DNA from: a virus
Direction: 5' to 3' (one strand)
Virus record (IMG/VR): IMGVR_UViG_3300035689_000045
Coordinates: 1 to 35,987 of that record
Length of the DNA stretch: 35,987 nt
This document shows, in pieces, positions 1 through 35,987 of this stretch. Position 1 is the stretch's first letter; each line of letters starts with the position of its first letter. A program made the translations under genes and the position numbers. The notes below the pieces were generated by a model that was given only the letters and a program-made list of their open reading frames with translations, was not told the origin of the DNA and ran no database searches.

Positions 1-366
1 GATTTCTGAGGCGATATCAGGAACATTGCGCCCAGAGCAAAACATAGAGAATGCTTTGACGCATTGCATCCGCTTCTCTTTTTCCATAACCTCCATCTTT
101 GGCGGAGCGGGAACCAGTTGGCTGGGTCTTTCAATTTCCCAAGGATAGAGGTTTTCTTGTTCGGGATTTGCCCTCCAAGTCTCGGCATGTTGCTCCCATT
201 TCTCGCTATGAACAAATTTGGATAGTTGGGGAGGAGAAGTGCAACCAAGCTCGGTCATAATCTCTTTGGTTCCCCGCCCAGCGACATAAAGTCGGAAGGC
301 GTTTTGTTTCTTGATTCTATTCTCTGGTAAGTCCCAGTCGATCTTGTGCTTGCACGGTTTGGCCAT
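1..366 (-). CDS. Partial HTH protein, possible small terminase subunit
   Basis: An open frame of 122 codons runs leftwards from an ATG at 366 and leaves the window at base 1, so the C-terminus is missing. The protein starts MAKPCKHKIDWDLPENR. Residues about 30-50 read like a helix-turn-helix (LYVAGRGTKEIMTELG), and a second similar segment follows near the edge (FCSGRNVPDIASEI). A DNA-binding protein next to terL would fit a small terminase subunit that recognises the packaging site, but it is on the opposite strand, which is unusual for terS. Only 28 bp separate its start from the terL start, so the promoters of the two divergent genes must overlap or lie inside the genes. The coding call is supported by the long stop-free frame and codon use like the neighbours. 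The small-terminase role is inference; another phage regulator is equally possible. Confidence 0.55.
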   Translation of the reverse strand, partial: MAKPCKHKIDWDLPENRIKKQNAFRLYVAGRGTKEIMTELGCTSPPQLSKFVHSEKWEQHAETWRANPEQENLYPWEIERPSQLVPAPPKMEVMEKEKRMQCVKAFSMFCSGRNVPDIASEI

Positions 367-394
367 CGGGTCTAGTGTAATAGAAATTTCTCAG

Positions 395-2236
395 ATGGCA
401 ACAGAAGATCAGGGGATAGAAAAATACGGAAGACTGTGGCTGTCCAAGGATGGGCAGGCGATTACGCCTCTGCGTATCGAAATGGATGCATTTCTTATGG
501 GGTTGACACCCGAAGAAGGGGGGCTCGGCAAAGCCCGCCACTACCGCAATGTCGTTTCGGCAATCTGGCCAACCTTCCAGTGGCACAAGTGGGCAGAGTT
601 AGCCGCCCAAGCCTTCTGTGCTTCAGTCCACGAAGAAGACGAGGCTTCTGGCAACAAGTTCATCCGAAGCGTCACGGGACTGGCAGGAGGGACGGACTCA
701 GGAAAGTCCTACGGAATGGCGGCGTTTGCTTTGGTTAATTGGTTCTGCGACCCGATCAATACGATGTGCATTGTGGTGTCTACGAGTAAGATCGACGCCA
801 AGCAGCGCATCTGGGCTGCGCTAGTCAAGATGTATCGCGAAGCCCGAAACCTCGGAATCGCATCGGGCCGACTCATCGAATCCATGGATATCATCAAGCT
901 GTCCGAAGAAGAGGGAGCCATTATCGATCCCCTAACAGGGGTGAGCGATGCCTCCTCCATCATGCTTTTGGCGGCTGGCGATGAATACAAAGATGACGCT
1001 CAAAAACGACTTCAGGGTAAGAAGAATCGTCGTATCGTGTTGATTGTGGACGAGTTACAAGACTGCGCGTCTTCCGTAATTAACCAAGCAATCTGGGGAT
1101 TTAAGGGCGCTCAAGAGCTTTATGTTGTCGGAGCAGGTAACCCCGCATCCATATTTGACCCCCACGGAAAATTCTGCGAACCCATCAAGGGATGGATGAG
1201 CGTGGATGAGGATACCCCGAATTGGAAAATACGGGTGGCTGGTATTGAGGGGATATGCATTCGCTTCGACTCCGAAAAAGACAACCCCAACCAGCAAGCC
1301 TTTGAGCAGGGCAAAGGACTTCGCTACCCATTTCTTCCCAAACCTAATGATGTGGCTCTGGCCAAAAAGGAACTCGGAGAACTCAACCCCCAGTTCTGGC
1401 GCAAGTTCAGGGGTTTCTGGCCACCAGCAGACGCAGATGATTCCACGATTGTCTCGGATATTCTTCTAGCTCGCCATGGGGCGCTGGATAAACCCATCTG
1501 GGATGGAACCCCGAAAGATATAGCAGGAGTCGATCCCAGCTACACAGAAGGTGGAGACCGCTTTGTCTTTACCCACCTTAAATACGGGAAGTTGATATCG
1601 GGCAAGTGGGCCATCGCCGTAGAGAAGCAATATGTTCTCAACCGAAGGGCGGGATCTCAGGAGGACTTCCAGTACGAAATGATACAACAGATCAGCGATC
1701 TGTCTATCAAGTTAGGAATCCCGAACCAATGGATAGGAGTGGACGCCTCGGCTGGTGGTATTTTCTGGTCTATAGGAGAGAGGGAACTCCTAAAGGGTTG
1801 GCACGCAGTAAGTTTTGCAGGAGCGGCTTCAGATCTACCAGTGAGCGCCCAATACGCCATGAGAAACGAAGTCACAGGAAAACCACAAGTTGGCAAGGAA
1901 TTGTTCCACAACATGGCTAGTGAACTCTGTTTCGCCGCCCGCTACTTCTTGGAATGCGAGCAACTCAAAGGAATCACCCCAGATCTGGCATGGGAGATGA
2001 CCCAAAGAAAATATGCCCGACGAACCAGAAAGATTATCATTGAGTCTAAAACCGACATGAAAAAGCGGATCGGGAAGTCGCCCGACTTATTCGACTCCTT
2101 TGCTGTAGGACTCTTTGTCGCTCGTAAGGTCTTCGGAGCCATGGCTGGTTCTGAAGCCATAGAAGAGAAGAAGAGAATTAATAAGGAGACTTTCAAGAAA
2201 CTCAAACAGTCCTTGACTTTGCGAAGGCAATGGTAG
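395..2236 (+). CDS. terL: Terminase large subunit
   Basis: This 613-residue protein is the DNA-packaging motor: an N-terminal ATPase that pumps DNA into the prohead and a C-terminal nuclease that cuts the concatemer. Walker A is GGTDSGKS at residues 98-105. Walker B is IVLIVDEL at 214-221, with catalytic Glu220. A coupling-type motif, VVGAGNP, lies near 244-250. The RNase H-like nuclease shows acidic residues at D380 (AGVDPSY), D450 (WIGVDAS) and D564/D567 (SPDLFDSFA). I chose the ATG at 395 because an in-frame start at 311 would run through the divergent gene and encode an unconvincing N-terminus. There is no clear Shine-Dalgarno site. It is followed not by the portal gene, as in most phages, but by a long fibre block. 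Identification is confident. Confidence 0.95.
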   Translation: MATEDQGIEKYGRLWLSKDGQAITPLRIEMDAFLMGLTPEEGGLGKARHYRNVVSAIWPTFQWHKWAELAAQAFCASVHEEDEASGNKFIRSVTGLAGGTDSGKSYGMAAFALVNWFCDPINTMCIVVSTSKIDAKQRIWAALVKMYREARNLGIASGRLIESMDIIKLSEEEGAIIDPLTGVSDASSIMLLAAGDEYKDDAQKRLQGKKNRRIVLIVDELQDCASSVINQAIWGFKGAQELYVVGAGNPASIFDPHGKFCEPIKGWMSVDEDTPNWKIRVAGIEGICIRFDSEKDNPNQQAFEQGKGLRYPFLPKPNDVALAKKELGELNPQFWRKFRGFWPPADADDSTIVSDILLARHGALDKPIWDGTPKDIAGVDPSYTEGGDRFVFTHLKYGKLISGKWAIAVEKQYVLNRRAGSQEDFQYEMIQQISDLSIKLGIPNQWIGVDASAGGIFWSIGERELLKGWHAVSFAGAASDLPVSAQYAMRNEVTGKPQVGKELFHNMASELCFAARYFLECEQLKGITPDLAWEMTQRKYARRTRKIIIESKTDMKKRIGKSPDLFDSFAVGLFVARKVFGAMAGSEAIEEKKRINKETFKKLKQSLTLRRQW

Positions 2237-2239
2237 AAT
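2213..2239 (+). promoter_or_regulatory. Weak promoter-like site inside the terL 3' end
   Basis: TTGACT at 2213-2218 and TAGAAT at 2234-2239 are separated by 15 bp, two less than ideal, just before the first fibre-block gene. The same TTGAC element recurs before the portal, capsid-leader, 27193 and 30658 genes. Since it lies within terL coding sequence it may be chance. Confidence 0.2.
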
Positions 2240-2257
2240 CTACGCTGGATTTTTTCT

Positions 2258-2632
2258 ATGGCGCAACTACCTATTGCTGAAGCTGACATTTGTATTTTTC
2301 AAGGGGCAACCTTTGACCAGACTTTGTTTTATGAAACAGGAGAACCGTCAACACCTGTTAATCTTGCGGGATTTACAGCCAAGATGCAGATCCGCTCAAA
2401 GCCCGAATCTAAGGCAGTAATTCTTGAGTTGTCCACGGCGGTTGGCAATGGTAGAATCACTTTAAATTCTGGATCTCAAAATGGGGCTATTCGACTATTT
2501 ATTTCGGCTACTGACACGGCGCTTCTCTCGGTCTGTGATAAGGCCGTATATGACCTTGAGTTATACAACGGGGCCGTCACAACTCGCATTCTTCAAGGTA
2601 ACGTAATCATTTCTCCAGAGGTAACCCGATAA
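2258..2632 (+). CDS. BppU-N-like fibre-associated protein, copy 1
   Basis: This 124-residue protein is a clear paralogue of the gene at 5711-6079. Both have a short lead-in, an F/W-x-QG or VQGKTW-type segment, then PVNL-x-G(F/Y) followed by an IR turn, a glycine-bracketed middle (GRITL or GITLGG), a VYDLELY/VYEIELY strand and a terminal (V/A)xQE-type TR/AR ending. This pattern is common in small all-beta phage proteins beside fibre genes and resembles the N-terminal domain of baseplate upper proteins (BppU). The probable job is a fibre or baseplate adaptor; the exact role is not established. It starts CTATG with no Shine-Dalgarno site, and its stop codon overlaps the next start as TAATG. Confidence 0.75.
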   Translation: MAQLPIAEADICIFQGATFDQTLFYETGEPSTPVNLAGFTAKMQIRSKPESKAVILELSTAVGNGRITLNSGSQNGAIRLFISATDTALLSVCDKAVYDLELYNGAVTTRILQGNVIISPEVTR

Positions 2633-2955
2633 TGAGTAAGATTTGTATCCCCATCCCAAGTTCCAGTGTTATTGGCGTTAGCTCAACCCCGATTCAAACA
2701 CCCAGCGTCAACATCCTTCGGGTGGAACCATCGATTACTGGGCTGGATGGTGGGGGATCAACCAACCTCGACGGACTTAATACGGTGAGCGGAACATATG
2801 CGGTGGGTATTGTCATCTTTCTAGTTATCGATGGAATCCCCGCCATCTATCAACTGGCCAACGGCACCGATGCTCAAAATCTTCCTTTCGTAGTCCAACC
2901 CAATGACTATGATAGCCAAACAGGAACCAAGCGGGTTTGGAAGCGATTAATGTAA
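2632..2955 (+). CDS. Hypothetical fibre-block protein
   Basis: This 107-residue protein has a proline/serine-rich N-terminal third, a glycine-rich linker (GLDGGGSTN), a hydrophobic strand pair (TYAVGIVIFLVIDG) and a C-terminus ending DYDSQTGTKRVWKRLM. A final D-Y-D...W pattern after short beta strands is common at domain ends in phage fibre proteins, so a fibre-attachment or fibre-domain role is plausible. I do not recognise a named family. Its start overlaps the previous stop (TAATG), and an AGAGGT site lies about 10 bases upstream of the ATG, so it is translationally coupled. It precedes the first signal-peptide fibre protein, much as the small gene at 9028 precedes the second. Confidence 0.65.
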   Translation: MSKICIPIPSSSVIGVSSTPIQTPSVNILRVEPSITGLDGGGSTNLDGLNTVSGTYAVGIVIFLVIDGIPAIYQLANGTDAQNLPFVVQPNDYDSQTGTKRVWKRLM

Positions 2956-2957
2956 AA

Positions 2958-5714
2958 ATGAAACTTATTCTCTCACTTATTATCGGAGGAGCTTTGGTTG
3001 TTTCGGGCTTCGGGCAAACTCGCAATGTTCTTGTTGGAACTAATAACACAGTGGTTCAGCCGACTAACTTCTGGAGCGTAGATGCATCTAATGCCCGCGC
3101 AGGACTTGGTCTTGGAACCGCTGCTACCAACCCCGCAACAGCCTTTCAGCCTTCTAGCTTATCTCTTAGTAATCTTGCTTTAAGTAATGGTGGATCTTTA
3201 ACTAATTTGAATTCTACAAATCTTGTTGGACAAATATCAAGCTCAAACCTTCCAACAATTGAGCTTACAAATTTAAGTGGAGTTCTTGGAATTATTTCTG
3301 GCGGAACGGGGGCAACCAATGCCGAAACAGCCAGAACAAATCTTGGTCTGTCTTGGTCTGGGCTGACTAATTCCAGTGCTTCTACATTTCAAACTGCGCT
3401 ATTTGGAACTAATACCAATCCAGTATTAGTCAATACCAGCGGAGTTGTTGTGAGTCCGACAAATTTTTGGGCAAATTCTCCAATTTCAACAGTAGTTCAA
3501 AGCTTTACAAATCTCGTTTCAAGCGAAACAAACACCGTTACAAACAGCAGAGATCTTTATGTCTATAGCAGCAGAACAAATATTTCTGGAGTCGTTAGCA
3601 CAATCCAGCTTCCGACCAACGCATCTTCTGGTGACATTGCAACAGTTGTTCATCGCGGATTAACCAATTCGACAACAGCTATTAGGCAGCAGGGAGAAAT
3701 AACAAACCTAATAAGCATCAGTAATTTCCAAGAAGCTGCAAAATTTATTTACACAACATCTTGGAGTCTTTTGGAAAACCAAGCATTTGCCAATCCTGTT
3801 TATTTCTCTGGAACAAACGCAACAGCCAATGCGGCGGCAAGCAGAACCAATTTGGGTTTGGGTGCGACAAGTGAACCAAACTTTCAAAGCATTGAGCTAA
3901 TCGAAGACACCAATAGTTTTACGATTAGCGCATTTGCTGGGGTCAATCGCACCAACCTCGGCCTCGGAGCCACATGGCTCACCAACACCAATGTCACGAA
4001 TTTTAGGACGGCGATTGGGTTGGGGGCGACGAATGATGTTACGTTTAGAGCAATTCAGACTGAAGCAATTTATTTTAGTGGTGATAGTATAATTTATTCT
4101 GATGGTTCTGATTATTTATATTTTACCAACGATTTAATTACGGCGTGGAGGCCCATTTCTTTTAACAGCGCCACCAACGCCGCCATCACCCGCACCAACC
4201 TCGGTCTTGGATGGTCTGCGCTAACAAACAGCAATACTGGAACTAGATTGGTTTCCGTGGACTCCAATGGATCTGTGGTAAGCCCGACAAATTTTTGGCA
4301 ATTAGCCCCCATTTCTTCCAATTTGCTAACCATTGTCCAGACATTTTCTCCGAATACCAATTCGACAAATGCCACAACCAACGGAAGAAATGTCTACGTA
4401 TATTCTTTGTCTACCAATGTTTCTGGAGTTACCAATACCATTACACTTCCCACCAATGCGGCAACACTAGCTGGTGACACTGTTACCGTAACCCATCAGG
4501 GATTAACTAATTCCACAACAGCAATTAGGAGGTTGGGTGAAACAAACAACCTCATCACTATCAATAATCTTGATGAGGCTGTTAAGTTTATTTACGAAAA
4601 TGGAGCTTGGGCGTTTTATCACAACATTAGTTTTGTGGAACCAATTCGATTTTCTGGAACCAATGCAGTAGCCAATGCGGCGGCAAGCAGAACAAATTTG
4701 GGATTGGGGGCAACATGGCTCACCAATACAACTATTCCAAATTTTCTTTCATCGATTGGGTTGTCTGCAACGAATGAGGTGTCATTTGAAACAGTAAGCG
4801 TTGATCAACTTAGTTGGGAAGGAACTACTGTATTTGAACCAGAAACAGGAACTTTTTATAAGAACATAAATTTTAACAACACCACTAACGCCGCCACTAC
4901 CCGCACCAACCTCGGATTGGGAGCCACATGGCTCACGAACACCAACGTCACAAATTTCCGAAGTGCGATTGGGTTGGGGGCAACGAATAGCGTTTCGCTT
5001 GGAACTGTTGTAGTTGGAGGGTTTTTAAACAATCCAGACACTGGATTCATTGTTGGTGACAATGGAAGCGGAGAAGAAACACATTTCAATGAGTCTGGAA
5101 TGTCTTGGTATTCGCAAAACGACCTCTATGCCGAAATAAGCGTCAAGGGACAGACCCTTTCGGGCCTTGGTAGTTGGACGTTTTACAACCCGATTGCATT
5201 TAACAACACCACTAACGCCGCCACCACCCGCACCAACCTCGGCCTCCCTCTCCCAGCCCTCACCAATACCAACGTCACGGATTTCCGCACGGCGATTGGG
5301 TTGGGCACCACTAATAACGTTACGTTTGGAAGTCTTTTTCTTTCAAATTCACAGATTGGCATTGGCGCAACTAATGGCGAATCTGTTACCTTTAGTTATC
5401 TTGGAGCACCGCTTTTTTCTATCGGCCTTTCGGGTGCTTCTTTTGCTAATCCCGTCTCTTTTAGTTCCGCCGCCGCCACTCGCACCAACCTCGGCCTTGG
5501 CCAAACCAACGATGTCACATTCAGCAATATAACGGCATCGGGTACATTGACCGCTACATCTACAGTGACGGCGAAGACCAATTTGATTGTGGAAGGACGC
5601 TTGGATTTTACTACCAACGCAACCAACAGCAATCCTTTGACCAACAACCAAATCAATGACTTTATTGAAATCCGCGTTGGAACCAACCAGTTCTGGCTAC
5701 CAGTTTACAAATGA
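2958..5714 (+). CDS. Large TNLGLG-repeat fibre/adhesin with signal peptide
   Basis: This 918-residue protein is rich in Asn, Thr, Ser and Gly and built of short repeats with the core TRTNLGLG, often extended by ATWLTNTNVTNF and AIGLGATN(D/S)VTF. Such repeats are typical of trimeric beta fibres. A diverged internal duplication of about 170 residues joins the 3331-3860 and 4191-4706 regions (landmarks SPTNFW, LPTNA, GLTNSTTAIR, EAxKFIY, ANAAASRTNLGLG). The N-terminus is a textbook signal peptide: MK, then a hydrophobic run of about 14 residues, then VSGFGQT, with likely cleavage near residue 19-20. I chose the ATG at 2958; an in-frame TTG 21 bp upstream would bury the signal peptide. Codon use alternates between AT-rich segments and GC-rich islands. 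A receptor-binding fibre is the best guess. A secreted or surface adhesin made by the infected host is the alternative suggested by the signal peptide. Confidence 0.85.
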   Translation: MKLILSLIIGGALVVSGFGQTRNVLVGTNNTVVQPTNFWSVDASNARAGLGLGTAATNPATAFQPSSLSLSNLALSNGGSLTNLNSTNLVGQISSSNLPTIELTNLSGVLGIISGGTGATNAETARTNLGLSWSGLTNSSASTFQTALFGTNTNPVLVNTSGVVVSPTNFWANSPISTVVQSFTNLVSSETNTVTNSRDLYVYSSRTNISGVVSTIQLPTNASSGDIATVVHRGLTNSTTAIRQQGEITNLISISNFQEAAKFIYTTSWSLLENQAFANPVYFSGTNATANAAASRTNLGLGATSEPNFQSIELIEDTNSFTISAFAGVNRTNLGLGATWLTNTNVTNFRTAIGLGATNDVTFRAIQTEAIYFSGDSIIYSDGSDYLYFTNDLITAWRPISFNSATNAAITRTNLGLGWSALTNSNTGTRLVSVDSNGSVVSPTNFWQLAPISSNLLTIVQTFSPNTNSTNATTNGRNVYVYSLSTNVSGVTNTITLPTNAATLAGDTVTVTHQGLTNSTTAIRRLGETNNLITINNLDEAVKFIYENGAWAFYHNISFVEPIRFSGTNAVANAAASRTNLGLGATWLTNTTIPNFLSSIGLSATNEVSFETVSVDQLSWEGTTVFEPETGTFYKNINFNNTTNAATTRTNLGLGATWLTNTNVTNFRSAIGLGATNSVSLGTVVVGGFLNNPDTGFIVGDNGSGEETHFNESGMSWYSQNDLYAEISVKGQTLSGLGSWTFYNPIAFNNTTNAATTRTNLGLPLPALTNTNVTDFRTAIGLGTTNNVTFGSLFLSNSQIGIGATNGESVTFSYLGAPLFSIGLSGASFANPVSFSSAAATRTNLGLGQTNDVTFSNITASGTLTATSTVTAKTNLIVEGRLDFTTNATNSNPLTNNQINDFIEIRVGTNQFWLPVYK
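3331..3860 (+). repeat. Internal duplication, copy A, in large fibre gene
   Basis: This is the first copy of a roughly 520-bp module repeated at 4191-4706. The protein copies align through SPTNFW, the Y(V)YS..TN(I/V)SGV segment, LPTNA, GLTNSTTAIR and ANAAASRTNLGLG. DNA identity is patchy, with an identical run of 23 bases at 3825-3847 and 4671-4693. Confidence 0.75.
3948..5494 (+). repeat. Iterated GC-rich TNLGLG DNA islands, group 1
   Basis: The 14-mer CGCACCAACCTCGG occurs exactly at 3948, 4191, 4902, 5229 and 5481. It is often preceded by GCCGCCAxCACC-like bases and followed by further shared bases encoding GATWLTN. The same amino-acid motif is also written with AT-rich codons at about 3331, 3841 and 4687. 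The identical synonymous choices at distant copies point to DNA-level exchange or recent copying rather than protein-level selection alone. Confidence 0.8.
4191..4706 (+). repeat. Internal duplication, copy B, in large fibre gene
   Basis: This is the second copy of the module at 3331-3860. It begins at a GC-rich island encoding RTNLGLG and ends at an AT-rich version of the same motif, so the copy is bounded by the short repeats themselves. That would be expected if recombination between repeats made the duplication. Confidence 0.75.
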
Positions 5715-6079
5715 CCAACTACTGGAGACTTGAGAGAGATATTGAGATCGTCCAAGGAAAAACATGGACGGCAAAGTTTCGTTATCTGACTAAGTCTTGC
5801 AAAGGAAAATCAAATGTCCCAGTCAATCTTACTGGCTACGGGGCCAACATGGTGATTCGGGAGTGCGCCAAGGATAGCGCCAGTTTGCTCACATTGACCT
5901 CTGGAAGCGGGATTACACTTGGCGGAACCGCTGGAACAATTGAAATAGAAATTACCGCTACACAGGCTTCAAATCTCACCGCTGGAGACAACGTCTACGA
6001 AATTGAACTTTACTCTGGCTATACCTACATCGCGTTCGCTACTGGTAAGGCCAAGGTTTATCAGGAGATCGCCCGATGA
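5711..6079 (+). CDS. BppU-N-like fibre-associated protein, copy 2
   Basis: This 122-residue protein is a paralogue of the gene at 2258-2632, sharing PVNLTGY, the ANMVIRE turn, GITLGG, a V-Y-E-I-E-L-Y-S-G strand and a QEIAR end. It probably has the same beta-sandwich adaptor fold. It overlaps the previous gene by ATGA and the following fibre gene by ATGA, so these genes should be translationally coupled. Each copy sits at the head of its own fibre subcassette (2258-5714 and 5711-10358), which suggests that a fibre cassette duplicated and then diverged. A direct partnership with the adjoining fibre is inferred from position. Confidence 0.75.
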
Positions 6080-8022
6080 GCCAAGAAATCATTGAGGTAA
6101 CAGAGAGAGAAGTAGAGGTTATTGAGATCGTTGAGCGCGGCCTTATTGGGCAAACTGGCCCCGCTGGCCCTGCTGGCCCGCAGCCCGACATCAACTATAC
6201 AGTAGTATCAACAAATACCACGCTACAGGCCGCAGATCTTATTGCAGCAGATACGTCTGGAGGTTCATTTACGCTTACACTGCCAGCTAGTCCAAGCAAT
6301 GGAGACGCCGTTGATATCTTTGATTTTTCAGATACATTTGACACAAATAATCTAACTATAGCTCGTAACGGATCACGGATTGAGAGCCTTGAAGAGAATT
6401 TAGTCTGTAACGTTGAGGGAGCCTATTTTACTCTAATCTACACTGGGGCTACAAGAGGATGGCAAATTTTGCCGCGCTACAGCGGATCCACCATACCAAG
6501 CGGCCCAGCAGGAGGAGATCTTGCGGGAACCTATCCCAATCCCACGCTAACTACTTCAGGGGTCAGCGCGGGAACCTACACTAAAGTCACGGTAGATACC
6601 AAAGGACGGGTCACAGTCGGAGCCACGGCCACCAAGTCTGATGTCGGGCTTTCCAATGTTGATAACACATCGGATCTGAATAAAGTTGTATCCACAGCCA
6701 CCCAGACAGCACTAGACCTTAAAGCCAATCTGGATTCCCCCGCTCTTACGGGAACCCCGACAGCAACCACTGCTGCTGCTGGAACCAATACCACTCAGAT
6801 TGCTACTACAGCGTTTACGCTGGCAAATCGCGGAGACAGATACCTTACAACCAGCACATCATCCCATTCTCTTACTACTGGTTCCAAGACATTTATTGTA
6901 CAGTCGGGACTTAGCTACACCCCAACACAGGACGTTACTATTGTATACGATGCAAGCCGTCATATGCATGCTTTTGTTGTCAGCTATTCTGGAACATCAT
7001 TGGTAGTTAATGTTGATACTGTGGAAGGCACGGGTGGGCCATTTACAGCTTGGACAATCAATGTTGGCGGGCTTTTGACGGCACAGGGTGCGCTTCTGGA
7101 GGTCAACAATCTCAGTGATGTTAGCAACCCAGCAACCGCACTAACTAATATCGGAGGTGTGCCGACAAGCAGAACTATCAGCGCAGGAACAGGGCTTACG
7201 GGTGGAGGAGATCTTACAGCTAATAGAACCCTCACGGTCAGCTACGGAACCACATCTGGCACGGCCTGTGAAGGAAATGATGTTCGCCTAAGTGACGCCA
7301 GAACCCCGCTTTCCCACACCCACCCCGCCAGCGCAATTTCTGATTCCACGGGTTCTGGCCGAACACTGCTTACGTCCAATCTTGTCGGCGCGAGGGCGCA
7401 TCTCAGTTTGTTTCCGTCGTTTGCCAATAGGGCAGCATTCCCCGTCACGGGTGAGGTGGATCGCGTTTATACTGCCCTTGATACTTTCAAGACGTATGTG
7501 TGGGTTACGGCGCTTTCTGACTATGTAGAGATTTCGCCCAACATTAAGTCTGATTGGAACGCAACCAGCGGGGACGCGGCAATTTTAAATAAGCCAACAT
7601 TGGGTACGGCAGCAGCGGCTAACACCACAGACTTCGCCCCTACAAATCTCGTCGGCTCTCCCATCGAATTCGTCATCGCCGCCTCCAACGAAACACCAGC
7701 ACTGACTGCTGGTGCAGCTAAAGTCACGTTCCGCGCTCCTGTGGCGTTCCGTCTTACTTCAGTTTCTTCTTCAGTTACTGTGGCTCCGACAGGCTCTACC
7801 TTGATTGTAGACATTAACAACGGAGCCAACAGCGTTCTGTCCACCAAACTCTCAATCGACGCCACGGAAAAGACCAGTGCTACAGCAGCAACCCCTGCGG
7901 TGATTGATGCGACTTATCGTGATTTTTCGCAAAATGCTGAGATTACTATCGACATTGACCAAGTCGGTTCAACGGTAGCTGGCGCTGGACTCAAAGTTAT
8001 TCTCGGAGGGACAAGGCTGTGA
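6076..8022 (+). CDS. Tail fibre protein with short collagen-like segment
   Basis: This 648-residue protein starts with an acidic N-terminus, followed by a short collagen-like triplet run ([13 protein letters not shown], residues about 25-37). It contains the fibre motifs [24 protein letters not shown] and ALTGTPTAT with TTQIATTAF, then [23 protein letters not shown] and [11 protein letters not shown]. All are widespread in phage tail fibres and collar-type proteins. It has no signal peptide, unlike the two TNLGLG proteins nearby. The C-terminal 130 residues form a separate beta-rich domain that may bind a receptor. A good AGGAG site lies 8 bases upstream of the start. Its stop overlaps the next gene, which starts with GTG (GTGA). 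The fibre call is confident; receptor specificity cannot be read. Confidence 0.88.
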
Positions 8023-8540
8023 GTGCTTTTGTAATCAATCCGTATGCCTTCGCTGAAGAACGCATCGTAAACGGTGACTTTTCAAATGTCACTGGCATGA
8101 CCAGCAATGTTGCGAATTGGTGGGGCAGGGCGGTTCCTTTCGGCTGGGGCGCGTTCGTAAATGTGGCTACAAACGATTTCTTGGTGCGTTTGCTGAATGG
8201 CGTCTATTACGCAAATCTTCAGGGCCTTACACGTTCACCAGTAGAAGCAGGGGGGACATTGCCGTTTTTCCAAGATTTCACAATGCCTGCAACGCTTGAT
8301 TTTGTTCTCACATTTAGCGCCTCAAATCCATTTAATGCAAACGCGTGGGCAATGGCTGCAAATATCTTTAATCGAACTACGGGTCAGCAAATTGCAGGTA
8401 CGGGAACTGCAATCAACACACCACAGACCGTCACGCTTACAGCGTCCAACGTGCCTGCGGGTCATGTGGTTCGCATCAACTTTTGGAAAGGGGCAGCGGC
8501 TCAAACTCCTGCACTTTCTAATGTCAGCGTAATATTCTAA
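8019..8540 (+). CDS. Jelly-roll-like fibre-tip or carbohydrate-binding candidate
   Basis: This 173-residue protein starts with GTG, overlapping the fibre stop as GTGA. It opens with an [17 protein letters not shown] segment followed by W and GW positions, then alternating beta strands and an ending (ALSNVSVIF) like the last strand of carbohydrate-binding modules. An NGDFS...GW...VRL opening is typical of jelly-roll domains that bind sugars. The likely role is a fibre tip or accessory sugar-binding subunit. I cannot assign a family by eye, and the fold is inferred. No catalytic motif is seen. Confidence 0.65.
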
Positions 8541-8542
8541 GC

Positions 8543-9028
8543 ATGAAACTTCTCTACAATACCCAAACAGAACAAGTCCTTCCGTGGCCGCGCATTGATG
8601 AGGAGCCGATTGTCGGTCTTGCTCCAGAGCTTTTGGAGATGACTGTGGTGGAAAGCGAACCGCCTGCTTACAACTCCGAAACCCAAGTGCTCACTCAATC
8701 GGATTCCGTCAATGTGGAAGCGCAGACTGTGACGCGCACTTGGGCGGTCACCGATCTTATCTATACCGCAGAGCAAATCGTCTCGCAGTATTTTAGCGCC
8801 TACCAAATCGCCGCCCTCCAGCGTTTTGAAATGGCCCTTCTCCAAGCAGGCAAGCCGCTCGGCGTAAAAATGACCGCCGCGAAGAACTGGCTGGAGGCCG
8901 TGATGCTGGGCTGGGCGATGAATCCTGTCGCTGCACCTGCGGCCAGCTTTGGAATCCCTGCGGCATCGTTTGAAGAGGCGAGTGCGGAGGCTGTGGCTGA
9001 TCTATCCACCCCGAACCCCGAAACATAA
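8543..9028 (+). CDS. Hypothetical fibre-block protein, possible fibre-assembly factor
   Basis: This 161-residue protein starts MKLLYNTQTEQVLPWPR and has a proline/acid-rich N-terminal half, a predicted helical middle (about 75-125, including RFEMALLQAGKPLGVKMTAAKNWLEAV) and an alanine-rich C-terminus. N-terminal sequences of the form Y-(D/N)-x2-T-x3-(L/I)-x-P are seen in small proteins encoded just after fibre genes, some of which act in fibre assembly. I infer such a role but recognise no named family. It starts two bases after the previous stop and its own stop overlaps the next start (TAATG). Confidence 0.6.
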   Translation: MKLLYNTQTEQVLPWPRIDEEPIVGLAPELLEMTVVESEPPAYNSETQVLTQSDSVNVEAQTVTRTWAVTDLIYTAEQIVSQYFSAYQIAALQRFEMALLQAGKPLGVKMTAAKNWLEAVMLGWAMNPVAAPAASFGIPAASFEEASAEAVADLSTPNPET

Positions 9029-9243
9029 TGGCATTCCTATCAGCATATTATCCCCAGCCCGTAGTGGCAGGAACCACCGCAGGAACCTATGCGGAGGGAG
9101 ACGATGCTGCCTTCAAGGTGGGATCGGATGACATTGAGATCACTAGTGCGGCCAAGGGGATTATCTTGCGGGATTCCAACGGGGTCAGACGCCGACTCAG
9201 AGTAGACACAGACGGAACCCCGCTAACAGAGGTATTACCATGA
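9028..9243 (+). CDS. Small hypothetical fibre-block protein
   Basis: This 71-residue protein starts MAFLSAYYPQPVVAGTTAGTY and contains short beta-prone segments ending in RRRLRVDTDGTPLTEVLP. It overlaps both neighbours (TAATG upstream, ATGATGA downstream), so it is a coupled member of the operon. Its last codons contain an AGAGGT site that serves the following signal-peptide fibre gene. No family is recognised; a structural adaptor role is inferred only from its place. Confidence 0.55.
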   Translation: MAFLSAYYPQPVVAGTTAGTYAEGDDAAFKVGSDDIEITSAAKGIILRDSNGVRRRLRVDTDGTPLTEVLP

Positions 9244-10358
9244 TGAAGAAACTAGCACTTACACTTTTATTCGGGATTTTGGGGGTCGGGGTCTACGGGC
9301 AGACCATCAAAACGCTTGGATTTAATACGGCCAATGGCCAAGTAGTCGCCAATACGGGAACCAACTTTTTGACGTTCACGAATAGCATTTGGTTAAGCGC
9401 GGATGTGAAGATAGACGATGGGGTAACAATCCAGAGTGAAGGCGAAACTTATATTGATAGCTATTTTAGGTTTAACCAAGAGATTCGATTTAATGCCACA
9501 AACTCTGACGCAGCCTCTTTCACCCGCGCCAACCTCGGTCTTGGTTTGCCAGTTCTAACAAATACAAATAACGCAAATTTTCTTAATGATTTAGGAGTTG
9601 GAACAAATAGTTCTCCAACATTTGATACAATTACAACTGGTACAAACGGAATTTCTGTTGGCACTGCTGGGGCAAGATTTTCTCAATCTACATCAGGAGG
9701 TGGCGCTGCGATTGGTTGGCAGGGAAATTCCCAAAGAATTAGTTTTATTGGTAGTGTTGGCATGAGGCTTGAGGAGTCTGGTTTAGGTATTGCCTTTGGC
9801 GCAAGCAACACCAACGGAGCCGCCATCACCCGCACTAACCTCGGCCTTGGAGCCACATGGCTAACAAATGTGGCTGGCGGTGTTGGTTCCGCTATTATTG
9901 GTTCAGGCCCAAATAACACTGTATCGGGTAATGGTAATTTTTCTGTAATTGTTGGTGGGCGTGATCACGCAGTGAGCGGAGGGCTGTCAGTCGTTTTGGG
10001 TGGAAGAAGTAATGAAGTAACGGCCAACTACTCTATAGCTGCTGGAACGGCAGCAAAAGCGGTTCATTTTGGGTCATTTGTTTTTGCCGATTATGGAGTC
10101 AATGCACCTGATCTTATATCCTTCTCTTCCACTAATGACAATTCCTTCAATGTGCGTGCTGCTGGCGGGATGAGCCTTGATCTAGGAACAAATGGAATAA
10201 TCTTTAGAACCAATGTGTCAGCGGACGCTACCCGCACCAACCTCGGCCTTGGCAACGGCATCACCACCAACCGCACCTTCGTCTCCTACGATGGAACCAA
10301 CTACACCACCAACTCCGTGACCATATCCAACGGGATCATTACGGGATGGACGCAATAG
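9240..10358 (+). CDS. Second signal-peptide fibre/adhesin with YadA-like head repeats
   Basis: This 372-residue protein has a signal peptide (MMKK, hydrophobic run LALTLLFGILGVGV, then YGQT; likely cleavage near residue 20). TNLGLG-type repeats lie at about 97-104, 197-205 and 331-338. Residues about 214-310 resemble trimeric-autotransporter (YadA-type) head repeats: NGNFSVIVGG, SGGLSVVLGG, ANYSIAAGTAA, then GSFVFAD and FNVRAAGG. Such heads form trimeric left-handed beta-rolls that bind surfaces. It shares repeats and signal-peptide style with the 918-residue protein, so the two probably have related jobs. The ATGATG start leaves two possible first codons. It is either a fibre tip or a secreted adhesin. 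No autotransporter barrel is present, so the resemblance covers only the passenger. Confidence 0.8.
   Translation: MMKKLALTLLFGILGVGVYGQTIKTLGFNTANGQVVANTGTNFLTFTNSIWLSADVKIDDGVTIQSEGETYIDSYFRFNQEIRFNATNSDAASFTRANLGLGLPVLTNTNNANFLNDLGVGTNSSPTFDTITTGTNGISVGTAGARFSQSTSGGGAAIGWQGNSQRISFIGSVGMRLEESGLGIAFGASNTNGAAITRTNLGLGATWLTNVAGGVGSAIIGSGPNNTVSGNGNFSVIVGGRDHAVSGGLSVVLGGRSNEVTANYSIAAGTAAKAVHFGSFVFADYGVNAPDLISFSSTNDNSFNVRAAGGMSLDLGTNGIIFRTNVSADATRTNLGLGNGITTNRTFVSYDGTNYTTNSVTISNGIITGWTQ
9525..10246 (+). repeat. Iterated GC-rich TNLGLG DNA islands, group 2
   Basis: Copies related to the islands of the first fibre gene lie at 9525 (CGCGCCAACCTCGG), 9831 (CGCACTAACCTCGG) and 10233 (CGCACCAACCTCGG). 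The 9831 copy continues into GGCCTTGGAGCCACATGGCT, nearly matching the island at 3948, although the genes are 6 kb apart. Confidence 0.75.
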
Positions 10359-10360
10359 CT

Positions 10361-10389
10361 TTGACTTAAATCCCGAAACAAACTAACCT
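10361..10389 (+). promoter_or_regulatory. Candidate promoter for portal gene
   Basis: TTGACT at 10361-10366 and TAACCT at 10384-10389 are separated by exactly 17 bp, in the 42-bp gap between the fibre block and the portal gene. The transcript would begin about 5 bases before the ATG, giving a nearly leaderless message. The -35 match is good and the -10 match is poor. Confidence 0.35.
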
Positions 10390-10400
10390 ATTTATTCCTA

Positions 10401-12677
10401 ATGGCTTCTAACGGTAACGCAGAACTGGAGAATTTGAACGAGGCGGGATCTCCTCCTAAAAAGCGGATCAAATCCTCCGACAATCTTATTTCCATTGCAA
10501 ATAAGTATATCGAACAAGACGAGGATGCGGCGTATCTTCGTGCGCGGGCTCAAGCCCTAGTCAACGGCGAAGCACCCTATGATGCCGAAGAGCTTAAATC
10601 CAAGGGACTTACCCACGTAGTCAATGCCAACTTTGGAGAAGCCAACTCCATTATGGAGGCTGCTCTAGCCCCCTATATTGAACTCCAAAACGGGGTGCCC
10701 CGCATCGCCAACGTCATCATGGACTCCTACGAAGGAGACTCCAACGAGGACTCTGAGATCATCTCTGAAGAGTTTGACTGGATGCTCAAGGAGTGGAACG
10801 ACCACGCTTATAACATGCAACTCCTCTCCAGAGAGTTTGTCGGAGATGGAGTTGGGGTTGCTATGTGGCCCGACGAACGCTCCATCTTCTGGGAGCCGTG
10901 CGGACTCAAGGACTTTAAAGTGGCTCGCGACACTAAAGTTTCAGACGAATCTATCGAAGTAGCCATCGTCCAACGCTCCATGAGCGTGAGCGAGCTATAC
11001 AACTACATCCGCAATCCTAAAGCGGCCAAGGCCCTTGGCTGGAATCTCAACGCGGTCAAGCAAGCCATCTGGAAGGCATCAACCAAGCGGGATCAGTGGA
11101 AGAACTACACTGCCCACTGGGAAGATTTTGAGCGCGAAATAAAAGAAAACGACCTATATGCGGGTGAATCTGCATATCATAGAGCACAATTGGTCTATGG
11201 TTATAACAAGGAGTTTGACGGCAAGTTCACCCAGTTGATTGGCAGTCGGGATTCTTCGGATTTCCTCTACGAACGCTACAGCCGCTATGGAGATGTCAAC
11301 CAGTGCTTCGTCATCTTCACCTACGGAGTGGGACAAGGAACCTTCCACACCATTCGCGGGCTCAAGCAGAAGATCTACAATCAGATTCAGATTTCCAACC
11401 GCGTGTTGTGCCAAGCCGCCCAAGCCGCCATTACTTCTGGGCTTATCCAGTTGCAGGGTGACGCCGAAGCCATCCAAGACTTTCAATACATTGAGGTCGG
11501 GCCTTATACATTTATCCCTAGCGGGCTGACCCCGATCCAACTTCAACCTCCCGCAGTAGCAACTCAGGGGCTTCCTGTTTACAACCTGATGAGTCAGGTG
11601 TTGCAGAATAATACAGGTAGCTACCGTTCTAGGCAGACCACGCCCGAAGGCCAAGCAAGGTCGGCTACCGAAGTTGTCCAGCAGGCCCGCCAAGAATCCA
11701 CGCTCAACGCCGCAGCACTGGAACTCTTTTACACTCCATATAACAAACTTCTGACCGAGCAGTATCGTAGAGCAGTTAGCCCCCTTCTCACAGCCAACGA
11801 TAAGGGTGGACGCCTAGCCCTAGAATTCCGTAAACGCTGTCTACGTAGAGGAGTAAGTGTTGAGCGGATGCGCCAGTTTCTTAAAGTCACAGCCTTCCGC
11901 GCCATGGGCGATGGAAGCCCCGTAATGACCGAAATGGCCTCCAAGCAACTCATGGAGCTTTACTCCTTGATGGACGAAAAGGGCAAAGAGAACACCCTTC
12001 GTTCCGTCATCGCTGGTATCTCTGGGGTGGGTTGGCAGAAGGTCAACCTCTTCGTCTCCGAGAAAGGCCCCCGCCGTACAATTGACTTTGATATTGCCAA
12101 CCTTGAAAACGGCAACCTTCGTAATGGCATTCAACAGATGGTGCATGACAGCCAAAACCATGCTGTGCATATCGAAGCCCACATTCCTCTTATGGCGGAG
12201 ATTATTGAAATGCATCGCCAACAGCAGATGCCCGATGAGCGGGCTATGGCCATCCTCCGTCCCACAGCCGACCATACCACCGAGCATTTGGTTCTCTTCT
12301 CAAACAACAGCTTCCGCAAGCAAGAGGTCAACGAACTTAAACGCCAGCTTCAGAACGTCACGGCCTATGTTGATGAATTGGAGCAGCAGGTAATCAATCG
12401 GGCTATGGCCGAACAGAGCCAAATGCAAGAGGCTGCTATGGCCCCGCAAGAAGGGGGACAACAGCAGATTGATCCCAAGATGGAAATGGAATTCCAGAAG
12501 GCCCAACTTAAACTAGCCGAGATGCAGGAGAAGCGGATGATGAATCAAGAAACCCATCAACAGAAGATGGAGACGATCAGGCAACAGATGGCTCTTAATG
12601 ATCTTAAGACGCGGAGTTCTATTCTAGAGAAAACGGCTAGGCCCGCAGGCCGACCCCCGATGGCTACACAAGTATAA
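10401..12677 (+). CDS. Portal (head-tail connector) protein
   Basis: This 758-residue protein forms the dodecameric channel at the capsid vertex through which DNA enters and leaves. Its length is close to that of P22-type portals. The core contains RGLKQKIYNQIQISNR, a QTTPEGQARSATEVVQQARQ-type segment and AALELFYTPYNKLLTEQYRR, all typical of short-tailed-phage portals. The last 130 residues or so form a Gln/Met-rich coiled coil that could project into the capsid as a barrel. It is separated from terL by 8 kb of fibre genes. The start ATG has a CTAATG context and no Shine-Dalgarno site. It is followed by the scaffold and capsid genes, as expected for a head module. Confidence 0.9.
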   Translation: MASNGNAELENLNEAGSPPKKRIKSSDNLISIANKYIEQDEDAAYLRARAQALVNGEAPYDAEELKSKGLTHVVNANFGEANSIMEAALAPYIELQNGVPRIANVIMDSYEGDSNEDSEIISEEFDWMLKEWNDHAYNMQLLSREFVGDGVGVAMWPDERSIFWEPCGLKDFKVARDTKVSDESIEVAIVQRSMSVSELYNYIRNPKAAKALGWNLNAVKQAIWKASTKRDQWKNYTAHWEDFEREIKENDLYAGESAYHRAQLVYGYNKEFDGKFTQLIGSRDSSDFLYERYSRYGDVNQCFVIFTYGVGQGTFHTIRGLKQKIYNQIQISNRVLCQAAQAAITSGLIQLQGDAEAIQDFQYIEVGPYTFIPSGLTPIQLQPPAVATQGLPVYNLMSQVLQNNTGSYRSRQTTPEGQARSATEVVQQARQESTLNAAALELFYTPYNKLLTEQYRRAVSPLLTANDKGGRLALEFRKRCLRRGVSVERMRQFLKVTAFRAMGDGSPVMTEMASKQLMELYSLMDEKGKENTLRSVIAGISGVGWQKVNLFVSEKGPRRTIDFDIANLENGNLRNGIQQMVHDSQNHAVHIEAHIPLMAEIIEMHRQQQMPDERAMAILRPTADHTTEHLVLFSNNSFRKQEVNELKRQLQNVTAYVDELEQQVINRAMAEQSQMQEAAMAPQEGGQQQIDPKMEMEFQKAQLKLAEMQEKRMMNQETHQQKMETIRQQMALNDLKTRSSILEKTARPAGRPPMATQV

Positions 12678-12701
12678 CTTTCTACTAGACAAACCACTTG
12701 T

Positions 12702-12714
12702 CCGCTGTTAGCGG
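12702..12714 (+). other. Small hairpin between portal and next gene
   Basis: CCGCT-GTT-AGCGG forms a 5-bp stem in the 50-bp gap after the portal gene. It is followed by TAGTATATAT rather than a T-tract, so it is not a clear terminator. It could stabilise or separate mRNA segments. Confidence 0.3.
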
Positions 12715-12727
12715 TAGTATATATCTA

Positions 12728-13018
12728 ATGACTGAATGGACCGATCAGGACGCCCGTGAATGGAGCAAAACGTGGGCGATGCCCCATATGCAGAAGGGGC
12801 TTAAATTCATCTCCAAACGGGTTCGTCCGAAGCGGAGCAGTAGTCCTGTGGCGCAAGGTTTTGATCTGTCGCCAGTGTTCATTAAGAGCGCGGGTTTTTA
12901 TGAGGGCAGTCAAGAGGTTATGGATCTCATTGAAACTCTTGGTTATGGACAGGTAAATAAACCTAAATTTGACTTGCCAGAACCCTTTTCCCATATAACT
13001 TCAGAAGAAACCAACTAA
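12728..13018 (+). CDS. Small hypothetical head-module protein
   Basis: This 96-residue protein starts MTEWTDQDAREWSKTWAMPHM. I chose the ATG at 12728; an in-frame TTG 30 bp upstream would read through the hairpin at 12702. The sequence is rich in Trp and basic residues near the N-terminus (FISKRVRPKRSSS) and mixed after that, with no recognised domain. Its place between portal and scaffold suggests a head-associated or head-assembly role. That is inferred from position only. Confidence 0.6.
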   Translation: MTEWTDQDAREWSKTWAMPHMQKGLKFISKRVRPKRSSSPVAQGFDLSPVFIKSAGFYEGSQEVMDLIETLGYGQVNKPKFDLPEPFSHITSEETN

Positions 13019-13036
13019 CATAACTAATATACTATT

Positions 13037-14356
13037 ATGGCCGATATCCTCAATTCAGCCCTCACGGGTGACGCAGACTTTGCTGGCACAATCTTTGGTG
13101 GCAAAAATCAAGAACCTGTAGAACCCACTCCAAGTGAGACGCCCGCCCCTGAAACCCAGCAAGAAGAGCCAACGCCCGCCGCCGAAACCCCGAAAGAGGA
13201 AGCTCCCAAGGCGGAGAAAAAAGCTCCCGTTAAAGCGGAGCCCAAGGCCAAAGCAACCAAGGAAGAGACGGCCAAGGCGGTAGAGAAGATTACCGAGAGC
13301 GCATCCAAGGAGACCAAAGAAGAGGCTCCGAAGGCAGATGCTTCAGATGACGATCTTCCTCTCAACCCCCATTTCCAAGATAAAGAAGTGGCAGACAGGC
13401 CCGAAGGAGATGATTCCGAGAAGGGCATCTCAAGCTGGAAAGAGATTAAAACTGAAATGAAAAAGGCCCGCGAAGAGCGGGATCGCCTCAAGGCCGAACT
13501 GGAAGCCACCAAGGAGAAGGTTGGAAAATATGAGGGGGAGACAGTCAAGTCCCTCCAAGAAGAGCTAGAGGGGTACAAGACCCGCATGGCAGAGCTTAAT
13601 CGTGAGCTAAAGACCGCCAACTTTGAAAGAAGCCCAGAGTACGTTGAGTCCATCAAAAAGCCTCTGGCTGGCCTTCAGGGCGATCTAAGGGCTATTGCAG
13701 AGGCCAATGACGCGGACTTCAGTAAACTCTGGCAAGCCCTCACCGAGCCCGATGCCCGAAAGAGAATCGACTCCCTAGAAGACCTGACGGGAGACTTCAA
13801 GCGCATGGAGCAGATGTCCATTGTCAAGATGGCCGATAAATACCATGAACTGGCTCAATACCATGAGCGGTTCCAGAAGGAGGCCGAATCCCTCTCAGAG
13901 GCAGAAAATGCCCGCAAGGCCCAATCTGAACAGGAATTTATTGAGAACGATCTTCGTCTCCAAAAAGCCTTCACGGCCAAAACGTGGACAAATTTGGAAG
14001 ACCGCTACAATTTCCTCCAAGAAATCGACGGACAGGATGACTGGAATAGCCACATCCGCAGCGCCAAGAAAAACGCCGCAGAGACCAATCTGGATCGCTT
14101 GAGCGTCGAAGACCGAAGCGCCATCCTTGCGCGGGCCGCTGTTGTCCCCTTCCTTGAAAGTGCCATCAACCATTATTCTGCCCAATTGCAGAAGGTTAGC
14201 GAGACCAAGGACGCCGAAATCAAAGAACTTAAGACCCAACTGGAAGGACTAGTTGGGGCCACTCCGAGTCTTGGCAAGGCTACCGAAACGGATGCCAGCG
14301 AAGAAGATGAGGATGTGGATAGCTTGATGAATTTCGGAAAATCTATATTCCGCTAA
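13037..14356 (+). CDS. Scaffolding protein candidate
   Basis: This 439-residue protein lies directly before the major capsid candidate, where phages usually encode the scaffold. Residues about 25-110 are low-complexity Pro/Glu/Lys/Ala (repeats of EEAPKAE and KAEPKAK type), predicted disordered. Residues about 130-290 are strongly charged heptad-like coiled coil (KAREERDRLKAELEATKEK, ELEGYKTRMAELNRELK). The C-terminus is acidic (DASEEDEDVDSLMNFGKSIFR) and could be a capsid-binding hook. No serine-protease motif is apparent, so this is probably a scaffold rather than a protease-scaffold fusion. The CTATTATG start has no Shine-Dalgarno site. The assignment rests on sequence character plus location. 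Confidence 0.75.
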   Translation: MADILNSALTGDADFAGTIFGGKNQEPVEPTPSETPAPETQQEEPTPAAETPKEEAPKAEKKAPVKAEPKAKATKEETAKAVEKITESASKETKEEAPKADASDDDLPLNPHFQDKEVADRPEGDDSEKGISSWKEIKTEMKKAREERDRLKAELEATKEKVGKYEGETVKSLQEELEGYKTRMAELNRELKTANFERSPEYVESIKKPLAGLQGDLRAIAEANDADFSKLWQALTEPDARKRIDSLEDLTGDFKRMEQMSIVKMADKYHELAQYHERFQKEAESLSEAENARKAQSEQEFIENDLRLQKAFTAKTWTNLEDRYNFLQEIDGQDDWNSHIRSAKKNAAETNLDRLSVEDRSAILARAAVVPFLESAINHYSAQLQKVSETKDAEIKELKTQLEGLVGATPSLGKATETDASEEDEDVDSLMNFGKSIFR

Positions 14357-14565
14357 ATTCTGCTATTGACAATTTGGCGTAAATGTAATAGTTTGCGCTC
14401 AAGACTTAAGTCCGAGTTGGTCGCGGATGCCTCGCTGGCGGGTTAGCCTTCAAAATTTGTTGCCGTAAATCTCTGGTCGCGGCCCAGAAAATCAACCGAT
14501 AGATGGGCATTCTATGCCTTGATATCAAACCTAACCCTTAAATTAAATAGAAAGAAACTAAACAA
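14357..14565 (+). promoter_or_regulatory. Capsid-gene promoter and long leader
   Basis: This 209-bp gap is the second longest in the window. It starts with TTGACA (14366-14371), a 17-bp spacer and TAGTTT (14389-14394), the best -35 match in the window. The predicted transcript would have a leader of about 165 nt. That leader contains a direct repeat TGGTCGCGG (14418-14426 and 14474-14482) and a hairpin, GGCAT-TCT-ATGCC, at 14506-14518. It then becomes A-rich up to the capsid ATG. No open frame of note lies in it. A structured leader that raises capsid yield or stability is plausible. Confidence 0.5.
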
Positions 14566-15825
14566 ATGTCAGCACAAACTGCTACAACTTGTGAGGCCAT
14601 CAGTGATCAGTTCCAGCGCGAGACTGGACGCATTGCTCTTGGTACCCATCGCTTGGGTCTTTATAAAGATCCTTACCTCCGTCTTGTCACCCAGTCGGCA
14701 TTTCCCGACAACATGGGCAAAACGATCACCAACACCATCGCCCGCCGCACGATTGCCTCTGGCAGCGGTTGGGAGACCATCGGTGTTACTGGCGAAGCTG
14801 GTCAGGACAACTCCTGCTTGGCTCCCGTCAAGAAAGTCGGCTACGCCTTCGATCAGAAGAACTTTTCGCTCCGCCAACAGGCTGTCGAGTCGGATTGGAT
14901 CTGCTTGGAAGACGTTCGCACCTCGGCCTTCCCGATTGACGATGTAAACAACTACATCAAGATCTTGGCCGACAACGTCAACGTTGAGTGGATCAAGCGT
15001 TACGACAACGATTATCTGTCCAACGTCAATGTTATGAGCGTTGAGGCAGGTTTCGACAAACAGACTGGTCTTGGTTCCACTGGTTCCATCACCAACGATT
15101 TGGCCACGATCAGTGATCTCACGGCCCCGACGAGTGTTCTTACGACTGGCGTTCTGCGTCAGATCTACGACACCCTCTACTCGGACAACGCTGGAGATGA
15201 CGGCGATGCAGTCACCGATGACGGCGCTCCCGTCTTCAACGTGATGTCGGATCGCGCCACCATCGAACAGTTGGTCAAGATCAACGAGGACATCCGTCAG
15301 GACATCCGCTGGAGTGATCGTGTGAACGACCTGTTGGGCACCAATGGCCAGATGCTTCTTCCTAAGAAGAGCTACGCTGGTTATGTGTTCCACAGCCGTC
15401 CGTTCCCGAAACGCTTCAACGATGGCGCTGGTGGCACGTTGGTCGAGGTTGCTCCTTACATCACGGAAGGTGCCTTCAAGGGCACGAAAGCCGTGGTCAA
15501 CCCCGCCTACAAGAATGCGAAGTATACCTCCACGGTTATCTTCCATCCGAAGGCGATGGAGTGGCTCGTCCCGAACCCGAACCTCAAAGTCGGCAAACTG
15601 GTTTATGATGCTCAGAACTATCGCGGAGATTTCCGCTGGGTCAACGAGTATGATAAAAATTGTAACCCCGACAAAAACAGTGGTTACTGGCGGGCGAAGA
15701 TGGCCTGTGCCGTCAAGCAGATCTTCCCTGAATGGGGATATTACATCATCCACCTCCGTTGCAGCCTTGCGAACGATCTCGTTCCTTGCGCCAGCGGCAG
15801 CGGCTACGGATACTTGGTTCCCTAA
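14566..15825 (+). CDS. Major capsid protein candidate
   Basis: This 419-residue protein is the shell subunit by position (just after the scaffold) and character: mid-size, all soluble, no Gly/Asn repeats and marked enrichment of GC-ending codons, as in highly expressed genes. N-terminal landmarks are MSAQTATTCEAISDQFQRET and the loop FPDNMGKTITNTIARRT. The C-terminal part (FHPKAMEWLVPNPNLKVG, YDAQNYRGDFRW) resembles the axial and peripheral beta regions of HK97-fold capsid proteins of short-tailed phages. The HK97 fold is inferred, not demonstrated. It has its own promoter-leader upstream and a strong hairpin right after the stop, consistent with separate high-level expression. The upstream context is A-rich without a clear Shine-Dalgarno site. 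Confidence 0.85.
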   Translation: MSAQTATTCEAISDQFQRETGRIALGTHRLGLYKDPYLRLVTQSAFPDNMGKTITNTIARRTIASGSGWETIGVTGEAGQDNSCLAPVKKVGYAFDQKNFSLRQQAVESDWICLEDVRTSAFPIDDVNNYIKILADNVNVEWIKRYDNDYLSNVNVMSVEAGFDKQTGLGSTGSITNDLATISDLTAPTSVLTTGVLRQIYDTLYSDNAGDDGDAVTDDGAPVFNVMSDRATIEQLVKINEDIRQDIRWSDRVNDLLGTNGQMLLPKKSYAGYVFHSRPFPKRFNDGAGGTLVEVAPYITEGAFKGTKAVVNPAYKNAKYTSTVIFHPKAMEWLVPNPNLKVGKLVYDAQNYRGDFRWVNEYDKNCNPDKNSGYWRAKMACAVKQIFPEWGYYIIHLRCSLANDLVPCASGSGYGYLVP

Positions 15826-15848
15826 TTAATTAGGTTCCCTTCATCAAG

Positions 15849-15878
15849 GCTTGCCTCGGAGTAAAATCTGAGGCAAGC
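15849..15878 (+). terminator. Strong hairpin after capsid gene
   Basis: GCTTGCCTCGGA (15849-15860) pairs with TCTGAGGCAAGC (15867-15878) over 12 bp with one G-U pair and a GTAAAA loop. No T-tract follows, so it may be a leaky terminator, a 3'-end stabiliser of capsid mRNA or a processing site. A GAGGAG site for the next gene follows at 15884. Confidence 0.55.
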
Positions 15879-15901
15879 TCTATGAGGAGAAAATAACTAT
15901 T

Positions 15902-16147
15902 ATGAAACTAACTATACCGACTGATTATACCCTGCCTGAAGATGTTGCTGATGGCGACACCTTTGAAGAGCTTGTGACCTTCCGTGTTGACGGAGATTCG
16001 CTGGTTCCCACCATGTTGGCTGGCGTCGAGATTGCGGCTGAAGAGGCCGAAGACGAAGACGAGATGGAGGACGAGGCCGCTGACGAAATGGAAGCTGGTG
16101 TGTCCCCTATGGCTGGCATGGGTGAGCGCATCATGGGCATGGCTTAA
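15902..16147 (+). CDS. Small acidic protein after capsid
   Basis: This 81-residue protein has an N-terminal half with possible beta strands (MKLTIPTDYTLPEDV, FEELVTFRVDGDSL) and a very acidic middle (EEAEDEDEMEDEAADEME), ending in a Met/Gly-rich tail. It follows the capsid gene and its hairpin, with GAGGAG 12 bases upstream of the ATG. Small acidic proteins here are often head decoration or assembly proteins, but no family is recognised. Confidence 0.6.
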   Translation: MKLTIPTDYTLPEDVADGDTFEELVTFRVDGDSLVPTMLAGVEIAAEEAEDEDEMEDEAADEMEAGVSPMAGMGERIMGMA

Positions 16148-16166
16148 AAGACGGAGACCATAGGCT

Positions 16167-16832
16167 ATGGCTCTCCCTACTTTAGATGCGGTGTTTGCTT
16201 CGGCGGCGGATCAGCCCCGAAGGTATATGCTTTCCCAATGGCTGGTAAGAGAATTGGGATCTGGATCTATTGCCGATTACGTTACCCTCCCAGAACGCTA
16301 TCTCTGGGCCAAGATCGCCGTAGCCGCAGGAGGCCCGAAGACCGAAGCAGACTACATCTCTCTTCCTAAACAATATGTGTGGAAGGCCATCTATGATGCG
16401 GTTTCGGGGTCGAGCCTTGGCACTATCGACTGGAGTGAAAAACAAGCATTGGGGCATATTGCCGCCGCCTATCGCGGAGACACAGCCAACCCCGCAAACC
16501 TAGCCACTTACATTAATTGGCCTTGGCGTTACCAAGTAGCCTCCATTATTACCAGCTTGCTTGTGCCGCCAGAACCAGCTTGCGATAATGCAACCGCACA
16601 AGTTCTTATGACGGGTTGGGTTTTTGGGGATAGGACATTATCGCCAATTGGCTATCTTCCATACGGAAAAGAAACTTATCAATATGGTGATGAAGTTGTG
16701 AGATATGAAACTGGTGTTTGGATTTATGAAAATAGCGGATTAGGAGAAATAACAAGGGCCTACAGCTATGCAGATTATCCTTGGTTGGCTATTTGGGATT
16801 CCCCATTTACATCAAGTAAAATATGCCCTTAA
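16167..16832 (+). CDS. Helical-repeat structural protein, possible neck component
   Basis: This 221-residue protein shows five copies of a short amphipathic motif spaced 24-30 residues apart: QPRRYMLSQWLVREL (16-30), LPERYLWAKIAVAA (41-54), LPKQYVWKAIYDAV (66-79), WSEKQALGHIAAAY (89-102) and WPWRYQVASIITSL (118-131). The consensus is roughly LPxRYxWxxIxxA. The last 75 residues are Tyr/Gly-rich, beta-like (GYLPYGKETYQYGDEVVRY) and more AT-rich in DNA than the first part, suggesting a joined-on domain. Position after the capsid genes suggests a virion role such as head completion or neck. I know of no named family with this repeat. It starts in CTATG context. Confidence 0.6.
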   Translation: MALPTLDAVFASAADQPRRYMLSQWLVRELGSGSIADYVTLPERYLWAKIAVAAGGPKTEADYISLPKQYVWKAIYDAVSGSSLGTIDWSEKQALGHIAAAYRGDTANPANLATYINWPWRYQVASIITSLLVPPEPACDNATAQVLMTGWVFGDRTLSPIGYLPYGKETYQYGDEVVRYETGVWIYENSGLGEITRAYSYADYPWLAIWDSPFTSSKICP

Positions 16833-16854
16833 TTTTATTAGATAAGATATCACT

Positions 16855-17139
16855 ATGAGCATAGAAGAAATACCAAGACGCAGGGGTATGGAGCGTGGAG
16901 TTAAGCTGACGATGAGCGAGTTGATTGCGGGCATTGCCCTAATGGTTACTTTGTTTTCGGCGCTTAATGGATGGGTTGTCCTCCCAGAACAGATGCGGTC
17001 TATCCAAGCCAATGATGCTAAACAGGATGCGCGGATTGAAATGATCAACAAGGAAAACCAAGAGAGGTCTGAGACCCTAGCCAGAATTGACGAGCGCACA
17101 AAAAGAATCGAAGATTACTTGAAGTCCAAGGGATTCTAG
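16855..17139 (+). CDS. Single-TM coiled-coil protein, lysis-cassette member
   Basis: This 94-residue protein has a short basic N-terminus, one membrane segment (about 22-43, LIAGIALMVTLFSALNGWVV) and a charged coiled-coil tail (about 48-91, ending RIDERTKRIEDYLKSKGF). This topology fits an inner-membrane spanin or an XhlA-like holin accessory protein. It opens the lysis cassette that ends with the endolysin at 18039. The start is CTATG without a Shine-Dalgarno site. No outer-membrane lipoprotein partner with a lipobox was seen nearby, so the spanin idea is only one option. Confidence 0.65.
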   Translation: MSIEEIPRRRGMERGVKLTMSELIAGIALMVTLFSALNGWVVLPEQMRSIQANDAKQDARIEMINKENQERSETLARIDERTKRIEDYLKSKGF

Positions 17140-17154
17140 TCTAGCTTTAAACAT

Positions 17155-17439
17155 ATGAAATCATTCTTTAGCTACCTCTTCGGGATTCCCGCCAAAATCT
17201 GGAGCTTTTATGCCCCTATCCTCCGTGAACTATTTGTGGATGCTGCGGCGTCCCTCTTGCCCCTTGCCTTGGACATTGTCCGCGAGTTGGCCGACTCCAG
17301 CAAAAGCGGAAGCCAAAAGCGCGAAGCAGCCGTCAAAAAGCTAACCAGTGCTGCTCTTCGTAATGGTATCGACGTTTCCGAGTCCCTAATCCGCTTCACG
17401 ATTGAATCGGCAGTTCAGCGGGTGAAGTTGGAGGAATAA
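17155..17439 (+). CDS. LLH-holin-like protein
   Basis: This 94-residue protein has a hydrophobic N-terminal half (FFSYLFGIPAKIWSFYAPIL, then DAAASLLPLALDIV) followed by a basic linker (SSKSGSQKREAAVKKL) and an amphipathic end with IRFTIESAVQRVKLEE. The layout of membrane segment, K/R-rich linker and a helix containing I-x3-IE-x-AV is that of LL-H type phage holins. It lies between the coiled-coil membrane protein and the two-TM protein. Holin function, timed pore formation in the inner membrane, is inferred. Which of the three small membrane proteins acts as the main holin is unclear. Confidence 0.6.
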   Translation: MKSFFSYLFGIPAKIWSFYAPILRELFVDAAASLLPLALDIVRELADSSKSGSQKREAAVKKLTSAALRNGIDVSESLIRFTIESAVQRVKLEE

Positions 17440-17443
17440 TCAA

Positions 17444-17803
17444 ATGAAAGATAAAATCCTAGCATTTTTAGTCTCCAAATCTGGAGGCGTCATCACCCCG
17501 ATTATCGCCGTGGCTGTGGCAGCGGTTGTTTCTAAGCTCGCCATGATTGATCCCAAGTTGGCTGAATCCGTAGACCAAACAACCCTCACAGGATTTGTTG
17601 TAGCCCTCTTGATCTCCATGGTTAATTACTTCACCAATGAAGTGAATGTTAGGGGCGTCAAGAAGATTCAAGCCTTGGTCAATACAGATGTGGATGGCGT
17701 GGCTGGGCCTGTAACCTACACTGAAGTCCGTAGGGCTATTGAGGTGCCTGCTGCCCGCAAACCAGCCCGCAAGCCCGCCTGTAGCCGAAAGAAACGTCTG
17801 TGA
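17444..17803 (+). CDS. Two-TM holin-like protein with peptidoglycan-binding-like tail
   Basis: This 119-residue protein has membrane segments at about 15-34 (GVITPIIAVAVAAVVSKLAM) and 48-64 (LTGFVVALLISMVNYF). After these, residues 71-100 read GVKKIQALVNTDVDGVAGPV followed by TYTEVRRAIEV. This matches the core of peptidoglycan-binding domain type 1 (IQ-x2-L..., DG-x2-GP-x-T-x3-V-x3-I) but looks shortened. The C-terminus is strongly basic (ARKPARKPACSRKKRL). A holin or anchor that also touches the cell wall would fit its place. The stop overlaps the next start as GTGA. Confidence 0.65.
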   Translation: MKDKILAFLVSKSGGVITPIIAVAVAAVVSKLAMIDPKLAESVDQTTLTGFVVALLISMVNYFTNEVNVRGVKKIQALVNTDVDGVAGPVTYTEVRRAIEVPAARKPARKPACSRKKRL

Positions 17804-17979
17804 AGCCCTTATCCCATGAAGTCCTCAAAGCAATACTCGTCCCCGTCCCTCCCAAAGAAGATCGCAGAAGTTTCCTTGTCCGTTTACTCGGTTCCCTCCG
17901 TTTCTGGGCCAAGGGTAAGCGGGGCCATGATGGAAAGACTTCCCTCACCATCGGAGTCAGAGGTGGAGCGGATTTCTAG
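17800..17979 (+). CDS. Small basic lysis-cassette protein
   Basis: A 59-codon frame starts with GTG at 17800, overlapping the previous stop (GTGA), the same coupling seen at 8019. The product is basic: KPLSHEVLKAILVPVPPKED, then RRSFLVRLLGSLRFWAKGKR, then HDGKTSLTIGVRGGADF. Codon choice matches neighbouring genes. A competing frame at 17816-18016 is Ser/Pro-rich and less convincing. The function is unknown; it may be a lysis accessory protein. Confidence 0.5.
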   Translation: MKPLSHEVLKAILVPVPPKEDRRSFLVRLLGSLRFWAKGKRGHDGKTSLTIGVRGGADF

Positions 17980-18021
17980 GAATTGGGATATCGGAAAAAG
18001 AGTTTGCAAGTGGTAAGGTTT

Positions 18022-18051
18022 ATGGGTGAAATCAACCCATGTGGAAGTTAA
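18022..18051 (+). promoter_or_regulatory. Start-codon hairpin and mini-frame before endolysin
   Basis: ATGGGT (18022-18027) can pair with ACCCAT (18035-18040), leaving a 7-base loop and hiding the first two bases of the endolysin ATG at 18039. The ATG at 18022 also opens a 9-codon frame (MGEINPCGS) that runs over the endolysin start and stops at 18051. Either could delay endolysin translation. Confidence 0.35.
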
Positions 18052-18695
18052 TCCTGAAACTACTTGGCATCGAATCAAAGAATGGCCCAGCGCCGTCCTT
18101 GCCGAGCTTGCCATCCGAATCCAAGACGAACTCAAATCCAGAGCCAGTCGCCAAAAAGCCCGAAATAAAAAACCCGCTAGAAAAACTGGCTGATATCGCC
18201 AAGTCCCAAGTAGGAGTAAAAGAAGTCGGGGGTAACAACAACGGCCCGCAAATTCGGAAGTATCAGGGGGCAACAACTTTAAAACCAGCATCTTGGCCAT
18301 GGTGCGCGGCCTTCACATCGTGGGCTACTCAAGAGTGGCTTAAGGACAGGGATAATGTTGAATGGCTGGGACTCAAGGTGATGACTCCAGAGCAATGGAG
18401 ACCGAAGACAGCAGCAGCGTTTGGGTATATCTCATGGGCCAAAGAAAGACCCGCTACTACGAAAGTATTTTCCAATAAGGCCAAGCCCCATGTTGGAGAC
18501 TTCGCCGTGTTTGACTTCTCCCATATCGGGATTGTGACCAAGGTTCTATCTGACGGAAAGTTCCAATGTGTGGAGGGTAATACCAATGGGCGCGGAACCC
18601 GCGACTCCGCCTCTGGAGACGGGGTGTGGCTTAAGACGCGGTCTGCGTCTTTGGTTCGCAACTTTGTCAGAATCAATCCATCAACAGTCAAATGA
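18039..18695 (+). CDS. Endolysin, CHAP/NlpC-P60-like amidase or peptidase
   Basis: This 218-residue protein has a short hydrophobic/amphipathic start (MWKLILKLLGI), a Pro/Ser-rich linker to about 45 and a catalytic domain to the end. The domain begins LADIAKSQVGVKEVGGNNNG. It carries the nucleophile in SWPWCAAFTSW (Cys89), the catalytic histidine in DFSHIGIVTKV (His162) and a third residue around E179/N181 (VEGNTN). This order is characteristic of CHAP-like peptidoglycan hydrolases of the TIGR02594 type. It closes a cassette of small membrane proteins. No cell-wall-binding domain is present; the PG-binding-like segment sits in the neighbouring membrane protein instead. The stop overlaps the next start (ATGA). 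Confidence 0.85.
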   Translation: MWKLILKLLGIESKNGPAPSLPSLPSESKTNSNPEPVAKKPEIKNPLEKLADIAKSQVGVKEVGGNNNGPQIRKYQGATTLKPASWPWCAAFTSWATQEWLKDRDNVEWLGLKVMTPEQWRPKTAAAFGYISWAKERPATTKVFSNKAKPHVGDFAVFDFSHIGIVTKVLSDGKFQCVEGNTNGRGTRDSASGDGVWLKTRSASLVRNFVRINPSTVK

Positions 18696-18835
18696 GCAAG
18701 GACAAGAAGAAGAAGGTCTACCGCAAGCCCGCTCCTAAGACCTGTTTCTACTGTGGGTCAGAAAAGATTGAACGCATCTCAATGGGCGGTGTCAATATCA
18801 TCCGATGCAAAAACTGCGGAGAAACCCAAGACTGA
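18692..18835 (+). CDS. Small zinc-ribbon protein
   Basis: A 47-residue protein starts with ATG overlapping the endolysin stop (ATGA). After a lysine-rich N-terminus (MSKDKKKKVYRKPAPK) it has two CxxC knuckles: CFYC at residues 18-21 and CKNC-type spacing at 39-42, separated by 17 residues. This four-cysteine layout is that of a zinc ribbon. Such small ribbons bind nucleic acid or serve as protein contacts. It ends four bases before the next ATG. The role is unknown. Confidence 0.7.
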   Translation: MSKDKKKKVYRKPAPKTCFYCGSEKIERISMGGVNIIRCKNCGETQD

Positions 18836-18839
18836 GCTT

Positions 18840-19103
18840 ATGGCCGTCCATGACGAAAGGCTCCAGAAGGTGTTGGACAAGCTATGCGCCGAGCTTATTG
18901 AATACTTTGATTCGGGGTTTGTGGTGGCTACTTTCCAAGACGGCGGGGAGACAAAGAACGCCTTCCTTAAATTCGGCAATGACTATGCCATCGAAGGTAT
19001 TGTCTCCAACATCCATGACATCCTTTATGGACAAGACGAAGATGAAGACGATGACGATGATTTGGATGACGGGGACTTGAAGAAAGTCCTTAAAGACAAA
19101 TAA
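18840..19103 (+). CDS. Small acidic hypothetical protein
   Basis: This 87-residue protein has a folded-looking first part (DERLQKVLDKLCAELIEYFD, then VVATFQDGGETKNAFLKFGN) and a poly-acidic tail (GQDEDEDDDDDLDDGDLKK). I chose the ATG at 18840 because the longer in-frame option overlaps the zinc-ribbon gene. No family is recognised. The Asp/Glu tail may act as a DNA mimic or protein-binding tail, but that is speculation. Confidence 0.6.
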   Translation: MAVHDERLQKVLDKLCAELIEYFDSGFVVATFQDGGETKNAFLKFGNDYAIEGIVSNIHDILYGQDEDEDDDDDLDDGDLKKVLKDK

Positions 19104-19108
19104 CTCTT

Positions 19109-19330
19109 ATGCCAAAATCCACACTTAGCTTCGACCTTCCAGAAGAACAGGTCGAATGCGATATGGCCCACAAGGCTGGGGATATGTATTCAATCTTGTT
19201 CGGAATGGAATCCCGTTTCCGATCCCACGTTAAACACGGGTCTGATCCCGAATGGCACACCGAGACCATAGAGTCTGTCCGTGAGTTTCTTTTGAACGAA
19301 ATGGCGGATCGTGGCGTCAACTTCAACTAA
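19109..19330 (+). CDS. Small conserved phage protein of unknown function
   Basis: This 73-residue protein starts MPKSTLSFDLPEEQVECDMA. The FDLPEE opening, a mid-protein aromatic/leucine segment with R-SR-x-H-K and a helical end (ESVREFLLNEMADRGVNFN) match a small protein seen in many phages of different hosts. As far as I know its function has not been shown. It lies between the acidic protein and the phosphoesterase with only 5-6 bp gaps, so it is in the same operon. Confidence 0.65.
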   Translation: MPKSTLSFDLPEEQVECDMAHKAGDMYSILFGMESRFRSHVKHGSDPEWHTETIESVREFLLNEMADRGVNFN

Positions 19331-19336
19331 CCTACT

Positions 19337-20131
19337 ATGAAAAAAATAGCAGTCCTATCGGACTTTCATTGCGGCCACAGGGTCGGATTAACCCCAACAG
19401 GCTGGTTGCCCGAAAAAGACGAGAATGGAGAAATTCCTCTCTGGGCTCAAATTAACAAAGCCCACTGGACATGGTATGCCCGCGAGATTGCGCGTAACGG
19501 CCCCTACGACATTATTTTCGTCAACGGGGATCTGGTGGATGGTAAGGGCAAGAAAAGCGGGGCTACGGAGCTTCTAGCCCCCGATATGGAGGATCAGGCG
19601 GATATGGCCGTAAAGATCATCCGTCAAATCCCGAAAACAAAGAACTGCAAGATAGCAATTTCAAGGGGCACTCCCTACCATGTGAGTTCCTCAGACGGAG
19701 AGGATTGGGAGAATGTTATCGCAGAACGAGTGGGAGCTACCATCTCCGACCAACTCTGGATTGAAGTCGAAGGAATCGTCTTCGATCTCAAACACCACCC
19801 AGCAGGAAGCGGGAGCCTCCCCCACACAAGGCACACGGGGGTAGCCAAAGACCGCCTCTGGAATGTATTGCTTACCGAAGAAGGAGAGCAGCACAAGGCC
19901 AACGTCTTGCTAAGAAGTCATGTTCATTACCACAACTTCTGCGGAGGAAGCGACTGGATCGCCATGACCACCCCAGCACTCCAAGGAGCAGGCAGCAAGT
20001 TCGGAGCCCGCCGATGTGTGGGCAAAGTAGACTTTGGATTCCTCACCTTCACCGTAGACAAAGGTTCATTCTCATGGAAACAACACATAGCAAAACTAGT
20101 AGAACAAAAAAGCCCGCTCCTAAAATTGTAA
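19337..20131 (+). CDS. Calcineurin-like metallophosphoesterase
   Basis: This 264-residue protein is a two-metal phosphoesterase by its motifs: DFH in LSDFHCGH (D9, H11), GDLVD in VNGDLVDG (G64-D65...D68), a histidine pair in DLKHH (H153/H154) and SHVHYH (H195, H197) in place of the usual GHxH. The usual GNHD motif is replaced by RGTPYH (110-115), so the Asn metal ligand/catalytic pair is altered. Phage members of this superfamily include nucleases and protein or nucleotide phosphatases; the substrate cannot be read here. It is encoded between lysis and sugar genes. Its 3' end overlaps the next gene by 58 bp. The start is CTATG. Confidence 0.8.
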   Translation: MKKIAVLSDFHCGHRVGLTPTGWLPEKDENGEIPLWAQINKAHWTWYAREIARNGPYDIIFVNGDLVDGKGKKSGATELLAPDMEDQADMAVKIIRQIPKTKNCKIAISRGTPYHVSSSDGEDWENVIAERVGATISDQLWIEVEGIVFDLKHHPAGSGSLPHTRHTGVAKDRLWNVLLTEEGEQHKANVLLRSHVHYHNFCGGSDWIAMTTPALQGAGSKFGARRCVGKVDFGFLTFTVDKGSFSWKQHIAKLVEQKSPLLKL

Positions 20132-20364
20132 TCCCATCATGGGATAAGGTTTGGGAGTCTGTTGGCAGGGACACTACATTCACCACCATTGAGGCGATGA
20201 ATGCCAATGGATGGAAGACAGTGGATCAAGTAATGAAAATTACTGGACTGTCCAATTCCCGAATTCGCAACATGATCAGCGAGGAGAAGTTTGATCGTGA
20301 AAAGAAAAGGGTCAAAGATGGAGGGACTATTAAAACAATGAACTTTGTCAGGCCAAAATGTTAG
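20074..20364 (+). CDS. HTH DNA-binding protein
   Basis: This 96-residue protein starts at METTHSKTSRTKKPAPK, inside the 3' end of the phosphoesterase gene. Residues about 45-68 form a helix-turn-helix (WKTVDQVMKITGLSNSRIRN), followed by a basic wing (EKFDREKKRVKDGG). Such a fold would suit a regulator of this operon or a terminase-small-subunit-like protein. The basic N-terminus may also bind nucleic acid. It overlaps the following cupin gene by 7 bp. An earlier in-frame ATG at 20014 exists but gives an unlikely N-terminus. Confidence 0.6.
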   Translation: METTHSKTSRTKKPAPKIVIPSWDKVWESVGRDTTFTTIEAMNANGWKTVDQVMKITGLSNSRIRNMISEEKFDREKKRVKDGGTIKTMNFVRPKC

Positions 20365-20786
20365 CACAAATCAAACAACTTAAAGTAAATATTGATGATC
20401 GTGGATGCTTGACTGAAATATTCAGGCTTACCGACGATCCCCATGGATTTGGGCAGGCATATATTACAACTTGCACACAAGGAGTAATTAAAGCTTGGCA
20501 TCGCCATCAAAAGCAAATAGATCGCTGGTATTGTGTAAATGGCGCGGCAAGGCTTGGTTTATATAACAGCGAATCTGGAATTAACCAAACCATAATTCTA
20601 TCATCTTCAGTTCCTATGCTTGTGACGATTCCTGCTGGAATTTGGCATGGATTTACTCCAGCTTGGGGTCACCGCGAAGCCGCCATGCTCAATATGCCGT
20701 CCACTCAATACGACATTGAGAACCCTGATGAAGACAGGGTTGGGCCTTATGAATTTGATTATAACTGGAACCCCGAATCACGATGA
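20358..20786 (+). CDS. RmlC-like sugar 3,5-epimerase (cupin)
   Basis: This 142-residue cupin has the signature of nucleotide-sugar epimerases related to dTDP-4-dehydrorhamnose 3,5-epimerase: DDRGCLTEIFR (13-23), GVIKAWHRHQKQIDRWY (42-58, with His48 and His50), VNGAARLGLYN, VTIPAGIWHGF (89-99, His97) and LNMPSTQYDIENPDEDRVGP (111-130). It is shorter than full RmlC (about 180 residues), as in the compact family with the KAWHxHxKQTD pattern. It probably makes or modifies a deoxysugar nucleotide, but the exact sugar is unknown. It overlaps the glycosyltransferase gene by ATGA, so the two probably work together. DNA is more AT-rich than the head genes, which suggests later acquisition. Confidence 0.75.
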   Translation: MLAQIKQLKVNIDDRGCLTEIFRLTDDPHGFGQAYITTCTQGVIKAWHRHQKQIDRWYCVNGAARLGLYNSESGINQTIILSSSVPMLVTIPAGIWHGFTPAWGHREAAMLNMPSTQYDIENPDEDRVGPYEFDYNWNPESR

Positions 20787-21817
20787 TTGCCATAGCCACT
20801 TACGCCACCAAAAAGTATTTTTATTGTTGGCAATCGGTATTACGCCATATTGCGGCAGCAGCATCTCACCATGAAGAGGCCCACTTTATTTTGGCTACAG
20901 ACAAAAGTAAAGAGGCCAAAAATGCCATTGAGTTGGCTCAAACAGAACTTCCAGACGGCTGGAAAATATCATCTATCAATGTTGATGTTGATGACTCTGA
21001 AGGAGAAAAATACAAAGAACAAAGCCAAATGTTAATTGCCCGCCTTCAGGGAGCGGCGTTTAGTTTGGCTAGGAAAATTCGGGCTACCTCGCTGTGGAGC
21101 GTGGAGAGCGATATGCTAGTTAGCGCCGAAAGCCTCCGAGTAGCAGAGTGGGTTCTTCAAATGCCGCAAGCCGATGGAAGCCCGTATTACGATATAGCAG
21201 CAGTCACCTATCCCAACGGAATGTTTTTGGGGGGATTTGGAAGTCCCCAATCGCAGATTAATGAGGATTTTACAATGGAGGAACGCAAAGTTCCAGAAAG
21301 GCTAAAGAGTGCAATTAAAGCATGTGAAGCCCGACTTAAAGAATGCAAAGATAAAAAAACAGCCGAAAAAGAAATGAAAAGGATGGGGCGGTTACGTGAA
21401 AAAATTAAAGCTTGCCCTCCAGACGGAAACATTTGGGAGGTTATTGCCAAACATGGATGGAGAAAACGGGGATGGATGGATTTTGCTTATCCTGCTATTG
21501 GAAGAGGATCTATTGTGCCAAGCGATTGGTGTGGGCTTGGATGCACCCTATTGAACCAGAAGGCCCTATCCTTGGCTACATTTGAGGGATATGACGGTAA
21601 GGGTACGCAGGATTTATTCTTATGCTGGAATCGGTGGCATCCAGCAAAACTCAGGATTGCATGTGTTCCGCATGTGGTATGCGACCACATTAAAAGAAAA
21701 CATGCAGATGCCCCAAAAGGCGATCCAGAAATTATTCATTACAGGGCTTACCACGAAACGCAAGATGAGCATTTGGGCCATCTTAGGGTCAACATGGTTC
21801 CTTGGAATAGTTTATAA
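20783..21817 (+). CDS. GT-A-like glycosyltransferase
   Basis: This 344-residue protein starts like a GT-A enzyme (MIAIATYATKKYFYCWQSV) and has an acidic metal-site candidate, WSVESDMLV (E108-S-D110). The C-terminal acceptor side reads WCGLGCTLLNQKALSL (249-264), GYDGKGTQDLFLCW (269-282, with D277) and VPHVVCDHIKR (295-305), a common pattern in GT-A transferases. An insertion at about 165-211 is a Lys/Glu-rich coiled coil with regular Cys residues, not usual for the fold. It is coupled to the epimerase gene (ATGA), so it may use the sugar nucleotide that enzyme makes. The target could be host O-antigen, a virion protein or DNA. It ends 4 bp from the convergent operon. Confidence 0.75.
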   Translation: MIAIATYATKKYFYCWQSVLRHIAAAASHHEEAHFILATDKSKEAKNAIELAQTELPDGWKISSINVDVDDSEGEKYKEQSQMLIARLQGAAFSLARKIRATSLWSVESDMLVSAESLRVAEWVLQMPQADGSPYYDIAAVTYPNGMFLGGFGSPQSQINEDFTMEERKVPERLKSAIKACEARLKECKDKKTAEKEMKRMGRLREKIKACPPDGNIWEVIAKHGWRKRGWMDFAYPAIGRGSIVPSDWCGLGCTLLNQKALSLATFEGYDGKGTQDLFLCWNRWHPAKLRIACVPHVVCDHIKRKHADAPKGDPEIIHYRAYHETQDEHLGHLRVNMVPWNSL

Positions 21818-21821
21818 AATA

Positions 21822-23630
21822 TCATGGGTTTACGCCGATATCAATAAATGTATTATAATTATCTTTGTAAAGAACTGGGCAATTTTCAATTTCAACAAGT
21901 TCATAATCAATATCCCTGTCTCCCCTGAAACCCTGAAGCCAAATAAATGGAGCATCAAAATAAATTGCTGTTGATTCATTTTGTTCTGGATTTATAGTAG
22001 TAAATCCGCCGCTTGTTGTAAAAAAGTTAAAATCTTGATCAAAATAAGCTCCACGCAAAAGTCTTTGATAAAATGTGGCGCTTTTTTCTGGTTTTCCGCC
22101 AAAAACATATTTAGCTCCAATTATTGCGTCTTCGTGTTTTGTTCCGTCGATTCCAGCTATTGCGCTTTCTGTTGTGCTTCCAGTTCGGTATGTAAACGAT
22201 GGCCCGCTTTGTGTCCATGTTTTGTTGCTTGATGTGTTGAGAGAAAAAATTCCACCATAGCCAAAAAAATAATCAAGCTGTCCAAGTCCTAAAATCGTTT
22301 CTTGAGTTCCTCTATTCACAGCAACAAAAAAACTTCCATCGTTAAATGTTGGGCCATCAAATGTAAAATTTTTTCCAAATTGTCCACTTAAAAATGCTCC
22401 AAATGGACTTGCTATGCTGCATAAAAGATAATTACTAAATGCAAATAATTCTCTAATTGTTGTTTGATACCTTATGCCCAAATACGGTTCGGTGTTTATG
22501 TAGGTTGTGTTTCCTGCTCCACCAGCTTGAACTTGATTATTTGTATCAATTGGAAAAGAGGCAAATGTTGTTGTAGAAGCAAAACTTTTTATCTTGTTTG
22601 CAAATCTTTGAATAAAGGGTATTGCTTTATATGTAAATACTGGATTTGGCGATACCTCTGTGAATGTTTCATATTCAGATTCAAACGCTGTAATTGGTTC
22701 TGTGTTACCTCTGTGCTGATATGTTCTATTAAAAATAAATGTATCCCGTAAAGTCGATATATATTTTACAAATCTAAAAAAACTTTGTTCGTTTTCTGGG
22801 CCAGTGTTTGGAAATTTATTTCCAAAATAATATGCAGTTAAGTCACTTTCATCAAATTCAAGGTCTTCATATTGTAAAGAACTTGATGACTCTTGCACGG
22901 AAAGACTTGATGTTGGTGTATCATCATATTGTGTAAACACGTTTCTTGTTTTTACATCAGCAGATCTTGTGTATTTTGTTGCTGTTGTTACATAATCGTC
23001 TATTTGCAATGCTTGACTATCCCAAGAGCTTGCGTACAAAAATGTAGTAAGCGCCAGCCAAACCCTGTTAGGATTTGTTGAAGTGTTTAATTCATAAATT
23101 GTATCATGTGTATTTCCAATAGTGGTTCCAGAGTTTGTTTCCCCTGTCACCGTTATTGTGATCGTGGTGTTTACTGGCTCAGTAAAATTTGCCTGTGTTG
23201 GAACATTAGAAGTTGTTGAAGTAAAATTTATGGTGTCAAATTTATTGGTTGATTTTGTTTTTGTTGTATAGACGGCTTGTAAAGACTGGGTTCTAACAGA
23301 ATATGAAACAAAGTTTGCTGTTCTCGTTCTTGTTGTTGAGGTGTAGCGAACTACCGTTTTTTGGTTCGTAAAAGAAGATGATCCAGAGGCGCTTCCGCTA
23401 TTTGTTGTTGTTATGGTGCTCCTGTTTGTTCCGACTCCAGATATTGCTGTTCCGCTCCATGAGGATGACCTTGATGTATTGTAAGAGTAGGTTGTTCCAG
23501 TAACGTTTCTGCTATCTGTCGTTCCTCCGCCGCCCCCTCCTTGGGTTGGTGATTGAAAGGTTGGAGTATACGAACTTGTGGCGACAAAATTCATTTCGCC
23601 GCGAATCGTAGCTGACCTCCAAATCATCAT
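21822..23630 (-). CDS. Large Ser/Thr-rich structural-type protein
   Basis: This 602-residue protein is the last gene of a three-gene minus-strand operon. Residues about 15-135 are dominated by Ser, Thr, Gly and Asn with a GGGGGG hinge. The middle is Tyr/Phe-rich and probably globular (for example SFFRFVKYISTLRDTFIFNR). The C-terminal 250 residues contain many aromatic beta-like segments (GPTFNDGSFFVAVNRG, GQLDYFFGYGGIFSLN, FDAPFIWLQGFRGDRD). No named domain is recognised. The composition fits a virion surface or host-interaction protein. It overlaps the gene above by ATGA. DNA is markedly AT-rich compared with the head genes. The gene ends 4 bp from the convergent glycosyltransferase gene. 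Confidence 0.7.
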   Translation of the reverse strand: MMIWRSATIRGEMNFVATSSYTPTFQSPTQGGGGGGTTDSRNVTGTTYSYNTSRSSSWSGTAISGVGTNRSTITTTNSGSASGSSSFTNQKTVVRYTSTTRTRTANFVSYSVRTQSLQAVYTTKTKSTNKFDTINFTSTTSNVPTQANFTEPVNTTITITVTGETNSGTTIGNTHDTIYELNTSTNPNRVWLALTTFLYASSWDSQALQIDDYVTTATKYTRSADVKTRNVFTQYDDTPTSSLSVQESSSSLQYEDLEFDESDLTAYYFGNKFPNTGPENEQSFFRFVKYISTLRDTFIFNRTYQHRGNTEPITAFESEYETFTEVSPNPVFTYKAIPFIQRFANKIKSFASTTTFASFPIDTNNQVQAGGAGNTTYINTEPYLGIRYQTTIRELFAFSNYLLCSIASPFGAFLSGQFGKNFTFDGPTFNDGSFFVAVNRGTQETILGLGQLDYFFGYGGIFSLNTSSNKTWTQSGPSFTYRTGSTTESAIAGIDGTKHEDAIIGAKYVFGGKPEKSATFYQRLLRGAYFDQDFNFFTTSGGFTTINPEQNESTAIYFDAPFIWLQGFRGDRDIDYELVEIENCPVLYKDNYNTFIDIGVNP

Positions 23631-24412
23631 TGTATTCTATACCATAAATTGTAAGCGGGCGTTCCAAACGAACCGCCAGTTCTTTCTGTGGCAAACACAT
23701 TTTGAACACGAACAGAAATATCTCTTCCTCCAGAAGTATTTATGTTAATACCGTTTTCAAATAGTCCAAAAACAAAATCTGCCTCATCTGGTGCGGAGTT
23801 TTCAGTTGTTTGCGAGTATTGAGGCAAAGATGTTGAAACATTTATTTCTGCTCCATTTATGAATTGGCCGTCTGTTTTTACGGTAACAATTCCATAGCAT
23901 AGTGTATCTTTGGATGCTGTAAATTCATCATCCCAATTTTCTGGAAGAATTCCAGAGATTGTCCCACCCCTAACCTTTAGCGTATAAGTGTCATTTTCTT
24001 TTTTCTTTACATAAATATCCCAAGGTTTTAAATCTAATTCGGTGGCTGTTGATGGTATTTCTGGCTTAAATTTTTGCAGCCCATTGAATGGTTCAATTGT
24101 TTCAAAATTAATGGGTGATCCAATTTGGATTGATCCATTTTCATCAATGTTTGTTTTTGTGTTTCTTGATGACTGTATCGCGCTATTTATTGTCTGATCG
24201 GCCAACCATCCACTAATCCTGCCAGAAGACTGAAACTTTTTTATTTCTCTAGCTATTTTTCGTCCAAGCGGCCCACCCTTTGCCATAGATTGCAACAGGG
24301 CTTCTTGCCCAGACTGTGTGGAAAGAATTGAAAACGCTAATCCCTTTTGTTCTCGCCTTTCCTTATTGCGAGCATCAACTTCGTTTGCTCTAATATTTGA
24401 ACTGAATTCCAT
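23627..24412 (-). CDS. Middle gene of minus-strand operon, structural-type hypothetical
   Basis: This 261-residue protein starts MEFSSNIRANEVDARNKERR. The first 80 residues are helical and charged (SILSTQSGQEALLQSMAKGG, LGRKIAREIKKF). The rest is beta-like: KPWDIYVKKKENDTYTLKVR, then GGTISGILPENWDDEF and VTVKTDGQFINGAEINVS. A W-x-I/V-x(n)-YT-L-K-V-GG-T-I-x-GILP pattern resembles small beta domains found in tail-tip and fibre proteins. I place the start at 24412; an upstream TTG at 24418 would overlap the previous gene. The two-base gap from the first gene and 4-bp overlap with the third show one transcription unit. Confidence 0.65.
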   Translation of the reverse strand: MEFSSNIRANEVDARNKERREQKGLAFSILSTQSGQEALLQSMAKGGPLGRKIAREIKKFQSSGRISGWLADQTINSAIQSSRNTKTNIDENGSIQIGSPINFETIEPFNGLQKFKPEIPSTATELDLKPWDIYVKKKENDTYTLKVRGGTISGILPENWDDEFTASKDTLCYGIVTVKTDGQFINGAEINVSTSLPQYSQTTENSAPDEADFVFGLFENGININTSGGRDISVRVQNVFATERTGGSFGTPAYNLWYRIQ

Positions 24413-24414
24413 AA

Positions 24415-26961
24415 TCAAGCAAAAACAGAAGCATCAAAAACAACAGCCCTGACCAAAAACCAATTAAATTTATAAGGCTCTACGGATGTGCTGATTATGT
24501 ATTTCCCGTTTTTTGGAACATCTGGTTGATTTGTTTCTGGTATTGTTATTTGATCGTCTATAGAAATGCTGTGAGATATGGGTTTTATTATTTCTACAGC
24601 AGGAAATTCTTCTCCAGTTGACGTAGTAACGCCTTCATAGTTTAGTTTGATTTCTCCAGAGTCAGCATTAAGAGTATTTGTTAAATTAAGAATTTTTTGT
24701 GAGCGCAAACACGGAGGAATGTTTATAATAACAGGAATTAAAGATTTTTTATAATCTGTCTGAGATTCAGTTGTTGGCTGATAGCCTATTTCTTCATTGC
24801 GAGTAAAAGACATTGCCCTGCTTATTCCGACACTAATTGTTTTTGTTTCTGATACTCCATAAGCTGTTGCAATAAAAGATTCTGGTTTAAACACTGGCCA
24901 ATTTCCAGTTGCTCCAACTTTAGAATTAATGGAGCCGCTGTTAAGATTTGATTTTTCTAGAAAAAATATGTGAATGTTTGCTGGAATATTGTTTCCCCAG
25001 TATTCTTTAAATGTTATTTCAATTTTTGGAACCAGCGAAAGCGTTGAGGATATTGAGCCGTTGTCTCTTTGTGTCAAAGAATCAAAAGACCCTTTAAGTC
25101 CACTTGAGTCAAATTCGTTTTCTCCCAAACTTTTTTCTTCCTGCCACCCAGCAATTGTAACATCAGAAAGAACTCTGGGAGTATTAACATCAGCAGATGA
25201 AGGAATTACAATTGAAAATCCACCAAGAATTGATTCAAGAGAATCTAAATTATATTCCCTAACAAGATAATTTCCATCTCCAAGTCCTTCAACTTCAATA
25301 TTGTATCCAGTTACAACAGTGGAAGATATATATTCTACAAAAGGAAGTTGAATTCCCCAACTCTCATCAAGATCTCTATTATTAATTTCTTCGTAATTTT
25401 CTTCTCTTTGCAGTGTAACAGATTGAACAGTGTGAGCCGTAAGCCTTTGTTCTGATTTTAAAAATTGTCTATCTTCTAAAACTGGAATAGAAACAGTAGT
25501 TTGTTCTTTTGTTTCCTCCGTTCTATTGAGAGGGCTATTAATTCTGAATTTTTCAGGTATTGGATCGGTTTTTTGAACCGACAAAAGCTTAGAGTCAAAT
25601 ACATTATCAATCTCTGTTTTTCTTACTACATAGTTTCCATCTCCAAGAGCTTCGCTTTGAATGATTTTTTTTGCTGTTGGTTGCTCTGTTGTGTCTCCGC
25701 CTTGAAGCGTTTCTGTAATATTTGCAAGTTGCAAATCATTGTTAGTTGTTTTTTGTGTAAGAGTTCTTGGAAGTAATGTTTGATTTCTTGATGTTGATGA
25801 TATACGCTTTACAAACTTATCTACTTGCTGTTCGCTTTTGGATATTTGCCCAGAAGACAAAATAGGAGTTGTTGCAGTTCCTTCTATGTTTGACTGTTCT
25901 GTGGTAGACGGAATAAGAACCCTGAACTTTTCTGGTATCGGATCTGGGCGCTCTGTTGAGAAAACTTTTGCGCTAAAAATTTCTGGAGTTTCAGTAATTC
26001 TTTCAATTATTGATTCGGCGTCTTCGCGTGAAACTTCAACTGTTTTGATTGCTGTTGGATTTGGCGGAACATATCCATCTGCCGCCTTTCGCTGCGTTGT
26101 TATAGTAACAAGTTGTTTTTCGTTGTCAGTTGCTTGCCCGATTAATTGGGGGCCGCTTACGGAATATTTTTCAACAATTTTATCAACAACCAAAGTATTG
26201 ATGGGCTGATAAGATGTCTGAGTAATTATTCCGCCGTTATTAACAAGTGATCCCTCAAGACTTCCATCATCGTAAACAATCTGACTAATCCTTTCAATCG
26301 GGCCTTTGATTGGATCATAAACGTCCTCTCTGCGAACTGGGCCGTTTAATGTGTAAGTTGTTGTTACCTTGTATGATAGATATTCGTTGTACGCTTCATA
26401 ACCAATCTGTGTTACTACAGGATCATTAAATTCAATTGATGCTTTTTCTTCCCCTGTCGGAACAAATAATTGCCTTCTTTCCTTAACAGCGCCAAGTCTT
26501 GGATCGTAAAAATCCCGATCTTTTATTGGGAATAGAGAGTTTTCATCTTCGTCGGTCTTTATAGACCAAATCTCTTCTATTTCTAGAGAAACAATGGCCG
26601 ATCCGTCCCGCCCTTCATATGATATCTTTTTATCAGACGACAAACTGGCTTGCTGTCCTTCATTTTTAACCGCTCTGCGCCGACCCTGAATCGGGCCTAG
26701 ATCGTCATCATAGCGGGTAAATGGCACCCAAGGAGAGGGAAGAATCTCCCACACATGGCGAACCCGTTCATCCCCAGAAAGGGGCTGGGCCCCCGTAAAT
26801 ACATGGTTAGGATAGCGTTTGTCGGGACAGGTTGAGAGGTCTTCAGGAACCTTGTACCCAGCCACCCTTGGGTCGGCATTTAGGCTTACAATTGGGTAAT
26901 CGCGATCATTGGCGGAGTAGCCAAGGACATAGATACGATTCAGGGGCGGGTTTTCGGCCAT
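24415..26961 (-). CDS. Large repeat-domain protein heading the minus-strand operon
   Basis: This 848-residue protein shows two sets of tandem repeats. Residues about 84-270 hold three units opening RYDDDLGPIQGRRR, FYDPRLGAVKERRQ and VYDPIKGPIERISQ. Residues about 330-570 hold units of about 125 residues marked by DPIPEKFR (340 and 466), KSEQ (375 and 502) and LGDGNY(V/L)VR (439 and 560). The whole looks like a chain of beta domains, as in fibres or baseplate arms. The first 90 codons are GC-richer than the remaining AT-rich part, so the gene may be a fusion. No enzyme motif is seen. The minus-strand promoter at 26993-27021 lies about 35 bp upstream. A structural role is inferred. Confidence 0.7.
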   Translation of the reverse strand: MAENPPLNRIYVLGYSANDRDYPIVSLNADPRVAGYKVPEDLSTCPDKRYPNHVFTGAQPLSGDERVRHVWEILPSPWVPFTRYDDDLGPIQGRRRAVKNEGQQASLSSDKKISYEGRDGSAIVSLEIEEIWSIKTDEDENSLFPIKDRDFYDPRLGAVKERRQLFVPTGEEKASIEFNDPVVTQIGYEAYNEYLSYKVTTTYTLNGPVRREDVYDPIKGPIERISQIVYDDGSLEGSLVNNGGIITQTSYQPINTLVVDKIVEKYSVSGPQLIGQATDNEKQLVTITTQRKAADGYVPPNPTAIKTVEVSREDAESIIERITETPEIFSAKVFSTERPDPIPEKFRVLIPSTTEQSNIEGTATTPILSSGQISKSEQQVDKFVKRISSTSRNQTLLPRTLTQKTTNNDLQLANITETLQGGDTTEQPTAKKIIQSEALGDGNYVVRKTEIDNVFDSKLLSVQKTDPIPEKFRINSPLNRTEETKEQTTVSIPVLEDRQFLKSEQRLTAHTVQSVTLQREENYEEINNRDLDESWGIQLPFVEYISSTVVTGYNIEVEGLGDGNYLVREYNLDSLESILGGFSIVIPSSADVNTPRVLSDVTIAGWQEEKSLGENEFDSSGLKGSFDSLTQRDNGSISSTLSLVPKIEITFKEYWGNNIPANIHIFFLEKSNLNSGSINSKVGATGNWPVFKPESFIATAYGVSETKTISVGISRAMSFTRNEEIGYQPTTESQTDYKKSLIPVIINIPPCLRSQKILNLTNTLNADSGEIKLNYEGVTTSTGEEFPAVEIIKPISHSISIDDQITIPETNQPDVPKNGKYIISTSVEPYKFNWFLVRAVVFDASVFA

Positions 26962-26992
26962 AGATTGCGAGTCAACCTACTCTAAAAGCCCG

Positions 26993-27021
26993 ATCCTAGC
27001 AAGGTCATTTTACCCTTGCAA
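26993..27021 (-). promoter_or_regulatory. Promoter of minus-strand operon with operator-like dyad
   Basis: On the minus strand TTGCAA (27021-27016) and TAGGAT (26998-26993) are separated by 17 bp, and the 848-residue gene starts about 25 nt after the predicted transcript start. An inverted repeat, GCAAGG (26999-27004) and CCTTGC (27014-27019), fills the spacer and touches both boxes, as an operator would. Confidence 0.45.
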
Positions 27022-27050
27022 GATTGAACGAATCTGGTAGATTGCGGTCT

Positions 27051-27070
27051 GAGGGTATGTGTTCTCCCTC
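27051..27070 (+). other. Small inverted repeat in divergent control region
   Basis: GAGGG (27051-27055) and CCCTC (27066-27070) form a 5-bp stem with a 10-base loop between the minus-strand promoter and the plus-strand terminator. It could be an operator half-site or an RNA hairpin; the support is weak. Confidence 0.25.
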
Positions 27071-27088
27071 GTTTTCATGTGTATGATC

Positions 27089-27132
27089 GCGGGGGGTAGG
27101 TTAGTGGTTTTTCCTGCCCCCCGCCCTTTTTT
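27089..27132 (+). terminator. Strong intrinsic terminator (plus strand)
   Basis: GCGGGGGGTAGG (27089-27100) pairs with CCTGCCCCCCGC (27113-27124) over 12 bp with one G-U pair and a 12-base loop, followed by CC and six Ts. This is the clearest intrinsic terminator in the window. It reads on the plus strand, although the nearest upstream plus-strand gene ends 5.3 kb away at 21817. The minus-strand reading lacks a T-tract. Confidence 0.85.
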
Positions 27133-27140
27133 AAAAAATA

Positions 27141-27179
27141 CTTTGAACGTTTGACAAAGCCGAGTGTCGGATATAGAGA
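27141..27179 (+). promoter_or_regulatory. Plus-strand promoter with shared CTTTGAACGTT element
   Basis: TTGACA at 27151-27156, a 17-bp spacer and TAGAGA at 27174-27179 lie just before the gene at 27193. The 11-mer CTTTGAACGTT at 27141-27151 overlaps the -35 box and forms a dyad (CTTTG...CAAAG, 27141-27145 and 27155-27159). The same 11-mer occurs at 28408-28418 before the nuclease gene, suggesting a common regulator. Confidence 0.5.
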
Positions 27180-27192
27180 ATACCAAAACCAT

Positions 27193-27924
27193 ATGTCATT
27201 CCAAAAACCCAACCAAAAGAACTACGATAAAACACCCAGCCTCCACCATGGCGACCTCGTCAAAAACGGCCCGAAGCTGGTCACAATCAAATCGGTTCCC
27301 AAGGTCATCGTTCGTAAAGCCGATCAGAAAAAGTTCCATCTGGTAACAGTGGAAGTCGGAGGAGTGGATCATACCTACTTCATCCCGAATAAAGATATCG
27401 AAGATGGATTCAAAGAGTATGTCGGCAAGACTGTAGTCCTTATTGCTTCGGGCAACGACAGGCAGGGAACGGCTACGATGGAAATCCAAGCCGCCATGGT
27501 TAAGGGATCGGAGTTGCCAACCACAATCCAACCACGGGGCGGTCTTAAAGCCGAGTCAGCGCAAAGCTCAGTGGTTGCGCTGGATAGGATGCATAAAGAC
27601 TTTAAACATCCTCAAGAGCCCCAGAAGCCCGCAGGAGAGGCCGTCAAGAATCCCGAACCCAAAGACCGCGAAGTTAAAGTCTTCCTCTGTCAGGCGGCAA
27701 ACCTTATGAGGTTGTGTGTGAAGAAGGCCAACGACATTGCTGTCGAGCTAGACCTTCCCAACGAACATAGGCAAGGCATAGCCACCTCGCTCTTCATCCA
27801 AGCAGACCGCTCTGGCCACACCTTCAAGATGCCCATCCAACCCTACAGTCCCGAAGAATTGGGCTATGGGGCAAGCAAGGCTGAGTCCCTCAAAACCCCG
27901 CAACCAGAGGAGGCCAATGACTAG
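27193..27924 (+). CDS. OB-like nucleic-acid-binding candidate
   Basis: This 243-residue protein has a beta-rich N-terminal domain (about 20-105: GPKLVTIKSV, KKFHLVTVEVGGVDHTYFIP, YVGKTVVLIASGNDRQGTAT) whose strand order could be an OB fold. A Pro/Lys linker follows (about 115-160), then a helical C-terminal domain with two cysteines (FLCQAANLMRLCVKKANDIA) ending in IATSLFIQADRSGHTFKMP. Proteins with a small OB-like domain beside a nuclease gene are often phage single-strand-binding or recombination accessory proteins, and a PD-(D/E)XK nuclease lies 500 bp downstream. The function is inferred. I chose the ATG at 27193; a TTG 42 bp upstream falls in the promoter. Confidence 0.6.
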   Translation: MSFQKPNQKNYDKTPSLHHGDLVKNGPKLVTIKSVPKVIVRKADQKKFHLVTVEVGGVDHTYFIPNKDIEDGFKEYVGKTVVLIASGNDRQGTATMEIQAAMVKGSELPTTIQPRGGLKAESAQSSVVALDRMHKDFKHPQEPQKPAGEAVKNPEPKDREVKVFLCQAANLMRLCVKKANDIAVELDLPNEHRQGIATSLFIQADRSGHTFKMPIQPYSPEELGYGASKAESLKTPQPEEAND

Positions 27925-28153
27925 CTATGGAAAGGGCATTAAGATTTTGCCGCACGATCAGGGAACATTTCTTATCCAGTCACGCACCCACCAAGAAGAT
28001 TTCTACCTCGTTGACGTTGGAGAAGCCCCAATTACCTGCACTTGTCCAAGCTATCAATTCCGCAAGGAGTGCTTCCACATCCGATACATCTGTAAACTCT
28101 TGGGCATCAAAACGCCGCAAGCAACCAACAACCAACTAGAAAAAGCAGCATAG
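27917..28153 (+). CDS. SWIM-type zinc-finger protein
   Basis: This 78-residue protein starts MTSYGKGIKILPHDQGTFLI and carries CTCPSYQFRKECFHIRYI (about residues 40-57). The CxC...CxH spacing is that of SWIM zinc fingers, which bind DNA or proteins and are often found with helicases and recombination factors. It has the best Shine-Dalgarno site in the area (AGAGGAGG 4 bases before the ATG) and overlaps the previous gene by 8 bp. It is probably an accessory factor of the DNA-handling module. Confidence 0.75.
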   Translation: MTSYGKGIKILPHDQGTFLIQSRTHQEDFYLVDVGEAPITCTCPSYQFRKECFHIRYICKLLGIKTPQATNNQLEKAA

Positions 28154-28155
28154 AT

Positions 28156-28320
28156 ATGAAGAAGAAAACTAAAGCCCAGAAGAAAGTGGCAACCGTAATG
28201 CGCGAATACTCCAAGGGAAAACTCAAGAGTAGTTCGGGCCAGAAGGTAACCAAACCAGCCCAAGCGAAGGCTATTGCTATGTCGGAAGCTGGCATGAGCA
28301 AAAAGAAGAAGGGCAAATAA
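28156..28320 (+). CDS. DUF6496-like small basic protein
   Basis: This 54-residue basic protein starts MKKKTKAQKKVATVMREYSK and contains GKLKSSSGQKVTKPAQAKAI, then AMSEAGMSKKKKGK. The order VM(R/H)E-(Y/F)-(K)-x-G-x-L-x-SxSGxKV-x-(N/K)-x2-QA-x-AIA-x-SEA is characteristic of the DUF6496 family found in phages and bacteria. Function is unknown; the charge suggests nucleic-acid binding. It follows the SWIM gene by 2 bp. Confidence 0.75.
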   Translation: MKKKTKAQKKVATVMREYSKGKLKSSSGQKVTKPAQAKAIAMSEAGMSKKKKGK

Positions 28321-28326
28321 TCCTTT

Positions 28327-28403
28327 GGCGGGGTGGCCGAAAACGGCAGATCTTACATCTAACCGTCAGGTTCAGCCAAATATGGGATCGCCCAGCCCCG
28401 CTA
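28327..28403 (+). ncRNA. Candidate structured RNA, tRNA-sized but not canonical
   Basis: This stretch lies in the 132-bp gap before the nuclease gene. It is closed by a 7-bp stem: GGCGGGG (28327-28333) with CCCCGCT (28396-28402). Inside, GCCG-AAAA-CGGC (28336-28347), AGAT-CTTAC-ATCT (28348-28360), AACC-GTCA-GGTT (28361-28372) and TGGG-ATCG-CCCA (28383-28394) can form consecutive small hairpins. The 76-nt length and TG after the first stem recall a tRNA. However, there is no T-arm TTC-x-A motif and no pairing anticodon stem, so a working tRNA is unlikely. It may be a decayed tRNA or an mRNA leader element. Confidence 0.3.
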
Positions 28404-28407
28404 CTTT

Positions 28408-28418
28408 CTTTGAACGTT
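28408..28418 (+). promoter_or_regulatory. Second copy of CTTTGAACGTT element
   Basis: This exact 11-mer also lies at 27141-27151. Here it is 45 bp before the nuclease ATG, at 27141 it is 52 bp before the gene start. A TATAAA follows at 28421 but no -35 box is suitably placed upstream. It may be an activator or repressor site. Confidence 0.35.
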
Positions 28419-28452
28419 GTTATAAAAACAGCGTCAGATTCATAACAACACT

Positions 28453-29322
28453 ATGATCATAACCAACCGATTTTCTTTACCCCAGCCTTTCGTAGACCTT
28501 GTCAGCGAGGACACCTACAGCAAAGGGGAGTCAGACATCACCACTACAGGTTTGGCACAACCTCCAAAGATCTCCGAACTCTGGAAACGCCACAGCAACG
28601 AGATCACCATGGACTGTTCCGAGAAAGTATGGACGATGTTGGGGACAGCCAACCACTACGTTTTGGAGCAGATAGCGAAGCGGAATCCCGAACGCTACGT
28701 CTGCGAGCAACGTTTTTATATCGATGTGGACGGCGTCAAGCTGGGAGGACAGATCGACTTGTTTGACCGCGAGACCGAAACCTTGTGGGACTACAAGGTC
28801 TCCAGCGTCTACAAGGCCATGAGCGATGACAAGCTTGACTGGACAAGGCAAGCCAATGTCAACAAGCTCCTCTGCGAACACAATGGCATCCACCCCAAGA
28901 AACTTGCCATCCTGCTTGTCTGTAAGGACTGGAAGCGCAAGGACGCCGAATTCAAGGCCGACTATCCTAAATGCGCCATCCAAGAAATCCCACTCCAGAT
29001 TTGGCATGAGGCCGAGACAATGGCATACATCCGCTCTCGTATCGCCTTGCACAACGCGGCAAAGATGGTAGAAAAGGAAGATGACATCCCCGTCTGCACC
29101 GAGGAAGAACGCTGGGCTAAACCCACAACATGGGCCGTCCTCAAAGAAAAAGGAGCGAAACGTGCCGTTAATGGTGGCTTATACGGATCTGAGGCTGAAG
29201 CTTTGCTACACGCCAAAAGAATCGGTGGTGCCGTTGAGAAACGGGAGGGTGAGGAAACAAGATGTTTGCATTTTTGCCAAGTCAGGCAATTCTGCAACTT
29301 TGGAAGAAAGCTAAATGAATAA
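28453..29322 (+). CDS. PD-(D/E)XK nuclease with C-terminal cysteine cluster
   Basis: This 289-residue protein fits the RecB/AddB/Cas4 nuclease fold. It has GTANHYVLE (His68), GGQIDLFD (Asp102), WDYKVSS (Asp113, Lys115) and WTRQANVNKLL (Gln133), in the order expected for metal-dependent exonucleases. After the core come Cys215 (DIPVC) and a cluster CLHFCQVRQFC (Cys271, 275, 281). Four cysteines placed like this could hold an iron-sulfur cluster, as in AddB or Cas4, though Cas4 usually has one cysteine before the core. The role is probably recombination or DNA-end processing, alongside the OB-like and SWIM proteins. The start is CTATG. It overlaps the next gene by 8 bp. Confidence 0.8.
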   Translation: MIITNRFSLPQPFVDLVSEDTYSKGESDITTTGLAQPPKISELWKRHSNEITMDCSEKVWTMLGTANHYVLEQIAKRNPERYVCEQRFYIDVDGVKLGGQIDLFDRETETLWDYKVSSVYKAMSDDKLDWTRQANVNKLLCEHNGIHPKKLAILLVCKDWKRKDAEFKADYPKCAIQEIPLQIWHEAETMAYIRSRIALHNAAKMVEKEDDIPVCTEEERWAKPTTWAVLKEKGAKRAVNGGLYGSEAEALLHAKRIGGAVEKREGEETRCLHFCQVRQFCNFGRKLNE

Positions 29323-30019
29323 AGAAATAATTGTTGCAGCTTACAATGAAATCGTTAATTGGATTCCAGAACATTGGCAAAACATAACCACAATTTACAG
29401 GTGTGGAATTCCAGAAAATAATATTTCACACAAGATTCAAAGTCGCCACAGACACCACGATCAAAACGATTTTTATGGAAAAATCGACCAACTCCGCGAG
29501 CTTTATTATTTATACAAAGAAGTAAATGAGCTTTTTTCCAGCGAAGAAAAACATCAATCCCGCGACAATGGGCTGATTAAAACTAAAAAAACCATCAATT
29601 GTCCCAAGCTTCGGGAGTCCCAACAATGGTTAACACACATTATTTCTCGTTACGACTGTTTGGCAGAAATAACTGTATTTTTGCAGGGCTGTCCTTTTGA
29701 CCACTGTAATAATATTATTGATCTTGTTGATTCGATTCATAGCATTTCCTTCTGCTGCTTTCCACAAAGAGATGCGGGAAAAAATAACGAATCAATGGTT
29801 AAAGATTTTTGGATAAAGCTCGACGATGGCGCAGTTCCAGAAAAAATTTGTTGGTCTGCTGGAGCGCAGTTTGCCGCATCCAAAAAAACAATTCTGTCCA
29901 AGCCGCTAGATTGGTATAAAAAAGCACAACAACTTGGACTTGAAACGGATCGAAGCGGGGAAATTTTTGAAAGAACTTGGTGGAACATTTTAGGAGAACC
30001 AGAAATAACAAAACTATGA
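29315..30019 (+). CDS. DUF3431-like protein, possible glycan enzyme
   Basis: This 234-residue protein has the landmarks of the DUF3431 family: YNEIVNWIPEHWQNITTIY near the N-terminus, RESQQWLTHIISRYDCLAEI followed by TVFLQGCPFDHC in the middle, and WSAGAQFAASKKTILSKPLD followed by WYKKA near the end. Members are often encoded with sugar-transfer genes and have been suggested to be glycosyltransferase-like, but the activity is not established to my knowledge. DNA is AT-rich between two GC-richer genes, so it looks like an inserted extra gene. It overlaps the nuclease gene by 8 bp and the next gene by ATGA. It may act with the epimerase and glycosyltransferase at 20358-21817. Confidence 0.7.
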   Translation: MNKEIIVAAYNEIVNWIPEHWQNITTIYRCGIPENNISHKIQSRHRHHDQNDFYGKIDQLRELYYLYKEVNELFSSEEKHQSRDNGLIKTKKTINCPKLRESQQWLTHIISRYDCLAEITVFLQGCPFDHCNNIIDLVDSIHSISFCCFPQRDAGKNNESMVKDFWIKLDDGAVPEKICWSAGAQFAASKKTILSKPLDWYKKAQQLGLETDRSGEIFERTWWNILGEPEITKL

Positions 30020-30252
30020 AGAAAAAATTCAGTAAAACAGTTACCAACCCCGAAACAGGACGGAAGAAAACCGTGAAGTATGGGGCTAAAGGAAGCAAGA
30101 TTGGGCCGATTGGCAGTCCCAGAGCGGATGCCTACTGTGCCCGCAGTAATAAAATTAAAGGTGATTGGCGGAGTGATCCCAATTCTCCTAACAAACTTTC
30201 CCGCAAAAAGTGGGGATGCAGTGGAAGCAAATCAGTTAAGAAAGGAAAATAA
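30016..30252 (+). CDS. Small basic phage protein (DUF6321-like)
   Basis: This 78-residue protein starts MKKKFSKTVTNPETGRKKTV and contains KYGAKGSKIGPIGS, then ADAYCARS and NKLSRKKWGCSGSKSVKKG. The NP-x-TGR-x-K-x-V-x-YG(A)KG, YCARS and LSR-x-KW-x-C pattern belongs to a widespread family of small basic phage proteins, which I believe is DUF6321. The function is unknown. The start is CTATG and overlaps the previous stop (ATGA). Confidence 0.7.
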   Translation: MKKKFSKTVTNPETGRKKTVKYGAKGSKIGPIGSPRADAYCARSNKIKGDWRSDPNSPNKLSRKKWGCSGSKSVKKGK

Positions 30253-30256
30253 TACT

Positions 30257-30391
30257 ATGAAGAAAAAAGGACTATACGATAACATCAACGCACGGAAAAA
30301 AGCTGGCACTAGCCGCCCGAAATCCAAATCCACTATCGACCCGAAGGTCTACAAGAAGATGAAAGCCAAGAAGGGTAAGTTCAAGGAATGA
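30257..30391 (+). CDS. Small lysine-rich phage protein
   Basis: This 44-residue protein starts MKKKGLYDNINARKKAGTSR and ends VYKKMKAKKGKFKE. The KGLY-x-NI-(N/H)-A-(R/K)-(K/R) opening is shared with many small basic phage proteins. It starts 4 bases after the previous stop in CTATG context and overlaps the next gene by ATGA. The function is unknown; it may be packaged or bind DNA. Confidence 0.65.
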   Translation: MKKKGLYDNINARKKAGTSRPKSKSTIDPKVYKKMKAKKGKFKE

Positions 30392-30609
30392 GCCGCCACC
30401 CAGATGACCGCATCTTTGCTGCCAAAGACTTCATCAATGAGTTGTCCAAGGTGCAGGATCGGTATTTCAAGAAGCTTTGCAAGAAGCTAGATCTCCCAAA
30501 GGAGGCCGAAGATTATCTATTTGATTACATCTACAATGAGCATGATCAAATAACCTTTGGTGAGTATCTGGATAAGTTGGGGCGCGGAGAACTTTGGGAG
30601 GGTTTGTAA
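30388..30609 (+). CDS. Small hypothetical protein
   Basis: This 73-residue protein starts MSRHPDDRIFAAKDFINELS and is mostly helical and charged (KVQDRYFKKLCKKLDLPKEA, then EDYLFDYIYNEHDQITFGEY). No family is recognised. It is coupled to the previous gene by ATGA. It closes the run of small proteins before the promoter-like site at 30619, so it may belong to the earlier transcription unit. Confidence 0.6.
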   Translation: MSRHPDDRIFAAKDFINELSKVQDRYFKKLCKKLDLPKEAEDYLFDYIYNEHDQITFGEYLDKLGRGELWEGL

Positions 30610-30618
30610 TCTCTACTA

Positions 30619-30649
30619 TTGACCTTCCTTTGGAAGGGTGGTAGCTTTG
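30619..30649 (+). promoter_or_regulatory. Candidate promoter before tail-type gene
   Basis: TTGACC at 30619-30624, a 17-bp spacer and TAGCTT at 30642-30647 resemble the capsid-leader promoter; both read CTATTGAC then 17 bp later TAG(C)TTTGCG. TAGCTTTG also fits the Bacteroidota -7 consensus TAnnTTTG. The transcript would start about 4 bases before the ATG. Confidence 0.4.
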
Positions 30650-30657
30650 CGGGCAAA

Positions 30658-31638
30658 ATGTCCTCATTGACCCTTGGCCTCTGCGTAGAGCGATTACCGA
30701 ACTCGGTTGTTCCCGTCCCTGATCCCCCCGATCTGGCGGGATTTGACGCGCAAGCCGAACTCCGAAACAATATCAATCGGGTTTTGGAGAGGCTATACAG
30801 CGAGGGCAAATGGGCTGGCCTCATTCAACAGGCCACGATTACAGCCTACGAGGACGCCAACGACAACAAGTTCATTACCCTCCCCCGCCATCTAGAGACC
30901 TGTATCCGAGGGGGCAAGGCGGGCTACAAGACCACCGCAGTTCAGAGCGAGTGGTACCAGTATTTGCCCCAAGGACGCGGCATCCGTAAATCAGACCAAG
31001 CCTACAGTGGGCCGTTGCAGGATATCGGGGAGGGCTACGTTACATTCAGGGACATTGAGACCGCCTCAACCCTGACCCTGAGTAGCAGTGAAACAGAGTG
31101 TGCTGGAAGCTACATCTGGATTCGCGGAAAGGACAACAATGGAGATAAGATCTTTTCTACAGTGGATGGTGAACGAGTGGAGGGCATTCGTCTTGACCTT
31201 GGAAACGGAACCCAAACCACCAGTCAGACATTCAAGGAAATCTATAGTGTCGAGAAAACCCCTACCACGGGCACCATCACGCTATCGGCAACCACGGGTT
31301 CGGTTACTCTGGCCAAATACGAGGCTGGGGAGCGGGCAATAAGCTATCGGCGTTACATCGTGGATCGTAATTGGGACGCTGTTCAAGGCATCTTCAAACG
31401 CCGCCATTGCTGGGCTATCTCCGACAACGACCCCCTCTATCCCGACTCTCTGGAAGCCATCAAGCTTGGTCTCATGGCTCTGAACGCCGAAGAGAAGGCC
31501 GATGTCGAACGCGGCCAATACTACATGGATCGTGCGATTCTCCTTCTCAACGCCGAACTAAAAGAATATAACGCGGGCCAAGAAGGGGTTATGCAAGTTG
31601 CACCTTGGCTGACCCGACAAATGATTAACATGCGATAA
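30658..31638 (+). CDS. Head-tail or tail structural protein candidate
   Basis: This 326-residue protein starts MSSLTLGLCVERLPNSVVPV. Residues about 35-65 are helical (RNNINRVLERLYSEGKWAGL), followed by PRHLETCIRGGKAGYKTTAV, a central beta domain (about 120-250) and a helical end (SLEAIKLGLMALNAEEKADV, RGQYYMDRAILLLNAELKEY). A split helical domain interrupted by beta strands, with LEAIKL(G/A)LMAL-x-A-x2-ADVERGQ(Y)YM-x-RAI-like helices, resembles tail tubular or stopper proteins of short-tailed phages. An in-frame TTG at 30619 coincides with the promoter and is unlikely to be the start. It leads the virion-interior block. Confidence 0.65.
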   Translation: MSSLTLGLCVERLPNSVVPVPDPPDLAGFDAQAELRNNINRVLERLYSEGKWAGLIQQATITAYEDANDNKFITLPRHLETCIRGGKAGYKTTAVQSEWYQYLPQGRGIRKSDQAYSGPLQDIGEGYVTFRDIETASTLTLSSSETECAGSYIWIRGKDNNGDKIFSTVDGERVEGIRLDLGNGTQTTSQTFKEIYSVEKTPTTGTITLSATTGSVTLAKYEAGERAISYRRYIVDRNWDAVQGIFKRRHCWAISDNDPLYPDSLEAIKLGLMALNAEEKADVERGQYYMDRAILLLNAELKEYNAGQEGVMQVAPWLTRQMINMR

Positions 31639-31639
31639 T

Positions 31640-32662
31640 ATGACACAAGAAGAAAAAGACAGGATTTCAAACCAGCGAGGAATGGTTATGCCCAACCAAT
31701 TCGGTTGGGGCTTGGGAATGCAGGGCGTTTCTGCTTTTCCTTCTAATTTTTCAAATATCGGACCATCAGAACAGAAGGCGGGTTCAACTAGGTTTACCAG
31801 CAAGGTGCCCGCAACAATCGGAGTTGGTGGTATAAATTCCGCATATCCATCTTCGCTTGGACTTTCTGGTGGCGCTTTTGGATCAAGGGAGATGGGATCA
31901 AGAGACTTTGGATCTTTAGGACTGCCGCAGGCACAAGCCTTCGGTTTCGGTCAGCCAGCTTCTTTTACGGGAGGGGGAGGGTTTCGTGGTGAGGGTTATA
32001 GCTTCCGTCAGCCGCTTAATAGCATGGCATTAGCTCCACAAACCTCAATTCCGATTGAGGGTGGGGCTCTATCGGTGGGAATTAATCGAGCCCAGACGGC
32101 GGGGCAAATGGGAAGAACCGCCATCCAGACTCCGCGTGGAACAATTTTTGCCACCGATCAACAGCAAGCCAATATGGCCGCGCCCCGCTCCATAGATCAG
32201 CAAAGCTCTAGATCCCCGCAACAGCAACAGGCATTGTTGGCGCAAATTAGATCACAAGGCCTGCAAATGGCCCAAAATAAAATCGCGCAACAGGAAGAAT
32301 TTTTTAAACAAAAAAGAGCAGAAAGAGCAGCGTTGGCTGGGGCCACTCAAGAAGCTTATAAATCAGGAATGAGTCCGCAATCAATCAGACAGGCCAGAAA
32401 CGAATATACATCTCAACAGCCCTCATCTATTGCTGGCATCCAAAAACAATTTCAATCAATGGTTCCACAGTTTGGAACTCCTATGGCGCAAAGAGGCAGT
32501 GTTGCTGGAATTAGAAGTTCTTTTAATATTCCAACCGGAGGCCCCCAGCCATATCAGGCATCTGGCTTTAATACAGGAATGAATTTTAATGCTTTAACTC
32601 CAATTCTTGATAATAACCGCATCGGAAATCCAATGAGTTTTAATTTTGGTTATGGTGTTTGA
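31640..32662 (+). CDS. Gln/Gly-rich virion-interior candidate
   Basis: This 340-residue protein has a Gly/Phe/Ser-rich first half (QFGWGLGMQGVSAF, GLSGGAFGSREMGSRDFGSL, QAFGFGQPASFTGGGGF) and a Gln-rich helical middle (about 190-235, RSPQQQQALLAQIRSQGLQM). The end is low-complexity (FNTGMNFNALTPIL, IGNPMSFNFGYGV). It lacks enzyme motifs. Proteins of this kind that follow tail-tubular genes are often internal virion or ejection proteins; that role is inferred by position. It starts one base after the previous stop. Confidence 0.6.
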   Translation: MTQEEKDRISNQRGMVMPNQFGWGLGMQGVSAFPSNFSNIGPSEQKAGSTRFTSKVPATIGVGGINSAYPSSLGLSGGAFGSREMGSRDFGSLGLPQAQAFGFGQPASFTGGGGFRGEGYSFRQPLNSMALAPQTSIPIEGGALSVGINRAQTAGQMGRTAIQTPRGTIFATDQQQANMAAPRSIDQQSSRSPQQQQALLAQIRSQGLQMAQNKIAQQEEFFKQKRAERAALAGATQEAYKSGMSPQSIRQARNEYTSQQPSSIAGIQKQFQSMVPQFGTPMAQRGSVAGIRSSFNIPTGGPQPYQASGFNTGMNFNALTPILDNNRIGNPMSFNFGYGV

Positions 32663-32665
32663 TTT

Positions 32666-33808
32666 ATGGCTGAACCACTGACATCATCTGACGTTTGGCG
32701 CATAGAACGCGGATGGGGGGCGTCTCCATTGTCCTCGACAGAAGAGCGCAAACGATTTGCCGCAGCGGGAGAATCGCCTCTTTCTGGTGAAAATATTACC
32801 AGACTTGCCGAAGGTCGCGGCATTTCACCGATGGCTAGTAGATCAGAAAAAGATGCTTGGGTTGCTTCTGAAGTTATGGCTGGTCAGCGCGACCCGATGG
32901 ATCTCCCCAAAGAATACGGAGGACTGGGTGATCGCCCAGAAGCCACTACTCGTCGAGGTCTTCGCATGCAGCAGGAGTGGGACGCGCAATACAAAATGCT
33001 TATTGATCAGCAAGAAGCCGCCAGACAAGCCGCCAAAGAACAAAGAGAAATAGAAGACTCGCTCCGAGACAGGCAACTACAAGAAGAAGATTTAGAGTTA
33101 AAGCGCGAAACACGCAGAACAGCACAGGATATAAAACATAGAACCAATCAGCATGTTTCGGGATTTTTGGCTGGTCTAAATGGCGGCGGGGTTGATTCAG
33201 CGGGAAATACAATTCCGCCACTTGATCCAGAGTCGCCAGAATATCTTCAACGCAGATCACAACTTATTCGCGACTTCCCTCTAGCAACAAAAAATGAAGA
33301 AGTAAGTCCGATCATTGCCACGATGGACGATATTTACAATACAAGGGTGGCGGCAGAAAAAGATCGCACCATCTCAATGGAAGAAGAGGGGGAAGAGCAG
33401 GCGCAAATAAATGCAGATATTGTAAAATACAATCTAACTCCAGAACAACAGGCCAGAATGCTTGTTCCTAATCTTCCCGCTGGGGTTGTTAAGTTTGATC
33501 CCAATAAGGCCAAGCCCATCATTGCCGAAGCAGAAAAAGCTATTGAGGGAAGGAAGGAAACTAAAGCTACGGAGAAAGAGTCCGAAACAAGGTTTGATGA
33601 CTACAACAAGGCTCTTGCCACATATGAAGGGATGGCTGGCGATAAAGGGGCCGAACCACAAGATGTAGCCAAGGCCCGCGCCGCCGTTCGTGGTGCCGCT
33701 GCTGTTTTGAAGATTCCCAAGGTGGCCAATGAGGATGACCTTCAGAACTACAATAGCGGAGATAGAGTTCTTGCTCCCGATGGAATAACTGTTATAACTA
33801 TTCCTTAA
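32666..33808 (+). CDS. Coiled-coil virion-interior candidate
   Basis: This 380-residue protein starts with two short related segments (WGASPLSSTEERKRFAAAGE and RGISPMASRSEKDAWVASEV), each with GxSP(L/M)xS and a following charged helix. Residues about 100-155 are a long charged coiled coil (AARQAAKEQREIEDSLRDRQ). More helices follow (about 215-340). The C-terminus is short and beta-like (GDRVLAPDGITVITIP). It is placed between the Gln-rich protein and the NWWDKYK protein, and ejection or internal-core function is plausible. No named family is recognised. The 3' part is GC-richer than the middle. Confidence 0.6.
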   Translation: MAEPLTSSDVWRIERGWGASPLSSTEERKRFAAAGESPLSGENITRLAEGRGISPMASRSEKDAWVASEVMAGQRDPMDLPKEYGGLGDRPEATTRRGLRMQQEWDAQYKMLIDQQEAARQAAKEQREIEDSLRDRQLQEEDLELKRETRRTAQDIKHRTNQHVSGFLAGLNGGGVDSAGNTIPPLDPESPEYLQRRSQLIRDFPLATKNEEVSPIIATMDDIYNTRVAAEKDRTISMEEEGEEQAQINADIVKYNLTPEQQARMLVPNLPAGVVKFDPNKAKPIIAEAEKAIEGRKETKATEKESETRFDDYNKALATYEGMAGDKGAEPQDVAKARAAVRGAAAVLKIPKVANEDDLQNYNSGDRVLAPDGITVITIP

Positions 33809-33810
33809 TC

Positions 33811-35987
33811 ATGGCAAATGGCAACTGGTGGGATAAGTACAAAACTGGTGGTGCTGCCGTTGCTCCAGAAGAAGAGGACGCAGAGCCAGTAGCACAGGAG
33901 GGTAATTGGTGGGACAAATACAAGTCTACACCCGCGCCAGAGCCCGAAGCGACACCGGAGCCCGCACCCGCAGAGGCCGAACCGGAGATGGCCCCGCAAG
34001 CCAATTGGTGGGATAAATATAAAACCAACACCACCGAGCCCCAACAAGATCCCAACAAACAACTTCTTTCCGACTGGGATAAAACAACCAAGGAGTTTAG
34101 TGATGCCCGCAAAGGCTATGAACAGCTTGGGGCAAGGTATCAGGAACTGGGGGCGAAGGAAACGCGCACCCCAGAAGAAGAGCAAGAATTGCAGACCACT
34201 TGGAACAGTCTTCTTAATTCGGGATTCTCCGTGCAGTCAGCACAAAACAAAGTGGCGGAACTTCAGCCCCAGATTGAGAAATTCAACGAAAGACAAAAAC
34301 AGGCCCGTATCGATTACATCGAAGATCGCCGTGGTAGCGGGGTGTTTGGGGATCAAGCGGCAGAAGCTTTGTATGATATCGATGCTCGCGCCGAACAAGA
34401 ATACGTTCAAGCCCAAACTATTGAAGATACCGATAAGCGCAAGGAGGCAATGGCAGCTATTCAAGCTAAGTATCAGGCGGAAGAGAAAGATCTGACCAAT
34501 CAATATGTGGGGCGCTTTAAGGAAAACGAAACCAAAATTAACAATGCGGCAGAAGTTATTAGTCAGGCATTCGCCAAGGGGCAGACAGTAGATCAATTCC
34601 TTTTGGAAACTGGAGCGGATGCCGAGGAATTTAATGAGTTGCGGGATTCCCTTCTTAATCAAGACGATCCCGAAAAAGGACGCCTATTCCGCGAAGCCCG
34701 CGCCATGGTGGATTTGGCTGAAGGAACGAATAAGGTCGGAATCGTCAACAACGAGATCCGCATCTCCCCCCTCCATGTGTGGGACGCCGAAGGAATCAAG
34801 GCCGAGATCGAAGCACTTGACATTTCTGACTCCAAGAAGCGCACGGCCATCAATGGAATCCCGCAACTACAAAAAGAAGCGGCAAAGATTGAATACCCAT
34901 TTTTGAAAGAAAACGTCAGCGAATTTAACAGCTTTGTAAAAAACAATAATCTTGAAGATGTATCGCCAGAACGCCAGATTGCCGAGTGGAAGGGGCGCAA
35001 CGATGGATGGTTGAGCAACATTCCCAAAGCTGGCGTTCAAACTGGTATTGGACTCAGGCAACAGGCCCTTGGGTTTCTTGGTGCTGGTCAAACGATTGTT
35101 GGGGCAACAGCTTCCATTTTGGGAGCGCAAAAGTTTGCCGATCCCTTCTTGGATGCAGCCAGCAAAACCAGTGACGAGATTGATAGGCTTGAGCGCATTT
35201 CTCAAGAAATTGGCGGGCCAACCCTTGTTAAGGATCTTGCGAGTGGCGCACTTCAAGTTGGGGTGCAAGTAGGTTTTGGTGGTGCGGTTGGTTTTGGGGC
35301 CAAGAGGGCAGGATTTAAGCCCAAGACTGTTAGCAATATCGGCTTTGGGTCTTCTGTCGGCGCGGTCATGGCCCAGTCTTATGGCGGCGTTCTCTCTTCG
35401 GCCATCCAGACTTTGGAAAAAGAAAAGATCGATGGGGGCATGGAGCCTACTCAAGCGAGGGCAGAAGCAATCAAAGAGGCCCAACTTCCCGCCGCGCTCT
35501 CTGCACTAATTGAGGGAACTGTTACGATTCTTGGTGGCAAAAGAGGCTCCGAGTCTCCATTTAGAGAGGGGCCAGACGCCATCAAGGCCAAGCTAAACAC
35601 CCCAGCATACAAGGCTCAACTAGACAGGTTTATGCCAAATGTTATAGGGGGAGGCACCGTGGAGGGTGTTGAAGAACTGGTGGCGCAGCTTGGTCAGGGA
35701 TTCGTCGAACAGGCAACCTTTAACCCGAACTTAACAACATCTGAAATTGTCAACAATGGCTTCAAGGCTTTGATTATTGGCGGCATGTTGGGTAGCGGGG
35801 TTGAAGGACTTAAATACGGCTTTGACTACATGAAGGCTCCCAAGGCCATGGCAAGGCGTGAAGCATCTATGGAATCCATCCGCCAGTCCATTGCCGATGC
35901 AGAGCAGGATATTTCTAACATCAGCGCAAGCTCTCCTATTGGTGGAGAGTTCCAACGCGAATATGACGCCACATTGCCCAGTGATGA
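33811..35987 (+). CDS. Large virion-interior protein with NWWDKYK repeats (partial, open at right edge)
   Basis: An uninterrupted frame of at least 725 codons starts at ATG 33811 and leaves the window. The N-terminus holds three exact NWWDKYK motifs (residues 5-11, 32-38, 65-71) joined by acidic Pro/Ala linkers. Residues about 85-300 are helical and charged. From about residue 400 there are Gly/Ala-rich hydrophobic segments (GLRQQALGFLGAGQTIVGAT, VGVQVGFGGAVGFGA, FGSSVGAVMAQSYGGVLSSA, ALIIGGMLGSGVEG), as in very large phage internal or ejection proteins that enter membranes. The W-W-(D/E/N)-KY tag at N-termini is known in many such phage proteins, but three copies in one protein are unusual. 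Membrane insertion during DNA entry is inferred. Confidence 0.75.
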   Translation, partial: MANGNWWDKYKTGGAAVAPEEEDAEPVAQEGNWWDKYKSTPAPEPEATPEPAPAEAEPEMAPQANWWDKYKTNTTEPQQDPNKQLLSDWDKTTKEFSDARKGYEQLGARYQELGAKETRTPEEEQELQTTWNSLLNSGFSVQSAQNKVAELQPQIEKFNERQKQARIDYIEDRRGSGVFGDQAAEALYDIDARAEQEYVQAQTIEDTDKRKEAMAAIQAKYQAEEKDLTNQYVGRFKENETKINNAAEVISQAFAKGQTVDQFLLETGADAEEFNELRDSLLNQDDPEKGRLFREARAMVDLAEGTNKVGIVNNEIRISPLHVWDAEGIKAEIEALDISDSKKRTAINGIPQLQKEAAKIEYPFLKENVSEFNSFVKNNNLEDVSPERQIAEWKGRNDGWLSNIPKAGVQTGIGLRQQALGFLGAGQTIVGATASILGAQKFADPFLDAASKTSDEIDRLERISQEIGGPTLVKDLASGALQVGVQVGFGGAVGFGAKRAGFKPKTVSNIGFGSSVGAVMAQSYGGVLSSAIQTLEKEKIDGGMEPTQARAEAIKEAQLPAALSALIEGTVTILGGKRGSESPFREGPDAIKAKLNTPAYKAQLDRFMPNVIGGGTVEGVEELVAQLGQGFVEQATFNPNLTTSEIVNNGFKALIIGGMLGSGVEGLKYGFDYMKAPKAMARREASMESIRQSIADAEQDISNISASSPIGGEFQREYDATLPSD
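33823..34023 (+). repeat. Three NWWDKYK-coding repeats
   Basis: The repeats lie at 33823-33843, 33904-33924 and 34003-34023. The peptide is identical in all three but the codons differ (for example GATAAGTAC, GACAAATAC and GATAAATAT), so protein-level selection rather than recent DNA copying keeps them alike. Confidence 0.85.

Follow-up and report, generated by a model that had tools for sequence, protein, structure and literature searches.

Predicted signal peptides on fibre-like proteins of uncultured freshwater phages suggest export from the infected cell

Textbooks treat tail fibres as proteins of the cytoplasm, and virus particles are normally built in the cell interior. Why, then, do two fibre-like phage proteins open with what look like the secretion signals of a host? 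The question is raised by a stretch of 35,987 nucleotides (IMG/VR record IMGVR_UViG_3300035689_000045; hereafter the window), whose source group consists of uncultured freshwater bacterial viruses. Should the proteins, here termed SPF1 and SPF2, indeed be exported, either receptor-binding proteins of phages leave the cell or particle assembly is completed beyond it. What is annotated as a fibre in an uncultured phage would then not necessarily belong to the virion, a caution that matters for host prediction from fibre genes. Our literature search, in which few subscription journals were covered, found no paper on leader-bearing fibres, and the accessible portions of PMC6811365, PMC8144416 and PMC3517404 contain nothing on them.

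Two Fibre-Like Proteins in a Structural Gene Block

All genes of the window described here lie on the plus strand. SPF1 (918 amino acids) extends from an ATG at 2958 to a stop codon ending at 5714, and SPF2 (372 amino acids) from an ATG at 9240 to a stop ending at 10358, as an earlier note on this DNA had placed them. The predicted signal peptide of SPF1 spans 19 codons (2958 to 3014), and the N-terminus reads MKLILSLIIGGALVVSGFG|QTRNVLV, where the bar marks the putative cut before Gln20 (3015 to 3017). The mature fibre-like part (3015 to 5711) consists of a conserved head (QTRNVLVGTN..PTNFW), TNLGLG repeats, a variable middle and a C-terminus ending in ..FWLPVYK. An in-frame TTG at 2937 could yield a longer protein; comparison with relatives agrees with a start at the ATG at 2958. 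SPF2 begins MMKKLALTLLFGILGVGVYG|QTIKTLG, with a predicted signal peptide of 20 codons (9240 to 9299), a putative cut before Gln21 and a second possible ATG at 9243. Its mature part (9300 to 10355) carries TNLGLG repeats and a tip, ..TNSVTISNGIITGWTQ, that is common to other pre-portal proteins. The repeats that had been noticed are real: SPF1 holds exactly six copies, compared with a maximum of zero in 2000 shuffles, and SPF2 holds two, compared with a shuffle maximum of one.

Directly 5′ of SPF1 lies B107 (2632 to 2955; 107 amino acids), which we used as the marker of the SPF1 slot, preceded by A1084a (2258 to 2632), which matches phrog_1084 (E 6.5e-22) and phrog_3304, L-shaped tail fibre assembly (E 6.7e-8). 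A second phrog_1084 protein, A1084b (5711 to 6079; E 2e-17), stands before COLF (6076 to 8022), a collagen-like fibre with PHROG tail and tail-fibre matches. COLF serves as the contrast case: it has no leader, as the earlier note had observed, and none of the 68 proteins of its class is called as having one. Upstream of SPF2 is E71 (9028 to 9243), whose first 25 to 35 residues recur in relatives at the start of long proteins that have no leader (E71-type fibres). The putative portal gene (10401 to 12677), assigned by position and size, was used to fetch relatives and marks the pre-portal slot.

The SPF1 Leader Drifts in Sequence, and Its Predicted Cut Precedes an Invariant Glutamine

Rule-based prediction and conservation in relatives both indicate that SPF1 and SPF2 open with classical Sec/type I signal peptides. 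A leader is predicted in 58 of 58 distinct genes found directly after B107 in IMG/VR relatives, compared with 2 of 698 control proteins from other named phage classes; these counts are of distinct sequences, not independent phages, as many loci overlap or share one contig. The predictor also called leaders in 405 of 4000 shuffled SPF1 N-termini. The SPF1 class as a whole comprises 84 rows, one of which (L029:5129) is a COLF-type protein; 76 of the other 83 were called directly, and seven have a leader behind an internal Met, as judged by eye. On its own, the predictor placed the cut at Gln in just 5 of the 76 calls, and since it mostly chose other sites, the proposed cleavage point rests on conservation.

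The pattern originally used to choose SPF1 rows already contained a small residue followed by Gln and Arg-[Asn/Thr]-Val, such that the invariance of Gln20 was partly built in, but choosing rows by gene position only gives the same result, with Lys2 and Gln20 each present in 58 of 58 genes. Among these position-chosen genes, residue −3 is Gly in 56, Ala in one and Ser in one, and residue −1 is Gly in 42, Ser in 10 and Ala in six. The leaders thus combine a positive n-region, a hydrophobic h-region and small residues at −3 and −1, as do substrates of Sec and signal peptidase I. In the same rows, pN/pS is 0.49 for codons 2 to 19 versus 0.069 for codons 20 to 47. Within the leader the sequence drifts but retains its physico-chemical pattern; at Gln20 constraint rises sharply.

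Such a pattern is what a cleaved leader, and not a particle anchor, would be expected to show. The earlier note had offered as a second option that the hydrophobic start ties the fibre to the particle; more broadly, it might stay uncleaved and hold the fibre in the particle or a membrane. AF2 does model the leader as a confident helix (residues 2 to 19, with block pLDDT values of 86 and 70 and the rest low). However, the pattern of drift and constraint just described, with its small residues at −3 and −1 and its invariant Gln20, makes an anchor quite unlikely, as do the many interchangeable leaders of the pre-portal slot and the leaderless fibres of the same phage, which carry conserved starts of their own.

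Pre-Portal Leaders and the Residue after the Cut

The pre-portal slot encodes a leader in 27 of 54 distinct genes and none in the other 27. These leaders are of several unrelated kinds, and the mature parts behind them are also unrelated, but each leader has a small residue followed by Gln. Provided that the cut falls at this junction, Gln would occupy position +1 in 27 of 27 pre-portal and 58 of 58 SPF1 proteins. Among proteins of the unnamed class, leaders were called in 11 of 357; one call is spurious (L028, on the minus strand), and the other ten fall on phage proteins that do bear a leader and mostly occupy the pre-portal slot.

A Gln immediately behind the cut is seen in Q-rule substrates of Bacteroidetes signal peptidase I, at a mean of 71% per species according to the part of PMC5837995 available to us. 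The phage proteins would resemble such substrates in this residue; in a host sample drawn from Verrucomicrobiota, Gln is found at +1 in 4/49. In the accessible text of PMC10653852, the Q-rule and glutaminyl cyclase are linked with extracytoplasmic proteins and with the stability of these. Export might mainly serve protein quality, with host processing (a pyroglutamate N-terminus and periplasmic folding) protecting a long fibre from proteolysis or aggregation in the cytoplasm. The uniform junction of small residue and Gln fits this idea, which we nonetheless regard as very improbable, given that it leaves the mature fibre without a role and would depend on the Q-value of the host. Disulfide formation as a motive is rejected for SPF1 because 57 of 60 mature SPF1 proteins lack Cys, as does the mature copy in the window.

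Cys is rare throughout the leader-bearing sets, with 4 residues in 45,890 for SPF1 and 2 in 7,305 for pre-portal proteins, as against 111 in 30,067 for COLF and 175 in 14,103 for E71-type fibres. The depletion is not specific, since a scaffold-position protein has none in 22,901, and leader-bearing prophage relatives hold 1 to 14 Cys each. Taken with the leader frequencies and the step at Gln20, it backs the claim that these are host-style cleavable signal peptides on probably exported proteins. We consider it highly probable that both leaders are genuine and cleavable and that the proteins are exported and cleaved.

Relation to Known Fibres, Adhesins and Exported Phage Proteins

SPF1 and SPF2 resemble tailed-phage tail fibres (PHROG families, gp37-like proteins and those with LtfC-type neighbours) in their position among structural genes, their repeats, their hypervariable middles and exchangeable tips, and their fibre-assembly-type neighbours. 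They differ in carrying an N-terminal Sec leader and in having no convincing match to PHROG fibre families: the best PHROG matches are at E 0.064 for SPF1 and E 0.006 for SPF2 (phrog_8279, unknown function). Against Pfam, SPF1 yields three matches, all below threshold, including T4 gp37_C (E 0.0023; 18.5 bits, cut-off 22.5). Similarity searches of annotated phage records gave no match for the portal, SPF1 or SPF2, and two for the SPF1 head at E 3 that were ignored. Searches of PDB sequences gave none for SPF1 and two for SPF2 at E 0.83 to 0.85, likewise ignored. Mean AF2 pLDDT values of 60.5 (SPF1 residues 1 to 200) and 42.5 (SPF2) are too poor for a fold search.

A YadA-type head had also been suggested. 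SPF2 has no Pfam family at E≤1, and hence no YadA head, stalk or anchor domain at that threshold, and the three SPF1 matches do not include YadA, so the likeness to trimeric autotransporter adhesins, as an exported repeat-rich fibre, stays one by eye. The Pfam scan found no outer-membrane anchor in the window, and the type IX sorting domain PF18962 has no match there (other CTD families were covered through the Pfam scan only), so that no route of passage to the surface emerges. T5 Llp is a phage lipoprotein of superinfection exclusion. Proteins of this type are likewise exported and could block a receptor, a function that for SPF1 and SPF2 is hypothetical; the latter are large, fibre-like and mostly without a lipobox. 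In the portion of PMC10367356 available to us, P. gingivalis phage proteins with leaders followed by Gln are read as adapted to host secretion and as capable of altering the outer membrane. Those belong to a single proposed family, five genes with no known function, whereas the proteins described here are fibre-like, occupy fixed structural loci and occur in many phages.

The Mature Head Occurs behind Other Leaders

Phages with a different architecture, a Verrucomicrobia prophage among them, also carry the mature SPF1 head, there preceded by other leaders, and a GTDB scan located head matches in Verrucomicrobia only. Five of 387 Verrucomicrobiota genomes have a match. Those in G001, G069 and G343 sit among phage-type genes, and that in G182 falls within a polysaccharide/glycosyltransferase region of the host; the fifth, in G119, is of ambiguous setting. 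The proposal that these segments were captured from host surface genes is therefore weak: it keeps one point in its favour, the G182 locus, against the phage setting of most other matches. As an extreme form of this proposal, leader and head might be a relic of host surface genes, carried along with the fibre repeats and without a role today. This seems most unlikely, since the leader is kept in all 58 SPF1-slot genes under purifying selection, and since elsewhere leaders are replaced by other working ones and not lost. No head match was found in the record that includes L086, and no IMG/VR relatives of the prophage protein L100:8809 were found. Shine-Dalgarno use was dropped as a host clue that does not discriminate: it stands at 14% in the relatives, versus 7% in shuffles, and at 24% in Verrucomicrobiota, versus 14%.

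Two Proposed Sets of Fibres and a Possible Role outside the Cell Interior

Export-tagged starts suggest that these fibre-like proteins work outside the cell interior. Sequence supports export well, and from it we infer late expression, cleavage, export, site of action and role. SPF1 and SPF2, encoded inside the structural block, would be expressed late and exported by the infected cell through Sec; signal peptidase I would cut before Gln, and the mature protein would fold outside the cytoplasm. Each phage would then possess a leaderless set of COLF and E71-type fibres, put together in the cytoplasm along with the virion, and an exported set of SPF1, SPF2 and other pre-portal proteins. The latter would most likely act on the cell envelope or, once the cell has lysed, in the medium, serving as receptor-binding or adhesive proteins, perhaps masking receptors on the producing cell and on debris, or acting on surface glycans. 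Action of this sort, on or beyond the envelope, is the reading we favour, and its main rival is attachment to released virions. We put the probability that SPF1 and SPF2 are exported, cleaved and active off the virion at roughly 0.5. Against this reading weigh the leaders called in shuffled N-termini, the leaderless half of the pre-portal genes, the L086 record, the non-specific Cys depletion and the negative searches for a surface anchor or sorting domain. There is about an even chance that such “exofibres” form a second, compartment-separated class across several phage architectures that are unrelated to one another. Its members would leave through Sec, be cleaved by the signal peptidase of the host (ahead of Gln in the window's group) and diversify as receptor-binding proteins do; they would act on host cells from outside the cytoplasm, or join virions only once lysis has occurred.

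According to the main rival, which we hold to be possible though less likely, the exported and cleaved protein folds in the periplasm and joins particles when lysis mixes the compartments. Location in the structural block beside phrog_1084/3304 fibre-assembly-type genes fits a virion role and counts against an off-virion one. The SPF1 middles are hypervariable (median normalised similarity 0.23 versus 0.96 for the portal), like those of receptor-binding fibres, and the strongly conserved head must bind something. Tailspikes and fibres of P22 and T4 attach in vitro to finished particles, which we also count for this rival. However, the head is common to phages with different tails, where an attachment site should differ, and its PTNFW motif turns up again within SPF1-type proteins, in 9 of 15 frames, such that the head may be a structural unit and not an anchor.

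Similarity among SPF1 proteins correlates with that of COLF (r 0.35, p 0.012) no better than with general relatedness as given by the portal (r 0.33), and a common receptor of SPF1 and COLF is thus unsupported. A shared SPF1/COLF domain is likewise not supported, as profile comparison gave a probability of 9%.

Tip exchange argues for the favoured action off the virion, as does the occurrence of one head with different tails. We counted 24 pairs between SPF1 and pre-portal proteins (leader-bearing), 104 between COLF and E71-type proteins (leaderless) and 8 between the two sets, which makes the exported tips a largely separate pool. The 39 pre-portal rows in this comparison include a cluster of five that look by eye like mis-sorted replication proteins; the cluster matches only itself. 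An off-virion role is further supported by one prophage relative, which contains a GDSL-like region with GDS and DxxH.

Leaders on two fibre-like proteins

The fibre-like proteins SPF1 (2958-5714) and SPF2 (9240-10358) both open with a short n-region that contains Lys; an unbroken hydrophobic run comes next, then small residues and Gln-Thr. No such leader-like pattern is found at the start of COLF, the collagen-like fibre encoded from 6076. TNLGLG occurs six times in SPF1 and twice in SPF2 (shuffle maxima of 0 and 1, respectively). In this virus record of 35,987 bases, the terminase gene (311-2236; phrog_2, E 9.4e-15) is followed by A1084a, a phrog_1084/3304-type protein (2258-2632), and then by the 107-residue B107 (from 2632), SPF1, a second phrog_1084 protein (A1084b, 5711-6079), COLF, further genes at 8019, 8543 and 9028, SPF2 and a putative portal gene (from 10401). 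The labels “portal”, “scaffold” and “MCP” were assigned by position and size, and a PHROG search with the MCP-position protein returned no match. Exactly two Cys residues are present in 46 of 49 distinct relatives of the first phrog_1084 protein and in all 38 of the second.

IMG/VR relatives comprised 16 loci for SPF2, 79 for the portal (among the best 80 of 90 matches) and, for the head of SPF1 (the conserved start of the mature protein), the best 80 of 149; many loci overlap, and distinct proteins were therefore counted. A rule-based predictor scoring n-region charge, h-region hydropathy and the −3/−1 residues called leaders in 76 of 84 SPF1-class and 22 of 22 SPF2-class proteins, and in none of the COLF (0/68), portal (0/65), scaffold (0/61) or terminase (0/53) classes. 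The eight SPF1-class misses comprise one mis-sorted protein and seven with the leader behind an internal start. When genes were chosen solely by their position directly after B107, all 58 distinct ones were called; run identically on the other named classes, the predictor picked out 2 of 698 plus-strand proteins, both weak B107 cases. The predictor is loose: fragments from Verrucomicrobiota yielded calls for 33 of 222 genes. It also called 405 of 4000 shuffled SPF1 N-termini; composition thus contributes, yet does not account for the 58 of 58.

Constraint changes at Gln20

In 61 haplotypes of the SPF1 start, hydrophobic and small residues replace one another freely along the h-region, where a single Asn intrudes. 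Because the pattern by which these haplotypes were picked includes Gln, residues were counted again in the 58 position-chosen genes. Lys2 and Gln20, the residue after the putative cut, are each present in 58 of 58, position −3 is Gly in 56 (Ala 1, Ser 1), and position −1 is Gly in 42, Ser in 10 and Ala in 6. Across the 56 distinct haplotypes of these genes, pN/pS falls from 0.49 in codons 2-19 to 0.069 in codons 20-47, and codons 48-60 give 0.234. Such a step is what would be predicted for a discarded leader joined to a conserved mature head, whereas a hydrophobic start that anchors the fibre to the particle, as the earlier note had also proposed, would give the reverse. The leader has a lower pS (0.33 vs 0.64), presumably as expected close to a used start codon. 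With the leader pattern, its conservation and its boundary visible in these genes, we put the probability that the SPF proteins are exported and cleaved at roughly 85%, as judged from sequence.

Leaders in the gene before the portal

Leaders are present in 27 of 54 distinct genes lying just before the portal, and the remaining 27 have none. In all 27 leaders, Gln comes right after a small residue somewhere in the segment examined. Variants include MKKLALTLLFGILGVGVYG, MKYLIALLMFTSASAFA, MKTAITLLILLVGCAYG, MKYFLIILLALVSASYG, MNLKNTLLALLAMSYSLCG and MKKIILIAILAIAPTVYA, and some are joined to unrelated mature parts. By eye, LVGC in MKTAITLLILLVGCAYG (L062:2094, L090:9596) resembles a lipobox, and this variant might be lipidated. 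The predictor made three calls in one long record, G388 (70 kb, 88 genes of at least 70 aa), and two in another, G389 (73 kb, 83 genes). SPF1 was called in both; the second G389 call is a pre-portal gene, and the other two in G388 were judged spurious. A 131-aa frame of G388 outside the fibre block (L278:17284-17679) has, by eye, an internal Met that starts MKKLLLLPLLLSNTLA|QDGS, possibly a further leader followed by Gln.

The head outside this phage group

A GTDB scan with the head alignment led to tests of 42 stretches, of which one was confirmed, in a Verrucomicrobia MAG. Here two leader-bearing proteins, with the starts MKKILIVLLACFTCTHVYSAATPIYGVRVDTNGLVLAPTNFW and MKKLLSSLIFTAVVASASAASPPIYGVRTDTNGLITAPSNFF, come after tape-measure and tail genes. 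The MKKILIVLLACFTCTHVYSAATPIYGVRVDTNGLVLAPTNFW protein contains a GDSL region (E 1.9e-5) that scores below the Pfam cut-off (25.7 vs 32.9 bits); GDS lies at position 357 and DGTH at 518. Head matches occur in 5 of 387 Verrucomicrobiota genomes, amid phage-type genes in G001, G069 and G343, in a host polysaccharide region in G182 and in ambiguous surroundings in G119. In G343, L213:6726-9747 holds a run of leader-bearing genes, four called by the predictor and a fifth by eye. The adjoining 2294-aa protein matches MuF_C, ART-PolyVal and Zeta_toxin.

A DNA scan for DTNG-four-PTNFW, which is blind to leaders, found 16 stretches, 15 of them within frames called leader-bearing; in nine of these 15 the motif is an internal copy in an SPF1-type gene. 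The remaining stretch, L289, repeats the L285 sequence with a broken frame and has the same leader upstream of it. Further phage types are represented by L285/L295/L289 (61-62% GC) and L291 (55% GC). Two cases argue against universality of the leader-bearing head: no head match was found in the record holding L086 (portal 70%), where terminase and portal adjoin, and a prophage of the Verrucomicrobiota genome G191 (L210/L211, contig C3; portal 22% identical, E 1.2e-30) has a fibre-like protein without a leader.

Two sets of fibre-like proteins

We compared the last 90 residues of 62 SPF1, 39 pre-portal, 36 COLF and 23 E71-type proteins, the last being leaderless fibre-like proteins that share the start of the 71-aa E71 (9028-9243). 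Common tips link 24 SPF1/pre-portal and 104 COLF/E71-type pairs; leader-bearing and leaderless proteins share tips in eight pairs, all within one cluster ending LGLIA. Cys is rare in mature SPF1 (4 in 45,890 aa; none in 57 of 60 proteins) and in leader-bearing pre-portal proteins (2 in 7,305), compared with COLF (111 in 30,067) and E71-type proteins (175 in 14,103), although the scaffold-position protein also has 0 in 22,901 and seven leader-bearing Verrucomicrobiota prophage or phage proteins have 1 to 14 each.

We are less sure where SPF proteins act than that they are exported and cleaved. Action off the virion is suggested by a head common to different architectures, by the largely separate tip pools and by the enzyme-like domain in one relative; gene position, fibre-assembly-type neighbours and hypervariability would instead fit later addition of the exported proteins to virions. 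SPF1 similarity tracks COLF no more closely than it tracks general relatedness, and a shared receptor is therefore unsupported. The combination of a predicted Sec leader and a fibre-like phage protein was not found among solved structures, annotated phages or papers in searches of limited reach.

The first 25-35 residues of E71 recur in relatives (e.g. L023:7575) at the start of leaderless proteins as long as ~1,090 aa, such that one short protein and long fibre-like ones have a common start.

Gln at +1 and the host

Gln at +1 has a mean share of 71% among Bacteroidetes signal-peptidase-I substrates (PMC5837995), and phage proteins with Q-rule leaders have been described before (PMC10367356). 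Our Verrucomicrobiota sample has Gln at +1 in 4 of 49, with cuts only roughly placed. The likely +1 residue is Gln in the window's group and a different residue in the G001, G069 and G343 proteins. If hosts of the window's group do not obey the Q-rule, Gln would have to be retained for some different reason. Clues to the host diverge: the head match points to Verrucomicrobiota, and Gln would point to Bacteroidota or a high-Q clade.

Elsewhere in the window, 21822-26961 (minus strand) holds three large genes (602, 261-263 and 848 aa) at ~35-45% GC vs ~50% elsewhere, the two largest without a PHROG match. The frame starting at 33811 continues past the end of the record; in G388, a 2728-aa protein (L277:4922-13108) follows three genes ordered like those at 30658-33808.
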